Position numbers and translations under genes: made by a program
The notes under the pieces: model-generated
The model's input: only the letters and a program-made list of their open reading frames with translations
Told to the model about the DNA's origin: nothing
The model's database searches: none
In this document: positions 1 to 64,000 of the stretch, piece after piece
How the letters are laid out: every line of letters starts with the position of its first letter
How positions within the stretch are numbered: the first letter of the stretch is position 1
Origin: Sporosarcina trichiuri
Lineage (GTDB): Bacteria > Bacillota > Bacilli > Bacillales_A > Planococcaceae
Assembly (NCBI RefSeq): GCF_030406775.1
Contig: NZ_CP129119.1
Location: 2,511,501-2,575,500, forward strand
Direction: 5' to 3'
DNA length: 64,000 nt

Positions 1-856
1 CCCGGAAGCCGGACGTATAATCGACGGACAGGACAATCTTCCCTTGTTCCGTGAAGCGGTCCAGCCAGGCCAGTCGTCCGGCGATTGCGGATTCAGCGTT
101 TTTCCGTTTCCCGTCATACCACACATCCTCTACTCCGATACCATCAACCGCATTCAGGTATGCATCACCAGCAGCCATCCCGATCAGCTCCTCCCCATTC
201 TGAGGGATGATCAGAAATCCGGGGTCCGTATCTTTCGCTATGGCGGACAGGCTCCGGACAAACTGGATCATCCGGTCCGCCGCCTCTTCTCTGGTTGCAG
301 GATCGGTATGCAGGCGACCTTCTTTTCCTCCGCCATATACTCCATCATTCCCCCAATATTCATAAGCATCGATAATATCCAGATAGACACCGCTGAACCC
401 GGTCTCCTGGATCTTTTTCAATTCAGACGTGACGATCTGCTGCCAGGCAGGAGTCCAATAGCGCACCTTTATGCTTTCCGGCCATTCAGGATTCGCGATA
501 GACCCGGCCCATTCAGGCGCGGCCGGCGTGATGGTCAGCTTCCCGTTCTTCTCCTGTCCCCATTCATTTTTCCAGTACGGCAGATAACTGCTCGCCTCAC
601 CGATGCTCAAATACGCGATCGGTTCTGCACCCGATTGGCGGATCCGCTCGATTTCCCGGCGAGTATAAGGCACGGCCCCGTCTTTTGTACGGTCCATGAC
701 AGCATACTCGACGGGCAGGGTCACAAGTTCGTCCACGGAGGCATCCTGCAGCTGATACACCCAAGTGGGCCGTCCCTCATCCAAACCGAAAAACCCAGCA
801 TACAGCAGAGCGGCCGCAATGGCACCGATCCCTGCAATCATCAGCCATTTTCCCAT
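1..856 (-). CDS. GH114-like (TM1410/MJ1477-type) TIM-barrel glycosidase, C-terminus cut by window edge
   Basis: Read on the minus strand from the ATG at 856, the frame stays open to base 1, so the 3' end lies outside the window. The first about 20 residues (MGKWLMIAGIGAIAAALLY) form a hydrophobic signal or anchor segment. It is followed by WVYQLQDA, YAVMDRTKDG, AYLSIGEASSYLPYW, W-x-P-x-W-Q and GVYLDIIDAYEYW. Spaced acidic residues after predicted strands of this kind are typical of the endo-alpha-1,4-polygalactosaminidase-related family (GH114/DUF297-like). Family members are usually about 270-330 aa, so most of the protein is here. The substrate is unknown; a secreted or surface role in exopolysaccharide cleavage is inference. 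It is transcribed away from the dpp operon. Confidence 0.7.
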   Translation of the reverse strand, partial: MGKWLMIAGIGAIAAALLYAGFFGLDEGRPTWVYQLQDASVDELVTLPVEYAVMDRTKDGAVPYTRREIERIRQSGAEPIAYLSIGEASSYLPYWKNEWGQEKNGKLTITPAAPEWAGSIANPEWPESIKVRYWTPAWQQIVTSELKKIQETGFSGVYLDIIDAYEYWGNDGVYGGGKEGRLHTDPATREEAADRMIQFVRSLSAIAKDTDPGFLIIPQNGEELIGMAAGDAYLNAVDGIGVEDVWYDGKRKNAESAIAGRLAWLDRFTEQGKIVLSVDYTSGFR

Positions 857-930
857 AACAGATCCCTGCTTCCTATCAGTTAATCATGCCATAAAAAAAT
901 ATTTGAGTAGATCCATTATACTAAATTATC

Positions 931-959
931 TTGTTATTTGAATAATAGTTTGGTATTGT
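931..959 (+). promoter_or_regulatory. candidate sigma-A promoter of the dpp operon
   Basis: TTGTTA (931-936), a 17-bp gap and TATTGT (954-959) lie in an AT-rich stretch about 55 bp upstream of the dppA start. The -10 is a moderate match only. No second convincing box pair was seen in 857-1012. Confidence 0.4.
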
Positions 960-975
960 TAGATAATAATACAAC

Positions 976-993
976 CGACAGATTTTTCTGTCG
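976..993 (+). other. short perfect inverted repeat in the dppA leader
   Basis: CGACAGA-TTTT-TCTGTCG forms a 7-bp stem with a 4-nt loop, 20 nt before the dppA start and just upstream of the AAGGTAGGG ribosome binding site. It has no T-tract, so it is not a terminator. It could be an operator or a 5' RNA hairpin affecting stability or translation. Confidence 0.5.
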
Positions 994-1012
994 ACTAGAA
1001 GGTAGGGTTCTT

Positions 1013-1837
1013 ATGAAAATTTTTGTATCAGTGGACATGGAAGGGATTACAGGGCTTCCGGACGAGTCATACGTGGACTCTCATCGGCACAACTACGAAC
1101 GGGCCCGGAGGATCATGACACAGGAAGCGAATGCAATTGCAGCTGCCGCATTTGAAAACGGGGCCCAGGAAGTGCTCATCAATGACAGCCACTCAAAGAT
1201 GAATAATCTGATGATCGAGGAGCTCCACCCGGATGCAGAACTGATTATGGGCAGTATGAAACCGCTTTCAATGGTTCAATCGCTGGACAGCTCCTATACA
1301 GGAGCAGTATTTGCAGGCTATCATGCGCGTGCAGGCCAGCCGGGTGTCATGAGCCATACGATGATTTTCGGCGTCCGTAATATTTACATCAACGAGATGG
1401 CGGTTGGGGAACTCGGATTCAACGCGTACGTCGCCGGTTATTACGGCGTACCTGTCCTGATGGTGGCAGGGGACGACGGTGCCTGCCGGGAAGCGGAAGC
1501 ATTGATTCCGAATGTCGTCACTGCTCCGGTGAAATACTCCATTTCCCGATCCTCTGTCCGGACACTTCACCCCGAAAAAGCCCAGGCACTGCTGCAGGAG
1601 CGGATGGAACAGGCCCTGAAGAACAGGGAATCCATCAAGCCGCTGACACCTCCCGATCATCCCGTCATGAGGATCGAATTCACCAATTACGGGGAAGCCG
1701 AATGGGCCGCATTGATGCCTGGCTGTGAAATCGAGGAAGGGACCACCATTGTCCGGTATGAAGCCAAGGATATTATCGACGCCTACAGAGCGATGCTCGT
1801 CATGACCGAGCTTGCGATGCAGACGACATTTTGTTAA
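1013..1837 (+). CDS. dppA: D-aminopeptidase, M55 family (DppA)
   Basis: This 274-aa protein has the length of Bacillus subtilis DppA, a zinc-dependent decameric D-aminopeptidase that cleaves D-Ala-containing peptides. All recognised family residues fall at the expected positions: D8 and E10 in SVDMEG, H60 in NDSH, H104 in GYH, H115 in MSHTM (the catalytic His of the family) and E133 in AVGE. The ATG at 1013 is preferred over an upstream in-frame ATG at 938 because AAGGTAGGG precedes it and because this start puts the conserved residues in register. It is first in an operon with an ABC peptide importer, so its job is probably to trim imported D-amino-acid peptides in the cytoplasm. Confidence 0.95.
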   Translation: MKIFVSVDMEGITGLPDESYVDSHRHNYERARRIMTQEANAIAAAAFENGAQEVLINDSHSKMNNLMIEELHPDAELIMGSMKPLSMVQSLDSSYTGAVFAGYHARAGQPGVMSHTMIFGVRNIYINEMAVGELGFNAYVAGYYGVPVLMVAGDDGACREAEALIPNVVTAPVKYSISRSSVRTLHPEKAQALLQERMEQALKNRESIKPLTPPDHPVMRIEFTNYGEAEWAALMPGCEIEEGTTIVRYEAKDIIDAYRAMLVMTELAMQTTFC

Positions 1838-1849
1838 GGGGGAACGAGA

Positions 1850-2785
1850 GTGCCGCTATACATATTGAAGCGTTTCATCATGATGATTGTCACCATACTG
1901 ATTATTGCCACGCTGACATTTGTACTGATGCGGGCGATTCCGGGCTCCCCGTTCGATGAAGAACGGACGTCGAACCCGACGATCCAGGCGAACCTGGAGA
2001 AATTCTACAAGCTGGACCAGCCGATGCCGATCCAGTATCTGAACTACCTGAAGTCCATTGTCACGTTCGACTATGGCCCGTCCATCAAGAAACCGAACGA
2101 GACCGTGAACACGCTTCTGTCGAGAGGGTTCCCGATCTCCTTTGAACTGGGGATTGCAACGATGATTGTCGCGGTGATCTCGGGGATCATCCTCGGGACA
2201 TTCGCGGCGCTCAGGCATAACGGCATCATCGATTATGGAGCAATGACATTCGCCGTCATCGGGATATCCATCCCGAACTTCGTGCTGGCCACCCTGCTCA
2301 TCCAGCAGGTGGCCGTCAACTGGGGCTTGCTGCCGCCCGCAACGTGGAGCAGTCCGAAGCATATGATCCTGCCGGTGATCGCACTGGCTACAGGCCCAAC
2401 AGCGATCATCGCGCGTCTGACACGTGCCAGCATGCTGGAAGTGCTGACGCAGGATTACATCAAGATGGCGCGCGCGAAAGGGCTGACACCGATCCGCATC
2501 GTCGCCCGGCATGCCCTGCGCAATGCGCTCATGCCGGTTGTCACGATCATGGGGACGATGCTTGCCGGTATCCTGACCGGTACATTCGTCATCGAAAAGA
2601 TATTCGCGATTCCCGGCATGGGGAAATACTTTGTGGAGAGCATCAACAACCGTGATTACCCGGTCATCATGGGATCGACAGTGTTTTACAGCGCATTTTT
2701 AGTCTTCATGCTGTTCGTCGTCGATATCCTGTACGGTTTCCTGGATCCGCGTATCAAGCTTCACAAAAAGGAAGGTGAAGTGTAA
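1850..2785 (+). CDS. dppB: dipeptide ABC transporter permease (DppB)
   Basis: A 311-aa integral membrane permease of the binding-protein-dependent peptide import class. It starts MPLYILKRFIMMIVTILI, which is the first transmembrane segment, and ends with a short tail after about six helices. The EAA loop that contacts the ATPase is visible as DYIKMARAKGLTPIRI followed by HALRNALMPVVT. The GTG start at 1850 follows an AAGGGGG site, 12 bases after the dppA stop, and the end overlaps the next permease. With DppC it should form the channel through the cytoplasmic membrane. Confidence 0.93.
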   Translation: MPLYILKRFIMMIVTILIIATLTFVLMRAIPGSPFDEERTSNPTIQANLEKFYKLDQPMPIQYLNYLKSIVTFDYGPSIKKPNETVNTLLSRGFPISFELGIATMIVAVISGIILGTFAALRHNGIIDYGAMTFAVIGISIPNFVLATLLIQQVAVNWGLLPPATWSSPKHMILPVIALATGPTAIIARLTRASMLEVLTQDYIKMARAKGLTPIRIVARHALRNALMPVVTIMGTMLAGILTGTFVIEKIFAIPGMGKYFVESINNRDYPVIMGSTVFYSAFLVFMLFVVDILYGFLDPRIKLHKKEGEV

Positions 2786-3723
2786 TGGTCGCAAAAGATC
2801 CACGACTGACGGTACCCGATGAGTGGTTCCGCAAAAAAGAAGAGGATACCGAACAGGCGGAAGCTGTCGTACGGCCGTCGCTGTCCTATTGGAAAGACGC
2901 CTGGCGCCGGCTGCGGAAGAATAAGCTCGCAATGAGCGGTCTCGTGTTCCTGATCCTGCTGACGTTCATGGCGATCTTCGGACCGATCCTGTCGCCGTAT
3001 GAAGTGACGGCGACCGATCTGCGCAGCCAGAACCTCGCGCCGAGTGCGGCCCACTGGTTCGGCACGGATGAAATGGGCCGCGATGTGTTCACCCGCACAT
3101 GGTACGGTGCGCGCATCTCCCTGTTCGTCGGTGTCATGGCGGCACTGATCGACTTCTTCATCGGCATCATCTACGGCGGCGTCAGCGGTTACAAGGGCGG
3201 ACGCACGGATTCCGCGATGATGCGTGTCATCGAAGTGCTGTACGGCCTGCCGCACCTGCTCGTCGTCATCCTGCTCATGGTGGTCATGGGGCCGAGTCTG
3301 ACAACGATCATTGTGGCCCTGACGATCACCGGCTGGGTCGGAATGGCGAGGATTGTCCGCGGACAAGTGTTACAGATCAAAAACTATGAATTCGTCACCG
3401 CGTCAAAATCATTCGGTGCAGAGACGCCGAGGATCATACGAAAAAACCTGCTCCCGAACACGATGGGGCCGATCATCGTCCAGATGACCCTCACCGTGCC
3501 GAGCGCCATATTCGCCGAAGCGTTCCTGAGTTTCCTCGGCCTCGGCATCCAGGCACCGTACGCGAGCTGGGGTGTCATGGCGAACGACGCGCTTCCGGTC
3601 ATCCTGTCGGGTGACTGGTGGCGGCTGTTCTTCCCTGCGCTCTTCATCTCCGTGACGATGTTCGCCTTTAACGTGCTCGGCGATGGGATGCAGGATGCGC
3701 TCGATCCGAAATTGAGGGGGTAA
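2785..3723 (+). CDS. dppC: dipeptide ABC transporter permease (DppC)
   Basis: This 312-aa second permease subunit has the cytoplasmic N-terminal extension of OppC/DppC proteins (about 45 residues with RKNKLAMSGL before the first helix). The periplasmic-side motif HWFGTDEMGRDVFTRTWYGARISL is characteristic of the OppC_N/BPD_transp family. The EAA loop reads EFVTASKSFGAETPRII. Its ATG overlaps the dppB stop as TAATG, so translation is probably coupled. It pairs with DppB; substrate choice lies with the binding protein. Confidence 0.93.
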   Translation: MVAKDPRLTVPDEWFRKKEEDTEQAEAVVRPSLSYWKDAWRRLRKNKLAMSGLVFLILLTFMAIFGPILSPYEVTATDLRSQNLAPSAAHWFGTDEMGRDVFTRTWYGARISLFVGVMAALIDFFIGIIYGGVSGYKGGRTDSAMMRVIEVLYGLPHLLVVILLMVVMGPSLTTIIVALTITGWVGMARIVRGQVLQIKNYEFVTASKSFGAETPRIIRKNLLPNTMGPIIVQMTLTVPSAIFAEAFLSFLGLGIQAPYASWGVMANDALPVILSGDWWRLFFPALFISVTMFAFNVLGDGMQDALDPKLRG

Positions 3724-3728
3724 TGGAA

Positions 3729-4829
<1,101 letters not shown>

Positions 4830-4868
4830 TGGCACTACATGATTGACCATAAAAAGGGGGAAGTCAAA

Positions 4869-6527
4869 TTGAAGAAGTGGATCAAATTCATCCTGTTCAC
4901 GGCATTGATTGTTGTTCTCGCCGCTTGTACAGCGAACGAGGATGCCGGCAAGAAGACCGATACCGGTTCCGGCACCGAAACATCCGACGGGAAAGACGGC
5001 GATAAGAAGGAAGCGTCCGGTGAAAAAGTGCTTTACTTGAACAACGGGGAAGAGCCGACATCGTTCGATCCGTCCGTCGGGTTCAACGCAGTCTCCTGGA
5101 GCGCGCTGAACAACCTGATGGAAGGGCTTACGCGCCTGAACAAAGACCACCAGGCGGAAGAAGCGACTGCAGAGAAGATCGACGTCTCCGAAGACGGTCT
5201 GACGTATACATTCACAATCCGCGACGATGCAAAATGGTCGAACGGCGACCCGGTGACGGCGAACGACTTCGTCTACGCCTGGAAGCATATGCTCGATCCG
5301 GAAACCGCGTCTCCTGCTGCGTTCCTCGCGTACTTCATCAAAGGTGCAGAGGCGTATAACAACGGGGAAGGCACGCCGGAAGACATCGGCATCGAAGCGA
5401 AAGACGAGAAGACATTCGTTGTCACGCTCGACGCGCCAAACGAAGCGTTCCTCAATATCATCACGAACCCGAGCTTCTTCCCGATCAATGAAAAAGTAGC
5501 GGAAGACAATCCGAAATGGTTCACGGAAGCCGATTCGTTCGTTTCAAACGGACCGTTCAAACTCGCGTCATGGGATCATGATGTGAAATTCGTCTTCGAA
5601 AAGAACGAAAACTACTGGGATGCAGACAACGTGAAATTGGACAAAGTCAACTGGGAAATGGTCAGTGACTCGACAACGGCTTACCAGATGTACAAATCGG
5701 ATGAACTGGACAGCACAGACGTCCCATCCGAGATCGCGGAAGACCTGAAAGACAATCCGGAAGTGAAAGTGGAAGACCAGGCGGGCGTCTACTTCTTCCG
5801 TTTCAACACATCCATGGAACCGTTCACGAATACAAAGATCCGCCGCGCATTCGGGGAAGCGGTGAATCAGGAAGATATCGTCGAGTTCGTCACGAAGAAT
5901 GGTGAGAAGCCGGCACACGGATTCGTATCGTACGGATTCATCGGACCGGATGGCAATGAGTTCCGCGAAGATGCCGGCGATTTGATCTCCTTCGATCCGG
6001 AAAACGCCAAGAAATTGCTGGAAGAAGGCATGAAAGAAGAAGGGTACAGTGAACTTCCGAAAGTGACACTGACGTATTCGACAAACGAAGCACACCAGAA
6101 GATTGCAGTGGCCCTCCAGTCGATGTTCAAAGAGAATCTCGGTGTCGATGTGGAGCTGCAGAACGTCGAAGCCAGCGTGTTCCTCGCTGACCAGAAAGAA
6201 CATAAGTACCAGCTGTCCCGTTCATCATTCCTGTATGATTATGCAGACCCGGTGAATGCGCTGGAGAGCTTCATCACCGATTCATCCATGAACCGGACGA
6301 CATGGTCCAACAAAGACTATGACAAACTGATCGAAGACATCAAGAACGAAACAGATGCAAACAAACGCTGGACACTGCTGCAGCAGGCGGACAAGATGCT
6401 GATGGATGAAATGCCAGTGTTCCCGGTCTACTATTACAACCAGGCGACCCTTGAAAAGCCTGGCGTTACAGGGATCCTCCGTCACCCGGTCGGCTACCTT
6501 GACTTGAAGTACGCTGACAAAGAATAA
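4869..6527 (+). CDS. dppE: peptide-binding lipoprotein (DppE)
   Basis: Solute-binding protein family 5, about 552 aa, tethered to the outer face of the membrane. The TTG at 4869 is chosen because AAAAAGGGGG sits 8 bases upstream and because it yields a clean lipoprotein signal, MKKWIKFILFTALIVVLAAC, with lipobox LAAC. An acidic/Ser-rich linker follows, then the family-5 fold: NNGEEPTSFDPSVGFN, the W-S-N-G-D-P-V-T motif and YAWKHMLDPE. It captures di- or oligopeptides for DppBCD. A strong terminator follows directly, so it is probably the most abundant product of the operon. Confidence 0.93.
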   Translation: MKKWIKFILFTALIVVLAACTANEDAGKKTDTGSGTETSDGKDGDKKEASGEKVLYLNNGEEPTSFDPSVGFNAVSWSALNNLMEGLTRLNKDHQAEEATAEKIDVSEDGLTYTFTIRDDAKWSNGDPVTANDFVYAWKHMLDPETASPAAFLAYFIKGAEAYNNGEGTPEDIGIEAKDEKTFVVTLDAPNEAFLNIITNPSFFPINEKVAEDNPKWFTEADSFVSNGPFKLASWDHDVKFVFEKNENYWDADNVKLDKVNWEMVSDSTTAYQMYKSDELDSTDVPSEIAEDLKDNPEVKVEDQAGVYFFRFNTSMEPFTNTKIRRAFGEAVNQEDIVEFVTKNGEKPAHGFVSYGFIGPDGNEFREDAGDLISFDPENAKKLLEEGMKEEGYSELPKVTLTYSTNEAHQKIAVALQSMFKENLGVDVELQNVEASVFLADQKEHKYQLSRSSFLYDYADPVNALESFITDSSMNRTTWSNKDYDKLIEDIKNETDANKRWTLLQQADKMLMDEMPVFPVYYYNQATLEKPGVTGILRHPVGYLDLKYADKE

Positions 6528-6535
6528 TTTGGAGA

Positions 6536-6574
6536 ACTGTGTGCGCCGAACGATCGCCGCACACAGTTTTTCTT
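6536..6574 (+). terminator. intra-operon rho-independent terminator after dppE
   Basis: ACTGTGTGCG at 6536-6545 pairs perfectly with CGCACACAGT at 6558-6567 and is followed by TTTTTCTT. The downstream genes are co-oriented with no obvious promoter between, so it probably works as a partial terminator that lowers expression of the distal genes. Confidence 0.85.
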
Positions 6575-6614
6575 GTTTCCCCACGCAGACCCGGAGAGAA
6601 AGGAAGTGTACCTG

Positions 6615-7739
6615 ATGAAAATTCAATCGATCGACTGCTTCACTGTGGCAGTCCCACTCATCAAGCCATTCAAAACGGCCTTGCGCACGGTACATACAGC
6701 GTATTCCGTCTATGTCCGGATTACGGCAGACAGCGGAGAGACAGGCTTTGGCGAAGCACCGCCGACACATGTCATCACCGGCGACTCGATGGCCAGTGTC
6801 ACCTATGCAATCGAAGAGATCATCGCCCCGAAATTGATCGGTCTTGATATCCGCAGCCGTGCAGAAATCTTTACGATCCTACATAGCTCCCTCATCCGGA
6901 ATACGAGCGCCAAAGCAGCGGTCGACATGGCGGTCCATGATCTGCTCGGCAAGCAGGCGGATCTTCCGCTGTATCAGCTGCTCGGCGGTTTCACGAACGA
7001 ATTGGATTCGAACTTCACAGTCAGCGTGAACGCACCTGAGGAGATGGCAGAGGACGCCGGACGATACGTGGACGACGGCTTCACGACACTGAAGGTAAAA
7101 GTCGGCACAGGTTCACCTGCACTCGATATCGAGCGCGTGAAAGCGATCCGCAAAACGGTCGGGGGTTCCGTAAAAATCCGGCTGGATGCCAACCAGGGCT
7201 GGAAACCGAAAGAAGCCGTGCGCACCATCGCGGTCATGGAAGACGCGGGGCTTGCCATCGAACTGATCGAACAGCCCGTCCATGCAGACGACGTCGAGGG
7301 GCTCGCGTATGTCACGAAGCATACACTGACGCCGATCATGGCGGACGAAAGCGTATTCTCCGCACGGGATGCTGTGCGTGTCCTGCAGGCCGGTGCTGCC
7401 GATCTCATCAACATCAAGCTCATGAAATGCGGCGGTATCCACGAAGCCTTGAAGATCAATGCACTTGCCGAGAGTTTCGGCGTGGAGTGCATGACCGGCA
7501 GCATGATCGAAACGAAACTCGGCATCTCTGCGGCTGCCCATTTCGCGGCCAGCCAGAAGAACGTGACCCGCGTGGATTTCGATGCCCCGCTCATGCTGAG
7601 CGGCAGCCCGATCACGGGGGGTGTCGAGTATTCAGGTCAGACTGTGCGGCTCCCGGATCAGCCGGGCCTCGGCATATGGATCGATCCTTCTTCAAAATTC
7701 CAGCTTAGAGCCACAGACAAAGAGGAGGAACTCGGATGA
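6615..7739 (+). CDS. ykfB: L-Ala-D/L-Glu epimerase, enolase superfamily (YkfB-like)
   Basis: This 374-aa muconate-lactonizing-subgroup protein should epimerise L-Ala-D-Glu from peptidoglycan to L-Ala-L-Glu so that ordinary peptidases can finish it. Visible family marks are TLKVKVG (the K-x-K catalytic base), [24 protein letters not shown] for the metal ligands D-E-D, and [10 protein letters not shown] with the second catalytic Lys. Start ATG 6615 has AGAAAGGAAG before it. The equivalent gene follows dpp in Bacillus subtilis (ykf genes). Here the LD-carboxypeptidase and NlpC/P60 members of that cluster are absent. Confidence 0.92.
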
Positions 7740-8749
7740 CAAACAACCAGCCTGTAGTGCTGTCGGTGAACAATCTGAAACGGCATTTTGACGTAGGCAA
7801 AGGGAAAACATTGAAAGCGGTGGACGGGCTCAGCTTCGAAGTCCGCAAAGGCGAGACGTTCGGTCTGGTCGGGGAGTCGGGCTGCGGCAAGTCGACAGCC
7901 GGCCGTACGATACTCGGATTGTATAATAATACAGATGGGGAAGTTCTTTATGAAGGACAGGACATCCACAAGATGGCCGGCAAAGACCGGAAAGACTTCC
8001 TGAAAAAGATGCAGATGGTGTTCCAGGACCCCTATGCGTCGCTGAACCCCCGTTCGACCGTCTTCGAAATCATCGCGGAACCGATGGAGATCCACGGAAT
8101 GTTCAAAAGCAAAAAAGAACTGCGTGAGCGTGTGAACGAACTGCTTGAAGACGTCGGGCTGAACCGGGATCACGCCAACCGCTACCCGCACGAATTCTCC
8201 GGCGGGCAGCGGCAGCGGATCGGCATCGCCCGGGCGCTGGCGCTCGATCCTGAATTCATCATTGCGGACGAACCGATTTCCGCACTGGACGTATCCGTGC
8301 AGGCGCAAGTCGTGAAGTTGTTCCAGCGGCTGCAGCGGGAGAAAGGCCTGACCTATCTGTTCATCGCCCACGACCTGTCGATGGTCAAGTATATCTCGGA
8401 CCGGATCGGCGTCATGTATCTGGGGCATCTCGTGGAATTGACGACGAGCGACCAGCTGTATGGAAAACCGCTTCATCCGTATACGGAAGCGCTGCTGTCC
8501 GCCATTCCGATTCCGGATCCGGATATTGAGGAGTCACGGGAACGGATTCTGCTGGAAGGGGAACTGCCGAGTCCGATCGACCCGCCGTCAGGCTGTGTGT
8601 TCCGGACAAGGTGTCCATATGCGATGGACGTCTGTGCAGCCAAGAAGCCGAAGTGGCTTGAAAAGGATGAAGGCCATTTCGTCGCCTGCCATCTCCATGA
8701 TGAGGAAGTCATGGCGAAACAGAAAAGGGAAACCGTATCCGCGCAGTGA
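7736..8749 (+). CDS. ykfD: peptide ABC transporter ATP-binding protein (YkfD/OppF-like)
   Basis: A 337-aa ATPase with GESGCGKST (Walker A), [11 protein letters not shown] (Q-loop), [15 protein letters not shown] (signature), [12 protein letters not shown] (Walker B) and IAHDLSMV. The C-terminus has the [12 protein letters not shown] motif of the OppF/DppF class. It overlaps the epimerase stop by ATGA, so the two are translationally coupled. The dpp operon has only one other ATPase (DppD), so this is most likely its heterodimer partner. Confidence 0.9.
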
Positions 8750-8763
8750 AGGGGACTAGACTG

Positions 8764-9378
8764 ATGAAAAAACTGTTACTTACCGGATTCGAGCCGTTTC
8801 TGGATTACCCGCAGAATCCGACGATGCAAGTCGTGGAACAGCTTGACGGCACCACAATCGGGGACTATGCCATCTGCGGAAAGATTTTGCCCGTCGATTT
8901 CAATCGGTCCGCCGGCGAGCTGCTGGCCTATATTGCTGAAGAAAAGCCGGATGCCGTCCTGTCCCTCGGCCTTGCCGGCGGCAGACAGAAGCTAACCCCG
9001 GAGCGGGTTGCGCTCAATGTTAAGGACGGTGAGCCGGATAATGAAGGGCACCGCCCGGTCGATGAGCCGATCGAAGCAGACGGACCGCCGGCATACTTCT
9101 CGACATTGCCGACCCGTGCTATGGTGAACCGTCTGAAGGAAGCAGGCCTGCCGGCAGATATCTCGAATACCGCCGGCCTCTACTTATGCAACAACGTCAT
9201 GTATGCCGGCCTCCATTGGGCGGCCCTTAACAACCCGGATATGCCGTGCGGATTCCTCCATATACCCGCTTCCTTCGAGCTGGCCATGCAGCATGGCAAG
9301 ATTCCGGGATGGCCGCTTCAGGAACTGGTGAGGGGCATTACGGTCTGTATCGAAACACTTTCGACATCCGAGGCCTGA
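8764..9378 (+). CDS. pcp: pyroglutamyl-peptidase I
   Basis: This 204-aa cysteine peptidase of family C15 removes N-terminal pyroglutamate from peptides. Landmarks are LTGFEPFLDYPQNPT at the N-terminus, PVDF, LGLAGGR, the Glu of ERVALNV, the Cys of GLYLCNNVMY (nucleophile) and the His of GFLHIPASFE. ATG 8764 follows AAGGGGAC. It sits 14 bases after the ATPase stop at the end of the dpp/epimerase operon, which adds a fourth peptide-processing activity. N-terminal Glu released by the epimerase route can cyclise, so a link to murein peptide use is reasonable but inferred. Confidence 0.93.
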   Translation: MKKLLLTGFEPFLDYPQNPTMQVVEQLDGTTIGDYAICGKILPVDFNRSAGELLAYIAEEKPDAVLSLGLAGGRQKLTPERVALNVKDGEPDNEGHRPVDEPIEADGPPAYFSTLPTRAMVNRLKEAGLPADISNTAGLYLCNNVMYAGLHWAALNNPDMPCGFLHIPASFELAMQHGKIPGWPLQELVRGITVCIETLSTSEA

Positions 9379-9634
9379 TTTGTTATTGCATACTGTATAT
9401 TCGTGTCGCGAAATGTCGGCAAACATAAAGACAGAACGAGGAGCGGTTTCTAGTTACTGGGGACCGTCTCTTTGTGCTGGATGAAAAACCCCAGGAAACC
9501 GACTGACGTAGGAAGATGAAAACGGCGGGCCTTCTTCTTGTACGTAAACTTTTTTGAAGACCAATTAGGGAAAGGATTCCCTTTGTTACAAGGGTTGTCA
9601 TGATTTTGTCACCTTTGAAATAATCAGTGTATTT
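9379..9634. other. intergenic stretch with no supported gene
   Basis: Between pcp and the opp promoter lies AT-richer DNA with small inverted repeats (AGGGAA-AGGA-TTCCCT and CCCTT...AAGGG near 9570-9595). A plus-strand open run of about 22 codons reads EERFLVTGDRLFVLDEKPQ and ends with TGA near 9507. It looks protein-like but has no start codon or ribosome site. It could be a decayed gene tail or chance. No terminator for pcp was recognised. Confidence 0.35.
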
Positions 9635-9649
9635 GATATTCTGAAAAAA
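9635..9649. promoter_or_regulatory. CodY-like box upstream of the opp promoter
   Basis: GATATTCTGAAAAAA matches the CodY consensus AATTTTCWGAAAATT at 11 of 15 positions and ends 5 bp before the -35. CodY control of peptide importers is well known in Bacillota. The match alone is weak. Confidence 0.35.
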
Positions 9650-9654
9650 CACTA

Positions 9655-9683
9655 TTGCCAATAGAAAAGCAGTGTAGTATAGT
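9655..9683 (+). promoter_or_regulatory. sigma-A promoter of the oligopeptide permease operon
   Basis: TTGCCA (9655-9660), a 17-bp spacer and TATAGT (9678-9683) form a good housekeeping promoter. It leaves a leader of about 75 nt before the TTG start at 9765. Confidence 0.7.
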
Positions 9684-9696
9684 TAACAAAAGATTT

Positions 9697-9711
9697 TAAA
9701 GTCTGAAAATT
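9697..9711. promoter_or_regulatory. second CodY-like box downstream of the opp promoter
   Basis: TAAAGTCTGAAAATT matches AATTTTCWGAAAATT at 11 of 15 positions, with an intact right half. It lies just past the expected transcription start, a position suited to repression. It is paired with the box at 9635-9649. Confidence 0.4.
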
Positions 9712-9764
9712 AAATTTCCCTCAATTCACTTTTTGGGAAGTGCGCTAGGCAAGGAGGAACCGCG

Positions 9765-10784
9765 TTGGCTGAGTCAGTTTTGGAAATTGAGAATCTGCGA
9801 ACATCATTCAACATCAAGGGAAACTATTACGCAGCTGTGGATGGCGTCTCACTCACCGTCCATAAAAATGAAGTCGTGGCGATCGTCGGTGAATCGGGAT
9901 GCGGAAAGAGTGCACTGGCGCTCTCCATCATGGGTCTTCATAATGCGAAGACGACAAAACTGGAAGGTCAAGCGAATCTGAAAGGGCAGAACCTGATCGG
10001 GATGCCTGTCGAAAAACTGAACAAAATACGCGGCAAGGACCTGGGCATGATCTTCCAAGATCCGATGACAGCTCTGAACCCGCTTGCAACGATCGGCCGG
10101 CAGATCGAAGAGCCGATGGACTACCATATGAAGTTATCGAAATCAGCCAAAAAGAAACGGGTGCTCGAACTGCTTGAGCAAGTCGGCATCAAAGATGTCA
10201 ACCGCATCTACAAGCAGTACCCGCACGAGCTGTCGGGCGGTATGCGGCAGCGGGTTGTTATCGCGATCGCGCTTGCCTGCAACCCGGTCATGCTGATCGC
10301 CGATGAGCCGACGACAGCTCTTGACGTAACTATACAGGCACAGATCATGGACCTTATGAAAGAACTGCAGCGCATCACGGACTCGGGCATCATCCTCATC
10401 ACGCACGACCTGGGCGTCGTCGCAGAGATGGCGGACCGTGTCGCCGTCATGTATGCAGGGGAGTTCGTCGAATATGCAGATGTCAATCTGCTTTTCAAAA
10501 ACCCGCTGCATCCTTATACCCGATCATTGCTGAACTCGATCCCTTCCAACATGTCGGATAAGGAAGAGCTGCACGTAATCGAAGGGATTGTCCCGTCAAT
10601 CCAGAATCTGGACAGGGAAGGGTGTCGGTTCGCGCCGCGGATTCCCTGGATCCCGGCGGAAGCCCACGAAGCACACCCGACGCTCCATGAAGTGGAGCCA
10701 GGTCATTATGTACGCTGCACGTGCTACAAAGACTTCCACTTCACGGAAGAACGAGTGGAGGATAAAGACTATGTCACTACTTAA
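9765..10784 (+). CDS. oppD: oligopeptide ABC transporter ATP-binding protein (OppD/AppD-like)
   Basis: A 339-aa ATPase with [60 protein letters not shown] and [14 protein letters not shown]. The TTG start at 9765 is fixed by AAGGAGG nine bases upstream. The C-terminal segment has RFAPRIPW in place of the usual Cys-rich C-x6-C tail seen in the paralogue at 3729, a visible divergence. It is first in a five-gene operon ordered D-F-B-C-A behind its own promoter. It energises import together with the next ATPase. Confidence 0.92.
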
Positions 10785-11709
10785 TGTAAAAGACCTGAAA
10801 GTCCATTTCCCGATCCGCGGAGGCTTCTTCCGTTCCGTTGTCGATCAGGTGCGTGCGGTAGACGGCGTGAGTTTCGAACTTGAGCCGGGCGAAACGTACG
10901 GACTCGTCGGAGAGTCGGGCTGCGGCAAGACGACAACCGGACGCGCTATCATCGGACTGAACAAAGTGACAGACGGTGAAGTGCTCTTTAACGGAGAGAA
11001 CCTGGCGACAATGAGCGGGCATGAACGCAGAAAGCACATGCGGGATATTCAGATGATCTTCCAGGATCCCTATTCGTCACTCAACGGCCGTAAGAATGTC
11101 TTGAACCTGGTTGCTGAGCCACTGCGGAATTTCGAAAAGCTCTCACCGAAAGAGGAACTGACCCGCGTGCAGAACATGCTCGAGCGGGTCGGACTGAGTC
11201 CGGAATCGATCTACAAATACCCGCACCAGTTCTCTGGCGGGCAGCGGCAGCGGATCGGGATCGCCCGGGCGCTCATGCTCAACCCAAAACTGATCATTGC
11301 GGATGAACCGGTCTCGGCTTTGGACGTATCCGTTCAGGCGCAAGTGCTGAACTTCATGCAGGAGATCCAGAAGGACTTCGGACTGACGTACCTGTTCATC
11401 TCCCACGACCTCGGGGTCATCAAGCACATCTGCGACCGGATCGGCATCATGTACAAAGGCCGGTTCGTCGAAGAAGGAACGGCACAGGATGTTTATTCCA
11501 ATCCGCAACATCTGTATACGAAGCGGCTCATCGCTGCGATCCCTGAAATGGATCCTGCGAAAAAATACGAAAAGATGGAAATGCGAAGTGAAATTAATGC
11601 TGCCTACCGTACCGAGTACGACAGCTATTTCGATAAGGATGGCCGGATGTTCGACCTGAAGCCGATCTCCCCGACGCATTCTGTTGCAATCCAGCAAGGG
11701 GGCATGTAA
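10771..11709 (+). CDS. oppF: oligopeptide ABC transporter ATP-binding protein (OppF/AppF-like)
   Basis: A 312-aa ATPase starting at ATG 10771, which overlaps the end of oppD by 14 bases. An open frame extends upstream to 10588 but is only the other frame of oppD. Motifs are [57 protein letters not shown] and ISHDLGVI. The C-terminus lacks the usual Cys motif and ends SVAIQQGGM. It forms the ATPase heterodimer with OppD. Confidence 0.92.
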   Translation: MSLLNVKDLKVHFPIRGGFFRSVVDQVRAVDGVSFELEPGETYGLVGESGCGKTTTGRAIIGLNKVTDGEVLFNGENLATMSGHERRKHMRDIQMIFQDPYSSLNGRKNVLNLVAEPLRNFEKLSPKEELTRVQNMLERVGLSPESIYKYPHQFSGGQRQRIGIARALMLNPKLIIADEPVSALDVSVQAQVLNFMQEIQKDFGLTYLFISHDLGVIKHICDRIGIMYKGRFVEEGTAQDVYSNPQHLYTKRLIAAIPEMDPAKKYEKMEMRSEINAAYRTEYDSYFDKDGRMFDLKPISPTHSVAIQQGGM

Positions 11710-11712
11710 CCG

Positions 11713-12681
11713 ATGATCAAATTTGCGATTCGCCGGATACTCGTCATGATTCCCCAGCTGTTCCTGTTGAGTCTGATCATCTTCATCCTGGCAAAGCAGA
11801 TGCCGGGAGATGCGGTCACAGGAGCGTTCATGGGGAACCCGAACGTCACACCGGAACAAGTGGAAAAGATCCGGGAAGAATACGGCCTGAACGACCCATG
11901 GTACGTTCAGTACGGCCATTGGATCGGGAAAGCGGTAAAAGGAGATCTAGGCAGCAGCTACACGCACAAGCAGCCGGTCACATCACTGCTGGCAGGGCGG
12001 GTCGCTAATACGGTCACCTTGGCGCTGTTCATCCTGATTGTGACATATATCATCGCCATACCACTTGGCATTATCGCGGGCAGGTGGACCGATACATGGG
12101 CCGATAAACTGATTGTCATGTACAACTACTTCTCGTTCGCCACACCGTTGTTCGTATTTGCTCTGCTCATGCTATATGTGTTCGGCTTCCTGCTCGGCTG
12201 GTTCCCGACCGGCAACAGTGTGGATGTCAGACTGGAGGCAGGCAGCTGGGCCTACTACGTCAGTAAGTTCAAGCACCTTGTCCTTCCGGGAATGTCCGGT
12301 GCATTGCTTGCGACATTCGGTACGATCCAGTATTTACGGAACGATATCATCGACACGAAATTGAAGGACTTTGTAAAAACCGCCCGTTCAAAAGGGGTTC
12401 CGGAAGGCAAAGTATACACGCGTCATATTTTGCGGAATTCCCTGCTGCCGATTGCTGCATTCCTCGGCTATGAGATCACAGGATTGATCGGCGGTTCGAT
12501 CTTCCTGGAAATGATTTTCAGTTACCCGGGCCTCGGTCAGCTTTTCATTCAATCGATTACAGGACGTGACTTCACGGTAACAACAGCTATCGTAATGATT
12601 TCAGGAGCTGCTGTTATCGTCGGTACAATGCTTTCGGATATTATCCTGAGTATCATTGACCCACGAATCCGGATTGAATAG
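11713..12681 (+). CDS. oppB: oligopeptide ABC transporter permease (OppB/AppB-like)
   Basis: This 322-aa membrane permease begins with the standard first helix (FAIRRILVMIPQLFLLSLIIF). It has the N-terminal soluble motif GNPNVTPEQVEKIREEYGLNDP, about six helices and the EAA loop DFVKTARSKGVPEGKV-x-HILRNSLLP. It follows oppF by three bases. It is longer than DppB at 1850 by an inserted segment around WFPTGNSVDVRLEAGSW between helices, as in App/Opp proteins. Confidence 0.9.
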   Translation: MIKFAIRRILVMIPQLFLLSLIIFILAKQMPGDAVTGAFMGNPNVTPEQVEKIREEYGLNDPWYVQYGHWIGKAVKGDLGSSYTHKQPVTSLLAGRVANTVTLALFILIVTYIIAIPLGIIAGRWTDTWADKLIVMYNYFSFATPLFVFALLMLYVFGFLLGWFPTGNSVDVRLEAGSWAYYVSKFKHLVLPGMSGALLATFGTIQYLRNDIIDTKLKDFVKTARSKGVPEGKVYTRHILRNSLLPIAAFLGYEITGLIGGSIFLEMIFSYPGLGQLFIQSITGRDFTVTTAIVMISGAAVIVGTMLSDIILSIIDPRIRIE

Positions 12682-12707
12682 AAAAAGCGAATGAGGAGGA
12701 ATCACAT

Positions 12708-13613
12708 ATGGTAACGCTCGATGATAAAAAATTGATTGCCAAGGAGAAAGCGAACAACCCATCGTTCGCGAAAACAATTTGGCGGGAAATTAAACACGAT
12801 AAACTGGCGCTCGTTTCATTGGTTCTTTTGATAGCCCTTCTGATTACGGCCTATGCATCTCCGCTGTTCATCGATCAGGAGCAGCTGCAGCGGGTCAACT
12901 TCCTGGAAACGTGGGAAGCTCCTTCGTCTGAACATATTCTGGGTACAGACGATGGGGGAAGAGATGTACTTGGTCAGCTCCTGATCGGAACACGGAACTC
13001 CTTCACGATTGCTCTAGGTGTAACTCTTATTGCAGGAGCACTCGGACTGACAGTCGGACTGATCGCCGGTTTCTTTGGCGGCTGGGTGGATAACGTCATC
13101 ATGCGGATTGTCGACTTCCTGATGGTGCTCCCGAGCACGATGTTCATCATCGTATTCGTCGTCATTGTGCCGAACTACTCCGTGTTCACGTTTGTACTGA
13201 TCATGAGTGCGTTCGTCTGGTTCGGAAAAGCGCGACTCATCCGATCGAAAGGTCTTGCTGAGCGGGAACTGGATTACATCAATGCATCCAAGACACTCGG
13301 CACGCCGAGCTGGAAGATTATGTTTTTTGAAATGTTCCCCAATTTAAGTTCCATTGTCATCGTCAATATGACGCTGGCTTTGGCGGGCAACATAGGCCTG
13401 GAAACCGGATTGACTTTCTTAGGCTTCGGTCTGCCGGCCAGTACACCATCACTCGGGACACTGATTGCATTCGCAACCAATCCTGACGTCGTGGTGAACA
13501 AATCATGGGTTTGGTTACCTGCAGCATTACTGATCCTGGTAATGATGCTGTGTATAAATTACATCGGGCAAGCGATCAAACGCGCGTCGGATGCAAGACA
13601 AAGATTGGCGTAA
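12708..13613 (+). CDS. oppC: oligopeptide ABC transporter permease (OppC/AppC-like)
   Basis: A 301-aa permease with a cytoplasmic N-terminus (WREIKHDKLALVSLVLL leading into helix 1) and the OppC motif HILGTDDGGRDVLGQLLIGTRNSF. Its EAA-type loop is DYINASKTLGTPSWKI. ATG 12708 is preceded by GAGGAGG. It is the second channel subunit with OppB. Confidence 0.9.
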   Translation: MVTLDDKKLIAKEKANNPSFAKTIWREIKHDKLALVSLVLLIALLITAYASPLFIDQEQLQRVNFLETWEAPSSEHILGTDDGGRDVLGQLLIGTRNSFTIALGVTLIAGALGLTVGLIAGFFGGWVDNVIMRIVDFLMVLPSTMFIIVFVVIVPNYSVFTFVLIMSAFVWFGKARLIRSKGLAERELDYINASKTLGTPSWKIMFFEMFPNLSSIVIVNMTLALAGNIGLETGLTFLGFGLPASTPSLGTLIAFATNPDVVVNKSWVWLPAALLILVMMLCINYIGQAIKRASDARQRLA

Positions 13614-13634
13614 AAAAAAGGGGAGGTAAGACAA

Positions 13635-15452
13635 TTGACGAAGAAACGATTTATGCTTCTGGCAAGCCTGATGCTCGTTCTCAGTATTTTCCTTGCTGCG
13701 TGCAGCGGAGATGACAAGGCCGACGGCAACAAAGACAAGGGGAAAGACGGCGGCAAAGACAATGCATCAGAAACAGATAAGGGCGATGACAACAAAGCGG
13801 AACTGGATTTCCCGCTTGAAGTCAGCAACGATGCAGAACCGATGGAAGACGGCGAAATGACCATCGCCATGGTAGCGGCTGAGCCGTTCGAAGGAACGCT
13901 GAACCGTAACTTCTACTCAGGCACATATGATGCTGAAATCCTTGGCTACTTCGACGAAGGATTATTGGATACAGACGGTGACTACCTGATCACAAACAAC
14001 GGAGCTGCCACGTATGAGCTTTCCGAAGACAACAAAACAATGAAATTGACAATCAAAGACAATGTCAACTGGCATGATGGAGAGCCTGTTAAAACAACAG
14101 ACCTTCTTTACTCGTATGAACTTCTTGGCCATCCGGATTATGCAGGCAACCGCTATGACTTCAACATTGAAAACGTAGAAGGCATGCCTGCATATCACGA
14201 AGGCAAGACAAAAGAAATCTCAGGTATCAAAATCATTGACGATAAGAATATGGAATTCCATTTCACGGAAGCATCACCATCCATCCTTTCCGGATTCTGG
14301 TCATATGCAACGCCGCGTCATCACGTAGGCGACATCATGACTGGTGAAACGACAATCAAAGAACTCGAGTCTTCTGATAAGATCCGTGTGAACCCAATCG
14401 GTTTCGGACCTTACAAGATCGACAAGATCGTACCAGGGGAATCTGTACTTTACTCTCGTAACGACGATTACTGGAGAGGCAAGCCAGCTCTTAAATCAAT
14501 CGTACAAAAAGTAGTGAGCCCAGCGACAATTGTTGAGTCTATGAAAAATGGCGATGTCGACCTTGCGAGCATCCCTGCTGACCAGTACTTGACAGTTAAA
14601 GACGTAGACAATATTGAATTGCTTGCAGACATCGACTATGCATACACATACATTGGATTCAAACAAGGTAAGTGGGATGCAGCAAAGAAAGAAAACGTAA
14701 CAGATCCTGATGCGAAAATGGCGAGCAAAGAATTGCGCCAGGCGATGTGGTATGCAATGGACAACGCAACAATCGGTGAGAAATTGTACCACGGTCTCCG
14801 TTTCCCTGGTACATCATTAATCATCCCGGTATTCGAAAGTTTCCACGATGAAAGCATCGAAGGACGTCCGTATGATCCGGAAAAAGCGAAGCAGCTACTT
14901 GAAGACGCTGGCTTCAAAGACACGGATGGCGACGGCTTCCGTGAAGACCAGAACGGTGAAAAATTGGTCATCAACTTCGCTTCCATGTCAGGCGGCGAAA
15001 CAGCTGAGCCAATCGCGAAAGCCTACATGCAGAATTGGGCTGACGTTGGTTTGAAAGTGGAGCTCGTTGACGGCCGTCTGCATGACTTCAACGCATTCTA
15101 TGACATGGTTGAAAACGATGATCCGAAAATCGATATCTACCAAGGCGCTTGGGGAACTGGTTCTGACCCAGACCCATCCGGTCTCTACGGCCGTAAAGCA
15201 TCGTTCAACTATACTCGCTGGACGAGTGAAGAGAACGATAAGCTCCTGAAAGACGGTACATCGGAGAAAGCATTCGACCTTGACTACCGTAAAGAAGTAT
15301 ACGACAAGTGGCAGGAACTCATGTTTGATGAAGTTCCAGTTGCACCGACTGTTTACCGCTATGCATTAACAGGTGTTAACAATCGTGTGGTTAACTACAC
15401 AATGGACCCTGGTTCAGACCTTCGTCTGTATGAAATGGGCGTCAGCGAATAA
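13635..15452 (+). CDS. oppA: oligopeptide-binding lipoprotein (OppA/AppA-like)
   Basis: A 605-aa family-5 solute-binding protein. The TTG at 13635 with AAAAGGGGAGG upstream gives a lipoprotein signal ending in LAACSGDDK. A Lys/Asp/Gly-rich linker leads to the mature lobes, with NWHDGEPVKTTDLLYSYE and PIGFGPYKIDKIVPGESV as family landmarks. Codons are clearly more A/T-ending than in neighbouring genes (for example runs such as gcaacaattgttgagtct). In GC-rich Bacillota this fits very high expression, although recent acquisition is an alternative. It is the last gene of the opp operon. Confidence 0.92.
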   Translation: MTKKRFMLLASLMLVLSIFLAACSGDDKADGNKDKGKDGGKDNASETDKGDDNKAELDFPLEVSNDAEPMEDGEMTIAMVAAEPFEGTLNRNFYSGTYDAEILGYFDEGLLDTDGDYLITNNGAATYELSEDNKTMKLTIKDNVNWHDGEPVKTTDLLYSYELLGHPDYAGNRYDFNIENVEGMPAYHEGKTKEISGIKIIDDKNMEFHFTEASPSILSGFWSYATPRHHVGDIMTGETTIKELESSDKIRVNPIGFGPYKIDKIVPGESVLYSRNDDYWRGKPALKSIVQKVVSPATIVESMKNGDVDLASIPADQYLTVKDVDNIELLADIDYAYTYIGFKQGKWDAAKKENVTDPDAKMASKELRQAMWYAMDNATIGEKLYHGLRFPGTSLIIPVFESFHDESIEGRPYDPEKAKQLLEDAGFKDTDGDGFREDQNGEKLVINFASMSGGETAEPIAKAYMQNWADVGLKVELVDGRLHDFNAFYDMVENDDPKIDIYQGAWGTGSDPDPSGLYGRKASFNYTRWTSEENDKLLKDGTSEKAFDLDYRKEVYDKWQELMFDEVPVAPTVYRYALTGVNNRVVNYTMDPGSDLRLYEMGVSE

Positions 15453-15463
15453 GCAGCATACCG

Positions 15464-15495
15464 ATCCGTCTCCTTCTTGGGGGACGGATTTTTTG
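15464..15495 (+). terminator. terminator of the opp operon
   Basis: ATCCGTCTCC pairs with GGGGACGGAT (one G-U) around a TTCTT loop and is followed by TTTTT. Confidence 0.85.
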
Positions 15496-15547
15496 TGGGT
15501 TTCGGCCGGCCGTTGGGTATACTAGCCGAAAGGAGCTGATTCTTGGT

Positions 15548-16252
15548 ATGTCTGTAAAAAACTCAGAACGCTTTATCGCCGCCTACAATCGGCTGGAGAA
15601 AGCACTCGTCAAGAAAGTCGGAGAAAACAGTTACCTGCCGTTCTACCGGCTGGTCGATAAAGCGAAAGTGAAGAATTCCGTGGTCCGGAACAACGAAGAT
15701 GATCTGAGGGAGTTCGGTGACCTGCGCAATGCCATCGTCCATCACCGGACGGGGGTCGACTATGTCATCGCCGAACCGCATGAGGACGTCGTCGACAAAA
15801 TCGAGGAGCTGGACAAGAAGATCAGCAATCCGCTGAATGTCGGCGCTTTGTTCGGCTGCAAAGTCCACACCCTGCAAGCATCCGATCAGCTGACGGACGC
15901 ATTAAAGATCATGCACGAGAACAAGTTCAGTCAGCTGCCGTTCTACGACCAAGGTAAATTCCAGGGACTGATCACTGCTGCCGGCATTACGTACTGGTTT
16001 GCCGGTCATTCGACAGCAAGCGATATTTCCCGGGAAATACCGACATTGGCGGACGTCTACAACTATGAAAAACGGAAAAAATCATTTGAATTTGTCAGAC
16101 GGGACTTGTCCATATACGAAGCAGAGGACTACTTCAAGCGCGCCATCACGAAAGGCACCCGGCTGGAGGCCTTGCTGATCACCGAGACCGCCAAGCCGGA
16201 CGAGGAATTGATCGGCATCATCACGCCATTCGACTTGCTGAAGATCCAGTGA
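15548..16252 (+). CDS. probable HEPN-type domain fused to a CBS pair
   Basis: This 234-aa protein has two parts. Residues 1 to about 92 are helical (FIAAYNRLEKALVKKVG...) and carry R60-N-A-I-V-H65. This is an Rx4H motif in the setting LRNAIVHHR, matching the active-site signature of HEPN ribonuclease or HEPN-like domains. Residues about 98-234 form a Bateman module of two CBS motifs (LTDALKIMHENKFSQLPFYDQGKFQGLIT and a second ending ELIGIITPFDLLKIQ), which in other proteins binds adenine nucleotides or cyclic di-AMP. The HEPN call rests on the motif and helicity only. ATG 15548 follows AAAGGAG. It is alone behind the opp terminator and directly upstream of the 20-bp repeat array. Function unknown; nucleotide-controlled RNA cleavage is an inference. 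Confidence 0.75.
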   Translation: MSVKNSERFIAAYNRLEKALVKKVGENSYLPFYRLVDKAKVKNSVVRNNEDDLREFGDLRNAIVHHRTGVDYVIAEPHEDVVDKIEELDKKISNPLNVGALFGCKVHTLQASDQLTDALKIMHENKFSQLPFYDQGKFQGLITAAGITYWFAGHSTASDISREIPTLADVYNYEKRKKSFEFVRRDLSIYEAEDYFKRAITKGTRLEALLITETAKPDEELIGIITPFDLLKIQ

Positions 16253-16280
16253 AGGTGTTCAACAGGCTTCCGTCGGTGAA

Positions 16281-16432
16281 GTGCTCATAAAACGGCAAAA
16301 GTGATCATAAACCACTGGAAATGATCATAAACCTGGAAAAGTGATCATAAACCGCTGAATGTGATCATAAAACCTGCAGAGTGATCATAAATGTCCAAAA
16401 GTGATCATAAATAGCGGCGAAGTGCTCATAAC
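16281..16432 (+). repeat. Array A: eight 11-bp cores at 20-bp pitch
   Basis: GTGATCATAAA, or variants GTGCTCATAAA and ATGATCATAAA, starts at 16281, 16301, 16321, 16341, 16361, 16381, 16401 and 16422. The first seven are exactly 20 bp apart and the last is 21. The 9-bp spacers differ (acggcaaaa, ccactggaa, cctggaaaa and so on). The core contains the palindrome TGATCA. It lies between the HEPN-CBS gene and the convergent ktrB terminator, with no open frame of note. It is too short-spaced for CRISPR. Confidence 0.9.
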
Positions 16433-16470
16433 GATGCCTTCAGCCCGTGTTCCCCTCGCGCAAAAACAAT

Positions 16471-16515
16471 AAAAAGCTGCCATTTCCTTGTCATGCCAAG
16501 GGAACGGCAGCTTTT
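16471..16515 (-). terminator. terminator of the ktrB-like gene
   Basis: AAAAGCTGCC pairs with GGCAGCTTTT, with an inner CCTTG/CAAGG extension. Read on the minus strand it is followed by TTTTTATTGTTTTT. It could also stop plus-strand transcripts leaving array A. Confidence 0.8.
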
Positions 16516-16519
16516 CACG

Positions 16520-17851
16520 TTATCCGGTATGCACGCGGTCGTACGAGTAGCGGAATGTCTCTTTCTTTTGGCGGATCAGCAGGAAGAACAGTGTCAGCGG
16601 ACCGATCCGGCCGAGGAACATGACAATGCTGATGATCCATTCACCGGCTGGACTCAGGTCACCTGTAATCCCGACGGACAGGCCGACCGTGCCGAAGGCA
16701 GATACGGTTTCCATGAAGAGCGGCAGGAATCCGAACGATTCGGTCACTGTCAGCAGGAAGCATGCGAGGAAGACGACCATCGAACTGATGGCGGCAATCG
16801 CAAGCGACCTGACGATGATCTCGGTCTTGATGGTGCGGTTGAACAGGTGCGGCTCATTCGTTCCGCGGAAATAGGCGATGGTCGCAAGCACGATCACCAG
16901 GAATGTCGTCAGCTTGATACCGGAAGCGGTGGAAGCACTTCCGCCGCCGATGAACATCAGGGCAAGGGTCAACAGCATTGAACTGTCGGTCATGTCACCG
17001 ATCGGCACCATGTTGAAGCCGGCTGTCCGCGGGGTGACCGCCTGGAAATAGGACGTCAGGAGCTGATCGCCGACCGGCATCCCGCCGATCGTTTTGGCAT
17101 TATGGAATTCGAGCAGGAACCAGATGATCATCGCGACAGCATTCATGATCAGTGTACCTGCGACCATCATCTTCGTATGGAGCGACCAGTCCCTCGCCCG
17201 TCGAGCAGTGAGCAGGTCGAGCACTACCGTGAAGCCGAGACCTCCGATGATGAACAGCGAGGAGATGATCAGCGTCACCGGCCAGTCGCCTGCGAATCCG
17301 ATCAGGTTATCCGGGAACAGGGAGAACCCCGCATTGTTGAATGCTGAAACGACATGGAACAAACTGTAGTACAGACCGTGCGTCCAGCCGAACTTCGGCA
17401 CCCAGACGAGGGAAAGCAGGATGAATGCGATCCCTTCCGTGATGAACACGAAGGCGAAAATACTGCGCAGGAACTTGACTGTACCGCCGATCGACTGCTG
17501 GCTGAACGATTCCTGCAGGAACAGCCGGTTTTTCATCCCGACTTTCCGGCCGAGCAGGATGAGCACAGCGACGGCGAACGCCATGAGGCCGACGCCGCCG
17601 ATCTGGATGAGTGCCAGCAGGACGAGTTCGCCGAACAGGGTCAGGGTGGAGGCGATATCAAACACCGACAGACCGGTCACCGTTGTGGCAGATGCAGCGG
17701 TGAACATCGCATCCGTCCAGGTGATCGGTGCAGTGGTCGCTGCCGGCAGTTTCAGCAGGATGGTGCCTATCAAGATCGTCAGCAGGAAACTGGCAGCGAT
17801 CAGAAGCGGTGGGGTACTGCGCCGTTTTTTGTGCAAGAACGGAAGTTTCAT
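16520..17851 (-). CDS. ktrB: K+ transporter membrane subunit, TrkH/KtrB family
   Basis: This 443-aa protein is built of four linked M1-P-M2 units forming one K+-conducting pore. The four selectivity-filter segments can be read: TVTGLSV, NNAGFSL, PRTAGFN and FGTVGLSVG, each with the conserved glycine. The N-terminus is cationic (MKLPFLHKKRRSTPP). In Bacillota the partner is a KtrA/KtrC RCK subunit that binds ATP/ADP and cyclic di-AMP. No ktrA lies in the window, so this resembles an unlinked KtrB or KtrD. It is convergent with the HEPN-CBS gene and divergent from the fetAB-like pair. Confidence 0.9.
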   Translation of the reverse strand: MKLPFLHKKRRSTPPLLIAASFLLTILIGTILLKLPAATTAPITWTDAMFTAASATTVTGLSVFDIASTLTLFGELVLLALIQIGGVGLMAFAVAVLILLGRKVGMKNRLFLQESFSQQSIGGTVKFLRSIFAFVFITEGIAFILLSLVWVPKFGWTHGLYYSLFHVVSAFNNAGFSLFPDNLIGFAGDWPVTLIISSLFIIGGLGFTVVLDLLTARRARDWSLHTKMMVAGTLIMNAVAMIIWFLLEFHNAKTIGGMPVGDQLLTSYFQAVTPRTAGFNMVPIGDMTDSSMLLTLALMFIGGGSASTASGIKLTTFLVIVLATIAYFRGTNEPHLFNRTIKTEIIVRSLAIAAISSMVVFLACFLLTVTESFGFLPLFMETVSAFGTVGLSVGITGDLSPAGEWIISIVMFLGRIGPLTLFFLLIRQKKETFRYSYDRVHTG

Positions 17852-17999
17852 AAGGGTCAGACTCCTTTTTCCGTGAACTATGTTATTGTTTGATTATTGA
17901 TCGAAAAGGTATGAATACAATAGGCCGATTGAATTATTATTTAAGGGTTTTTAACAGGCGCAATCAGTAATGACTGAATGAGATGGGGGACCACTGAGG

Positions 18000-18740
18000 A
18001 TGAAAGAAAAGATGAGTCAGGCAGATAATGCCCTGCGTCTGGCAGGTGTAACGTTTGAAACAGAGGACAAACCAATTATCCGGCAAGCATCCGGATGTGC
18101 ACCGTCCGGAAAGATTACAGCACTGATCGGGCCGTCCGGAGCAGGTAAGACGACCTTGCTGAAGCTGTGCAATGGGCTCATCAGTCCGACTGCAGGACAA
18201 ATTTACATAGGGAACGCGGCGATCCAGGACCTGCCGCCGGTCACACTGCGTCGGCAGGCGGGAATTGTACTGCAGAACTCCCCGATGATCGCCGGTACCG
18301 TGCTGGATAATCTGGCATTGCCAATGACTTTACAGGGAAAGAAACTGTCTGACCAAGAGGCGGCGGAGGTGATGGACCGTGTGGGACTGCCGGATGAGCT
18401 ACTCGGACAGGATGCCCGCAATCTGTCGGGCGGGCAGCGCCAGAAAGTATCTATCGCCCGGACGCTGGTGAACGAGTCGGAGATCCTGTTGCTGGATGAG
18501 ATCACAGCATCCCTTGATCCAGAGTCTTCGCAGGAGATCGAGGAATTGATCGTCAGGCTGAACCGGGAGCAGGCCGTGACGGTTGTATGGATCACGCATA
18601 ATCTTGACCAGGCGTTCCGGGTCGGCGAGCATTTCTGGGTGATGGCGGATGGTGTCATTCGGGCAGAAGGTTCAGCAGCGGACATCCGGTCATCCGATGA
18701 TGCGGCGGTCCGACAGTTTGCAGAGGGGGTAAAAGCATGA
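18000..18740 (+). CDS. fetA: ABC exporter ATP-binding protein, YbbL/FetA-like
   Basis: A 246-aa single ABC domain with GPSGAGKTTLLKLCNGL (Walker A), LQNSPMIAGTVLDNLALP (Q-loop region), LSGGQRQKVSIARTLV (signature), ILLLDEITASLDPE (Walker B) and WITHNLDQ (H-loop). Its stop overlaps the start of the UPF0014 permease by 4 bases. This pairing is the FetAB arrangement, described in E. coli as an iron exporter linked to oxidative stress resistance. ATG 18000 has GGGGGA upstream; ATG 18012 is an alternative. The metal specificity here is inferred from family only. Confidence 0.85.
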   Translation: MKEKMSQADNALRLAGVTFETEDKPIIRQASGCAPSGKITALIGPSGAGKTTLLKLCNGLISPTAGQIYIGNAAIQDLPPVTLRRQAGIVLQNSPMIAGTVLDNLALPMTLQGKKLSDQEAAEVMDRVGLPDELLGQDARNLSGGQRQKVSIARTLVNESEILLLDEITASLDPESSQEIEELIVRLNREQAVTVVWITHNLDQAFRVGEHFWVMADGVIRAEGSAADIRSSDDAAVRQFAEGVKA

Positions 18741-19495
18741 GCTGGCTGACATTGAGCCTGACGCTTATCTTCGTGCTCATCCCGCTGCTGCTGTCAAAGA
18801 CGCTGCATCTCGGACTGGAGAAAGATACGCTGATTGCGACCATCCGCTCCGCCGTCCAGCTGATTGCGGTCGGCTTCGTGCTGAAATTCGTCTTCGAGTC
18901 GGAGCATGCGGTATTCATCCTCCTGATGGTGCTGCTGATGATCGGGGCGGCTGTGCAGAATGCGCGCCATAAAGGGAAAGCGGTGAAGGGTATCACGTGG
19001 AAGCTGTTCGTGACGTTTGCGGCAATCGAGCTGATCACGCAAGGGGTGCTGCTCGGGCTGCACATCGTTCCGGCGACCGCGCAATATATCATCTCGATCA
19101 GCGGGATGGTGATCGGCAACTCGATGGTGCTCGCCATCCTGTTTTTGAACCGGTTCACCTCGGAGATCGAAAGCCACCGGGATCAGACGGAACTGATCCT
19201 GTCGCTCGGCGGTACGCCGAAACAGTCCATCAACCGGCAGCTGCTGAAGGCGATCCAGGCGAGCATGATCCCGACGATCGAAAGCCAGAAGACGATCGGA
19301 CTCGTCCAGCTGCCTGGCATGATGAGCGGCCAGATCATCGCCGGCGCCGACCCGATCCAGGCCGTGCAGTTCCAGCTGCTCATCGTGTTTTTGCTGTTGT
19401 CGACGGCTGCGATGACGAGTGTCCTCCTCGGCTACTTGTCGTACCGGAGTTTTTTTAATGAGCAGATGCAGCTGCTGAAGGTGGATGCAGATTGA
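18737..19495 (+). CDS. fetB: ABC exporter permease, UPF0014 (YbbM/FetB-like)
   Basis: A 252-aa membrane protein with about seven hydrophobic segments. UPF0014 landmarks are ATIRSAVQLIAVGFVL, the central SGMVIGNSMVLA, and LPGMMSGQIIAGADPIQAVQFQLLIVF. It is coupled to the ATPase by ATGA. The stop TGA is immediately followed by the terminator hairpin, so the pair is a complete two-gene operon. Confidence 0.88.
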   Translation: MSWLTLSLTLIFVLIPLLLSKTLHLGLEKDTLIATIRSAVQLIAVGFVLKFVFESEHAVFILLMVLLMIGAAVQNARHKGKAVKGITWKLFVTFAAIELITQGVLLGLHIVPATAQYIISISGMVIGNSMVLAILFLNRFTSEIESHRDQTELILSLGGTPKQSINRQLLKAIQASMIPTIESQKTIGLVQLPGMMSGQIIAGADPIQAVQFQLLIVFLLLSTAAMTSVLLGYLSYRSFFNEQMQLLKVDAD

Positions 19496-19521
19496 AAGGA
19501 GCGCCCGCGGGCGCTCCTTTT
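19495..19521 (+). terminator. terminator of fetAB, starting at the stop codon
   Basis: AAAGGAGCGCCCGCGGGCGCTCCTTTT is a perfect 13-bp-arm palindrome with only a short T run. It could act in both directions. Confidence 0.8.
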
Positions 19522-19550
19522 CAGCAGGGCGATTATATTGGCGGCGCTGA

Positions 19551-19682
19551 GCGATCCATTCGACCGTGTAACCGCTCGATTGCCTGGCCCGACCGCTCGA
19601 TTCGTCCGGCGAAGTGATCCATTCGCTTGGCTAAGCGCTCCAATCCTTTACCGAAGCGCTCCATTCCGCCACCGCTCGATAC
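19551..19682 (+). repeat. Array B: seven 11-bp cores, six at exact 21-bp pitch
   Basis: Cores of consensus SCGCTCSATTC start at 19551, 19572, 19593, 19614, 19635 and 19656 (all 21 bp apart), with a final one at 19672. Examples are GCGATCCATTC, CCGCTCGATTC, GTGATCCATTC and GCGCTCCATTC. Spacers are about 10 bp and unrelated. The array fills the gap between the fetB terminator and the convergent phosphodiesterase gene. Array D is the same family in reverse orientation. Confidence 0.88.
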
Positions 19683-19694
19683 CCCAGCCGCCGC

Positions 19695-20192
19695 TTAGGT
19701 TTTATACGAAAACAGCACGAGCTCGGCGTGAGGTTCGTCTGCAATTGTCAGTTCAATGAACGAGTAGTACGGCAGTTTCCGCTTATCGGTCGGGGAGCCG
19801 GGGTTCAGCAGCAGCATCCCTTTGAAGTATTTGATGACGGGGATGTGGGAGTGACCGTAGATCAGGATATCGATGTCGTCATCCGTGAACGCCTCCAGAG
19901 CGCGCTGTTCGGTCGTCCGTTTCGCTCCGTGGCCGTGGACGAGGCCGATCCGCAGCCCGCCTGCGTCGAAAAGCTGCCGGTCGGGAACGAGGGCCTGGAT
20001 ATCTTCCCCGTCAATATTGCCGTAGACCGCACGTACTTTGGCATACGACGATAACGTCTCCAATACGTCCGGTGACCGGAAATCCCCTGTATGTATGATG
20101 AGGTCGGCGTCCCGGCATGCATCGAGCAGCCGTCGGGGAAGCCGGCTGCCGCGGCCCGGGAGGTGGGTGTCGCCGGTGATGATCAGTTTCAA
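19695..20192 (-). CDS. metallophosphoesterase, YfcE/MJ0936 type
   Basis: A 165-aa calcineurin-like phosphodiesterase with all metal-binding blocks: ITGDTHLPGRG (D-x-H), LIIHTGDF (GD), VYGNID (GN-x-D), LVHGHGAKR (H) and IYGHSHIP (GHSH). It is close to the usual 160-180 aa of the family that hydrolyses phosphodiesters with Mn2+. The physiological substrate is unknown. ATG 20192 follows AAGGAGG. It lies 27 bases after the DUF421 gene on the same strand and may be co-transcribed with it. Confidence 0.88.
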   Translation of the reverse strand: MKLIITGDTHLPGRGSRLPRRLLDACRDADLIIHTGDFRSPDVLETLSSYAKVRAVYGNIDGEDIQALVPDRQLFDAGGLRIGLVHGHGAKRTTEQRALEAFTDDDIDILIYGHSHIPVIKYFKGMLLLNPGSPTDKRKLPYYSFIELTIADEPHAELVLFSYKT

Positions 20193-20219
20193 ACTGGTGT
20201 CCTCCTTCTGCGGGGCACC

Positions 20220-20840
20220 TTATTCGAGTCGTTTCGGTGCCCCGTTTTTCAGATCTTTGTTGGCGGTTTCCGTAAACAGGCTCTGCTCCGCCGGGATGTT
20301 TTCCGTGATATGCGGCACCGGGTACGCGTCCAGTTTTTTCAGGACGGCCTCCAGTTCCTGGCGCAGGATGTACAGGTCCTGCTTCGTTGCGGGCTTCGCA
20401 CTCTCCATCAGTTCACAGCCGACCTGTCCGTTCGGTTCCAGCGTCGCCCATTTCACGTCCTCAATCCGGGTGATGTTCTGCTGGCGGAGTTCCATCTCCA
20501 GCTGATCCACCGTGAACCTGAGTTTCCGCAGCGTCTGTTCCTGCAGCACGCCGTCCAAAATGACGATTTTGGCACGGCCCGTCACCAGCCCTTCCACCCG
20601 GTTGACTTTGACTTCCAGGAATTCGATGACGATGAGGGTGATGATCAGCATCAGCCCGACGAGCATCGTGGACCAGACATTATGGCCGACGATCGGCTGC
20701 ACGAGCAGGGAGCCGAGTCCGATCATGATGACCGTCTGTGCGAGCGTCATCTGGGAGATCGATTTGCGGCCCGCGAGCCGCAGGAACAGGGTCCCGGCAA
20801 TCACGACCACGACCGCTTTCCATAAAAGACTCCAATCCAT
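20220..20840 (-). CDS. DUF421 membrane protein (YetF/YrbG-like)
   Basis: A 206-aa protein with three N-terminal hydrophobic segments (about residues 5-80), containing the family motif RLAGRKSISQMTLAQ. A soluble DUF421 domain follows with VLQEQTLRKLRFTVDQLEMELRQQNI and DVKWATLEPNGQ. Members are widespread in Bacillota, some sporulation- or stress-related, with no defined biochemical role. It lies between the phosphodiesterase and DUF2254 genes, all on the minus strand with short gaps. Confidence 0.87.
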   Translation of the reverse strand: MDWSLLWKAVVVVIAGTLFLRLAGRKSISQMTLAQTVIMIGLGSLLVQPIVGHNVWSTMLVGLMLIITLIVIEFLEVKVNRVEGLVTGRAKIVILDGVLQEQTLRKLRFTVDQLEMELRQQNITRIEDVKWATLEPNGQVGCELMESAKPATKQDLYILRQELEAVLKKLDAYPVPHITENIPAEQSLFTETANKDLKNGAPKRLE

Positions 20841-20853
20841 CCAACCACCTCTT

Positions 20854-22188
20854 TTACCCGATAGGATGGCCGTCGGACAGGGAAGTATGCGGCCCGTCTG
20901 CGGTCAGCGCACGGAGCGACTGCTGTTTGTCAGCAAGCCGTTCCGAATCGAGCGGCTCGAGTCCGGTATGATCGAAGCGGTTCCAGACGTACTCACCGAT
21001 CCGTCTGACCTCATTCAGCGTCTCGTGGGAGGAACGCCGGCTCCTTGCGATATACAGGAGGGCATCGAGCATGGCATGCAGGACAGCGGCATCCTGCCTG
21101 CCGTAGAAACTCATCTGGCTGAACGCGGCATACAGATGATCGGCCAGACTCGCCTGGGGGAGGATCAGGCACGGTTTATTCCCCTCTGCATAGCGGACAC
21201 GGAACCCGCCGGGCAGATGGGTGGCCCGCTCGAGGACTTCGCCGAGTGTATGGATGCAGCGCACGGCCGTGTTCGGGTCGTTGATGCCCGGGGATAGCGC
21301 GCGCAAGCCGATCTCCGCAATCTTTTCGATGCCGTACTCCACGTCCTGCAAGGTCGACCGTTCTTCGCCGACAGTGAACTTACGGGCCGGCTCAAAGTCC
21401 GGCAGCCTGCTGTCATGGTAGACGGCGGCAATCATGCTTTCCGTTCCGACAAAGGTGCCGATCGGCGTCAGGATATCGATCACCGCCTCCTGTTCAGCCG
21501 CCCAATCCGCCAATTCTCTGATCTGGATCGATTGGATGTACCCATACGTACCATTCCTGAATTCGGTGACGGAAGAATAGGCGGCAGCTAATGGGGGTTT
21601 CTCTGGCAGGGTGACGACCGCTTCTTCTTCCACGGCACGCATCGTCTCATCAATCGTCTCCAGCACATCATCAGCCAGATTCCGGATCAGCCGGCTCACC
21701 TGCACGGCCCTGCCGACTTTGTGGATGAAATACGCGAAGAATGCCAGGCAGACGACTGCCAGCAGGACAGCGACCGTAGCGGAGACGACTTCATGGGTGA
21801 TGGACTGCTTGCGCATGAACAGCAGCGACAGGATCGAGTAGATGAACCCGCCCATGAACATGCCGAGCACCCGCTGCGTGGACGGTGCGTTCAGGAAATT
21901 CTGCAGCGTGCGTGGTGAGAACTGGGACGAATACATTGTCAGGACGACCATGATCGTCGAGAACGTGATCGTCGTCATCGTCAGCAGTGCACCGGAAATC
22001 GTGCCGAGAATCGTCTGGGCAAGATCAACGGATGTCCGCAAATACTCGGGAATGAACCCTTTCACTTGCGTATTGAAAGTCGTATCGACCAGGACCATGC
22101 CGAGTGCCAGCAGAGAGGCGAGCACGGCATATAGACCCGGAATGAACCAGATGCTGCTTCGGAGTTTCAAGATCAGTCTCGGTACCAA
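20854..22188 (-). CDS. DUF2254 integral membrane protein
   Basis: A 444-aa protein with four predicted N-terminal helices (about residues 12-145). Family-like stretches are LGTISGALLTMTTITFSTIMVVLTMYSSQFSPR and RVLGMFMGGFIYSILSL. A large soluble C-terminal half contains GIEKIAEIGLRALSPGINDPNTA, the most conserved part of DUF2254. Function is unknown. It is 13 bases upstream of the DUF421 gene, so an operon of three membrane or phosphoester-related genes is likely. Confidence 0.87.
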   Translation of the reverse strand: MVPRLILKLRSSIWFIPGLYAVLASLLALGMVLVDTTFNTQVKGFIPEYLRTSVDLAQTILGTISGALLTMTTITFSTIMVVLTMYSSQFSPRTLQNFLNAPSTQRVLGMFMGGFIYSILSLLFMRKQSITHEVVSATVAVLLAVVCLAFFAYFIHKVGRAVQVSRLIRNLADDVLETIDETMRAVEEEAVVTLPEKPPLAAAYSSVTEFRNGTYGYIQSIQIRELADWAAEQEAVIDILTPIGTFVGTESMIAAVYHDSRLPDFEPARKFTVGEERSTLQDVEYGIEKIAEIGLRALSPGINDPNTAVRCIHTLGEVLERATHLPGGFRVRYAEGNKPCLILPQASLADHLYAAFSQMSFYGRQDAAVLHAMLDALLYIARSRRSSHETLNEVRRIGEYVWNRFDHTGLEPLDSERLADKQQSLRALTADGPHTSLSDGHPIG

Positions 22189-22282
22189 ATGTGTGTGCCT
22201 CCTTGCAGCGGCTGTGCCGTTTCTAGTCTTACTTCCTGACTACCCTGCAAGGGCGCACGGGAAACGACTGAATACGGCTCGT

Positions 22283-22323
22283 AAAAAAACCCGTCCGCCC
22301 TGTGTCGGGGGAGACGGGTTTTC
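22283..22323 (-). terminator. terminator of the alpha/beta hydrolase gene
   Basis: On the minus strand AACCCGTC pairs with GACGGGTT around a GC-rich loop and runs into TTTTTTT, four bases past the stop codon. Confidence 0.85.
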
Positions 22324-22326
22324 GGG

Positions 22327-23280
22327 TCAGTCGAGCACTTTATCCAGAAACTCGGAAAGTCTGCGTTCGTATTCCGCCGTGCGGTTGTCGAACGCTTTCG
22401 TATGGCCGGCATCCGGCACAATCCACAGTTCCTTGTCGCCGCCTGCGGCTTTGTACAGCACATCGGCCATCGCAGTCGGCACGAGGTCATCCTTGTCGCC
22501 ATGGATGAGCAGAAGCGGGCGCGTGTTTTTCCGCACCTGATCGACCGCGGACGCTTCCTGCAAGGTATAACCTGCGCGCACTTTCGCCACGACACTCGTC
22601 ACGTCGAGCAGCGGGAAGGCGGGCAGCCCGTAGATCGACTTGAGCTGGTGGGCGAGCTCCGCCTTGACGGTCGTGTAGGAGCTGTCCGCGATGATCCCTT
22701 TCACCTGCTCGGGCAGCGTTTCCCCGCTCGTCATGAGAACGGTCGCCGCCCCCATGGAATTTCCTTGTAAAATGATCTCGTTTGCGTCATGCTGTTGAAT
22801 AAGATACGTGATCCAGTCCTTATAATCGAGACGCTCGTGCCAGCCGTAGCCGATATACTCACCCTCACTCTGGCCGTGCCCCCGGGCGTCCGGCAGCAGG
22901 ATATCGAATCCGCGATCATAATAGAATTTCGCGTATTTCCCCATATTGTCCCCTGTGTTGCGGAACCCATGGGCAAGAATGACGGCACGGCGGTCCGGAT
23001 TGTCCGGATTTTTGATGAACTGCGCTTTCAGCTTGAGGCCGTCAAAGGATTTCATGGTGACCAGGTTTTTGTCCTGTTCCATGTACCAGTCCTTGGCTTC
23101 TGTCAGAAGCGCCCGATCTTCATCGGACGCCAGGTCGTTGACGACGATCGGTTCGCTGTGCAATTTGACTTCGGTGCCGCGTTTGATGCCCTGGTCGTAG
23201 AAGTAGTTGCCGGCGAAGACAAGCGCAGCGATCAGGATGAGGACGAGGACCGCGACTGCGATCCAGATTTTCTTTTTCAA
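22327..23280 (-). CDS. membrane-anchored alpha/beta hydrolase
   Basis: About 317 aa from a TTG at 23280 that has GGGGGTGG six bases upstream; an ATG at 23313 is possible but has no such site. The N-terminus (MKKKIWIAVAVLVLILIAALVFA) is a signal anchor. Catalytic parts are LAHGFRNTGDN (oxyanion region), LPDARGHGQSEG, the nucleophile Ser in LQGNSMGAA, Asp in HGDKDDLVP and His in PDAGHTKAF. It belongs to the YqkD/BAAT-like hydrolases. It is probably an extracytoplasmic esterase or peptidase; substrate unknown. Confidence 0.87.
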   Translation of the reverse strand: MKKKIWIAVAVLVLILIAALVFAGNYFYDQGIKRGTEVKLHSEPIVVNDLASDEDRALLTEAKDWYMEQDKNLVTMKSFDGLKLKAQFIKNPDNPDRRAVILAHGFRNTGDNMGKYAKFYYDRGFDILLPDARGHGQSEGEYIGYGWHERLDYKDWITYLIQQHDANEIILQGNSMGAATVLMTSGETLPEQVKGIIADSSYTTVKAELAHQLKSIYGLPAFPLLDVTSVVAKVRAGYTLQEASAVDQVRKNTRPLLLIHGDKDDLVPTAMADVLYKAAGGDKELWIVPDAGHTKAFDNRTAEYERRLSEFLDKVLD

Positions 23281-23357
23281 ACGATACCACCCCCGGTCTT
23301 CCCAGTTTACCATCTTTTCACTGGATGGGGAGCCTTTATTCCAAGGAGGAAATGGAT

Positions 23358-23990
23358 ATGAATTTCAAACCGCTTGTCAGGATCTGGTCGCGCCCGACCG
23401 ATGTGCTGAACTATATGAAAGACCGGCTGTCGCTGAAATACGCGGTCGCCATCCTGGCGCTCGCCGCCCTGTCGACCGGCGGCTACCAGGCGGGCAATAC
23501 CAATCTCACGTCCAGCCTGCCGTTAGGGGTCCAGATTCCGCTGCTGATCATCACGACATTCGTCGGTGCCCTGATCTCCTGGGTGATCGGCTCGGCGCTC
23601 TATACGTGGATCGGCCGTGGTATCTTCGGCGGACGGGGGACGTTCCGTGACATGCTGCGGGTCGTGCCGGCTTCGTCGATTCCGATGATCTGGATGGCAC
23701 CGGTCAACTATGCCGTCATCGCCGTGTACGGGGAGCTTGCGTTCAAGACACCGGACCCGGAAAGTCTGACCATCACGTATCTGCCGCTGACGGTCTATCT
23801 GTTTGTGAACTTCCTGACGTTCGCGCTTGGCATCTATGCCCTCGTTATTTCCAGTAAGGGGATCGGCCTCGTGCACGGTTTCTCCGCCTGGAAAGGGTTC
23901 GGCGTCAACCTGCTCGTGCTGGTCGCCGGATTCCTGATCGCCGCGCTGGTGATCATGTTATTTGTCTTTGTCTTTGCGTTTGGTATGTAA
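23358..23990 (+). CDS. Yip1-family membrane protein
   Basis: A 210-aa protein with about five hydrophobic segments and the Yip1-like opening (FKPLVRIWSRPTDVLNYM). The pattern GRGIFGGRGTFRDMLRVVPASSIP is typical of bacterial YIP1/DUF1282 proteins. ATG 23358 is spaced 8 bases from AGGAGG; ATG 23352 is an alternative. No function is established for bacterial members. It stands divergent to the hydrolase and convergent with guaC. Confidence 0.75.
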   Translation: MNFKPLVRIWSRPTDVLNYMKDRLSLKYAVAILALAALSTGGYQAGNTNLTSSLPLGVQIPLLIITTFVGALISWVIGSALYTWIGRGIFGGRGTFRDMLRVVPASSIPMIWMAPVNYAVIAVYGELAFKTPDPESLTITYLPLTVYLFVNFLTFALGIYALVISSKGIGLVHGFSAWKGFGVNLLVLVAGFLIAALVIMLFVFVFAFGM

Positions 23991-23993
23991 TGA

Positions 23994-24035
23994 AATAAAA
24001 CCGGAGCCCCCTTGTATGGAGGTTCCGGTTTTATT
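23994..24035. terminator. bidirectional terminator between the Yip1 gene and guaC
   Basis: AAAACCGGA at 23997-24005 pairs with TCCGGTTTT at 24024-24032, with A and T runs on both flanks. Confidence 0.85.
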
Positions 24036-24047
24036 GGTTTCATCCGA

Positions 24048-25031
24048 TCAATAGACCTTATCGCCATTGAAGATCGAGTTTTTCACGATGGCATAGTCGA
24101 CAGTGCGGATGGCATCGAGGTTGCGGCCGCCTGCGTAGGAGATGGAGGACTGCAGATCCTGTTCCATTTCCGTCAGCGTGTCCTGGAGCGGTCCTTTGTA
24201 CTCGACGTACATCTTTTTGCCTTCGACGTTCTTCTTTTCACCTTTTTGGAACTCGGAGGCGGAACCGAAGTATTCCTTGAACGTGCCGCCGTCCTTTTCG
24301 ACGGTCTGGCCCGGGGATTCCTCGTGGCCTGCGAACAGGGACCCGACCATCACCATGCTCGCGCCGAAGCGGACCGATTTTGCGATGTCGCCGTGCGTCC
24401 GGATGCCGCCGTCCGCGATGATCGGCTTCGAAGCCGCTTTCGCACACCAGCGGACCGCAGCGAGCTGCCAGCCGCCTGTGCCGAAGCCTGTCTTGATTTT
24501 GGTGATGCAGACTTTACCGGGCCCGATGCCGACTTTCGTTGCGTCCGCGCCGGCGTTCTCGAGTTCACGTACGGCTTCCGGTGTGCCGACGTTACCTGCG
24601 ATGACGAAGCTTTCCGGCAGGTGCTTCTTGATGTGCTGGATCATGCGGATGACCGCGTTCGAGTGACCGTGCGCAATGTCTATTGTGATGTAGTCGGGGA
24701 TCAGGGAATCCGCAGCGAGCTGCTCGACGAATCCGTACTCGTCGTCTTTGACGCCGACACTGATCGATGCGATCAGGCCGCGGCTGTGCATATCGCGGAT
24801 GAACGCCGGACGGGATGCCGGATCGAACCGGTGCATAATATAGAAGTAACCGCCTTCAGCGAGCTGAACGGCAATGTTTTCATCGATGATGGTCTGCATA
24901 TTGGCAGGAACGACCGGCAGGCGGAATGTATGGTTTCCGAGGGTGACGGACGTGTCGCATTCCGAGCGGCTGTTCACGATACATTTTGCGGGGATCAGTT
25001 GGATATCTTCATAATCGAATACTGCGTCCAT
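24048..25031 (-). CDS. guaC: GMP reductase
   Basis: This 327-aa enzyme of the IMPDH/GMPR family converts GMP to IMP and ammonia with NADPH. Features seen are [16 protein letters not shown] at the N-terminus, [23 protein letters not shown], and the catalytic loop [17 protein letters not shown] with its Cys. [19 protein letters not shown] and the [18 protein letters not shown] flap follow. There is no CBS insertion, and the KTGFG sequence after the Cys fits the Firmicute-type GuaC rather than IMPDH. It is a monocistronic gene with its own promoter and no purine riboswitch visible. Confidence 0.95.
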
Positions 25032-25093
25032 TGTTGAACACTCCTAAATACGAATGATTTTGAGGACTTAGTTATAATTGTTCGTCCTTATGT

Positions 25094-25122
25094 ACTGTAC
25101 AAGATTCCTCTTGAGTTGTCAA
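25094..25122 (-). promoter_or_regulatory. sigma-A promoter of guaC
   Basis: On the minus strand TTGACA (25122-25117), a 17-bp spacer and TACAGT (25099-25094) precede a leader of about 55 nt with an AGGAGTG ribosome site. Confidence 0.65.
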
Positions 25123-25198
25123 ACAAATCTTGCTGTTCTTTTAGGGACTTACTATTTGTGCGCTTCCTGCGGCTGTGGGATGATGGAACAGACAGCAG

Positions 25199-25222
25199 GC
25201 AAGACGCATAGGGCTGTCTTGC
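25199..25222. other. inverted repeat upstream of the RND gene
   Basis: GCAAGAC, a 10-nt loop and GTCTTGC form a perfect 7-bp arm repeat 46 bp before the RND start. There is no T-run. It may be an operator or a leader hairpin. Confidence 0.4.
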
Positions 25223-25267
25223 AAAGGCTTACATAACATCCAATCGGAAGAGGGAAGGGTGGACGCG

Positions 25268-28200
25268 ATGGCGTATTTATTGAAACGGAGCAAGTTATTC
25301 ATCTTTCTTTTATTCATCCTCATACTGGTCGGGGTCTATACGTTCCTGACACTGCCGAAGCGTGAGATTCCGGAGACGCCGGTCGATCTCGTGATGGTGT
25401 CCGCGATCCTGCCAGGGGCGGAACCGAAGGAGGTGGAGCGGACGGTGACGGATCCGCTCGAGCGGGCTGTGAAGAAAGTGGACGGCATCGAGTCGGTGCA
25501 GTCCGTGTCCGCGAATTCGGCATCGATCGTGACGATCCAGCTGAAGGACGGGATCGACTCCGAGCAGACGGTCAGCAAACTGCAGCAGGAAGTGCAGCGG
25601 GCCGGTACCGATCTGCCGGAGAACGTGCAGACGCCGGATGTCCGGAAACTCGACCTTGCCTTCCCGCTCGTTTCGTATATGTTTACGGGAGATGAGGCGG
25701 CGCTTGCGGAGCTCGAGAAACCGCTGTCCGGCCTGTCGGATGACATCCAGTCGGCGGAAGGTGTGGCTGGGACGACCGTGAAAGGGTTCGCGGACCGGCA
25801 GATTGTGATTGCGCTCGATCCTGCGAAGCTCGCACAATACCGGCTGCAGCCGTTCGATGTGCTCAATGTGCTCCAGCAGGCGAACCAGCCTGTGTCGCTT
25901 GGGACGCATGATGACGGCACGGAACTGGTCGCCCTGAGCGTTGCCGGGGAGGAAGGGATCGACAAGCTGAAGACACTGCAGGTCGGTGATGCGGCAGTGC
26001 CGCTGTCGAAAGTGGCGGACATCGGCGAAGCAGCGGGGGAGACGGAAGACATCGTGACGTTCGAAGGCGAGCCGGCCATTTCGTACACGGTGTTCCTCCA
26101 GCCGGGGCAGGATATCCCGTCGATGGACAAAACGGTCGGCAAGAAGATGGACCGGTTCATCGATGACCTGCCGGAGTCGGTGACGGCACATCTGTATGAG
26201 TCGCAGGCGGATAATGTGAACGATATTTTCAGCAGTCTGTATACGTCACTGCTGATTGCGGTGGCGGCTGTGCTCATCGTGACGACGGCGGGACTGACGC
26301 TGTACGGGGCGTTCGCGGTCGCGTTGACCGTTCTCGCATCGGTGCTGACGGGTCTGATCCCGATTCCGTTCATGGGCGTTGATCTGAACCAGATTTCCGT
26401 AATCGGGCTGATCATTGCGATCGGGATTCTCGTCGACGACAGCATCGTCGTCAATGACAACATCCAGCGGCGTTACAAGCTCGGGGATTCCCCGCTCGAC
26501 GGCGCAGTGAATGGCGTGAAGGAAGTGTACACGTCGATCATTTCCTCGAGTCTTGCGATTGTCGTAACGTTCTCGCCGCTGCTGCTGCTCTCTGGCGGAA
26601 ACGGCGCGTTCATCAAGGCATTGCCGAGCATCCTCATCACGACGATCATCGCATCGACCGTGCTGTCGGTGACGCTCGTGCCGATGCTGCAATATATGAA
26701 GACGAAGCGGCGTCGGAAGAAGATTTCCGATACGCCGGGCTTCCTCGGGAAACCGCTCGAGAAGATTGCGGTGTTCTATTCGGAGAAGGTGCTCCGGTTC
26801 GTTCTGAAACGGCCGCTGGTCGTCGGAATCGGCGGGCTTCTCGTTGCGACCGGGCTGCTGTTCCTGGCCTTCCTGACGCCGTTCGAGTTCTTCCCGGCCG
26901 CCGATAAGGCGGAAGTGACGATGAACGTCCGGCTCGCGGAAGGGACGCCGATCGAAGAGACGGATAACGAAATCCGGAAGATCGTCGAAGACGTGGCGGA
27001 AGAGGACGATCACGTCAAGGAGACGGCCTTGTTTGCAGGAGACGGATTGCCGAACCTGTTCGCCGCCAGCATGGATAACACGGGCGGCAACACCGGGCAG
27101 GCCGTATTCCGGATCGATAAAGAGAAGACGAGTGCTTCGGAATTCATCGGCAAATGGGAACCCGAGCTCCGGAAACGCTATGGGGATGCGGAAATCTTCT
27201 TGAACACGATCGTGCAGGGACCGCCTGTCGGGGCGCCGGTGACCGTGACGGTGACAGGTGCGGATATCGACCGGCTTGCGGAGTTGAGGGATGACTTGAA
27301 GCAGCGTCTGCTGGACGGCGGTGCGGATATCGTAACGGATAATCTCGGGGAACCCGTGCCGGCGGTCGTGTACGAACCGGACCGGACGGCGCTCGAGGCG
27401 AACGGCATTCCGCTCCGGTTGGTCACGAACCAGCTGCAGCTGCTGACGCAGGGGATTCCGCTGTTCAAGCAGTATGACGGGGATATCGCGAAACAGGTCG
27501 TCCTGAAACAGCAGGGCGTGGACGACGGCAAACCGATCGATCTGTCGTCGATCACCGTTCCGGCCATGTCGGAACAGGAACCGCCGAAATTCGTGCCGCT
27601 CGATGACCTATTGCAGGAAGAGAAGGCGCCGCAGCTCGCCCAGATCCCGCACAAGCAGGCGGCGCGGGCGATCACGCTGAAGGCGTATGGATCGTCCGAC
27701 AGCTTCAAGTCGGATTTGCAAGAGATTGCGGATGAAGCGAAGGACGGACTGCCGGATGGGTACTCCATCTCGACGGGCGGGGAGAACTCCGATCAGCAGG
27801 CGTTCTTTGCGGAGATCGGCATCCTGTTCCTCGTCGTCCTGCTGCTCGTGTATCTGGTCATCGCGTTCCAGTTCAAGTCGTTCAGTCTGCCTTTCCTCGT
27901 GCTGTTTGCCGTATACCTCGGCATTTCCGGTGCGATTCTGGGATTGTTCATCACCCAGACGCCGCTCAGTTTCCTCGGCGTGATGGGAATTGTCTCGCTG
28001 ACGGGAATCGTCGTGCGGAACGCAGTTGTGCTCATCGACTTCGTCGAAGCGCGCCGCCTGCAAGGGGACATGGATGTCATCGAGGCGATCGTCGAATCCG
28101 GCTACGCGCGCATCAAGCCCATCCTCCTGACGTCCCTGACGTCGATCGTCGCGCTCATTCCGGTGGCGGTGTCGGGCGATCCGCTGTTCGAGGCGCTCGC

Positions 28201-28312
28201 CATCACGATCATCGCAGGCCTTGCATTCTCCGGGCTGTTCACACTGGTGATGATCCCGGCGCTGTATTTGCTATATTACAAGTGGATTGGCCACCGCGCG
28301 GAAGCGGTGTGA
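25268..28312 (+). CDS. RND-family efflux transporter (AcrB/SwrC type)
   Basis: This 1014-aa pump has the duplicated RND plan: one helix, a large extracytoplasmic loop, six helices, then the same again. Landmarks are LPKREIPETP near the N-terminus, IGLIIAIGILVDDSIVVNDNIQ in TM4 with the proton-relay aspartates, the TM6 to TM7 junction FLTPFEFFPAADKAEVTM, and FLGVMGIVSLTGIVVRNAVVLIDFV in TM10. ATG 25268 follows AAGGGTGG. No membrane-fusion partner or regulator is adjacent, as for SwrC-like Gram-positive RND proteins that export lipopeptides or help lipid homeostasis. The substrate is unknown. Confidence 0.9.
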   Translation: MAYLLKRSKLFIFLLFILILVGVYTFLTLPKREIPETPVDLVMVSAILPGAEPKEVERTVTDPLERAVKKVDGIESVQSVSANSASIVTIQLKDGIDSEQTVSKLQQEVQRAGTDLPENVQTPDVRKLDLAFPLVSYMFTGDEAALAELEKPLSGLSDDIQSAEGVAGTTVKGFADRQIVIALDPAKLAQYRLQPFDVLNVLQQANQPVSLGTHDDGTELVALSVAGEEGIDKLKTLQVGDAAVPLSKVADIGEAAGETEDIVTFEGEPAISYTVFLQPGQDIPSMDKTVGKKMDRFIDDLPESVTAHLYESQADNVNDIFSSLYTSLLIAVAAVLIVTTAGLTLYGAFAVALTVLASVLTGLIPIPFMGVDLNQISVIGLIIAIGILVDDSIVVNDNIQRRYKLGDSPLDGAVNGVKEVYTSIISSSLAIVVTFSPLLLLSGGNGAFIKALPSILITTIIASTVLSVTLVPMLQYMKTKRRRKKISDTPGFLGKPLEKIAVFYSEKVLRFVLKRPLVVGIGGLLVATGLLFLAFLTPFEFFPAADKAEVTMNVRLAEGTPIEETDNEIRKIVEDVAEEDDHVKETALFAGDGLPNLFAASMDNTGGNTGQAVFRIDKEKTSASEFIGKWEPELRKRYGDAEIFLNTIVQGPPVGAPVTVTVTGADIDRLAELRDDLKQRLLDGGADIVTDNLGEPVPAVVYEPDRTALEANGIPLRLVTNQLQLLTQGIPLFKQYDGDIAKQVVLKQQGVDDGKPIDLSSITVPAMSEQEPPKFVPLDDLLQEEKAPQLAQIPHKQAARAITLKAYGSSDSFKSDLQEIADEAKDGLPDGYSISTGGENSDQQAFFAEIGILFLVVLLLVYLVIAFQFKSFSLPFLVLFAVYLGISGAILGLFITQTPLSFLGVMGIVSLTGIVVRNAVVLIDFVEARRLQGDMDVIEAIVESGYARIKPILLTSLTSIVALIPVAVSGDPLFEALAITIIAGLAFSGLFTLVMIPALYLLYYKWIGHRAEAV

Positions 28313-28318
28313 ATGGAG

Positions 28319-28347
28319 CAAGCAGCCCGCGGGCTGCTTGTTTTTTT
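28319..28347 (+). terminator. terminator of the RND gene
   Basis: CAAGCAGCCCGCGGGCTGCTTG is a perfect self-complementary stem (28319-28340) followed by seven T. Confidence 0.9.
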
Positions 28348-28365
28348 GGTGGGGTGGAGTGTAGG

Positions 28366-28555
28366 CTTGAGCGTTTCGGCGGGGTGCTTGAGCGGTTGTC
28401 CCCTGCTTGAGCGCTTCCCGGCATGCTTGAGCGTGCGGGCGGTTTCTTGAGCGTTTGACCAGCCGGCTTGAGCGCTTCCCGGCATGCTTGAGCGTGCGGG
28501 CGGTTTCTTGAGCGTTTGACCCAGAACTTGAGCGCCAGTGCCACCTGCTTGAGCG
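28366..28555. repeat. Array C: ten CTTGAGCG cores at 19-21 bp pitch
   Basis: CTTGAGCG starts at 28366, 28387, 28406, 28426, 28446, 28467, 28487, 28507, 28527 and 28548. A 56-bp segment from 28405 is repeated identically from 28466, so three units were copied together (61-bp offset). The reverse complement of the core, CGCTCAAG, resembles the YGMTC core of arrays A, B and D. The array starts 19 bp after the RND terminator. The stretch 28556-28690 beyond it shows no feature. Confidence 0.9.
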
Positions 28556-28690
28556 CACCGGCCCTTGGTTCACTGGTGGCCCCAACAGAAAAGGCGCAGC
28601 CCACCATTCAAATTTTTCAGGGCTTGATTGGGGGAGGAGGGCACTTGGCGCGACGGAGGAATTGGCCGGGCGGGGGTGAGCGGCCGCGGG

Positions 28691-28806
28691 AATGGAGCGG
28701 TTGGGTGGCGAAATGGAGCGGTTCGCTGGGGGAAATGATCGCGCAGCCGTCGTAATGGATCGCTCAGCCAGCGGAATGGATCGCTCAGCCGTCGGAATCG
28801 AGCGGT
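28691..28806 (-). repeat. Array D: six cores at exact 21-bp pitch, reverse orientation of array B
   Basis: AATGGAGCGGT or AATGGATCGCT cores start at 28691, 28712, 28733 (degenerate), 28754, 28775 and 28796. Read on the minus strand they give AGCGATCCATT/ACCGCTCCATT, the same family as array B. Thus array B follows a plus-strand gene in plus orientation, and array D follows a minus-strand gene (psuG) in minus orientation, each directly beyond a terminator palindrome. Confidence 0.88.
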
Positions 28807-28824
28807 CCGCGGACAACGCCACGC

Positions 28825-28851
28825 AAAAAAGCTCCCCGCGGGGAGCTTTTT
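28825..28851 (-). terminator. terminator of psuKG
   Basis: AAAAAAGCTCCCCGCGGGGAGCTTTTT is a perfect palindrome with a T-run on either strand, seven bases past the psuG stop. Confidence 0.9.
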
Positions 28852-28857
28852 CAGTGA

Positions 28858-29766
28858 TTACTTGCTGAGTGCGACGGCGATTTTCGCGCCGACGACGGCG
28901 TTGTGTTTGACGAGGGCGATGTTGGCATCCAGGCTCTTGCCTTCTGTCAGTTCTTTCACTTTCGCCAGCATGAACGGCGTGACGTCCTTGCCTTTGATAT
29001 TGTTCTCTTTCGCTTCCGCGAGGGCCTGCTCGATGATGCGGTTGATCAGATCCGGATCGATCTCGTCCGCTTCCGGAATCGGGTTCGCGATGACGGCGCC
29101 GCCCGTGAGGCCGAGGTGCCATTTCACAGCGAGGGTTTCGGCGACGATCTCCGGGTTGTCCGCACGGAAGTTGATCGGGAAGCCGCTCTTGCGGGTGAAG
29201 AATGCCGGCAGCTCGTCCGTTTCATAACCGATGACCGGCACGCCTTTCGTTTCGAGGTACTCGAGAGTCAGGCCGATGTCGAGGATCGATTTCGCGCCTG
29301 CACAGACGACAGCGACATCCGTTTTGGCGAGTTCTTCCAAGTCCGCGGAGATGTCCATCGTCATTTCTGCCCCGCGGTGCACACCGCCGATGCCGCCTGT
29401 GACGAAGATGCGGATTTCTGCGAGATCCGCACAGATCATCGTCGCTGCCACAGTCGTTGCGCCGAGCTGCTTCGTTGCGAGAAGGTAGCCGATATCCCGG
29501 CGTGATACTTTCGCAACGTTATCGCTTTTGCCGAACATTTCGAGTTCTTCATTGGACAGGCCGATCTTGATCTGGCCGTCGATCAGTGCGATGGTTGCGG
29601 GCACCGCACCGTTCTTCCGGATGATCTCTTCCACCTCGCGGGCGGTCTGTACGTTCTGCGGATACGGCATGCCGTGGGAGATGATCGTCGATTCGAGCGC
29701 GACGATCGGCTGGCCTTCCGCTTTTGCTTTCAATACTTCTTCCGAGTAGACAATATATGATTTCAT
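28858..29766 (-). CDS. psuG: pseudouridine-5'-phosphate glycosidase
   Basis: This 302-aa enzyme cleaves the C-glycosidic bond of pseudouridine 5'-phosphate to uracil and ribose 5-phosphate. Family landmarks are [42 protein letters not shown], the glycine-rich [27 protein letters not shown] with the catalytic Lys, and [10 protein letters not shown]. The length matches E. coli PsuG (about 312). It overlaps the upstream kinase by ATGA, so the two-step pathway is translationally coupled. Confidence 0.95.
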
Positions 29767-30863
29767 GATAATTCCTCCAGTTCGTTTTGTAATCCTGCTG
29801 CTGTCAGTTCAGGGCGTACCGTTGAGTCGGATGCGAGCGTTTTCGCTGCATTGACCAGTCCGTAACGGACCGCATCCTGCAGCGGGTTTCCAGTGACTGC
29901 GGCGTGCAGGGTGCCGGAAACGAATGCGTCTCCCGCCCCCGTGACGTCCTCGACATGGACACCCGCAATCGCTTCGTGGTGGCGGATGATACCGGTGGTG
30001 CGGTCGCCTGCAGCGATGCCGTTCCGTCCGCGGGTGATAATAACGTGTTCGATTCCTTGATCGAGCAGCTGCCGGACGGCCGTCAGCCAATCCTCCATTG
30101 TCCGGATGGCGGTGCCTGTCAGCATTTCCGCCTCGTCCTCGTTGCAGATGAACCAATCCAGGCCCTCCAGTGAGTCGGGCAGGTTGGCCATCTTCGGGCC
30201 GGAGACCGGGACGATGGCGAACGGGACGCCGTGCCGCCGGGCGATGGTCCGGATGCATTGCACTGTGACTTTTGACACGTTCAGATCCGTGACGATGAGT
30301 TTCGCGCGGGCCAGCCGGCGTTCCATCTCGGAGATATACGCCGCATCGAGTGCTTCGTAGACATCCATCACCGCCATCGCGATGACGAGTTCGCCGTCCG
30401 GATCGAGCACCGCCGAATAGGAACCCGTGGAACGGTCCGGCAGAAGACGGACAGATGACAGATCCATGTATGCCGCTGAATTCGCGGCGATCAGTTCCCA
30501 GTCCGCATCGCTCCCGGCTGTTGTGAGCAGGCGGACCGGGTGGCCAAGCCGGCCAAGGTTCTCGGCGACGTTGCGGGCGACCCCGCCAATCGTGACAGAC
30601 AACGACGATGGATTGGAGGTCCCTTGGGCAACCGGGCCCTGTACATGGAATTTCCGGTCGACGTTCGCACCGCCGATGCAGATGATCTCCTCTTCCTCCG
30701 CGAGCACATATGCCCGGCCTTCGATATAGCCGCGCTTCGTCAGCGAGGAGATCAGGTTGGCGACAGCCGGACGCGACAGGCCGAGCTGGTCGGCCAGTTC
30801 CTGCTGGGAGCAGTACGGATCACGGCGCAGCAGCTGTAGGAGCTGATGCTCTTTTTCATTCAT
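29763..30863 (-). CDS. psuK: pseudouridine kinase with N-terminal winged-helix domain
   Basis: A 366-aa PfkB-family sugar kinase fused to a DNA-binding domain. Residues about 1-55 read [44 protein letters not shown], a clear winged HTH. The kinase part has [29 protein letters not shown] (substrate motif) and the C-terminal [15 protein letters not shown] with the catalytic Asp and anion hole. ATG 30863 has AAAGGCGG seven bases upstream and is better than ATG 30881. Coupled to psuG, it phosphorylates pseudouridine. The HTH, with two palindromes over its own promoter, suggests autoregulation by the enzyme (inference). Confidence 0.92.
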
Positions 30864-30894
30864 GTCCTGACCGCCTTTCATTCAGAATGAGGTT

Positions 30895-30927
30895 TAAACT
30901 TATGTTTATATTATAAACTTATGTTTA
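30895..30927. promoter_or_regulatory. twin operator over the psuKG promoter
   Basis: TAAACTTATGTTTA occurs at 30895-30908 and again at 30914-30927, with centres 19 bp apart. Each is an imperfect palindrome of form TAAACWTAWGTTTA. They overlap and flank the -10 on the minus strand, ideal for a dimeric HTH repressor; PsuK itself is the nearest candidate. Confidence 0.7.
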
Positions 30928-30938
30928 TGAGGATGCAA
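30910..30938 (-). promoter_or_regulatory. sigma-A promoter of psuKG
   Basis: On the minus strand TTGCAT (30938-30933), 17 bp, TATAAT (30915-30910). The -10 is a perfect match. Confidence 0.75.
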
Positions 30939-31074
30939 GGGAAACGTCAGCCTGTCCCAAGTGATTCTTCCGGGGAAAACGAGTACACTCGACAGTGTAG
31001 ACAGAAAAGACTGTCAGGATGCAATACAGGCATCCAGATGCACGATGGCGGTAACTTATCAGGGAGGGGTATAG

Positions 31075-32697
31075 ATGACGAACCAGCGTATAACAGCACC
31101 TTTGCAGTGGAGCACGCCGGAGACACTGCGCGGCCTGCTGTGTGAACTCGTGAATTGGGAGAGCCGGACGACGACGGAAGGGGAGAAGGCATTCCCCCAC
31201 CGGCTTGCGGAAAAACTGCGCAGCATCCCGTATTTCGATGAACAGCCGGATCTCGTGGAGCTCCATGACGCGGGGCTCGGCAGGAATTCCGTGACGGCGC
31301 TGTACAAGCATCCGAACGCACAGGATACGATTGTGCTGATCAGCCATTATGACACCGTCTGGACAGAGGAATACGGCGTGCTCGAACCGTTCGCCTGCCA
31401 TCCGGAAGAACTGACGGCGAAACTCCAGGAGCACAAGGAAGAGCTGCCCGATGAAGCGCTTGCCGATCTGGAATCCGGCGAGTATCTGTTCGGCCGCGGC
31501 ACAATGGATATGAAAATGGGTCTTGCGCTGCATATGGCGCTCATCGAGAAAGCGGCGGACGCCGGCTGGCCGGTCAATCTGCTGCTGCTCACCGTCCCGG
31601 ATGAGGAAGTCAGTTCCGCCGGTATGCGGACAGCCGTCAAATCGCTCATCCGTTTGAAAGAGGAGCACAGGCTGACGTATACGCTGTTCCTGAACGGCGA
31701 ACCGGTCTTTTCACAGGAACCGGGCGACCCGAAGGAATACATCTATACAGGTTCCATCGGCAAGATAATGCCGGCTGCCCTGTTCTATGGCAAGGAGACA
31801 CACGTCGGCGAGCCGCTGAAAGGCATTACGTCAACATTCATGGCCTCCTTCCTGACGCAGCGCATGGAGTGGAACAGCAACTTCGAGGAGACGGATCACG
31901 GCGAAACGGCCCCGCTGCCGGTCACACTCCAGCAGAAGGACCTGAAGACCCATTACTCGGTGCAGACGCCGTACCGGTCAACGGCCCTCTATAATGTCTT
32001 CACGATGAAACGGACCGCTGCGGACGTGATGGCGCTGTTCGAAGAAGTCGCCCGGGAAGCTGTCGGTGCGTGCCAGTCCGCCTACGATGAAATCTGCCGG
32101 CGGGCGGATGTGCCGGGGGTCGGCCAGGTGCGGCTGTTGAAGTATGAGGAACTGCTGACGTATGCGACGGAAAAACTTGGGGCGGCTGAAGTGAAACGGA
32201 TGATCACCGAAATTGCGGGCGAGTGGGAATTGGATGATCGCGACAAATCGTTCAAGATCGTCGACGCACTGATGATCGAATGCCAGGAACTGGCGCCGGC
32301 CGCTGTGCTGCTGTTCGCGCCGCCATATTATCCGTCGGTCAACACATCGGAGGATGCGCTGGTCGGGGAACTGGTGACGCTCATGAAGGAGAAAGCGGTC
32401 TCCCTCGGCACGGAAGTCTCGCAGATCCATTATTTCAACGGGATCAGCGACCTGAGCTACGTCCATTATGAGGACGAAGGCAGCGGCTGGAAGTCGTTCG
32501 AGAACAACACGCCGGTCTGGGGTGAGACGTACTGGATGCCATTCGAGGAGATGAAAGCACTCGATGCACCCGTTCTCAACGTGGGGCCGTTCGGCAAGGA
32601 TGCGCACCAGCGGACGGAGCGCCTGCATATCGAGAGCGCGTTCATCCGCCTGCCGAAAATGCTCGACAGCCTCGTGAAATATTTCATCGGGGAGTAG
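31075..32697 (+). CDS. rocB: M20-family peptidase/deacylase, RocB-like
   Basis: A 540-aa zinc-hydrolase-fold protein similar to RocB of the arginine utilisation region. Metal-binding blocks are readable: LISHYDTVW (H-x-D), FGRGTMDMKMG (D), VPDEEVSSAG (E-E pair) and a late LHIESAFIRLP. It is longer than classical M20 peptidases because of an insert around residues 330-430. RocB has no firm activity assigned; arginine degradation is by association in Bacillus, and no roc genes are adjacent here. ATG 31075 follows GGGAGGGG. No terminator is clear before the EIIA gene 50 bases downstream. Confidence 0.85.
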   Translation: MTNQRITAPLQWSTPETLRGLLCELVNWESRTTTEGEKAFPHRLAEKLRSIPYFDEQPDLVELHDAGLGRNSVTALYKHPNAQDTIVLISHYDTVWTEEYGVLEPFACHPEELTAKLQEHKEELPDEALADLESGEYLFGRGTMDMKMGLALHMALIEKAADAGWPVNLLLLTVPDEEVSSAGMRTAVKSLIRLKEEHRLTYTLFLNGEPVFSQEPGDPKEYIYTGSIGKIMPAALFYGKETHVGEPLKGITSTFMASFLTQRMEWNSNFEETDHGETAPLPVTLQQKDLKTHYSVQTPYRSTALYNVFTMKRTAADVMALFEEVAREAVGACQSAYDEICRRADVPGVGQVRLLKYEELLTYATEKLGAAEVKRMITEIAGEWELDDRDKSFKIVDALMIECQELAPAAVLLFAPPYYPSVNTSEDALVGELVTLMKEKAVSLGTEVSQIHYFNGISDLSYVHYEDEGSGWKSFENNTPVWGETYWMPFEEMKALDAPVLNVGPFGKDAHQRTERLHIESAFIRLPKMLDSLVKYFIGE

Positions 32698-32747
32698 TAA
32701 ACGGACTTCCCTGAGGGTACAGTACGATGAAAAGGAGAGTGGAGACA

Positions 32748-33296
32748 TTGGCGAATTTCTTCAAGAAGATGGCGCAGTCACTGCGCGGGGAAACGGAAAC
32801 TGAAGGAGCGCCGGCACCGGAGCCTGCCGGCGGCGGTCTGACGGAAGGCGCGTTCGTCATGCCTGTGACCGGAACTGTCATGCCGCTTGCGGACGTACCG
32901 GATCCCGTTTTCGCACAGGAGATGATGGGACCGGGGTTTGCGGTCGATCCGGAAGACGGGACGATCACCTCACCCGTGAACGGCAAAATCGTCAGCACGT
33001 TCCCGACGAAGCACGCAGTCGGCCTTATGTCCGATTCAGGGGTGGAAGTACTCATCCATATCGGACTCGATACCGTGAAGCTGAACGGAGAGGGGTTTGA
33101 CCTGCTTGTAGAGGACGGCCAGGAGGTCCGGCAGGGGGAACCGCTGCTGAAAGCGGATTTTGCCCATATCCGGGCGAACGCCCCGTCCGCTGTGACGCCT
33201 ATCATCTTCACGAATACGGAAAAAGGGAACGTTCACTTGCTGAAACAAGGCAGACAGGAATCCGGCACGGCAGGCATTGTGAAAGTGGATGGCTGA
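32748..33296 (+). CDS. crr: PTS EIIA component, glucose family (Crr-like)
   Basis: A free-standing EIIA of about 182 aa. Conserved parts are MPVTGTVMPLADVPDPVFAQEMMGPG, ITSPVNGKIVSTFPTKHAVG, and the phosphorylation site VEVLIHIGLDTVKLNG with His104 (from this start). TTG 32748 has AAGGAG ten bases upstream; ATG 32727 is an alternative that adds MKRRVET. It closely resembles the EIIA domain at the C-terminus of NagE just downstream, so the locus carries two EIIA copies. It may serve an EIICB lacking its own EIIA elsewhere (inference). Confidence 0.88.
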   Translation: MANFFKKMAQSLRGETETEGAPAPEPAGGGLTEGAFVMPVTGTVMPLADVPDPVFAQEMMGPGFAVDPEDGTITSPVNGKIVSTFPTKHAVGLMSDSGVEVLIHIGLDTVKLNGEGFDLLVEDGQEVRQGEPLLKADFAHIRANAPSAVTPIIFTNTEKGNVHLLKQGRQESGTAGIVKVDG

Positions 33297-33327
33297 CCTG
33301 CATGGATAGTCGGTGAGTAGTATGAGG

Positions 33328-33388
33328 AAACGCGGGCAGGGAAGATCATTCTCTGATTGCGTTTTTTCATATTCCCGCACTTTTTTTC
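33328..33388 (+). terminator. probable terminator after the EIIA gene
   Basis: Two alternative stems exist. AAACGC with GCGTTTTTT spans 33328-33367, and GCGGG with CCCGC (33374-33378) ends in seven T. The overlap could be a simple double terminator. Confidence 0.5.
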
Positions 33389-33397
33389 ATATCTTCA

Positions 33398-33411
33398 ATA
33401 AAACGCTTACA
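33398..33411. promoter_or_regulatory. cre-like site overlapping the nagE -35
   Basis: ATAAAACGCTTACA fits TGWAANCGNTNWCA except for the first two bases. It overlaps the -35 hexamer, a position where CcpA with HPr-Ser-P would repress. Confidence 0.5.
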
Positions 33412-33434
33412 AACTTCTCGGTTTCTGTTAAAAT
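33407..33434 (+). promoter_or_regulatory. promoter of the nagE operon
   Basis: TTACAA (33407-33412), a 16-bp spacer and TAAAAT (33429-33434) sit between the cre-like site and the operator. Spacing is one short of ideal. Confidence 0.5.
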
Positions 33435-33453
33435 TGGTCTAGACAACTAGACC
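33433..33453. promoter_or_regulatory. NagR/YvoA-type (dre) operator
   Basis: GGTCTAG-ACAA-CTAGACC is a perfect 7-bp-arm inverted repeat at 33436-33453, inside ATTGGTCTAGACAACTAG. It matches the known TGGTCTAGA-type sites of HutC/DasR/NagR GntR regulators and starts at the last base of the -10. A GntR regulator is encoded downstream at 36682. Confidence 0.8.
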
Positions 33454-33504
33454 GCACCAGCGGTATAGTGAATAGTAAGAAAACTTAAAAGGAGTGAGAA
33501 GAAG

Positions 33505-35415
33505 ATGATGAACTTTATTCAGCGCATCGGGAAATCACTGATGTTTCCGATTGCGACCCTGCCGGCAGCTGCCTTGCTGCTGCGTCTCGGGCAGGATGAC
33601 CTGTTTGATATTCCGTTCATTGCAGCTGCTGGATCGGGGATTATCGATAACCTGGCAATCATTTTTGCAATCGGGATCGCCATGGGCTTTGCCCATGACA
33701 ATAGCGGTGGCGCCGCTCTTTCAGGTGCAGTCGGATATCTAGTATTGACAAGTGCTATGGAGGCAGTATTGGGCAAAGATTTTACCATGGGAGTATTTGG
33801 TGGCATCATTTCCGGGATTGTAGCCGGACTTCTCTATAATCGTTTTTATAATATTAGGGTGCCTGAGTTTCTTGCGTTTTTCGGTGGAAAACGATTTGTT
33901 CCGATTATAACCTCTGCAACAATGACAGTGCTGGCAGGATTGCTGATCTTCATCTGGCCACCTATTCAGAATGTTATCGATGCAATCGGCAACTGGGTGC
34001 TCGGTGCGGGCGCTCTTGGAGTGGGAACTTACGGATTCCTGAACCGTCTCCTCATTCCGACGGGTCTCCACCACGTCATCAACACCTTGATTTGGTTTGA
34101 CTTCGGTACGTTCACTGATGCAGCAGGAAATGTCGTCAAAGGGGAGATCAACCGGTTCCTCAAAGGGGATCCGACAGCAGGACCATTCCTGTCCGGTTTC
34201 TTCCCGATCATGATGTTCGGTCTGCCGGCAGCAGGTCTTGCCATGTATGCAGCAGCTAAGAAGGAAAAGAAATCGATTGTCGGCGGGATGCTCTTCAGTA
34301 TCGCGTTCACATCGTTCCTGACAGGGATCACCGAGCCGATCGAGTTCGCGTTCATGTTCCTGTCACCTGTCCTGTACGTCGTGCACGCCCTGCTGACAGG
34401 CGCGTCCATGATCGTCTCGTACCTGTTCGACGTCCATCACGGATTCGGATTCTCCGCAGGTGCGATCGACTATGTGCTGAACTTCGGTCTCGCACAGAAC
34501 CCGCTGATCCTGCTGGTCATCGGACTCGTGTTCGGGGTCCTTTACTTCATCATCTTCTACTTCCTGATCGTCAAGCTCGACCTGAAAACACCGGGCCGTG
34601 AAGATGACGACGATGTCTCTTCCGAAGAGGCGGTCTATGGGGACGATATCGTGGAAGTGAAAGCCTACCACACGATCGAAGCACTCGGTGGTATCAGCAA
34701 CATCCAGGCGATCGACTACTGTACGACACGTCTCCGCCTGACAGTGAAAGACTCGGATATCATCGATGAGAAAGAATTGAAGCGCTACGGCGCAATGGGC
34801 TTCATGAAGATCAGCAAGACGAATGTCCAGGTCGTCATCGGCACAGCGGTCGAATTCCTCGCAGAGGCGATGAAACGGCGCATGACGAACGGCAATCCGC
34901 CGCCGGAGACGGAAGAGGCGATGGAACTGGATACACAGACACATGATGTAAAGGCCTTGCCGGAGACGGACTTCACGATGCCGGTCGACGGCGATATCAT
35001 TCCGCTGTCGGAAGTGCCGGATGATGCCTTCGCTAAAGAAATGATGGGCCCTGGTTTCGGAATCATGCCGAAAGGGAAAACGATCCATTCACCGATCGAC
35101 GGTAAAGTGGTGAGTGTGTTCCCGACAAACCACGCCATCGGTCTTGAAACGGACACAGGCGTCGAAGTGCTGATCCACGTCGGCCTCGACACGGTCAAAC
35201 TGAACGGCAAAGGGTTCGAACTGCTCGTTGAAAACGGCCAGCTCATCCAGCGCGGTGATGCTCTGCTGAATATCGACCTCGACTACATCGGGGAGCATGC
35301 GCCTTCCGTTGTGACACCGGTCATCTTCACAAACGTCGACAAAGCGAACCTGCATATCCTGAAAAAAGGATTCCAGCGTCAAGGAACCGACAAGATTCTG
35401 AAAGTGGACGAATAA
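33505..35415 (+). CDS. nagE: PTS N-acetylglucosamine transporter EIICBA
   Basis: This 636-aa three-domain transporter takes up and phosphorylates GlcNAc. EIIC spans about residues 1-365, with some 8-10 helices and the motif GITEPIEFAFMF. EIIB spans about 390-470 with the phospho-Cys406 in AIDYCTTRLRL. EIIA spans about 490-636 with His558 in VLIHVGLDTVKLNG. Specificity for GlcNAc is inferred from sequence type and from nagA and nagR downstream. The region about 33590-33960 uses noticeably more A/T-ending codons than the rest of the gene, suggesting a mosaic history. The start follows AAAAGGAGTGAG. Confidence 0.92.
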   Translation: MMNFIQRIGKSLMFPIATLPAAALLLRLGQDDLFDIPFIAAAGSGIIDNLAIIFAIGIAMGFAHDNSGGAALSGAVGYLVLTSAMEAVLGKDFTMGVFGGIISGIVAGLLYNRFYNIRVPEFLAFFGGKRFVPIITSATMTVLAGLLIFIWPPIQNVIDAIGNWVLGAGALGVGTYGFLNRLLIPTGLHHVINTLIWFDFGTFTDAAGNVVKGEINRFLKGDPTAGPFLSGFFPIMMFGLPAAGLAMYAAAKKEKKSIVGGMLFSIAFTSFLTGITEPIEFAFMFLSPVLYVVHALLTGASMIVSYLFDVHHGFGFSAGAIDYVLNFGLAQNPLILLVIGLVFGVLYFIIFYFLIVKLDLKTPGREDDDDVSSEEAVYGDDIVEVKAYHTIEALGGISNIQAIDYCTTRLRLTVKDSDIIDEKELKRYGAMGFMKISKTNVQVVIGTAVEFLAEAMKRRMTNGNPPPETEEAMELDTQTHDVKALPETDFTMPVDGDIIPLSEVPDDAFAKEMMGPGFGIMPKGKTIHSPIDGKVVSVFPTNHAIGLETDTGVEVLIHVGLDTVKLNGKGFELLVENGQLIQRGDALLNIDLDYIGEHAPSVVTPVIFTNVDKANLHILKKGFQRQGTDKILKVDE

Positions 35416-35423
35416 ATAAATAC

Positions 35424-35462
35424 TGCGCCGGCCGGGGAGACAACAGTCACCCGTCCGGCGCA
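35424..35462 (+). other. long GC-rich hairpin between nagE and nagA
   Basis: TGCGCCGG pairs with CCGGCGCA, extended by CGGG/CCCG, around a loop of about 13 nt. Only a short TTT follows, so it is more likely an mRNA processing or stability element, or a weak attenuator, than a full terminator. Confidence 0.6.
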
Positions 35463-35484
35463 TTTCGTTAAGGAGCGGACACAT

Positions 35485-36645
35485 ATGACAACAACATTAC
35501 TCAGTAACGGAACAGTCGTGACACCCGATGGCCTGGCGGAGCACTGTGATGTGTTCATCGAAGACGGTGTGATCCGCGAAGTGGGCCCTGGCCTGAAGCG
35601 TGAAGCGGACGAGCATATCGATGCGTCAGGACAGGTTGTACTGCCGGGGTTCATCGACATGCATATCCACGGGGCGGCAGGAGCGGACGTCATGGATGCC
35701 ACACCGGAAGCGATCCGGACGATGGCGGACGTGCTGCCGAAGGAAGGGACGACCTCCTTCCTCGCGACGTCCATGACACAGGCACCGGAAGCGATCAGCG
35801 CGGCGATGAAGAATCTGGCCGGCTTTGAATCGGTGCCCGGTCAGGCGGACATGCTCGGCATCCATCTGGAAGGGCCGTTCGTGTCGCCGAAACGCGCCGG
35901 TGCACAGCCGCTGCAGTACATCTGCCCGCCGGATGCCGATCAGTTCGATCAGTGGCAGAAGGAAGCGGACGGTAAGATCCGGATGGTGACGCTGGCACCG
36001 GAAGAGCCGGGCGGCAAGGCATTCATTGCCAAACTGTCGTCCGAAAGCGTCATTGCGTCTCTCGGTCATACGAACGCGACGGTCCTCGAGATGGAGGATG
36101 CGGCAGCAGCCGGCGCGAAGCAGGCGACGCATCTGTACAACCAGATGTCCCCCTTCCATCACCGGGAGCCGGGTGCGATCGGCGGGGCGCTGCTGACGGA
36201 CGGCCTGTGTGCGGAAATCATCGCGGACTTCATCCACAGCCATCCGAAATCCGTGGAACTCGCCTACCGCATGAAAGGCCCGGATCGTCTCATTCTCATT
36301 ACCGATGCAATGCGTGCGAAAGGCCTGGATCCGGGGGAATACGAGCTCGGCGGCCAGCCGGTCCACGTGACGGAAACCGATGCACGGCTCGCGGACGGCA
36401 CGCTGGCCGGCAGTATCCTGAAGATGGGACAGGCTGTGCGGAATGTTGCCGTGATGCTCGGTCTCGGACCTGTGGAAGTGGCGAAGATTTCATCGGGCAA
36501 CGCAGCGCGACAGCTCGGCTTGGATCAGAAGGGTGCCATCGCGGAAGGGAAGGATGCGGATCTCGTCCTGCTGGATGCGGACTGGGAAGTCACCCGGACG
36601 ATCTGCCGCGGTGTGACAGGGTATGAACGCCATGGAAGCAAGTAA
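35485..36645 (+). CDS. nagA: N-acetylglucosamine-6-phosphate deacetylase
   Basis: A 386-aa amidohydrolase that converts GlcNAc-6-P to GlcN-6-P and acetate. Visible sites are GFIDMHIHGAAG (HxH metal motif), GIHLEGPFVSPKRAGA with the metal Glu, ASLGHTNA and ATHLYNQMSPFHHREPG with the two His ligands, and LITDAMRAKG with the catalytic Asp. Length and motif order match family members. It lies between the transporter and its regulator. Confidence 0.95.
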   Translation: MTTTLLSNGTVVTPDGLAEHCDVFIEDGVIREVGPGLKREADEHIDASGQVVLPGFIDMHIHGAAGADVMDATPEAIRTMADVLPKEGTTSFLATSMTQAPEAISAAMKNLAGFESVPGQADMLGIHLEGPFVSPKRAGAQPLQYICPPDADQFDQWQKEADGKIRMVTLAPEEPGGKAFIAKLSSESVIASLGHTNATVLEMEDAAAAGAKQATHLYNQMSPFHHREPGAIGGALLTDGLCAEIIADFIHSHPKSVELAYRMKGPDRLILITDAMRAKGLDPGEYELGGQPVHVTETDARLADGTLAGSILKMGQAVRNVAVMLGLGPVEVAKISSGNAARQLGLDQKGAIAEGKDADLVLLDADWEVTRTICRGVTGYERHGSK

Positions 36646-36681
36646 GGGACGGGCCGGCACCCCGGCGGATCGGCGGTGGTC

Positions 36682-37407
36682 ATGATCGTCGACAAGCAAT
36701 CATCGATTCCGATCTACGTCCAGATCGAGGAGCTGCTGCGCGAACGGATTGCCTGCGGAACCTATCCTGTCAATTCCCTCATCCCGTCCGAGCGGGAGTT
36801 GTCCGAGCAGTTCGGCGTCAGCCGGATGACCGTCCGGCAGTCGCTCATGAACCTCGTCAAGGAGGGGCTGCTGTACCGGGAGAAGGGCCGGGGAACATTC
36901 GTCGCCGAAGAGAAGATGGAACAGCCGCTGAACGGGCTGACCAGCTTCACGGAAGATATGAAAGCTCGCGGGTTCGTGCCGGGAACAGCGCTCGTCAGTT
37001 TCAAGGAGGTTAAGCCGGATAAGCAGGTGGCGGCCCGGCTTGGACTGCCGGCCGGTGCACTGGTCTACCAGATTGTCCGCGTCCGGTACGCCGACAATAC
37101 ACCGATGGCGATCGAGCGGTCGTTCCTGCCTGTGGCTCTGCTGCCGGATTTGACGGAAGCCGCCTTGCAGGGTTCGCTCTATGCCTACATTGAACAGGAA
37201 TGCGGACTCGTGATCGGGCAGGCGGTACAGCGGATGGAAGCAGCCCTTGCAAAGCAGGAGGACGCAGAGTTCCTCCAGATCAGCCTGCCTGCCGCAGTCG
37301 TTCTGATCGAGCGGGTGAGCGCCCTTGACGACGGCCGTCCGTTTGAAGTGGTGCGCAGTACATACCGGGCGGACCGCTATAAATTCATCAGTGAAATCGG
37401 GAGGTGA
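36682..37407 (+). CDS. nagR: GntR/HutC-family regulator, NagR (YvoA)-like
   Basis: A 241-aa repressor. The N-terminal wHTH is IPIYVQIEELLRERI with SERELSEQFGVSRMTVRQSLMNLVKEGLLYREKGRGTFVA, a nearly canonical GntR domain. The C-terminal UTRA effector domain has VPGTALVSFKEVKPDK and RVRYADNTPMAIERSFLP. In Bacillus, NagR binds GlcN-6-P or GlcNAc-6-P and controls nag genes. The palindrome at 33433-33453 is its likely target. ATG 36682 follows GGCGGTGG. The stop codon is embedded in the ribosome site of the next gene. Confidence 0.92.
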   Translation: MIVDKQSSIPIYVQIEELLRERIACGTYPVNSLIPSERELSEQFGVSRMTVRQSLMNLVKEGLLYREKGRGTFVAEEKMEQPLNGLTSFTEDMKARGFVPGTALVSFKEVKPDKQVAARLGLPAGALVYQIVRVRYADNTPMAIERSFLPVALLPDLTEAALQGSLYAYIEQECGLVIGQAVQRMEAALAKQEDAEFLQISLPAAVVLIERVSALDDGRPFEVVRSTYRADRYKFISEIGR

Positions 37408-37414
37408 TCCTGCC

Positions 37415-38137
37415 ATGACAGGGTATATTGAAAAGGTACAGCAACTGATCGGCGAAGCGGGGGAGGCAGCCGTCCCCGTTTTGAAGGGAGCGGCGGGTGA
37501 ACTGGCCGCGCGTCTCAGCCGGGGCGGGATCATCCAGCTGTTCGGCTCGGGCCATTCACAGCTGCTCGCACAGGAAGGGTTCTACCGGGCGGGCAGCCTT
37601 GTGCCTGTCCGGCCGATCTCCATCGGGCCGCTCATGCTGCATGAAGGGGCTGTGAGTTCTTCCATGTATGAGAAAGATCCGGCATTCAGCAGATCGTTCC
37701 TGGACAAGCTCGATATCCGGCCCGAGGATGCGGTGATCATCATCTCCACATCCGGCCGGAATCCGGTTCCGCTCGACGTCGCTGAATATGCTGCTGCACA
37801 AGGCGCCTATACGGTTTCCCTGCAGTCTTTGCGGTATACTGAACAAGAGCATCCATCGCGCCATGCGTCCGGCAGGCGGCTCGAAGAACTCGTCGCGGCT
37901 GTGCTGGATACGCAAGTGCCGCCGGGCGATGCGGTCATGCAGGTCGGCGGTGTGCAGTGCGGTCCGGTGTCTTCGGTCATCGGCAATACGCTGCTGCATG
38001 CGCTGTTCTGCGAGACCGTCGCCGCCATGGAAGCGGACGGGCGCACCCCTCCGGTTTTCAAGAGCGGCAACTTGGAGGGAAATGCAGAGTATAACGAAAA
38101 ACTGGTCGCCGCCTACAGCGGCCGCATCAAGTTCTAA
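37415..38137 (+). CDS. SIS-domain phosphosugar-binding protein (UPF0309-like)
   Basis: A 240-aa protein with one SIS fold: IIQLFGSGHSQLLAQEGFYRAG at residues about 40-60 (sugar-phosphate loop), AVIIISTSGRNPVPLDVAEYA (second Ser/Thr-rich loop), and AVFKSGNLEGNAEYNEKLV-like C-terminal residues (here PVFKSGNLEGNAEYN). The ribosome site GGAGGTGATCC is an 11-base perfect complement to the 16S 3' end and contains the nagR stop, so strong coupled translation is expected. It occupies the place where nagB (GlcN-6-P deaminase) often sits. A deaminase or isomerase role is possible but unproven; MurQ-type etherase is less likely because of the short length. Confidence 0.85.
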   Translation: MTGYIEKVQQLIGEAGEAAVPVLKGAAGELAARLSRGGIIQLFGSGHSQLLAQEGFYRAGSLVPVRPISIGPLMLHEGAVSSSMYEKDPAFSRSFLDKLDIRPEDAVIIISTSGRNPVPLDVAEYAAAQGAYTVSLQSLRYTEQEHPSRHASGRRLEELVAAVLDTQVPPGDAVMQVGGVQCGPVSSVIGNTLLHALFCETVAAMEADGRTPPVFKSGNLEGNAEYNEKLVAAYSGRIKF

Positions 38138-38157
38138 TTTTAAAGGAGAGATCGGTT

Positions 38158-38424
38158 ATGGAAAAGAAAACGTACACAATCACAAGCAGTGAAGGGCTCC
38201 ATGCACGTCCTTGTTCCCTTCTTGTCTCAGCTGTCACCCCGTTCCAGTCGGACGTCACAATCACCTATAACGGGAAGAAAGCGAATATGAAATCGATTAT
38301 GGGTGTCATGGGCATGGGCATCGAGTCCGGCGCGCAAGTGGACGTGGAAGCGGATGGCGCTGACGAATCAGAGGCGATCGCGAAAGTGGACGAGATCATG
38401 AAGCAGGAAAGTATCGGCGAGTGA
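38158..38424 (+). CDS. ptsH: PTS phosphocarrier HPr
   Basis: An 88-aa protein with His15 in GLHARPCS (phosphorylated by enzyme I) and Ser46 in KSIMGVM (HPr kinase site, used for CcpA signalling). The Cys after RP is slightly unusual, as family members commonly have Ala. AAAGGAGAG precedes the ATG. The last codons overlap the ptsI GTG. Confidence 0.95.
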   Translation: MEKKTYTITSSEGLHARPCSLLVSAVTPFQSDVTITYNGKKANMKSIMGVMGMGIESGAQVDVEADGADESEAIAKVDEIMKQESIGE

Positions 38425-40133
38425 CAAACGAACTGACAGGGATCGGGGTTTCCGACGGCATTGCGATCGCCAGAGCCTACCGTCTGGAATCACCTGATCT
38501 GACCGTTGAAAAGCGCACGATCGACGACCCGGCATCGGAAATCGCCCGGTTCGAATCCGCTCAAAGTGAAGCGGCTGATGAACTGGAAGCCATCCGTAAA
38601 AAAGCTGAAGAGAATTTCGGCGCAGACAAGGCGGCCATTTTCGGTGCGCACCTGCTCGTCCTGAACGATCCGGAACTGCTGTCGAGTGTGAAGGGCAGCA
38701 TCGAGCAGGGAAACAACGCCGAGTATGCACTCCAGCAGGCGGCGGATACATTCACGGCAATGTTCGAAGCAATGGACAACGAATACATGCGCGAGCGGGC
38801 GGCGGACGTCCGGGACGTGACGAAGCGCCTTCTCGCCAAACTGCTCGGCGTGCACGTTTCCGATCCATCCTCGATCGATGAAGAAGTTATCATCGTGGCG
38901 GATGACCTGACCCCGTCTGCGACCGCACAGCTGAACAAGGAGTTTGTCAAAGGGTTCGTGACGAATATCGGCGGCCGCACGTCGCACTCCGCTATTCTCG
39001 GGCGGATGCTTGAAATACCGGCGGTGGTCGGCACGAAGTCGGCAATGGACGCAATCGAGCAGGGCACACAGCTGGTCGTGGACGGCACGGACGGATTGGT
39101 GCTGATCGATCCGACGGAACAGGCTGTCCATGACTACACGGTCAAACAGGAAAAGTTCCAGCAGGACAAGGAGCTGCTGAAGCGCTATGTGACGGAATCG
39201 ACAAAGACGAGCGACGGACAGCACGTTGAAGTCGGCGCGAATATCGCATCTGTCGATGACCTGCCGCTGGCGGACAAAAACGGAGCGGAAGGCGTCGGCC
39301 TGTTCCGCACCGAATTCCTGTACATGGGCAACAGCGACTGGCCGACCGAAGAAGAGCAGCTGGAAGCATACAAAGCGGTGTTGACCGCAATGGGCGACCG
39401 GCCGACCGTTGTCCGGACGCTCGATATCGGCGGGGACAAGGAGCTCGATTATTTCAAGACGCCGGATGAAATGAATCCGTTCCTCGGTGAACGCGCCATC
39501 CGTCTCTGCTTCGCGGAGCCGGACATGTTCCGCACACAGTTGCGGGCACTCCTGCGGGCGAGCATTCACGGGAACCTGAAGATCATGTTCCCGATGATTG
39601 CGACGCTCGAAGAGTTCCGGAAGGCGAAGGGCATGCTGCTGGAAGAAGAAGAGAAACTGAAAGCGGACGGTTTTGCGGTAAGTGAGTCGTATGAAGTCGG
39701 CATGATGCTCGAGATCCCGGCAGCCGCCGTCATTGCGGACCTGTTCGCAAAAGAGGTCGACTTCTTCTCGATCGGCACGAACGACCTGATCCAGTACACG
39801 ATGGCCGCAGACCGCATGAACGAATCGGTCTCCTATCTGTACCAGCCGACCCATCCGGCCGTGCTGCGTCTGATCCACAATGTGATCACGGCTGCGCACA
39901 AGGAAGGCAAATGGGCCGGCATGTGCGGCGAAGTCGCGGGCGACCCGCTGGCCATCCCGATCCTGCTCGGCATGGGCCTCGACGAGTTCTCGATGAGCCC
40001 GTCCAGCATCCTAAAAGCGCGCTCCCAGATCGCAGGTCTTTCGAAGGCTGACTGGGAAGGATACATTCCGGAAATCCTCCAGATGGGCACATCTGAAGAG
40101 ATCATTCGGTTCGTACAGGACCACAGTAAATGA
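38421..40133 (+). CDS. ptsI: PTS enzyme I
   Basis: This 570-aa phosphoenolpyruvate-protein phosphotransferase starts at a GTG overlapping the ptsH stop (GTGA). The active His189 is in GGRTSHSAILGRM. The PEP-binding barrel has GVGLFRTEFLYM, RTLDIGGDKEL, MFPMIATLEEFRKAK, FSIGTNDLIQYT and the Cys-containing WAGMCGEVAGDP. It is the general energy-coupling protein for all PTS sugars in the cell. Here it is placed within the GlcNAc locus, not beside ptsG. Confidence 0.96.
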   Translation: MTNELTGIGVSDGIAIARAYRLESPDLTVEKRTIDDPASEIARFESAQSEAADELEAIRKKAEENFGADKAAIFGAHLLVLNDPELLSSVKGSIEQGNNAEYALQQAADTFTAMFEAMDNEYMRERAADVRDVTKRLLAKLLGVHVSDPSSIDEEVIIVADDLTPSATAQLNKEFVKGFVTNIGGRTSHSAILGRMLEIPAVVGTKSAMDAIEQGTQLVVDGTDGLVLIDPTEQAVHDYTVKQEKFQQDKELLKRYVTESTKTSDGQHVEVGANIASVDDLPLADKNGAEGVGLFRTEFLYMGNSDWPTEEEQLEAYKAVLTAMGDRPTVVRTLDIGGDKELDYFKTPDEMNPFLGERAIRLCFAEPDMFRTQLRALLRASIHGNLKIMFPMIATLEEFRKAKGMLLEEEEKLKADGFAVSESYEVGMMLEIPAAAVIADLFAKEVDFFSIGTNDLIQYTMAADRMNESVSYLYQPTHPAVLRLIHNVITAAHKEGKWAGMCGEVAGDPLAIPILLGMGLDEFSMSPSSILKARSQIAGLSKADWEGYIPEILQMGTSEEIIRFVQDHSK

Positions 40134-40166
40134 AAAAAGCGGAACCGGGACGCGGTTCCGCTTTTT
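40133..40166. terminator. bidirectional terminator after ptsI
   Basis: AAAAAAGCGGAACCG and CGGTTCCGCTTTTT form a long stem that begins at the ptsI stop and serves the convergent lipoprotein gene too. Confidence 0.9.
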
Positions 40167-40172
40167 CGTATG

Positions 40173-40763
40173 TCATTTTTTATCTTCAAAGGTGAGTTTC
40201 TTGCCGTCCGGCATTGTGATCTCCATGTCGAACTTCACATAATCATCTTTCAGACCGAATGCATCCAACGCCTGCTGGATGGCGTCTTCTTTCGACGTCG
40301 TTTCAGTGATGGTGAGTTCTTTCAGTTTTGGATAGATTTCATCGAACGCTTCCTGTCCGTTCAGGTTCTGATTGGACAGTTCATCTTCTACTTTTGCTTC
40401 GACGACACCATTGTCCTGCTCGATTTCGATTTCATATTCCTGGTCCTTGCCGTAGTCGACTTCCAGTTCGAATTCATCATACGCGAGCTGGTCCATCTTT
40501 TCCTTCATATCGTCCTGGCCGTCGGCTGCTGTGTCCGATGAATCGGATGTGCCGCTTGTATCCGTCTCTGTACCCGTACTGCCGTCTTCACTGTCCGTAC
40601 CGGCATCGTCCATTCCGGTATCCGTGTCATTGACGGAGCCCGGTTCCGTGGCCGTGTCCTCCGTACCGGTTGTATCTGTCGCTTTGTCGTCGTCCGTGCT
40701 GCCGCAAGCCCCGAGTAGCAGGCTCAGCGCAAGGACGCTGCCTGCCGCTGCTGTTGGTTTCAT
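40173..40763 (-). CDS. lipoprotein with C-terminal YusW-like domain
   Basis: A 196-aa protein. The N-terminal lipoprotein signal ends in LLLGACGSTDDD. Residues about 23-85 are a low-complexity Thr/Asp/Glu/Ser/Gly linker. The C-terminal part from about 92 (YDEFELEVDYGKDQEYEIEIEQDNGVVEAKVEDE...LKDDYVKFDMEITMPDGKKLTFE) resembles the YusW-like domain of Bacillus. It is a surface-anchored protein of unknown function, monocistronic and convergent with ptsI. Confidence 0.8.
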   Translation of the reverse strand: MKPTAAAGSVLALSLLLGACGSTDDDKATDTTGTEDTATEPGSVNDTDTGMDDAGTDSEDGSTGTETDTSGTSDSSDTAADGQDDMKEKMDQLAYDEFELEVDYGKDQEYEIEIEQDNGVVEAKVEDELSNQNLNGQEAFDEIYPKLKELTITETTSKEDAIQQALDAFGLKDDYVKFDMEITMPDGKKLTFEDKK

Positions 40764-40877
40764 GATGCAGTCCTCCTGTTTGAGTTCATTACAACCAGTG
40801 TTCCCGGTTCCATCGGTACCAAACAGAAAGAAGATGCGCTATACTTGGAAAATAGCGAAAACGGAAGGAAGGATCTT

Positions 40878-42257
40878 ATGATAACTGCAATTGAACAGCT
40901 GACAGAGGACCTGTCAAAATTCCTGGAGCCCGATCAGATCACGGTGAACGAAACGGTCCGCGACCTGCATAGCAAGGACGAATCCTACCATACGCCGAGC
41001 CTGCCGGATATGGTCGTCTTTCCGAGGTCGACCGAGGAGGTGAGCCGGATCGTCAAAACGGCGGCTGCACACAAGATGCCGGTCATCCCGTTCGGCGTCG
41101 GCTCGAGTCTCGAAGGCCACGTGATCCCGTATGACAGCGGCATCACGATAGACTTCACGGAGATGGATAAAATCCTCGACATCCGTCCGGCGGATATGCT
41201 TGTTACGGTCCAGCCGGGCGTCACGCGCACTGCGCTTAACAAAGAACTGAAGAAGCATGGCCTGTTCTTCTCGGTCGATCCGGGAGCGGACGCCACGCTC
41301 GGCGGCATGGCCGCAACGAATGCGAGCGGCACGACGTCCGTCAAATACGGCGTCATGCGAGATCAGGTCCGGGATATGGAAGTGGTGCTGGCGGACGGAA
41401 CGATCATCCATACGGGCAATATGGCGGCGAAGTCGTCGTCCGGCTATCATCTGAACGGCCTGTTCGTCGGCTCGGAAGGCACACTTGGCTGCTTCACGGA
41501 ACTGACGCTGCGTGTGTTCGGTATCCCTGAGGTGACGGTTGCCGCCCGCGCCGTCTTTGACTCGGTCACCAATGCAATCGAAGCCGTACCTGCGATTCTG
41601 CAGGCCGGTATCCCGATCGCCCGGGTGGAGCTCGTCGACACGGAATCGATTCGCCAGGTGAACGCCTACAGCGAAACGGATTACGCCGAGCAGCCGACGC
41701 TGTTCCTGGAATTCCACGGCAACGAGGCCGGCCTCGCCCAGGATGTTGCGTTCACGGAAGAGATCGTCAACGACTTCGGCTGTAAAGAGATCCTGTTCGA
41801 AAAGGAGACCGCGAGCCGCAACCAGCTGTGGGAAGCGCGCCACAATGCGGCGTACGCCTACACGCACGGCTTCCCGCGCAAACAGATGATGCTGACGGAT
41901 GTCTGTGTCCCGATTTCGGAACTCGCAGAGGCGGTCGTCTTCGCCCGGGAAGAGCTCGACCGGCTGCGGCTCGAAGGCGGCATCGTCGGCCACGTCGGCG
42001 ACGGCAACTTCCACGTCCTGCTCATGATCGATCACGATGACGCAGACGAACTGCGGCGGGCCAATGACTACAACGAAACCATCGTCCGCCGCGCCCTCGC
42101 CTGCGGCGGCACGTGCACCGGTGAGCACGGCGTCGGCGTCGGCAAACAGAAATACCAGCGTGAGGAACACGGTGCCGCCTATGACGTCATGCTGAAGATC
42201 AAGCAGGCGCTCGACCCGGAGAACTTGCTGAACCCAGGAAAACTGATTATAGAATGA
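40878..42257 (+). CDS. FAD-linked oxidase, D-lactate/glycolate dehydrogenase type
   Basis: A 459-aa flavoprotein with the PCMH FAD-binding fold (VVFPRSTEEVSRIVKTAAAHKMPVIPFGVGSSLEG, DPGADATLGGMAATNASGTTSVKYG) and the C-terminal FAD-oxidase domain ending GTCTGEHGVGVGKQKYQREEHG. The block HVGDGNFHVLL supplies substrate-binding His. It resembles D-lactate dehydrogenase (cytochrome) and GlcD; the 2-hydroxyacid used cannot be fixed from sequence. ATG 40878 follows GGAAGGAAGG. It is monocistronic with a strong terminator. Confidence 0.88.
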   Translation: MITAIEQLTEDLSKFLEPDQITVNETVRDLHSKDESYHTPSLPDMVVFPRSTEEVSRIVKTAAAHKMPVIPFGVGSSLEGHVIPYDSGITIDFTEMDKILDIRPADMLVTVQPGVTRTALNKELKKHGLFFSVDPGADATLGGMAATNASGTTSVKYGVMRDQVRDMEVVLADGTIIHTGNMAAKSSSGYHLNGLFVGSEGTLGCFTELTLRVFGIPEVTVAARAVFDSVTNAIEAVPAILQAGIPIARVELVDTESIRQVNAYSETDYAEQPTLFLEFHGNEAGLAQDVAFTEEIVNDFGCKEILFEKETASRNQLWEARHNAAYAYTHGFPRKQMMLTDVCVPISELAEAVVFAREELDRLRLEGGIVGHVGDGNFHVLLMIDHDDADELRRANDYNETIVRRALACGGTCTGEHGVGVGKQKYQREEHGAAYDVMLKIKQALDPENLLNPGKLIIE

Positions 42258-42263
42258 CGCAAG

Positions 42264-42293
42264 CGAGCTGCCGGCCGGGCAGCTCGTTTTTTT
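42264..42293 (+). terminator. terminator of the FAD-linked oxidase gene
   Basis: CGAGCTGCC pairs with GGGCAGCTCG around GGCC and is followed by seven T. Confidence 0.9.
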
Positions 42294-42378
42294 GATTGAA
42301 GAGGGCACATGACTGTTGGTGGCGCAACTGCGACTCGTGTATGGAATTGTGTGCGAGGCGAAGATGCAGCCGTTTTAA

Positions 42379-42531
42379 TTGCACGAAGCCCAGGGAACCG
42401 GCAGCATCATGCGAAAAGGGCCGCCTTACTTGCACGAAGCCCAGCAAACCGGTGCCTTCATGTAAAAAGAGCTGTCTTACTTGCACGAAGTCCGGCCAAC
42501 CGACACACCATGCAAAAAGCCAGGCCCTGCA
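42379..42531 (+). repeat. Array E: three 51-bp direct repeats upstream of the P450 gene
   Basis: TTGCACGAAGYCC starts at 42379, 42430 and 42481, exactly 51 bp apart, and each unit also holds CATGYRAAAAG about 29 bp in. A degenerate partial copy may precede (gtgtgcgaggcgaag near 42350). Because 51 is a multiple of 3, an open frame runs through the array in frame with the P450 gene, but no ribosome site supports translation. The rest of 42294-42725 shows no clear feature. Confidence 0.85.
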
Positions 42532-42725
42532 TCGCCAGACCACCATGCCGAATCTCTCATGCCGCTCCCGCCAAATCAGTTCCTGGCTTGTCGGCGCCGC
42601 CGTTTCGGCGCATTCTTATTAAACCACTTCAGGCTGATTCCATTTTGCCCGCGCCCGGCGCCCGGCGTTTACCCAGCCGTTCCCAGGGAAAGGATATAGC
42701 AAAAAGGAAATGGAGCGGATCATAC

Positions 42726-43973
42726 ATGTCACCGATACCGAAAGAGGAAGGGATCGACCATACACTCGGCCTGATGAAGGAAGGCTATGACTACATCCCG
42801 AAGCGGAGCCGGGAGTTTGGCTCTCCGATCTTTGAAACGCGGCTGCTCGGGGAGCGTGTCATCTGTCTGACGGGGGAAGAGGCGGGCCGGATTTTCTATG
42901 ATAATGATAAATTCATCCGTCATGGGGCGGCACCGAAGCATGCCCAGAAAACACTGCTCGGCGAAAACGGGGTGCAGACGCTGGACGGGGAAGTGCACCA
43001 CCATCGGAAAGCGATGTTTATGGAACTTATGAATCCCGATCATACCCGCCAGCTCGGGAAGCTGACGGCGGACGAATGGGAGCGGAAACTCGATCAGTGG
43101 GGCAGCGGTGCGGACATCAACCTATATGAAACGGCCCAGGAGGTGCTCACCCGCGCTGCCGTCCGCTGGGCCGGCGTCCCGCTGTCCGAAGACGACGTCC
43201 AGAAGCGGACAGGCCAGATCGTCCAGCTGTTCGAATCGCCGACCTCCGTCGGTGTCCAGTATATCCGCGGCACCCGGGCGCGCAGTGATCTCGAAGACTG
43301 GATCGGGGGTCTCGTCGAGGACGTGCGCGCTGACCGGCTGCAGCCGCCGGCCGGCACAGCATTGCTGACATTCTCCCAGCATAAGGATCTGGACGGCAAT
43401 CCGCTCGATGCCCGCACAGCTGCAGTGGAAGTGCTGAACATCGTCCGGCCGATCGTTGCCGTTTCCATCTATATTGCATTCACAGCGCATGCGCTCCTTA
43501 CGCATCCGGAGGAACGCGCCAAACTGAAGGGCAGCAAAGAGGAACCAATCGAACACTTCGTGCAGGAAGTCCGCAGGCTGTACCCGTTCTTCCCGTTCAA
43601 TGCGGCGCGCGTCAAAGAGGAGTTCAGCTGGAACGGGGAAACTTTCGAAGAAGGCACGCTGGTCATCTTCGATTTCTATGGGACGAACCACGAAGAAGCG
43701 AACTGGCCGGATCCGGACCGGTTCCGTCCCGGACGGTTTGCCGCAGATACTGTCACGCCTTTCAATTTCGTTCCCCAAGGAGGCGGCGATCACGCGACCG
43801 GCCACCGCTGTCCGGGCGAGTGGGCGACTGTCGAAGTGATGAAAGTGACGCTCGATTACTTGGCGAACAAGATGGAGTATGACGTCCCGGATCAGGATCT
43901 CAGCTACAGCATGTCGAGCATTCCATCGATTCCGCAGAGTGAAATCATCCTCAACGGGGTTCATCGCCGCTGA
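42726..43973 (+). CDS. cypC: cytochrome P450 fatty-acid peroxygenase, CYP152 family
   Basis: This 415-aa P450 uses H2O2 to hydroxylate or decarboxylate fatty acids. The heme Cys362 lies in QGGGDHATGHRCPGEWATVE, the CYP152 signature. Arg241-Pro in the I-helix (VRPIVAVSIYIAF) is at nearly the same place as Arg242 of P450BSbeta, which binds the fatty-acid carboxylate and replaces the usual acid-alcohol pair. The K-helix ExxR is seen as EVRRLYPF. ATG 42726 with GGAAATGGAG upstream gives the family length. A longer in-frame extension to 42309 crosses array E and is rejected. Confidence 0.94.
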   Translation: MSPIPKEEGIDHTLGLMKEGYDYIPKRSREFGSPIFETRLLGERVICLTGEEAGRIFYDNDKFIRHGAAPKHAQKTLLGENGVQTLDGEVHHHRKAMFMELMNPDHTRQLGKLTADEWERKLDQWGSGADINLYETAQEVLTRAAVRWAGVPLSEDDVQKRTGQIVQLFESPTSVGVQYIRGTRARSDLEDWIGGLVEDVRADRLQPPAGTALLTFSQHKDLDGNPLDARTAAVEVLNIVRPIVAVSIYIAFTAHALLTHPEERAKLKGSKEEPIEHFVQEVRRLYPFFPFNAARVKEEFSWNGETFEEGTLVIFDFYGTNHEEANWPDPDRFRPGRFAADTVTPFNFVPQGGGDHATGHRCPGEWATVEVMKVTLDYLANKMEYDVPDQDLSYSMSSIPSIPQSEIILNGVHRR

Positions 43974-43979
43974 TTAAGG

Positions 43980-44031
43980 AAAACTGTCCAGGAAGCACCA
44001 GTACGGTCTTCCCCGGACAGTTTTTGGTTTT
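43980..44031. terminator. bidirectional terminator between the P450 and lysR genes
   Basis: AAAACTGTCC (43980-43989) pairs with GGACAGTTTT (44015-44024). T-rich tails occur on both strands. Confidence 0.8.
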
Positions 44032-44940
44032 TCAGCCCCGCTGCCCGAACGACGTCAGATCATCCGCAGACTGCAGCAGATCCAGGAACACTTGCAGCGC
44101 TTTCGTTCGGTACGTCGAGTTGGTCACGACGGAAAACTGGCGGATATGGGGCAGCCCGGGTGCCTGTATCACTGCGAGATCTCCATGCGCCAGCTCTTTT
44201 TGCACAGCCCATTCCGACAGAAGGCTGATGCCGAGTCCCGCTCCGACAGCTTCCTTGATGGGCTGGGTGCTGCTGAACTGAATTGTCCGGTCTGGCGTGA
44301 TGCTCTTATCGCTGAAAACGGTCTCTGCCGCCTCCCGTGTGCCGGAACCGCGTTCCCGCATGATCCACGTCTGCTCCGCAAGCGACTCCCAGCTGACCGG
44401 CTGGGCGGAATCCAGGAGCGGGTGCCCGGGCGACGCTGCCAGCACCATATGATCTTCCGCAAGCGGCAGTACGGCGAGCTGCCGGTTTTCCTTGAAACGG
44501 CCTTCCACGATGCCCGCGTCGAGCTGCTGGGCGACAATCAGATCGGCGATTTCGGCCGTATTCCCGATGGTGACATCCGGCTGGATGCGCGGATAGTCCG
44601 CCAGCAGCCGGGCCAGTATATGGGGAAGGACATATTCGCCGAACGTATAACTCGCCCCGATCGACAAAGGCCCACCCGCCTCGTTCGACAGATCATCGAC
44701 GAGCCGGTGCATGCGTTTGTACAACCCGACGATGTCCTTTGCGTGGTCGTACACGATTTCACCCGCTTTTGTGAGTCGCACATACTTGTTCGTCCGCTCC
44801 AGCAGGCGGGCGCCCATCGTGTCTTCCAGTGCCCGGATGTACTGGCTGACGGCCGGCTGTGTCATGTGCAGATCCTCCGCGGCACGTGAAAAATTCCTGC
44901 GCTCCGCCGCTGTCACGAATACAAGCAGACTCTGGTCCAT
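44032..44940 (-). CDS. LysR-family transcriptional regulator
   Basis: A 302-aa regulator. The N-terminal HTH is LLVFVTAAERRNFSRAAEDLHMTQPAVSQYIRALEDTMGARLLERTNK, followed by a linker helix. The effector domain has the LysR-substrate pattern (PLSIGASYTFGEYVLPHIL, GIVEGRF, GLGISLLSEWAV). It is divergent from the YeiH gene with 106 bp between, the arrangement known for CysL/YeiE-type regulators of sulfite or sulfate-related exporters. ATG 44940 has AGGAGGTGA nine bases upstream. Confidence 0.9.
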   Translation of the reverse strand: MDQSLLVFVTAAERRNFSRAAEDLHMTQPAVSQYIRALEDTMGARLLERTNKYVRLTKAGEIVYDHAKDIVGLYKRMHRLVDDLSNEAGGPLSIGASYTFGEYVLPHILARLLADYPRIQPDVTIGNTAEIADLIVAQQLDAGIVEGRFKENRQLAVLPLAEDHMVLAASPGHPLLDSAQPVSWESLAEQTWIMRERGSGTREAAETVFSDKSITPDRTIQFSSTQPIKEAVGAGLGISLLSEWAVQKELAHGDLAVIQAPGLPHIRQFSVVTNSTYRTKALQVFLDLLQSADDLTSFGQRG

Positions 44941-44972
44941 ATCCACTCACCTCCTATGATAATGAAACACTT

Positions 44973-44983
44973 ATGGCAACCAT
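44973..44983. promoter_or_regulatory. candidate LysR operator in the divergent region
   Basis: ATGG-CAA-CCAT is an inverted repeat inside TTATGGCAACCATTATAA. A half-site CTTATGG recurs at 45001-45007, and a TATACT -10 for the yeiH gene lies at 45020-45025. This fits a LysR recognition plus activation site. Confidence 0.45.
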
Positions 44984-45046
44984 TATAAATTATTATTTTT
45001 CTTATGGAAACTCTGAGCGTATACTGGAAATCAGGAGGTGTTCTGC

Positions 45047-46078
45047 ATGAATACACAAACTGCATCCCCTTCACCGAAACAGCCGTCAGCTGCGACAGCC
45101 TGGTTCGGCGGAGTGGCGTTCACATTTTTCATCGCACTATTAGGATTCCTGCTTGCCATGCTTCCAGGTTTCAGCCAGATCGGCCAGATGGCATGCGCAA
45201 TTATCATCGCGGTCATCTACCGCCAGTTCTTCGGCTATCCGGAAGCTATCCGGCCGGGGATTGCCTTTTCTTCCAAGCGCCTGCTCAGGACAGCGATCAT
45301 CCTGTACGGATTGAAACTGAACATCGATGTCGTCTTGAAAGACGGCATCGGCCTGCTGGTCCGGGACGTCGGCGTCATCATCTTCGCCATCTTCATGACG
45401 CTGTGGCTTGCGAAGCTGTTCAAAGCCGACAAGAATATCTCACTGCTGCTCGGCGTCGGCACGGGTGTCTGCGGAGCCGCTGCCATTGCGGCCGTCGCGC
45501 CGATCGTCAAATCCAAGGACGAAGATACGGCAATCGGCGTAGGGATCATTGCGCTCATGGGTACTGTGTTTGCCATCGGGTATACGATCCTCCGCCCGAT
45601 CCTGCCGTTCGACTCCATGATCCAGTACGGCATGTGGTCCGGCATCAGCCTGCATGAAGTGGCGCACGTCGCCCTCGCAGGAGCGCCCGCCGGGGAAGAC
45701 GGCCTGGCGATCGCACTGCTTGCGAAACTGGGCCGTGTCTTCCTTCTCGTTCCGCTCTGTTTCATCTTCATTGCAATCATGAAGCGGAAAAACAAAGGAT
45801 CCGAAGAGGGCGATGCGAAAATCGAGTTCCCGTGGTTCCTCGTCGGGTTCATCCTGCTCAGCGTCCTTGGCACGTACGTATTCGGTCCGGTCATCCCGGT
45901 ATCCGATGGTGTCTATGATGCACTCGGCGTCCTGACATCCTGGCTGCTGACAGCCGCCATGGTCGGCCTGGGCCTGAATGTCAGCTTACGCGACCTGCGT
46001 AAGCGGGCACTCCGTCCGCTGGCTGCGATGGCTGTGACATCGATCCTGCTGTCGGTCATTGCCTATTTCGTTGTATAA
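45047..46078 (+). CDS. YeiH/UPF0324 putative sulfate-exporter-family membrane protein
   Basis: A 343-aa protein with about ten hydrophobic segments. Family features are AIIIAVIYRQFFG, PGIAFSSKRLLRTAIILYGLKLN, LLLGVGTGVCGAAAIAAVAPIVKSKDEDTA and GISLHEVAHVALAGAPAG. The substrate is not established; sulfate or sulfonate is the usual annotation. ATG 45047 follows GGAGGTG. It is controlled in all likelihood by the divergent LysR gene. Confidence 0.88.
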   Translation: MNTQTASPSPKQPSAATAWFGGVAFTFFIALLGFLLAMLPGFSQIGQMACAIIIAVIYRQFFGYPEAIRPGIAFSSKRLLRTAIILYGLKLNIDVVLKDGIGLLVRDVGVIIFAIFMTLWLAKLFKADKNISLLLGVGTGVCGAAAIAAVAPIVKSKDEDTAIGVGIIALMGTVFAIGYTILRPILPFDSMIQYGMWSGISLHEVAHVALAGAPAGEDGLAIALLAKLGRVFLLVPLCFIFIAIMKRKNKGSEEGDAKIEFPWFLVGFILLSVLGTYVFGPVIPVSDGVYDALGVLTSWLLTAAMVGLGLNVSLRDLRKRALRPLAAMAVTSILLSVIAYFVV

Positions 46079-46082
46079 CGGA

Positions 46083-46123
46083 AACACGCTCAAGGGAATC
46101 CGATTTCCCTGAGCGTGTTTTTT
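46083..46123. terminator. terminator after the yeiH-like gene
   Basis: ACACGCTCAAGGGAAT pairs with ATTTCCCTGAGCGTGT and is followed by TTTTT. It probably also ends the convergent AarF transcript. Confidence 0.9.
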
Positions 46124-46182
46124 CAATTTACACGGACATATGCCCCGCAGGCGGTAGGTACCCGCATCCCAATGACTACCCG

Positions 46183-47853
46183 CTACATTCTCCCTGATTT
46201 AAATATGGAGTACAGCAGGAACAAAAACATGAGAAACGCGACGATGGCACCGATTTCGATGACAGGAAGGTTCAGCAGGATATTGTTCTGCCCGGCGATT
46301 GCCGATCCGATGATCAGTCCGGTCATCAGGATGCTGAAAGCGAGCAGGATGACGCTGAAGGCGAGCCGGTTGCTGATGATATCCAGACGCCGCAGGATGA
46401 ACCCTGCCTGCCGGAGATTGATATCCAGCTTGAGTTTGCCTTTCTTCAGAGCCGTGCTGATGTCCTTGAAGTCCTTCGGGATGTTTGCAATGATCTCTGC
46501 ATTTTCAGTCAAGCTCTCCCAAGCGTTCTTCAGCACTGCGGATGGGCTGTACCGTTCCCGGATGAGCTGTTTGCCGAACGGCTCGACACCGTCCATGATC
46601 CGCATATGGGGATCCAGTTTGGAGATCAGGCCTTCCACCGTCAGGATTGTTTTGCCGAGCACCGTAATTTCACTCGGGATCCGGATCCGATGACGGTAGG
46701 CGACCTCGAACAGATCGACGAAGACGCCGCCGAGACTCACGTTTTCGAGCGGTACGTCATAATACTTCGTTTTCAGCAGGCCGAGATCTTTCTCGAGGCT
46801 GCGAAGATCGGTATCATCGTCCAGGATGCCCATCGCATCCAGTGCCTTGATGATCCCTTTCGTGTTTCCGCGTTCCAGTTCCATCACCAGTTTTGCAAAC
46901 TGGAATTTCAAGTTATCGTCCAGGAATCCCATCATGCCGAAGTCGATGAACGACAGCGTATTGCCCGGCAGGAACAGGATGTTGCCGGGATGCGGGTCCC
47001 CATGGAAGAAACCGTGATCGAGCACTTGGCTGAACATTTCATGGACAAGGTTCCTGGCGAGGAGTCCGCGATCATATCCGAGCTCATCAAGACGCGCCAG
47101 ATTGTCCGATTTCACCCCCTCGATCAGCTCCATCGTCAGCACACGGCCGCTCGAAGTGTCCCAATAGATTTTCGGTATATAGACGCCATCATTGCCTTCC
47201 GACTGCTTGGCGATCCGCTCGGCATTCCGGCCTTCGTGTTCATAATCGAGCTCATCGAGGAGGGTGTCGGCGAATTCGCTGATGATTTCCCTGATGCCGT
47301 ACATTTTTCCCCACTCTGTATTGTTCTCGATAAGTCCTGCGATCTCTTTCAAAATCGACAAATCAGTATGTACTGTGTTCCGGATGCCCGGCCGCTGCAC
47401 TTTGACCGCCACTTTCTGACCGTCATGCCGGAAGGCTTCATGGACCTGGCCGATCGAAGCGGTTGCCATCGGCACATCATTGAACGACTCGAAGGCATCG
47501 GTGAGAGGACAGTCCAGTTCATCCTCAACGATCTGCTTGACCTGTTCGAACGGGAACGGTTTGGCGTGGTCTTGCAGTTTCTCAAGTTCACGGGTGATTT
47601 CCGGCGGCACCAGATCCCTGCGGGTACTGGCGATCTGTCCGAGTTTGATGAAAGTCGGGCCGAGTTCCTGCAGGGTGCGGCTCAGTTTTTCGCCGATATG
47701 CTGCAGATTCGTATCGGACTGCTCGCCATCCGCAGCCCTGGATCTGCGTCGGTCAGTAAGGCCCAGACGGAACAGGACATGGCTGAACCCATTCCGCAGG
47801 AACGCATTGATGATTTCCTGGAACCGGTATGTCTTTCGAATTGACAGCTTCAT
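46183..47853 (-). CDS. AarF/ABC1/UbiB-family atypical kinase
   Basis: This 556-aa member of the UbiB family has the invariant KxGQ motif (FIKLGQIASTRRDLVP), the Ala-rich nucleotide loop ATASIGQVHEA, AVKVQRPG with the lysine, and the catalytic HGDPHPGNILFL and FIDFGMMG. Two C-terminal transmembrane helices follow (VILLAFSILMTGLIIG and IGAIVAFLMFLFLLYSIF). Related proteins support quinone biosynthesis or lipid handling. There is no quinone gene nearby, so the role is unclear. Confidence 0.9.
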   Translation of the reverse strand: MKLSIRKTYRFQEIINAFLRNGFSHVLFRLGLTDRRRSRAADGEQSDTNLQHIGEKLSRTLQELGPTFIKLGQIASTRRDLVPPEITRELEKLQDHAKPFPFEQVKQIVEDELDCPLTDAFESFNDVPMATASIGQVHEAFRHDGQKVAVKVQRPGIRNTVHTDLSILKEIAGLIENNTEWGKMYGIREIISEFADTLLDELDYEHEGRNAERIAKQSEGNDGVYIPKIYWDTSSGRVLTMELIEGVKSDNLARLDELGYDRGLLARNLVHEMFSQVLDHGFFHGDPHPGNILFLPGNTLSFIDFGMMGFLDDNLKFQFAKLVMELERGNTKGIIKALDAMGILDDDTDLRSLEKDLGLLKTKYYDVPLENVSLGGVFVDLFEVAYRHRIRIPSEITVLGKTILTVEGLISKLDPHMRIMDGVEPFGKQLIRERYSPSAVLKNAWESLTENAEIIANIPKDFKDISTALKKGKLKLDINLRQAGFILRRLDIISNRLAFSVILLAFSILMTGLIIGSAIAGQNNILLNLPVIEIGAIVAFLMFLFLLYSIFKSGRM

Positions 47854-47959
47854 CTCAACTGCACCTCCCCCTTAACTGTTTCCTATACCCATCCGGCGAG
47901 TATGGAAAACGATAGGCGGCCTGCTGGAGTCATTCGGGGCAGGACACCTGCAGTATTGC

Positions 47960-48001
47960 AAAAAAGCCATTCAGAAACCGGCGGAACCGGCATTCTGAAC
48001 A
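47960..48001 (-). terminator. terminator of the CBS-ACT gene
   Basis: On the minus strand TTCAGAATGCCGG pairs with CCGGTTTCTGAA and is followed by a GC pair and TTTTTT. Confidence 0.75.
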
Positions 48002-48016
48002 GCTGCTTGTGCGCCA

Positions 48017-48646
48017 TCATTGTTTTTCAAGTCGTTCGATCTGCAGGATCCGGAAGCCTGCCTTTTCAAGTTTCGTCTGAAGTGCCCGGGTCTCTTCTTC
48101 CGTCTTTTCACCTTCAAGTGTCAGGACGACACGGCGTACCAGAACAGATCCGTTATCGAGCGTCAGCATGCCTTCGATATTCTCTCCGCGGAGCGTACGG
48201 GCCAGCTTTTCGATCATGCCCCTCGCTTCCGTGGAGGAAATCGTCAGATTGAGACCGCCGGTTTTGACACCGAAAGCATCCTCGAATACGCCCTCGATCT
48301 GATTGTGTGTCAGGATGCCGACCAGTCTGCCATGATCGGTGACCGATATGAAGGGAAGCGCTTTGATTTTCAGCAAAGCATCCAAGAACGAGGAGGTCTC
48401 TTCGATACAGTCATCTTTGTGCTTGACGATCGATTCAACAGTGGCGTTCTCATCACCGTTCTGTTCATACAGGTACTCGATCAGGTGGATCTTGTAGATC
48501 ATCCCTTTGTACGTATCCTGGGCATCCACCACTGGCACGGAACGGAAACCGCTCTTCCGTATTTTGTCCAGCGCCTCTTTTACAGTGTCTTTGTCGTTCA
48601 CAGTAGTTACATAGTTTCTTTCCACAAATAAGTCTCGTACACGCAT
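48017..48646 (-). CDS. CBS-pair protein with C-terminal ACT-like domain (AcuB-like)
   Basis: A 209-aa protein with two CBS motifs (VRDLFVERNYVTTVNDKDTVKEALDKIRKSGFRSVPVVD and SIVKHKDDCIEETSSFLDALLKIKALPFISVTDHGRLVGILT). A C-terminal region (LNLTISSTEARGMIEKLARTLRGENIEGML...EEETRALQTKLEKAGF) resembles an ACT fold. This layout matches AcuB, but no acuA or acuC is near. ATG 48646 has TTGGAGGG upstream; longer frames in the same phase have none. It is likely a nucleotide or small-ligand sensor. Confidence 0.8.
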   Translation of the reverse strand: MRVRDLFVERNYVTTVNDKDTVKEALDKIRKSGFRSVPVVDAQDTYKGMIYKIHLIEYLYEQNGDENATVESIVKHKDDCIEETSSFLDALLKIKALPFISVTDHGRLVGILTHNQIEGVFEDAFGVKTGGLNLTISSTEARGMIEKLARTLRGENIEGMLTLDNGSVLVRRVVLTLEGEKTEEETRALQTKLEKAGFRILQIERLEKQ

Positions 48647-48855
48647 GCAGAATCCCTCCAATTGTTTTCGATCATTTCTTACTATTCGGTAAAGTAAGTA
48701 TAAGTGAAACAGAATGCAGAGAGCAAGGCTTATTTGAACGTGTTGTACAGCTCCATTGTATAGGAGACAACGCGAAAAGTCCTGCCGGTTGTTCAACTGA
48801 CACAAGATGTTTGGATTCTTCCCGATTTCCGTCCTGACTAATCATCGTGACGGGG

Positions 48856-48883
48856 TTGCCCGTTCCTCAAATGTGGGTAAACT
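48856..48883 (+). promoter_or_regulatory. candidate promoter of corA
   Basis: TTGCCC, 16 bp, TAAACT, followed by AAATTATAAAG. It lies about 35 bp before the corA start. The remaining 48647-48855 holds nothing recognised. Confidence 0.4.
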
Positions 48884-48917
48884 AAATTATAAAGCTATCT
48901 GGAAGGGGGAACCCGCC

Positions 48918-49856
48918 ATGTATTTCTCTTTTAAACGAGATGATTGGGAATGGCTCGAAGCAGGGCAGGACGATGATCTGAAGAGCCTGTTGTCCAACCA
49001 GACAAAGATGAAAACGAAATGGTTCAAGACATTGGAGAATAGTGAGTTGGATGTCATCGGCAATACGACTGCCATCAAAGGTGAGGAAGCGCTTTGGGGA
49101 CGGATAACCTATGATCAGAATGTACACGAAAAGAACGAGAACAGGACGTTTGCGTTTTTTCTCAATGTCCAAACACTGCTGACGTCGGAACTTGACCGGA
49201 CGCTCTTCCCTTCAGAAGCAATGGAAGAGCTGGAAGGGAAAATGGAACAAGCAGACAATGCAGTGCAGGCGTTCATCATTCTGCTGAATACGATTCTCCA
49301 CAAATTCCTTGAACAGCTGGATAAGTTCGAATGCGGGATGAGAGATCTCATATGGGAATTGAAAAACAATAACAGCAGTGAAGTGCTCGAGCGGATTGCA
49401 GAGAGCAAACATGAACTCATCGTCTGGAATAACCTCATCATTCCGCTCGTGGAAATACAGATGACCGTCAGTGAAACCTTTGAAGAAGAACACACGGAAA
49501 CAGCGGAATACAAGAGGCTCTGCACTCGGCTGGAGCGGATCCGCATGCTGATCTACGAATACCGGAGGGAAGTGGAAGCGCTGACAGACATGGAAAGTCT
49601 CGTGTCGAATCACCGGGGGAATGAAATCATGAAGACTTTGACGGTCATCACGACCATCTTCACACCTGCAGCTGTCTTCGGTGCCATCTGGGGTATGAAC
49701 TTCAAGTCGATTCCCGAGTTCGAATGGGCGCATGGCTATGCATTTTCCCTGGCCGTCATCATATCGTCCACACTCGGGCTCTATATCTACTTAAAGAAAA
49801 AGGGCTGGATGGGAGAAATCCTGAAGACCGGTTCCAAGAACAGGATGATCCGATGA
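48918..49856 (+). CDS. corA: CorA-family divalent cation transporter
   Basis: A 312-aa protein with a long soluble N-terminal part rich in helices (stalk helix residues about 170-250) and two C-terminal membrane helices. The signature GMN appears as FGAIWGMNFKSIPEF, at the end of the first helix. It probably imports Mg2+ (or Co2+) as a pentamer. ATG 48918 follows GGAAGGGGG; the open frame upstream to 48807 lacks a site. It is 20 bases upstream of a methyltransferase gene and likely co-transcribed. An unrelated Mg2+ transporter, MgtE, lies at 55451. Confidence 0.9.
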   Translation: MYFSFKRDDWEWLEAGQDDDLKSLLSNQTKMKTKWFKTLENSELDVIGNTTAIKGEEALWGRITYDQNVHEKNENRTFAFFLNVQTLLTSELDRTLFPSEAMEELEGKMEQADNAVQAFIILLNTILHKFLEQLDKFECGMRDLIWELKNNNSSEVLERIAESKHELIVWNNLIIPLVEIQMTVSETFEEEHTETAEYKRLCTRLERIRMLIYEYRREVEALTDMESLVSNHRGNEIMKTLTVITTIFTPAAVFGAIWGMNFKSIPEFEWAHGYAFSLAVIISSTLGLYIYLKKKGWMGEILKTGSKNRMIR

Positions 49857-49876
49857 TCCGGAATGGAGGGGCACGA

Positions 49877-50485
49877 ATGACAGAAGCAGAGCGGGATAGG
49901 GAACTCCGTATCCAGACGGAAGGGACTATCGAAATCCTGCAGAATTCCGCGCACTACAACCGGTATGAAGCCACACCGTACGATGTGCTGGACGAATTGT
50001 TCTTAGCCTATCCTCTTGAACCCGGAGATCATCTCGTCGACTTCGGCTGCGGAAAAGGCAGGGTGCCGTTCTATTGCTGTGACCGGTTCGGCTGCAGTAT
50101 CACCGGAATCGATCTGAACGGACGGCTCCTGCAGGAAGCCTATGCCAACTTGGCAAGTTTCAGAAGAGGCGGCAGCAAAAAGCGCAGGGGGGTTATTACA
50201 TTCGAAGAGGTGAAGGCGGAAAATTATCCGATCCAGCCGGAACAGACCGTCTTCTACTGTTTCAATCCGTTCTCGACCGAGATCTTCAAGTCTGTCGTCC
50301 ATGGTATTCTCGAATCCCTGGAGGAGGCGCCCCGCCAGGCGGACATACTCTTGTATTATCCGACAGCAGACTATCTGGAGTTCTTAGATGAACAGACACC
50401 GTTTGTCCGAAAGGAAGAAATCGCAATTCCGGTTTTAGTGGAGAATGACCCTGACGAACGGGTTGTCATTTACCGACACGAATAA
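49877..50485 (+). CDS. class I SAM-dependent methyltransferase
   Basis: A 202-aa protein with the SAM-binding motif I HLVDFGCGKGRVPFYC and the acidic end of strand 2, SITGIDLNGRLL. The post-core segment is TVFYCFNPFSTEIFKSVV (motif II/III region with NPF). The N-terminus reads TEGTIEILQNSAHYNRYEATPYDVLDELF. The target cannot be deduced; the NPF sequence may hint at an N-methyltransferase-like loop but is not decisive. ATG 49877 follows ATGGAGGGG. Confidence 0.85.
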   Translation: MTEAERDRELRIQTEGTIEILQNSAHYNRYEATPYDVLDELFLAYPLEPGDHLVDFGCGKGRVPFYCCDRFGCSITGIDLNGRLLQEAYANLASFRRGGSKKRRGVITFEEVKAENYPIQPEQTVFYCFNPFSTEIFKSVVHGILESLEEAPRQADILLYYPTADYLEFLDEQTPFVRKEEIAIPVLVENDPDERVVIYRHE

Positions 50486-50527
50486 AAAGGGGAAAACACG
50501 GAAGGTTCCCGATGTTTTCTCCTTTTT
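50484..50527. terminator. bidirectional terminator between the methyltransferase and GGDEF-EAL genes
   Basis: AAAAAGGGGAAAACA pairs with TGTTTTCTCCTTTTT around a small inner GG...CC stem. Confidence 0.85.
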
Positions 50528-52950
50528 CACCTATTCTCCTGCTCCATGAGCAGCTGAGTCAGTGTATCGGACGGCAGCGGACGTGAGTACAGAAAACCTT
50601 GGACTTCGTCACACCGCAGTGTGCTCAGGAAGGATGCCTGCTCGTTTGTTTCCACACCTTCTGCGATGACATCGATACTCAGGTTTTTGGCCAGTTCGAT
50701 GATTGTCTTGATGATCGCGGTATTGCTGCTGCTCAGATCCTTCAAGAAGATCTGGTCGATCTTCAAATGGGTGATCGGGAAGGTGCTTAAATAACTGAGT
50801 GATGAATACCCGGTCCCGAAATCATCGATACTGACACGGATCCCTTCCTCATGCAGCTGCTTCAGTATCTTCTGTGAATAGTGGACATCGGTCGTCATGC
50901 TCTCCGTAATCTCGATGTTCAGGAATTGAGGCGCCAGACCCGTCTTTTCCAGAATAGCCAGTACAGAACTGACGAACGAGGGCTGCTTGAACTGGCGGAT
51001 GGAGACGTTTACGCTGACCCTGCCCAGCAGCAGCCCTGCGTCCTGCCACTGTTTCGCCTGGCGGCATGCAGTTTCCATCACCCACTGACCGATCGGCAGG
51101 ATCATGCCGCTTTCTTCCGCGATCGGAATGAACTGTCCCGGTGAGATCATGCCTTTTTTCGTATGGTTCCACCGGGCCAATGCTTCCACGCCGGTGATTG
51201 TGCCGGTTTTCATGTCATATTGCGGCTGGTAATGCAGTTCGAGTTCATCACGGCTGATCGCCTGCCGCAGATCCATTTCCAGCAGCGTCTTTTCGATCAT
51301 GTTGCTGTTCATCTCTTCTGTGAAGAACCGGTATGTGCTTTTTCCCTGGTCTTTGGCCGTGAACAGCGCAGTGTCCGCGTTCCGCATGAGTGTATCGTAG
51401 TCTTCTCCGTCTGCCGGGAAACGGCTGATCCCGATGCTCGGCGTGATGAACACCTCCAATGAGCCCAGTGTGAACGGTGCGGAAATCTCCTCAAGGATCT
51501 GCCGAGCAGCCGCATTCACACGGTCCATGGCGGTTTCCTTCAGCATGATGACGTATTCATCCCCGCCGAGCCGGCTCGCGAGATCATCCGGCTTCAGACA
51601 GAGAGTGATCCGCTCGGCGACGGCTTTCAGCACGTTGTCGCCGACGAAATGTCCGAGCGAGTCGTTAATATTCTTAAAACGGTCGAGATCCAGATATAGA
51701 ATCGAAAATCTCTCCGTACCGCTGTCCATCACTTTAGTGACCTCCGACTTGAACAGGCGGCGGTTCGCAAGTCCTGTCAGAGAATCGTAATAGGCCATAT
51801 GTTCTGCGAGCTGTTCGGCCTTCTTCCGTTCCGTAATATCCACACACGTCCCGACAACCTCCGTTACAGAGCTGCCGTCAAGGATAGGGGACAAGTAGAT
51901 GATGAATGTACGGCCGGCGTACGACAGTTCGAACTGGCCCGGTTCCCCGTCAAGCGCAGCGTACAAATACGGCCGTATTCGGGCGGCTTCGTCAGCGCTG
52001 AAAGGATGATCTTCTCCTTTGGCGTTCAGCAACTGTGCGGTCAACCCGATTTTTTCACATAACTTCCCTTCAAGCAGGGTGATGCAGATCTGCCCCTGCT
52101 CATCCGTTTCATATTTGAAAATGGCGTTCTGTAAGTTCTTCACCGTCTTCCGGAAGTCATTCTTCAGCGCACTCTCCAGCGCCTGCTCCGCCTCGATGCG
52201 AGCGGTGATGTCCGTCCGGATCGAAATGTATTCGAATGGCTTTCCACTGGTGTCGGTGAACGGGACGATTGTCGTGTTCATCCAATAAAACGAGCCATCC
52301 TTCGCCCGATTCTTCACTTCGCCGCGCCAGATATTTCCGTTTTTGATGGTCGCCCACATGCCTCCGAAGAATTCCTTAGAATGATAGCCTGAATTGATGA
52401 CGCGGTGTGTTTTGCCGAGGAGCTCGTCTTCCGTGTATTGTGACAGCTCACAGAACTTCGGATTGACATAGCGGATCACGCCGGCTGCATCTGTCACTGC
52501 AATGACAGACGCGTGATCCAGAGCGGTCTCCAAATTGTGCAGGACCTGCAGTGTCTGCGTATAGCGTTCACTCGTCAGCTGTTCCGTGGTGATATCCAGA
52601 TCGACAGAGATATATTGAACCGTTGCACCGGTTTCGTCCCTGACAGGCACCAGTGTTGCCAGAACCCAGTACGAAGTTCCGTCTTTGGCGATGCTCTTCA
52701 CCTGCTCCTGCCAGACGCCCTGGGCTGTGACACAGGACTCCAGCTGCGAGAGGAACCGCTCTCTGTCGTAGGCTGGATTCAACAGGCCGTATGTTTGATT
52801 GATAAGTTCGCATTCCTCATATTTGGACAGTTCACAGAATCGCCGGTTGACGTAGGTAATTCTGCCTTCCGTGTCCATGATGGATACGCAGAATTTATCA
52901 TCCAGCAGCTGTGTGACGGAATGCAAATTATGGGTTTGACGTAAAACCAT
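50527..52950 (-). CDS. PAS-PAS-PAS-GGDEF-EAL cyclic di-GMP enzyme
   Basis: An 807-aa cytosolic protein with no membrane segment. PAS domains lie at about 12-125 (ITYVNRRFCELSKYEECELINQ) and 145-260 (IRYVNPKFCELSQYTEDELLGKTHRVINSGYH). A third, divergent sensor lies at about 275-375, ending in a PAC motif (VGTCVDITERKKAEQ). The GGDEF domain (about 385-545) has RLGGDEYV, with Tyr for Phe, and no RxxD inhibitory site. The EAL domain (about 560-800) keeps VEALARW, NIEITES, IDDFGTGYSSL and AEGVET, so phosphodiesterase residues look intact. It is likely bifunctional or mainly a phosphodiesterase tuned by a small ligand, perhaps redox or light (inference). Confidence 0.93.
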   Translation of the reverse strand: MVLRQTHNLHSVTQLLDDKFCVSIMDTEGRITYVNRRFCELSKYEECELINQTYGLLNPAYDRERFLSQLESCVTAQGVWQEQVKSIAKDGTSYWVLATLVPVRDETGATVQYISVDLDITTEQLTSERYTQTLQVLHNLETALDHASVIAVTDAAGVIRYVNPKFCELSQYTEDELLGKTHRVINSGYHSKEFFGGMWATIKNGNIWRGEVKNRAKDGSFYWMNTTIVPFTDTSGKPFEYISIRTDITARIEAEQALESALKNDFRKTVKNLQNAIFKYETDEQGQICITLLEGKLCEKIGLTAQLLNAKGEDHPFSADEAARIRPYLYAALDGEPGQFELSYAGRTFIIYLSPILDGSSVTEVVGTCVDITERKKAEQLAEHMAYYDSLTGLANRRLFKSEVTKVMDSGTERFSILYLDLDRFKNINDSLGHFVGDNVLKAVAERITLCLKPDDLASRLGGDEYVIMLKETAMDRVNAAARQILEEISAPFTLGSLEVFITPSIGISRFPADGEDYDTLMRNADTALFTAKDQGKSTYRFFTEEMNSNMIEKTLLEMDLRQAISRDELELHYQPQYDMKTGTITGVEALARWNHTKKGMISPGQFIPIAEESGMILPIGQWVMETACRQAKQWQDAGLLLGRVSVNVSIRQFKQPSFVSSVLAILEKTGLAPQFLNIEITESMTTDVHYSQKILKQLHEEGIRVSIDDFGTGYSSLSYLSTFPITHLKIDQIFLKDLSSSNTAIIKTIIELAKNLSIDVIAEGVETNEQASFLSTLRCDEVQGFLYSRPLPSDTLTQLLMEQENR

Positions 52951-53255
52951 TGGACAGGATCCTCTCTTTTTACATAACTGCAGTTCTTTTTAACGAGTTA
53001 AAGTCTGTTAGACCTATTTTCTTCAGTATAACACTATATCTTTGTACCTTATATAAGTTTCTTGTGAAAAGAATGTGAAATTACTACCGTTTTCATAGAA
53101 TTGTGGACCGGGAGGGAGGTGAGGACGGTTGCGGTTCTCCAGCCGGAACGGTACTATATGAATGAAAGCGGCTTGCATAAGGTATATCGGTACAATACCA
53201 ATGATTTGTATAAAAAATCTAAATATATCAACTTTACAATAAGGAGCTGTCGGAA
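52951..53255. other. divergent intergenic region with small palindromes
   Basis: Between the GGDEF-EAL gene and the CoA-transferase gene. TTTAAC-GA-GTTAAA (52989-53002) is directly followed by GTCT-GTT-AGAC (53003-53013), about 40-60 bp before the GGDEF-EAL start, and may be operators. A TATACT is present on the minus strand at 53040-53035 without a good -35. For the plus-strand gene, TTGCAT near 53174 and a TACCAAT 17 bp on are weak. Confidence 0.4.
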
Positions 53256-54776
53256 ATGGAAGGACAGTTGGGACGGATCAGAAGAGAGTCGCTGCGGGAG
53301 AAAGTCGTGTCAGCCGACGAGGCGGCTTCGTGGATACAGGACGGAATGACATTGGGCCTCAGCGGATTCACACGTGCGGGAGACGCGAAAGCGATACCGG
53401 AAGCACTGGTGAAACGGGCGCATGATGAACAATTCAAAGTGAATGTCTTCACGGGCGCGTCACTCGGGCATGATATCGACAAGCTGTTCACAGAAGCGGG
53501 AATCGTCAACAAGAGGCTGCCGTTCCAGGCGGATGCCGCAATGCGCAAAGGCATCAACAATGGGGAATTGTTGTTCGTCGATCACCACCTGTCCAATACC
53601 TCTGAGTTGGTGCGCGGCGGTGTTCTGCCGCAAATCGATTATGCAGTCCTCGAAGCGGTTGCAATTGCGGAAGACGGGTCGATCATTCCTTCGACATCCA
53701 TCGGAAATTCCTTGATTTTTGCAGAACATGCGAAGGCGATCATCGTGGAGATCAACGTCGCACACTCTGAAGAATGGGAAGGGGTCCATGATGTCTATGA
53801 TCCCGGCGTGCTCGGAGACCGTGAACCGATTCCGCTCATGCATCCGGACGAACGGATCGGCACGTACGGCATCCCGGTGGACCCCGATAAAATTGCAGGG
53901 ATCGTGCTGACCGAGGAATACGATTCATTCTCGACGATCGACCAGCCCGATGCGGAAACGGAGACCATGGCTGGACATCTGCTGCAATTCCTCCGCTCGG
54001 AAATCGAAGCGGGCCGGCTGACGAATGAGCTGGCACCGCTTCAGTCGGGAATCGGTTCGCAGGCGAATGCCGTGCTCCATGGTCTGCTGGATTCGGAATT
54101 CGAAAATCTCGAACTGTACTCCGAAGTGCTGCAGGATTCGGTCTTTGAACTGATCGACGTGGGAAAAGTGAAATCCGCTTCCTGCACCTCCATCACAGTG
54201 ACGGAAGAACGGATGGACAAACTGCGGAACAATCTCCCGTTCTATAAAGAGAAAATCATCATGAGGCCGCAGGAAATCTCGAATCATCCGGAAGTCATCC
54301 GTCGTCTCGGTACGATCTCCATCAACACGGCACTCGAATTTGATATCTACGGCAACGTCAACTCGACACATGTCACAGGCACGAAGATGATGAACGGCAT
54401 CGGCGGATCCGGTGACTTTGCACGCAATGCCAGACTGGCGATCTTCGTGACGAAGTCACTTGCGAAGGATGGCGCGATATCGAGCTGCGTTCCGTTCGTC
54501 TCCCATGTCGATCATACGGAGCACGATGTAGACATCATTGTGACGGAACAAGGCTATGCGGACCTCCGAGGGCTGGCACCGAAAGAGCGGGTGCCGCTCA
54601 TCATCGACCGCTGTGCTCATCCTTCCTACCGGGATCAGCTGTGGACGTACTATAAAGAGGCGCTGAGCCGCGGCGGCCATACCCCGCATATTCTGGAGAA
54701 GGCACTCGGCTGGCATATCCGGCTGACGGAAACCGGCACGATGCACGAAACTCGGGAAGAAGTGAAACCACTATGA
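53256..54776 (+). CDS. acetyl-CoA hydrolase / succinyl-CoA:acetate CoA-transferase family
   Basis: A 506-aa protein of the class-I CoA-transferase family related to Ach1, Cat1 and AarC. Conserved parts are LGLSGFTRAGDAKAIPEALVKRA, VFTGASLGHDIDKLF, QSGIGSQANAVLHGL, and the active-site Glu361 in INTALEFDIYGNVNSTHVTG that forms the glutamyl-CoA intermediate. FVSHVDHTEHDVDIIVTEQGYADLRGLAPKER follows. Whether water or an acid accepts the acyl group cannot be told from sequence. Its stop overlaps the next gene by ATGA. The ribosome site AAGGAGCTG precedes ATG 53256. Confidence 0.9.
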   Translation: MEGQLGRIRRESLREKVVSADEAASWIQDGMTLGLSGFTRAGDAKAIPEALVKRAHDEQFKVNVFTGASLGHDIDKLFTEAGIVNKRLPFQADAAMRKGINNGELLFVDHHLSNTSELVRGGVLPQIDYAVLEAVAIAEDGSIIPSTSIGNSLIFAEHAKAIIVEINVAHSEEWEGVHDVYDPGVLGDREPIPLMHPDERIGTYGIPVDPDKIAGIVLTEEYDSFSTIDQPDAETETMAGHLLQFLRSEIEAGRLTNELAPLQSGIGSQANAVLHGLLDSEFENLELYSEVLQDSVFELIDVGKVKSASCTSITVTEERMDKLRNNLPFYKEKIIMRPQEISNHPEVIRRLGTISINTALEFDIYGNVNSTHVTGTKMMNGIGGSGDFARNARLAIFVTKSLAKDGAISSCVPFVSHVDHTEHDVDIIVTEQGYADLRGLAPKERVPLIIDRCAHPSYRDQLWTYYKEALSRGGHTPHILEKALGWHIRLTETGTMHETREEVKPL

Positions 54777-55390
54777 GAATTGCCATGTTCGGCGGTACAG
54801 GAAGAGTCGGTTCCCTCATGCTTGCGGCATTGCTGGAAGACGGCCATACTGTCACGGCACTCGTACGGGACCCTGGCAGACTGAAGGCTCATCCGCATCT
54901 GACAGTTGTCCAGGGAGATGTGAAGCAGAAGCAGGATGCCCAAAAGACGATCGAAGGAGCGGACTGCGTCGTAAGTGCACTCGGCACAGACAAATCGACA
55001 ACACTGAGCGAGGCGGTCCCCCATATGATTGCGGGGATGGAACAGGAGGGGATCCGCCGAATCCTGACGATCGGGACAGCGGGCATCCTCAACAGCCGGC
55101 TGACGCCAGGGGCACTGCGCTACAATGGCGGTGACTCGAATCGCAAGCTGACAGCTGCAGCGGAAGAGCACCATGCTGCGTACAGCGCGCTTGCCGCATC
55201 CAGTCTGGATTGGACAATCGTCTGCCCGACCTATTTACCTGACGGCAGCGAGACAGGTGTATACCGCGTAATGGATGACTGGCTGCCGCCCGACGGCAGA
55301 CAGATATCGACGGGGGATACCGCCCATTTCGCAGTGAGGGAATTGGTTGAAGGCAAGCATGCGGGACACCGTGTCGGCATTGCTTATTGA
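54773..55390 (+). CDS. NAD(P)-binding, NmrA/SDR-like protein
   Basis: A 205-aa single Rossmann protein: MRIAMFGGTGRVGSLMLAALLEDGHTVTALVRDPGR has the GxxGxxG nucleotide site. VVQGDVKQ and CVVSALGTDKST follow the atypical SDR pattern. No Tyr-x3-Lys catalytic pair is evident, so it may be a redox sensor, an oxidoreductase of the YwnB/BLVRB type or a flavin reductase. It is coupled by a 4-base overlap to the CoA-transferase gene. Confidence 0.82.
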   Translation: MRIAMFGGTGRVGSLMLAALLEDGHTVTALVRDPGRLKAHPHLTVVQGDVKQKQDAQKTIEGADCVVSALGTDKSTTLSEAVPHMIAGMEQEGIRRILTIGTAGILNSRLTPGALRYNGGDSNRKLTAAAEEHHAAYSALAASSLDWTIVCPTYLPDGSETGVYRVMDDWLPPDGRQISTGDTAHFAVRELVEGKHAGHRVGIAY

Positions 55391-55403
55391 CAGTCGAAAC
55401 GGC

Positions 55404-55450
55404 AAAAAGCTGAGGTGAAAGGTGTATAGACCTTTCGCCTCAGCTTTTTT
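55404..55450. terminator. bidirectional terminator between the NmrA-like gene and mgtE
   Basis: AAAAAGCTGAGGTGAAAGG pairs with CCTTTCGCCTCAGCTTTTT, a very long stem with T-runs on both strands. Confidence 0.92.
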
Positions 55451-56839
55451 TCATGTGAGTTTCGATAGGAACATCGTCGCGATGCCGAAATAAATCAGCA
55501 ATGACAGAATATCGTTCAATGTCGTGATGAGAGGCCCTGACGCGACAGCCGGATCGACTTTGAATCTGTTCAGGATCAGCGGGATGACAGTCCCGGCGAT
55601 TGTCCCGATGATGAGCGTGCATAGCAGTGATACGCCCACAACAAAGCCGAGAACCGCACTGCCCTGCCAGAAAAAGGCGATGACTGCGATGAGCAGACCG
55701 CAGGTGACACCGATCAGGACACCGACGACAAGCTCACGGAGAATGAGCTTGGTCGCCTTTTTCCAGGTCATCTCTTCGGAAGCGAGCCCCCGGACGACGA
55801 CTGCAAGAGATTGGGTCCCGGTGTTTCCGGTCATCCCGGCAATCATCGGCATGAAGAATGCCAGCGCCACAACTGCTTCCAATGTTTCCTCGAAGCGGGA
55901 GATGATGCTGCCCGATACGAGTCCGATGAACAGCAGAAGGATCAGCCAGGGCAGCCTGCGCCTGGCAGCGGTCACTGGTTTCGTCCGGAAGTCGATCGAC
56001 TTACCGGAAGCCAGCAGCATCTCGATATCCTCATCAGCTTCACGCACGACGATATCGAGCACCTGATCACCGGAAATCGTCCCTACGAGCACCTGGTCCC
56101 CCGATACGACGGGGATCGCCTCGAAATCGAACTGACCGATGATCCTGGCGACTTCCTCCTGCTTCATCTGGACGTCGACTGTAATCGGCTGATCCCGCAT
56201 GATGTCCGAGATTCGGCTGCTGTTTTCCGACAACAGGAGATCGCGGAACGTCACAACGCCAATAAGGCGCTGATTCTCATCGACCACATATAGGTAATTC
56301 ACAAAATACGCAAGGTTCTCAAACGTTTTCAGTTTCTCCTCCGCTTCACCGACCGTGCTGTCGGGCGAAATCGGGATATACCGGTTCGTCATGACCCGGC
56401 CTGCCGTTTTGGGCGGATAATCCATAATGTGCAGGATCGATTCCATTTCTTCACGCCGCATCTGGGCAATGAGATCATCGACTTTGCCCTTTGAGAGGCC
56501 AGTCAGCAGGAATGCCAGATCGTTGTTCTGCATCATGTGCAGAATATGTGTCGACCGGTCCGGCCCAATCCGTTCCAGGACAGTGAGCTGTTCGTCTTTG
56601 CTTAAATACCGCAGAATGCCGGTAATTTCTTCGATGGACAGCCATTCCAGAAATAGCGGTTTCCGTTTTTTCGGCAGCTCTTTATAATACTCTGCGAGTT
56701 CGTGAGGGGGCAGGGTGTGGACAATTTCAAGAAACGTATCTTTTTTGCCTTCACTTAAGACGCGGACAATCGCTCGTTCCAGTTTTTCCTTATCCCAATT
56801 CTCCTGTTTTTTCTCCTTGTTGAGCAGTCCCAATTTCAT
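55451..56839 (-). CDS. mgtE: Mg2+ transporter MgtE
   Basis: A 462-aa protein with the three MgtE parts. The N-domain is a superhelix (about 15-130: ETVHTLPPHELAEYY-like repeats ending GKVDDLIAQMRREEMESILHIM). The CBS pair spans about 140-265 (MTNRYIPISPDSTVGEAEEKL, MRDQPITVDVQMKQEEVARI). Five C-terminal helices include VALAFFMPMIAGMTGNTGTQSLAVVVRGLA, the pore helix and gating region. The cytosolic domains sense Mg2+ and ATP in known homologues. No M-box riboswitch was recognised upstream. ATG 56839 has GAGG very close by; GTG 56842 is possible. Confidence 0.93.
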   Translation of the reverse strand: MKLGLLNKEKKQENWDKEKLERAIVRVLSEGKKDTFLEIVHTLPPHELAEYYKELPKKRKPLFLEWLSIEEITGILRYLSKDEQLTVLERIGPDRSTHILHMMQNNDLAFLLTGLSKGKVDDLIAQMRREEMESILHIMDYPPKTAGRVMTNRYIPISPDSTVGEAEEKLKTFENLAYFVNYLYVVDENQRLIGVVTFRDLLLSENSSRISDIMRDQPITVDVQMKQEEVARIIGQFDFEAIPVVSGDQVLVGTISGDQVLDIVVREADEDIEMLLASGKSIDFRTKPVTAARRRLPWLILLLFIGLVSGSIISRFEETLEAVVALAFFMPMIAGMTGNTGTQSLAVVVRGLASEEMTWKKATKLILRELVVGVLIGVTCGLLIAVIAFFWQGSAVLGFVVGVSLLCTLIIGTIAGTVIPLILNRFKVDPAVASGPLITTLNDILSLLIYFGIATMFLSKLT

Positions 56840-57024
56840 CACCTCAGCTTTTCATCGGTTGCCAGTAAAAATCTCTACTGGGATTATGCCCTGTCTTGCT
56901 GCAAAAGAAACAAGCCGGCTTTCATCGTCCAGAAATAAGCAAGAATACAAGAAATCCGATTTCACATTTCAGAAATTTCATGTTTTAATAGACGTTACCC
57001 TAAAATAAGGAGTGGATGGAATTC

Positions 57025-57837
57025 ATGAAGAAGTGGTCGATCGGAAGTATGATGCTCGCGGGTGCTCTGCTGCTTGGTGCGTGCGGCGGGGGCTCTGCGG
57101 GTTCGGATGACGATGCAGATTACGAGTTGGTGAAGAAAGGGAAGCTGACGTTCGCGTCCAGCGGTGAGTACAAACCGTTCAATTATGAGGAGAACGGAAA
57201 GCTGACAGGATTCGATATTGAAATCGGCGAAGCAATCGCTGATAAGCTCGGTCTTGAGCCTGACCCCGTAACAAATCCATTCCAAACAATCCTGCCCGGC
57301 CTGGTGGCGAAGAAATATGATGCCATCATCGGCTCGATGGCCTATACGAAAAAACGGGCCGAGCAGGCAGCCTTCACTAAACCCTATTACTATTCAGGCG
57401 GCATGATCTGGGTCGCAGAAGACAACAACGATATTAAAACCCCCGAAGACGTGAAAGGGAAGAAAATCGGAGTCGGCGCGGAAACAACCTATGAAAAACC
57501 GGCCGAAACACTATCAGATAATCTTCAATACTACAGTGCAGACCAGGTGGCGCTGAAAGACCTGACTGTCGGAAACAGGCTGGACGCCGTTATTACCGCT
57601 GACATTGTCGGCTATGAAGCAATCGACAAAGGGTTTGCCATCAAGGAAGTGGGCAAACCGCTCTAGGTGGAACAGCCGTCCATTGCTGTCAGGAAGGACA
57701 ATGACGGATTGCGGCAGGCGATCGATGATGCATTGCAAGAACTGATCGATGAAGGCACATACAAGGAAATTTCCGAGAAATGGTTTGACCGGGATCTGCT
57801 CGATATAGATTTGGAAAACGCAGAATTACTAGAGTGA
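57025..57837 (+). pseudogene. amino-acid-binding lipoprotein gene interrupted by one in-frame TAG
   Basis: The lipoprotein signal ends LLLGACGGG and the polar amino-acid SBP (family 3) fold follows: YKPFNYEENGKLTGFDIEIGEAIADKLG, ...AYTKKRAEQAAFTKPYYYSGGMIW. At 57664-57666 a TAG interrupts the frame exactly where the tandem paralogue at 57971 has TGG (KEVGKPL-W-VEQPSIAVRKD). After it, the same frame continues cleanly to TGA at 57835 (ending SEKWFDRDLLDIDLENAELLE). No other lesion was seen, so this is a recent nonsense mutation, a sequencing error or readthrough. Translation to TAG would give about 214 aa lacking the C-terminal lobe segment. Confidence 0.88.
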
Positions 57838-57970
57838 CAGGATGACTGGCAGTAATTGTTACAAAAAGATTACGGTTATTTCAATTTTCACGTTTACAAG
57901 AATTCATGCAGGGTAATGGGAGATAGAGTGTCAAAAAAGCCGGATGGCAGACAAAGGGGAGTTTCAGAGA

Positions 57971-58807
57971 ATGGGAAAATTCAAGATGATGCTGCTCATG
58001 CTTGCAGCGTCCGTCCTTCTGCTGGCAGCATGCGGCAAAGACGATGACGGCAAAGCGTCAGGCAGCGACAGCGGCTCGAAGGATGCCGGTTATGAATTAG
58101 TGAAAAAGGGGAAGTTCACGTACGCAGCAAGCGGTGTGTACAAGCCGTTCAGTTATGAAGATAATGGGAAATTGACAGGGTTCGATATCGAGATCGGTGA
58201 AGCGATCGCCGATAAGCTCGGCCTGGACCCAGTGCCAGTCACGAACCCATTCGAGACGATCCTCCAGGGGCTCGTCGCAAAGAAATACGACGCAATCATC
58301 GGATCGATGGCCTATACGAAAAAACGGGCCGAGCAGGCTGATTTCACGGAGCCCTATTATTACTCCGGCGGCATGATCTGGGTATCGAAAGACAACGAAG
58401 ATATCAAAACACCGGAAGATCTGGAAGGAAAGAAGATCGGTGTCGTTGCACAGTCGACCTATGAGGAGCCTGCGAAAGAGCTGTCGGACAATATCCAGTA
58501 CTACAGCAGTGACGTCGTCGCGCTGAAAGACCTGACTGTCGAAAACCGCCTGGATGCGGTCATCACAGCGGACATTGTCGGCTATGAAGCCATCGATAAT
58601 GGATTCGCTATCAAGGAAGTCGGCAAGCCACTGTGGGTGGAGCAGCCGTCGATTGCCGTCCGCAAAGACAACAAGGAGTTGACAGAAGCGATCGATAAGG
58701 CGCTGAAAGAGCTCGTTGACGAAGGGAAATACAAAGAGATCTCAGAGAAGTGGTTCGACCGCGATCTTCTGGATATCGATCTGGAAGGTGTCGAATTGTT
58801 GGAATGA
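57971..58807 (+). CDS. polar amino-acid ABC transporter binding lipoprotein
   Basis: A 278-aa family-3 solute-binding lipoprotein with signal MGKFKMMLLMLAASVLLLAAC. The mature part is nearly the same as the broken copy upstream (YELVKKGKFTYAASGVYKPFSYEDNGKLTGFDIEIG, GLVAKKYDAIIGSMAYTKKRAEQADF). It keeps KPLWVEQPSIAVRKDN and ends DLEGVELLE. The ligand may be an amino acid or cystine; the family does not settle which. ATG 57971 has GGGGAG nine bases upstream. It is followed by its permease and ATPase. Confidence 0.92.
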   Translation: MGKFKMMLLMLAASVLLLAACGKDDDGKASGSDSGSKDAGYELVKKGKFTYAASGVYKPFSYEDNGKLTGFDIEIGEAIADKLGLDPVPVTNPFETILQGLVAKKYDAIIGSMAYTKKRAEQADFTEPYYYSGGMIWVSKDNEDIKTPEDLEGKKIGVVAQSTYEEPAKELSDNIQYYSSDVVALKDLTVENRLDAVITADIVGYEAIDNGFAIKEVGKPLWVEQPSIAVRKDNKELTEAIDKALKELVDEGKYKEISEKWFDRDLLDIDLEGVELLE

Positions 58808-58855
58808 GTGATATGAATGATATGACGGTATGTTTGACAGAGAGTGGGTGTGCCG

Positions 58856-59521
58856 GTGCCTGAAGTTCTCGTGACGATATATGAAGTGTTCATACGGACG
58901 TACAAAGGATTTCTGGAAGCGGGTCTGCTGACAATCGAAATCACGGCAATCGCTGTCGTGATCGGTACATTGCTCGGACTCTTGTTCGCGCTCATGAAAA
59001 TCTCGAATTCCAAGATCCTGCAGACGATCGCAAATCTATATATCAACATAATCCGCGGGACACCGCTGATTGTGCAGATCATGTTTCTATACTACGGAAT
59101 CACATCGATCATCATCCTGTCCAACTTCTGGGCCGGAGCGATCGCACTTGGTATCCACAATGGTGCGTACATTGCGGAAATTTTCCGGGGGTCAATCCAG
59201 GGGGTCGACAGAGGTCAGCGGGAAGCGAGTCTTGCACTCGGCATGAACCGGACGCAGACGATGCGCCGGATCATCTTTCCGCAAGCCCTTCGGCGGGCCA
59301 TTCCGCCGCTCGGCAACCAGTTCATCATTACGCTGAAAGACTCCTCACTTGTCTATGTGATCGGTGTATCGGAGCTCTTCGGTCTTGCGAACCGGGAGGC
59401 CGCTTCCTCCTTCCTGCCACTTGAGACGTTCCTCGTGGTCGGCCTGTATTACCTCGTGCTCGTCATGATCTTCACAGCGCTGCTCAGATGGTATGAGAAC
59501 AAACTGGACGTGGACAAATAA
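58856..59521 (+). CDS. polar amino-acid ABC transporter permease
   Basis: A permease of about 221 aa with [34 protein letters not shown] as first helices, the family motif [18 protein letters not shown], and the EAA loop [38 protein letters not shown] 58856 is chosen because GAGTGGGTG lies six bases upstream; GTG 58844 is an alternative adding four residues. It is single, so it probably works as a homodimer. Its stop TAA overlaps the region of the ATPase start. Confidence 0.88.
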
Positions 59522-59535
59522 TGGAGGCAGATACG

Positions 59536-60261
59536 ATGATCAAAGCAGAAAATATCCATAAGTCGTTCGGTAAGCTGGAAGTGCTGAAAGGAATCGACAT
59601 GGAAGTGCATCCCGGCGAAGTGGTCGTCATGGTCGGTGTCAGCGGATCCGGCAAGAGCACATTCTTGCGCTGCCTCAATTTTCTGGAGCTGACGAACGAC
59701 GGTGTGATTACAATCGACGGAAAACCGGTCGATCAGAAAAAGGATGACCTGTCGAAAGTCAGGGCGGAAGTCGGTATGGTGTTCCAGCACTTCAACCTCT
59801 TCCCGCATAAGACGGTGCTGGAGAATGTCATGGAGGCCCCGGTCATCGTCAAGAAGGAAGACAAAGGCAAGGCGAAGACGAAAGCGATGGAGATTCTTGG
59901 GAAAGTCGGCCTGTCCGACAAAGCGGACGTCTACCCGAACAAGCTGTCGGGCGGACAGAAGCAGCGTGTCGCCATCGCCAGGGCCCTCGCGATGGAACCG
60001 AAGGCCCTGTTGTTCGACGAGCCGACGTCCGCACTTGACCCGGAACTCGTCGGTGAAGTTCTGCAGGTTATGCAGGAACTCGCGGAAGAAGGGATGACGA
60101 TGGTCGTCGTCACCCATGAGATGAAGTTCGCGAAAGAAGTGGCGGACCGGATCATCATGCTGAACGAAGGCGTCATCATCGAAGATGCAGATCCCGATAC
60201 ATTTTTCAATCATTCGACAAATGAACGGACGCGGCAGTTCCTTGAAATGGTCAACGTCTGA
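59536..60261 (+). CDS. polar amino-acid ABC transporter ATP-binding protein (GlnQ-like)
   Basis: A 241-aa ATPase with [18 protein letters not shown] (Walker A), [41 protein letters not shown] (signature), [19 protein letters not shown] (Walker B) and [15 protein letters not shown] (H-loop). ATG 59536 has GGAGG eight bases upstream, better than ATG 59521. It completes the importer with the permease and binding protein. Confidence 0.92.
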
Positions 60262-60268
60262 ATCAGAG

Positions 60269-60308
60269 AAAAAACCGCTGCCTGCAGTTTTATCAGGCAG
60301 CGGTTTTT
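60269..60308. terminator. terminator shared by the amino-acid transporter and rluF
   Basis: AAAAAACCGCTGCCTG pairs with CAGGCAGCGGTTTTT around a nine-base loop. It ends at the first base of the convergent rluF stop codon. Confidence 0.92.
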
Positions 60309-61012
60309 CAGCGTTTCGGCGTATAGTCCAGCTCTTTGAACAAGTTGGTACGTTCCGTCTCCGTCAGGTCCCGCCATTGGCCGACAGGCAGACTTCCGAG
60401 CTTGAGATTCATGATACGCATCCGGCGGAGACTGACGACATTGTAGCCGAGCGCTGAGCACATCCGACGTATTTGACGGTTCAACCCCTGTGTCAGGGTG
60501 ATATTGAATTTCCGGGCACCGAGCTTTTTGACTTTGCAGGGCTTCGTCACCGTATCCAGGATGGCGACCCCCTGTTCCATCTGGCGGATGAAACTGTCCG
60601 TGATCGGATGGTCGACCGTCACGATGTATTCCTTCTCGTGCCCATGCTCCTCGCGCAGGATTTCGTTAACGATATCCCCATCGTTCGTCAGAAGCAGCAG
60701 GCCATCGGAATCTTTGTCGAGACGGCCGATATGGAAGATGCGCAGCGGATGATTGACGAAATCCACGACGTTCCCTTTCACATGGCGTTCGGTCGTACTC
60801 GTGATGCCGACCGGTTTGTTCAGCATGATATAGACGAGCTGCTCTTGTGCGGCAACCGGTTTGCCGTCCACTTCCACCTGGTCGCCTGCAGCCACCTGAC
60901 TTCCTAACTCCGCGGGCCTGCCGTTGATGACCACCCGTCCTTCGTCGATCCATTTATCCGCTCCGCGGCGTGATACGATGCCCGCTTCGCTCAGGAATTT
61001 ATTGATACGCAT
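60308..61012 (-). CDS. rluF: 23S rRNA pseudouridine synthase, RsuA/RluF type
   Basis: A 234-aa enzyme. An N-terminal S4 RNA-binding domain ([32 protein letters not shown]) is followed by the synthase core: [33 protein letters not shown] with the catalytic Asp, and [25 protein letters not shown]. The overall features fit RluF (E. coli U2604) better than RluB because of length and C-terminus. ATG 61012 is preferred to GTG 61024. It is monocistronic. Confidence 0.88.
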
Positions 61013-61113
61013 AGTCCGTCCCACTCCATCCCGCTTTTTTTCTATTGTAGCCCGTTTTCAAGCTCCCGACAAAGACTTCGCAAGCGTTTTTGAGTTTTCG
61101 GAAAAGAAAATGT

Positions 61114-61142
61114 TTGACAGACTGATTGTGAAGCGGTAAGAT
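61114..61142 (+). promoter_or_regulatory. sigma-A promoter of the trp operon
   Basis: Perfect TTGACA (61114-61119), a 17-bp spacer and TAAGAT (61137-61142), placed to start the T-box leader at about 61149. Confidence 0.8.
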
Positions 61143-61148
61143 TGGTGA

Positions 61149-61493
61149 CAACTTTCAGATGGGCAGCCGGTGCCGGGAGCGGGACCACCCACGGAGAGCT
61201 GAGATTAGCAGAGAAGAGCATAGCTGAGAAATCATCGAATAAGAAAAGTAGCATCACAGCAGGCGCGTACAGAGAGTCGGCAGCTGGTGGAAACCGATCG
61301 CACCCGTGATGTGAATGGGCTTAGGAGAGCTGGAGAGACCTAATACTGGTTTTTTCGGACGTCATTCCCTCGTTACGGGAAGTGCACATACAGCACGCAA
61401 AGCGGGAATGCGCATGCATTCCAATAGAGGTGGCAACGCGGAATTTCCGTCCTCTGCAAGGAGACTTCATGGTCTTCGGGCAGGGGGCTTTTT
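61149..61493 (+). promoter_or_regulatory. T-box leader, tryptophan-specific
   Basis: A leader of about 345 nt with the T-box core AGAGGTGGCAACGCGG at 61426-61441, which binds the free CCA end of uncharged tRNA. Stem I is recognisable: GCATCAC near 61250 pairs with GTGATG at about 61306-61311. The following GTGAA leads to TGG at 61316-61318, the Trp specifier codon. An AGTA motif lies on the 5' side (aaaagtagc). The downstream genes are trpE and trpD, in agreement. Uncharged tRNA-Trp would favour the antiterminator and switch the operon on. Confidence 0.9.
61449..61493 (+). terminator. T-box-controlled transcription terminator
   Basis: CCTCTGC (61451-61457) pairs with GCAGGGG (61480-61486, one G-U), followed by CTTTTTG. 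It overlaps the 3' flank of the T-box core, allowing mutually exclusive antiterminator pairing. Confidence 0.8.
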
Positions 61494-61524
61494 GTCGTTG
61501 TCCGACAGAACAGGAGAGATGGAG

Positions 61525-62901
61525 ATGGAAGCGGAACGAATGACTAGCAGAGTGACAGAAAAGAAGATGGACGGCAAAGGGCTGACACCTGTACAGCTCC
61601 TGAGACGGCTGGGCGGTGAACGGTGTTTCCTGCTCGAGAGTTCGGCAGGTGACGGAGAGCATGCCCGCTATTCATTCATCGGAGCGGATCCGATCAAATC
61701 ATATAAAGGACGGGCGGACGGACTGCAGGAGATCGACTATCGGAAAGGGACATCGGTCTTTCACGAAGGGGAGCTGTTCAGCTTATTGAAGCAGCTGATT
61801 CCGAGAGTCCAGGATGATTCCCCGTTTCCATTCACGGGCGGAGCGGTCGGATACGTCAGCTATGAGGCGGGTGATCCTCAATCTGCCAGTGATGGGGCGG
61901 AGCCGAGTGCGCTGTATCACCTCTACGATACAATCATCATTTTCGACCATCAGCTGGATGAAGTGACCGTCCGCCATACGGAACTCACAGAAACGCCGGA
62001 AGAAATGGATCTTGAGACGATTGCAGGACGATTGCTCTCGGAAGACGAAAATAAGAGCGGCGGAACGGCTGAATTATCTGCATTCCGGAGCGGCGTATCG
62101 CAACGTGAGTTCGAGGCGGATGTCCAGACCGCGCTCGATGTCATCCATGGCGGCGGCGCGGAGCAGATCGTCCTGTCCCGTCGGATGGAAGCGGACGTGA
62201 CGGGTGATCCGCTTGCAGTCTATGAACGGCTGCGGCAGCAGAACCCATCGCCGTACATGTATTACTTGGAATCCGATGAGCAGATCATCCTCGGCGCCTC
62301 CCCGGAAAGTCTTGTCAAAGTGCTGCAGGGAATTGTGCAGACGAACCCGATTGCCGGAACACGGCCGCGCGGGAGAGGCCGTCAGGACGATGAGGCGCTG
62401 GAAACTTCTCTTCGGAACGATCCGAAAGAGCTGGCGGAGCACGATATGCTGGTCGAGTCGGGCAAATTGGAGATGGAGCAGTTCTGCGAAAAAGGGACTG
62501 TGCGGATTGCTGCGTATCAGGAGACGATCCGGTATGAGCATGTCATGCATCTGGTCTCTGAACTGGAAGGTCAGCTCGCTCCCGGCAATCATGCGGTGGA
62601 TGCCCTCGAAGCCTGTCTGCCGGCAGGGACAGTGACGGGGAACCCGAAACGCACAGCGATGGAATGGATCCGCAAGATTGAGAGAATGCCAAGAGGCGTC
62701 TACGGAGGGGCAATCGGCTATATCGGTCTGAACGGCAATCTGGATGCAGCGCTCGCCATCCGGACAATGATTATCCGGAACGGCCGGGCATACGTACAGG
62801 CGGGCGCCGGCATCGTAGCTGCATCGGTTCCGCACAACGAATACTTGGAAACGGTCTACAAGTCAAGATCCCTGACGGCGCTCAGTCGCCAGGACGTGTA
62901 A
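61525..62901 (+). CDS. trpE: anthranilate synthase component I
   Basis: A 458-aa enzyme making anthranilate from chorismate with ammonia or with the glutamine amidotransferase TrpG. The N-terminal feedback site is FLLESSAGDGEHARYSFIG (Trp-binding LLES). The catalytic part has GGGAEQIVLSRRMEADV, PSPYMYYLE, GASPESLVKV, PIAGTRPRGRG, HDMLVESGKLEMEQF, LPAGTVTGNPKRTAMEWIRKIE and GVYGGAIGYIGLNG. ATG 61525 lies eight bases after AGGAG. It is shorter than many TrpE (about 500 aa) at the N-terminus. No trpG follows; a shared PabA/TrpG elsewhere is expected, as in Bacillus. Confidence 0.94.
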   Translation: MEAERMTSRVTEKKMDGKGLTPVQLLRRLGGERCFLLESSAGDGEHARYSFIGADPIKSYKGRADGLQEIDYRKGTSVFHEGELFSLLKQLIPRVQDDSPFPFTGGAVGYVSYEAGDPQSASDGAEPSALYHLYDTIIIFDHQLDEVTVRHTELTETPEEMDLETIAGRLLSEDENKSGGTAELSAFRSGVSQREFEADVQTALDVIHGGGAEQIVLSRRMEADVTGDPLAVYERLRQQNPSPYMYYLESDEQIILGASPESLVKVLQGIVQTNPIAGTRPRGRGRQDDEALETSLRNDPKELAEHDMLVESGKLEMEQFCEKGTVRIAAYQETIRYEHVMHLVSELEGQLAPGNHAVDALEACLPAGTVTGNPKRTAMEWIRKIERMPRGVYGGAIGYIGLNGNLDAALAIRTMIIRNGRAYVQAGAGIVAASVPHNEYLETVYKSRSLTALSRQDV

Positions 62902-62957
62902 ATGACAGCTGTACGACTATGAAAACATGAGATGAGAAGAGACAGGAGAGATGAGTG

Positions 62958-63986
62958 ATGAAAAACTCTACAGAAACAATCCGGGCGAACCGGAATTTGA
63001 CGTTCAGCGAGATGGAGCAGGCAGCAGAGGAGCTGTTCCGGGAAGAGACGGAAACAGCCGAAATCATCGAGTTCCTGAAAGCACTGGCACAGAAAGGGGA
63101 GACCGCCTCCGAAGTTGCCGCACTTGCGTCAGTCATGAATCGTCATGCCATCCGGCCGGATCTGCCGGGAACCCCCTGCTTCGATAACTGCGGCACTGGC
63201 GGCGACGGTTCCGGGAGTTTCAATATCAGTACGGCCTCAGCGTTCGTTCTGGCAGCGGCAGGCGTCCGGGTTGCAAAACACGGCAACCGGAAAGTGTCCA
63301 GCAGGGCGGGAAGTTTCGATGTACTGGAAGCTCTCGGCATTCCGAATGATCTGAGTATCGCTGAAACCGAAGGGATGATGGAGGAAACAGGGATGGCGTT
63401 CCTGTTTGCGCAAGCCTATCATCCGAAATTGAAACGGATCGGAGAAATCCGGCGGCAGATCGGCAGTCCGACAGTCTTCAACCTGGTCGGACCGCTCGCG
63501 AACCCGACGACGTTGTCATCCCAATACACGGGCATCTCCCGGAAGGAGTTCGTCATGGATTATGCAGCAGTGCTGAGTATGGCGGGACGGGAGCGGGCAG
63601 TGGTCGTCTGTGGTGCGGGCGGACTCGATGAAGCATCGCTGGCGGGCCGCAATACGCTCGTTCTGGCAGACCGCGGAGACCTGATCCCCTTCAGCCTGAC
63701 ACCGGAGGATGCCGGCCTGGCACGCGCCGGTCTTGAGGAAGTGAAGGGCGGTGATGCCGCAGAGAACGCCGGTATCATCCGCTCCGTCCTCGAAGGGAAG
63801 CAAGGTCCGAAGCTGGATATCGTGCTGCTGAATGCAGGCATCGGTCTGTTCGCGCAAGGAGCGGTTCCGACGGTGAGGGAAGGTGTCGAAGCTGCGAGAG
63901 AGTGCATCTCCAGCGGGAAGGCCGCTCAGCAGCTGTCAGACGTGATCGCCTATTGCCGGCAAGTCGGAAGAAAGGCGGTGGGGTGA
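62958..63986 (+). CDS. trpD: anthranilate phosphoribosyltransferase
   Basis: A 342-aa enzyme transferring phosphoribosyl from PRPP to anthranilate. Motifs are FDNCGTGGDGSGSFNISTASAFVLAAAGVRVAKHGNRKVSSRAGSFDVLEALG (PRPP-binding GTGGD and KHGNR) and FLFAQAYHPKLKRIGEIRRQIGSPTVFNLVGPLANPT with NPT. ATG 62958 is nine bases from AGGAG; GTG 62955 is also possible. The stop overlaps the next start as TGATG. Confidence 0.95.
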   Translation: MKNSTETIRANRNLTFSEMEQAAEELFREETETAEIIEFLKALAQKGETASEVAALASVMNRHAIRPDLPGTPCFDNCGTGGDGSGSFNISTASAFVLAAAGVRVAKHGNRKVSSRAGSFDVLEALGIPNDLSIAETEGMMEETGMAFLFAQAYHPKLKRIGEIRRQIGSPTVFNLVGPLANPTTLSSQYTGISRKEFVMDYAAVLSMAGRERAVVVCGAGGLDEASLAGRNTLVLADRGDLIPFSLTPEDAGLARAGLEEVKGGDAAENAGIIRSVLEGKQGPKLDIVLLNAGIGLFAQGAVPTVREGVEAARECISSGKAAQQLSDVIAYCRQVGRKAVG

Positions 63987-64000
63987 TGACAATCCTCGAT
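63986..64000 (+). CDS. trpC: start of indole-3-glycerol phosphate synthase gene (cut by window edge)
   Basis: Only five codons, MTILD, are present. The assignment rests on position (after trpE-trpD, with a TGATG overlap and an AAAGGCGGTGGGG ribosome site) and on the common MTILDKI-type N-terminus of TrpC. Confidence 0.7.

Follow-up and report, generated by a model that had tools for sequence, protein, structure and literature searches.

Intergenic repeat arrays with a two-helical-turn pitch pair with NERD nuclease genes in a Sporosarcina genome and its relatives: a candidate two-part element

The window, a 64,000-nucleotide stretch of the Sporosarcina trichiuri genome, carries four intergenic arrays of short direct repeats. 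Array 1 (class A; 16282-16431, plus strand) consists of 8 units of YGMTCATAA, with six spacings of 20 bp followed by one of 21 bp, and is flanked by the stop of a CBS gene (16252) and by an A/T-run hairpin in common with trkH; this hairpin (~16470-16517) was read by eye, the terminator scan giving none in that gap. Array 2 (class B; 19552-19681, plus strand) has 7 CGMTCSATT-like units by eye, spaced five times at 21 bp and then at 16 bp. It lies past the plus-strand terminator-like hairpin of its upstream gene, an intrinsic-type structure (19498-19522) that separates it from a UPF0014 gene; the detector's call for this array (19512-19665) added a spurious upstream match and missed the last unit. 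Arrays 3 and 4 share a single gap bounded by the hairpins of its two flanking genes, both of the intrinsic terminator-like type. Array 3 (class D; 28366-28555, minus strand; 10 units of CGCTCAAG at spacings of 19-21 bp) is preceded by a plus-strand hairpin (28317-28347) located 3' of an AcrB-family gene, and array 4 (class B; 28691-28804, minus strand; 6 units of CGMTCSATT at spacings of 21 or 42 bp) is separated from an Indigoidine_A-family gene by a hairpin that scores on both strands (28825-28852). A strict 6-mer scan demanding at least 4 exact copies detected arrays 1 and 3 alone (Markov shuffles, 0/20), and a 7-mer scan allowing one mismatch detected all four (2 N runs, 4 coding rows and 1 row of doubtful 19-bp pitch were dropped from its 39 rows). 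These scans and the unit-by-unit coordinates confirm the four arrays reported in an earlier note on this DNA.

Such arrays recur throughout the genome. Across 524 kb, a detector built for four classes reported 34 arrays, all of them outside predicted genes, and it reported none when the DNA was shuffled or reversed. For the class to which array 1 belongs, the motif GTGATCATAAA was counted 162 times over the whole genome (3.06 Mb) and its reversed form 0 times; chance is thus excluded for this class. The 34 arrays in four classes (A, B, C and D) bear out the earlier note's suggestion of a genome-wide element class with sequence subtypes. Its suggestion of a pitch of two helical turns was likewise upheld: when pitches from 9 to 60 bp were scanned in DNA of the same family, omitting regions mostly within long ORFs, 36 of 37 arrays had a pitch of ~20-21 bp or double that. 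In reading the array scans, we set aside rows in long ORFs, which were heptad, collagen-like and proline-rich repeats.

The constant feature of the class is this pitch, and the core sequence varies. Besides the three classes of the window, this genome has a fourth with the core TGTCCGATA; further core types occur in relatives, and cores in other genomes include AAGTCCA, CGCATAA, CGGTGATAA, GAGTTCTC and others. The proposed consensus of YGMTC, one base and then A describes the CGMTCSATT and CGCTCAAG types and fails for array 1 (TGATCATAA, with T at that position). As a family signature, YGMTCNA is ruled out, because cores differ widely and TGTCCGATA is found in the same genome. Nor does the description of the spacers as unrelated hold fully for class A, in which about 5 of 20 unit positions are near random and the remainder are constrained to some degree.

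Arrays occupied 16 of the 47 gaps between convergent genes, against 6 of 175 between tandem and 3 of 54 between divergent genes. The association with convergent gaps first seen in the window therefore stands as an excess but not as confinement, since class C arrays around 1.85-1.90 Mb occupy convergent, tandem and divergent gaps alike. We also predicted the curvature of the arrays with a wedge model, on a scale where 1 is straight. Array-free gaps scored 0.957; classes A, B and D, among others, came out as curved (0.835-0.883) and class C as not curved (0.981), and random cores at a pitch of 21 averaged 0.920. Intrinsic curvature is thus ruled out as a common property, class C being predicted uncurved.

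It is highly improbable that the arrays function at the RNA level, whether as part of transcribed 3' UTRs or as guide-like RNAs (e.g., TIGR-like). Array 1 may be transcribed, since it lies upstream of the hairpin shared with trkH, and the sense strand of class A folds better than dinucleotide shuffles (mean z -1.96, 26 arrays), a weak signal that probably comes at least in part from the palindrome TGATCA. However, of 33 arrays placed in gaps, 20 have a terminator-like hairpin between themselves and one or both flanking gene ends (rows read by us). Spacer-core pairing in class A was -0.367 in the sense strand versus -0.386 with swapped spacers, and was slightly better than swapped in the antisense strand (-0.636 versus -0.538, sd 0.049). 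In addition, an Rfam covariance search of 15500-29800 returned 0 matches up to E 0.1, and no Nop-domain match was found in this genome. RNA hairpins were set aside as the function, the folding signal being weak.

Beside the arrays lie genes encoding proteins of ~320 aa that combine a NERD-type PD-(D/E)XK nuclease domain with a zinc ribbon of four cysteines and, at the C-terminus, a small domain apparently of winged-helix type. Pfam NERD (PF08378) matched NERD_A with 45.5 bits (E 1.3e-11) and NERD_C with 38.9 bits (E 1.3e-9), against a cut-off of 22.1, and residues D80, E93 and K95 and the four cysteines are invariant across 48 NERD sequences. A structure model of a NERD protein had a pLDDT of 92.9; the top Foldseek matches include several nucleases of this kind, none at E <= 1e-3. 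The first two NERD genes were noticed through the flanking arrays themselves, and a homologue search of further loci found three more, all array-adjacent and each with a different core. An array was present within 1.5 kb of a NERD gene in 53 of 55 rows, or 47 of 49 distinct loci, and one of the two array-less loci (L233) has an array that falls below the strict cut-off. For comparison, 6 of the 27 flanks of TrkH genes and 25 of the 200 randomly chosen positions had an array nearby. With a looser detector (18/300 random 660-bp flanks), arrays accompanied 8 of 8 and 4 of 4 additional NERD loci, two of the latter four being alleles, in S. koreensis strain S-K12, of genes already counted. Thus, the co-occurring protein family that the earlier note had proposed looking for is found in the NERD-zinc-ribbon proteins.

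In this genome (G000), NERD_A (contig C1, 2130377-2131330, minus strand), NERD_B (C1, 2033372-2034313, minus strand; locus L221) and NERD_C each lie among arrays of a different class; NERD_A is the class A and NERD_B the class B nuclease gene, both outside the window. Three of the four classes are thereby paired with three located NERD genes. The class D partner was not located in this genome, and a NERD gene with arrays of the CGCTCAAG type on its flanks is present in genomes G009 and G063 (L223, L231). Up to eleven NERD-zinc-ribbon genes are found in one genome, and none in G067, G071 and G077 (G025 is incomplete). In G063, the 7 non-coding arrays in an arbitrary 40 kb match, by eye, the cores at 7 NERD genes examined of 8. 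In three genomes with one NERD gene each (G017, G069 and G072), the adjacent core resembles, again by eye, that of an array found elsewhere. An expected core match was not seen at the loci examined in G003 (2 of 5 NERD genes) and G034 (2 of 4) or at the second G079 locus.

The pairing extends to orientation and sequence. At two-sided loci, the cores on either side matched better co-oriented than inverted in 27 of 27 cases (mean 10.6 versus 2.9). Across 46 loci, protein identity correlated with core similarity (rho 0.415), a value reached by 0 of 500 permutations (maximum 0.18); shared descent contributes to this correlation. The C-terminal part of the protein did not correlate more strongly with the core than the nuclease part did (partial 0.07 versus 0.27). 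In G000, each class C array flanking NERD_C has its own head motif, indicating more than a plain insertion of NERD_C into a single array; the scan that revealed these motifs gave 42 anchored hits, 5 of which lacked a core and were chance matches.

The arrays turn over in unit number and class. The window is 99.2% identical to S-K12 over 21 kb, which groups it with S. koreensis, and array 3 has gained or lost units relative to that strain; the comparison yielded 2 core and 15 spacer substitutions, few changes for setting core against spacer, and counts affected by one misaligned array. Relatives may carry, at the corresponding gap, an array of another class, one with another number of units or none at all; besides gain and loss of units, duplications of 40-bp dimers can be seen. 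Such changes would be produced by neutral satellites, growing by slippage wherever promoters are unharmed, with NERD genes in array-rich gaps by coincidence, and any tolerated insertion would show the bias toward convergent gaps. We consider this explanation very unlikely, because core positions of class A are near invariant and spacer positions near random, the pitch lies at two turns despite the breadth of the scan, and the pairing with NERD genes is class-specific and far over the random rate.

Class C, abundant in S. koreensis only among 61 genomes, may have spread locally. After gap locations were collapsed by hand, 24 of 49 were no more than 100 kb from NERD_C (p 5e-16), and the strand was that of NERD_C for 20 of 24 locations inside this distance versus 11 of 25 outside (p 0.007). 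Class A clusters more weakly around NERD_A (100 kb or less away in 12 of 53 cases, p 1e-4), with no clear strand agreement (7 same, 5 opposite; p 0.2). Two observations bear on a homing endonuclease element, whose gene would be inserted into its own cleavage site and would leave empty sites in relatives: the NERD_C cassette of S-K12 adjoins a gene whose G000 counterpart is next to a solo class C array (84% identity there), and the class C arrays around NERD_C in G000 have separate head motifs. Two strains carry NERD_B between the same flanks at 99-100% identity, save for one 84% block and an adjacent indel. The NERD_A gene has a downstream neighbour common to six genomes; it is stably placed and vertically inherited, and frequent hopping of this gene is therefore unsupported.

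This inheritance would suit a domesticated role in chromosome architecture, in which NERD proteins would bind the arrays as a multivalent scaffold or roadblock, insulating convergent units or bending DNA, with autoregulatory sites around their own genes and no spreading now. The two-turn pitch, the hairpins between arrays and gene ends, the excess in convergent gaps and the predicted curvature of most classes fit such a role as well. We regard it as unlikely, although the strongest of the alternatives: class, unit number and presence vary between relatives, the abundance of class C is limited to S. koreensis, class C is predicted uncurved while random cores at the same pitch are already bent to some degree, and the nuclease residues are still invariant.

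The NERD_A cassette differs markedly between two strains, with 77-95% identity in internal blocks versus ~100% in one flank. This hypervariability, together with weak matches to NERD-bearing defence proteins such as PglW, is what might be expected of defence or self-recognition, in which the nuclease would act on DNA lacking (or carrying) arrays and the chromosomal arrays would mark self or restrain the enzyme. Against this improbable reading, neither PADLOC nor NCBIfam gave a confident match for any of 5 NERD proteins (best E 2.7e-4 and 2.1e-4, the second of these scoring far under its cut-off), and array 1 had no match at E 0.01 in plasmid and phage collections.

What we observe is that arrays and NERD genes are paired, that the arrays on the two sides of such a gene share an orientation, that cores correspond to proteins, that the pitch is 20/21 bp, and that unit number and class turn over. 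It is an even question, in our judgement, whether the arrays form the non-coding part, scattered over the genome, of a genetic system whose second part is a resident NERD nuclease gene. There is apparently one NERD gene for each array class, surrounded by copies of its own array in a common orientation. NERD protein molecules would bind in a row to their cognate cores along one face of the helix and would nick or cut there; repair would then add or remove units and copy array modules, mainly to nearby gaps and often in the NERD gene's own orientation. Selection against insertions in genes and promoters would leave many arrays in convergent gaps. Among the functions guessed at in the earlier note, a recombination-related role comes nearest to this NERD-array proposal.

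More tentatively, and with slightly less than even confidence, we suggest a new class of selfish or domesticated bacterial element, in which NERD nucleases generate, amplify and locally disperse their own arrays, the protein assembling along one helix face, with paralogue-specific cores, many independent pairs per genome and turnover between species. Literature searches, in which subscription journals were mostly outside scope, found neither a description of arrays of this kind nor a link of NERD proteins to repeats, and the nuclease-plus-repeat system looks undescribed. If the pairing is what it appears to be, the little-studied NERD domain has sequence-specific partners across the chromosome, and dozens of natural protein-core pairs within one genus make a recognition code and a two-turn spacing rule accessible to testing. 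The proposal, if true, would account for a sizeable share of otherwise unexplained convergent intergenic DNA in such genomes.

Several known systems resemble parts of this arrangement. The gyrase-binding BIME/REP repeats of enterobacteria are intergenic, at gene ends and in convergent gaps, as are many arrays here; to our knowledge, their units are palindromic and have neither a two-turn pitch nor a NERD partner, in contrast to the direct cores described above. Centromere iterons of the ParR/parC type are also direct repeats of ~20 bp, along which a DNA-binding protein can assemble as a regular helical coat, but the present arrays are dispersed over many chromosomal gaps and linked to a nuclease-type gene. 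TIGR-Tas arrays consist of short repeats and short variable spacers; here, unlike in TIGR-Tas, there are many arrays per genome. The Nop domain (PF01798) gave no match in G000 and matches in 3 of 61 genomes at E <= 0.001 (one above the cut-off), ruling out TIGR-Tas identity for this genome. The sole analogue of the NERD-array system known to us is RAYT/REP, and it is a functional one only. PMC6006769 describes REPtrons as generally assigning a single resident enzyme gene to each type of repeat; this gene is often repeat-flanked, its repeats are also dispersed, and several types can share one genome. The layout here is similar, in that a NERD gene is flanked by its own repeat type with one gene per type (the class D gene not being located). 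The parts are different: the REPtron enzyme is an HuH-Y1 transposase, whereas a Pfam scan of NERD_A and NERD_C found no Y1_Tnp and matched NERD, a PD-(D/E)XK nuclease with a zinc ribbon, and REPs are hairpins, whereas the cores here are direct, non-palindromic and at a 20-21 bp pitch (folding was assessed for class A). Because a NERD gene lies among its own arrays and would amplify them, we propose that the NERD-array system may work like a REPtron, as a resident enzyme amplifying its cognate repeats, built from unrelated parts.

All four intergenic arrays reported in the earlier note are present, essentially at 16281-16432 (array 1), 19551-19682 (array 2), 28366-28555 (array 3) and 28691-28806 (array 4). 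The signature YGMTCNA, said to be common to them, does not fit array 1, which consists of eight units of YGMTCATAA at a pitch of 20 bp (class A); arrays 2 and 4 have the core CGMTCSATT at about 21 bp (class B), and array 3 has ten units of CGCTCAAG at 19-21 bp (class D). The window spans 2511501-2575500 of the genome (G000), a single contig of 3.06 Mb; across this genome GTGATCATAAA occurs 162 times and the reversed motif not once. A 21-kb stretch of the window is 99.2% identical to Sporosarcina koreensis strain S-K12 (G061); between these two S. koreensis genomes arrays 1 and 2 are identical, array 4 differs by one substitution, and array 3 has gained or lost units. Also in the window, a ~51-bp tandem repeat (three copies, 42368-42519), unrelated to the 20-bp arrays, precedes the gene called at 42726-43973.

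A detector for these classes and a further one, class C, found 34 arrays in 524 kb of G000 (the window, 20 evenly spaced 20-kb stretches and three more), and none in the same 524 kb reversed or Markov-shuffled once per stretch. None of the 34 falls inside a gene predicted by a crude purpose-made caller. Arrays occupied 16 of 47 convergent gaps, 6/175 tandem and 3/54 divergent ones (convergent versus other gaps: odds ratio 12.6, p = 3e-8). The proposed convergent placement thus stands as an excess and not as a rule: class C arrays around 1.85-1.90 Mb are found in convergent, tandem and divergent gaps alike. When 33 gap-placed arrays were classified by reading the rows of a terminator scan, a terminator-like hairpin lay between the array and at least one flanking gene end in 20, including window arrays 2, 3 and 4; the scan shows no separating hairpin in 13, window array 1 included. 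Some gaps hold a pair of adjacent arrays (L041 16509-16966, L043 16754-17099, L050 9932-10299); the pair is either uniform in class (A-A, C-C) or mixed (B then D), like window arrays 3 and 4. All 8 sampled class C arrays run against the strand that carries most genes locally. From GC skew in sampled G000 stretches, the origin would lie near 2.3-2.4 Mb, away from the contig start, and the terminus near 0.95-1.05 Mb.

Class A anatomy was derived from 26 arrays, counting only units 20 or 21 bp long (157 in all). YGMTCATAAA hardly varies from unit to unit; in the spacer about five positions are close to random, and the final four are A/T-rich plus S. Seven or eight units make up 19 of the 26 arrays, a spacing of 21 is common at the first or last position, and a CTTCACA tail closes 15/26. 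A class C array (core TGTCCGATA) consists of a conserved head of ~35 bp and, after it, 21-bp units; 37 of the 42 anchored hits contain three to five exact cores. The G000 class C head contains GCCGATAAATTCGGC, a short hairpin-capable stretch, and shares ATTGTG with the class A tail (reverse complement ATTGTGAAG). Of the 61 genomes in which class C sites were counted, the two S. koreensis genomes alone are rich in them, with 283 and 325, against 8 to 49 in the other 59; G021 shows a slight excess over control (36 versus 8). A scan over all pitches between 9 and 60 bp, with one-base bin tolerance and regions mostly inside long ORFs left out, returned about 20-21 bp or its double in 16/16 arrays of G000, 18/19 of other Sporosarcina (the exception at 14 bp) and 2/2 of other genera of the family, Planococcaceae. 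The same scan found no arrays in a small sample of other families (359 kb, 20 genomes).

Two genes first spotted through their flanking arrays, L045:2371-3324 among class A arrays and L187:3470-4450 among class C arrays, encode proteins that match Pfam NERD and are 33% identical over their length. A homologue search of the sampled loci gave three more, one from another genus (G169), each beside an array with its own core. By profile search, G000 has four NERD copies, and 57 of the 61 Sporosarcina genomes have 1-11. The earlier note had proposed looking for a co-occurring protein family, and the NERD proteins answer to it: an array lies within 1.5 kb of the gene in 53 of 55 locus rows, versus 25/200 random places and 6/27 TrkH flanks. 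These rows (49 distinct loci and six duplicates) are made up of one row for each of 30 genomes, namely its best listed hit, a further 20 stretches chosen from G000, G009, G063, G074 and G031, and five earlier finds. The two misses are L233, where a weak array is present, and L236, where none was visible on inspection. With a looser detector (random rate 18/300), arrays accompanied 8/8 loci chosen to test predictions and the last 4/4, two of which are S-K12 alleles. Several copies carry in-frame stops (three in G068, two each in G013 and G078, for example), which suggests birth and decay of putative nuclease-array pairs.

Across 48 NERD sequences G45-E46, D80, E93, K95 and four cysteines are invariant. 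The top solved folds for the structure model (mean pLDDT 92.9) include several PD-(D/E)XK-type nucleases, namely Bax1, Can2, Card1, McrC, N.BspD6I and R2 endonuclease; none reaches E 1e-3. Sequence search of solved structures gave only weak zinc-ribbon matches, and comparison with defence and phage families no convincing match.

Gene and array class go together. Where arrays lie on both sides of the gene, their cores match better co-oriented than inverted at 27/27 loci (mean similarity 10.6 versus 2.9, and 4.2 between loci). Over 46 loci, core similarity correlates with protein identity (rho 0.415, reached by 0/500 permutations); because shared descent contributes to this correlation, evidence from within one genome weighs more. 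In G000, NERD_A, NERD_B and NERD_C lie in arrays of classes A, B and C; class D is unmatched because the fourth NERD gene was not located, although G009 and G063 do have NERD genes flanked by CGCTCAAG-type arrays. By eye, all seven non-coding arrays in an arbitrarily chosen 40 kb of G063 match the cores at the seven NERD genes examined of its eight. Predictions of the core, noted in advance, held on inspection by eye for the only NERD gene of each of G017, G069 and G072, and for one of three NERD genes seen in G066. Cores other than those predicted stood in G003 (2/5 NERD genes seen), G034 (2/4) and a second G079 locus.

With class C gap locations collapsed by hand to kilobases, single sites included, 24/49 are no more than 100 kb from NERD_C; 20 of these 24 are on its strand, versus 11/25 outside (p = 0.007). 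Class A clusters more weakly around NERD_A (12/53 within 100 kb), with no clear strand rule in that range. In six genomes the same gene lies downstream of NERD_A. Between the S. koreensis strains (L191 versus L194) the NERD_A cassette shows blocks of 77-95% identity and the downstream flank is identical; on sequence comparison, this hypervariable cassette beside an identical flank looks like allelic replacement by recombination. Upstream of NERD_A, an IS110-family transposase gene (L045:4052-5326; about 2132052-2133326 of the G000 contig) has class A arrays on both sides. NERD_C of S-K12 is 67-92% identical in blocks to that of G000 and sits in a different gap; its neighbour there is a gene that in G000 lies beside a solo class C array (84% identity). 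NERD_B is nearly unchanged between the strains. Among relatives, the CBS-trkH gap holds 15, 6-7, 3, 2 or 0 units, and the gap downstream of the UPF0014 gene has class B in G000 and class A in five relatives.

Most simply, the arrays would be recognised and propagated by their own nuclease, resident in the genome, in the way proposed for RAYT and REPs; the NERD protein would bind them and cut there, and array copying would follow. The main rival of this account is a domesticated, architectural role for the NERD-array system. In the literature searched, which left most subscription journals uncovered, we found no description of such a nuclease-array system. The published REPtron account (PMC6006769) agrees with the NERD-array system in layout but not in its parts.
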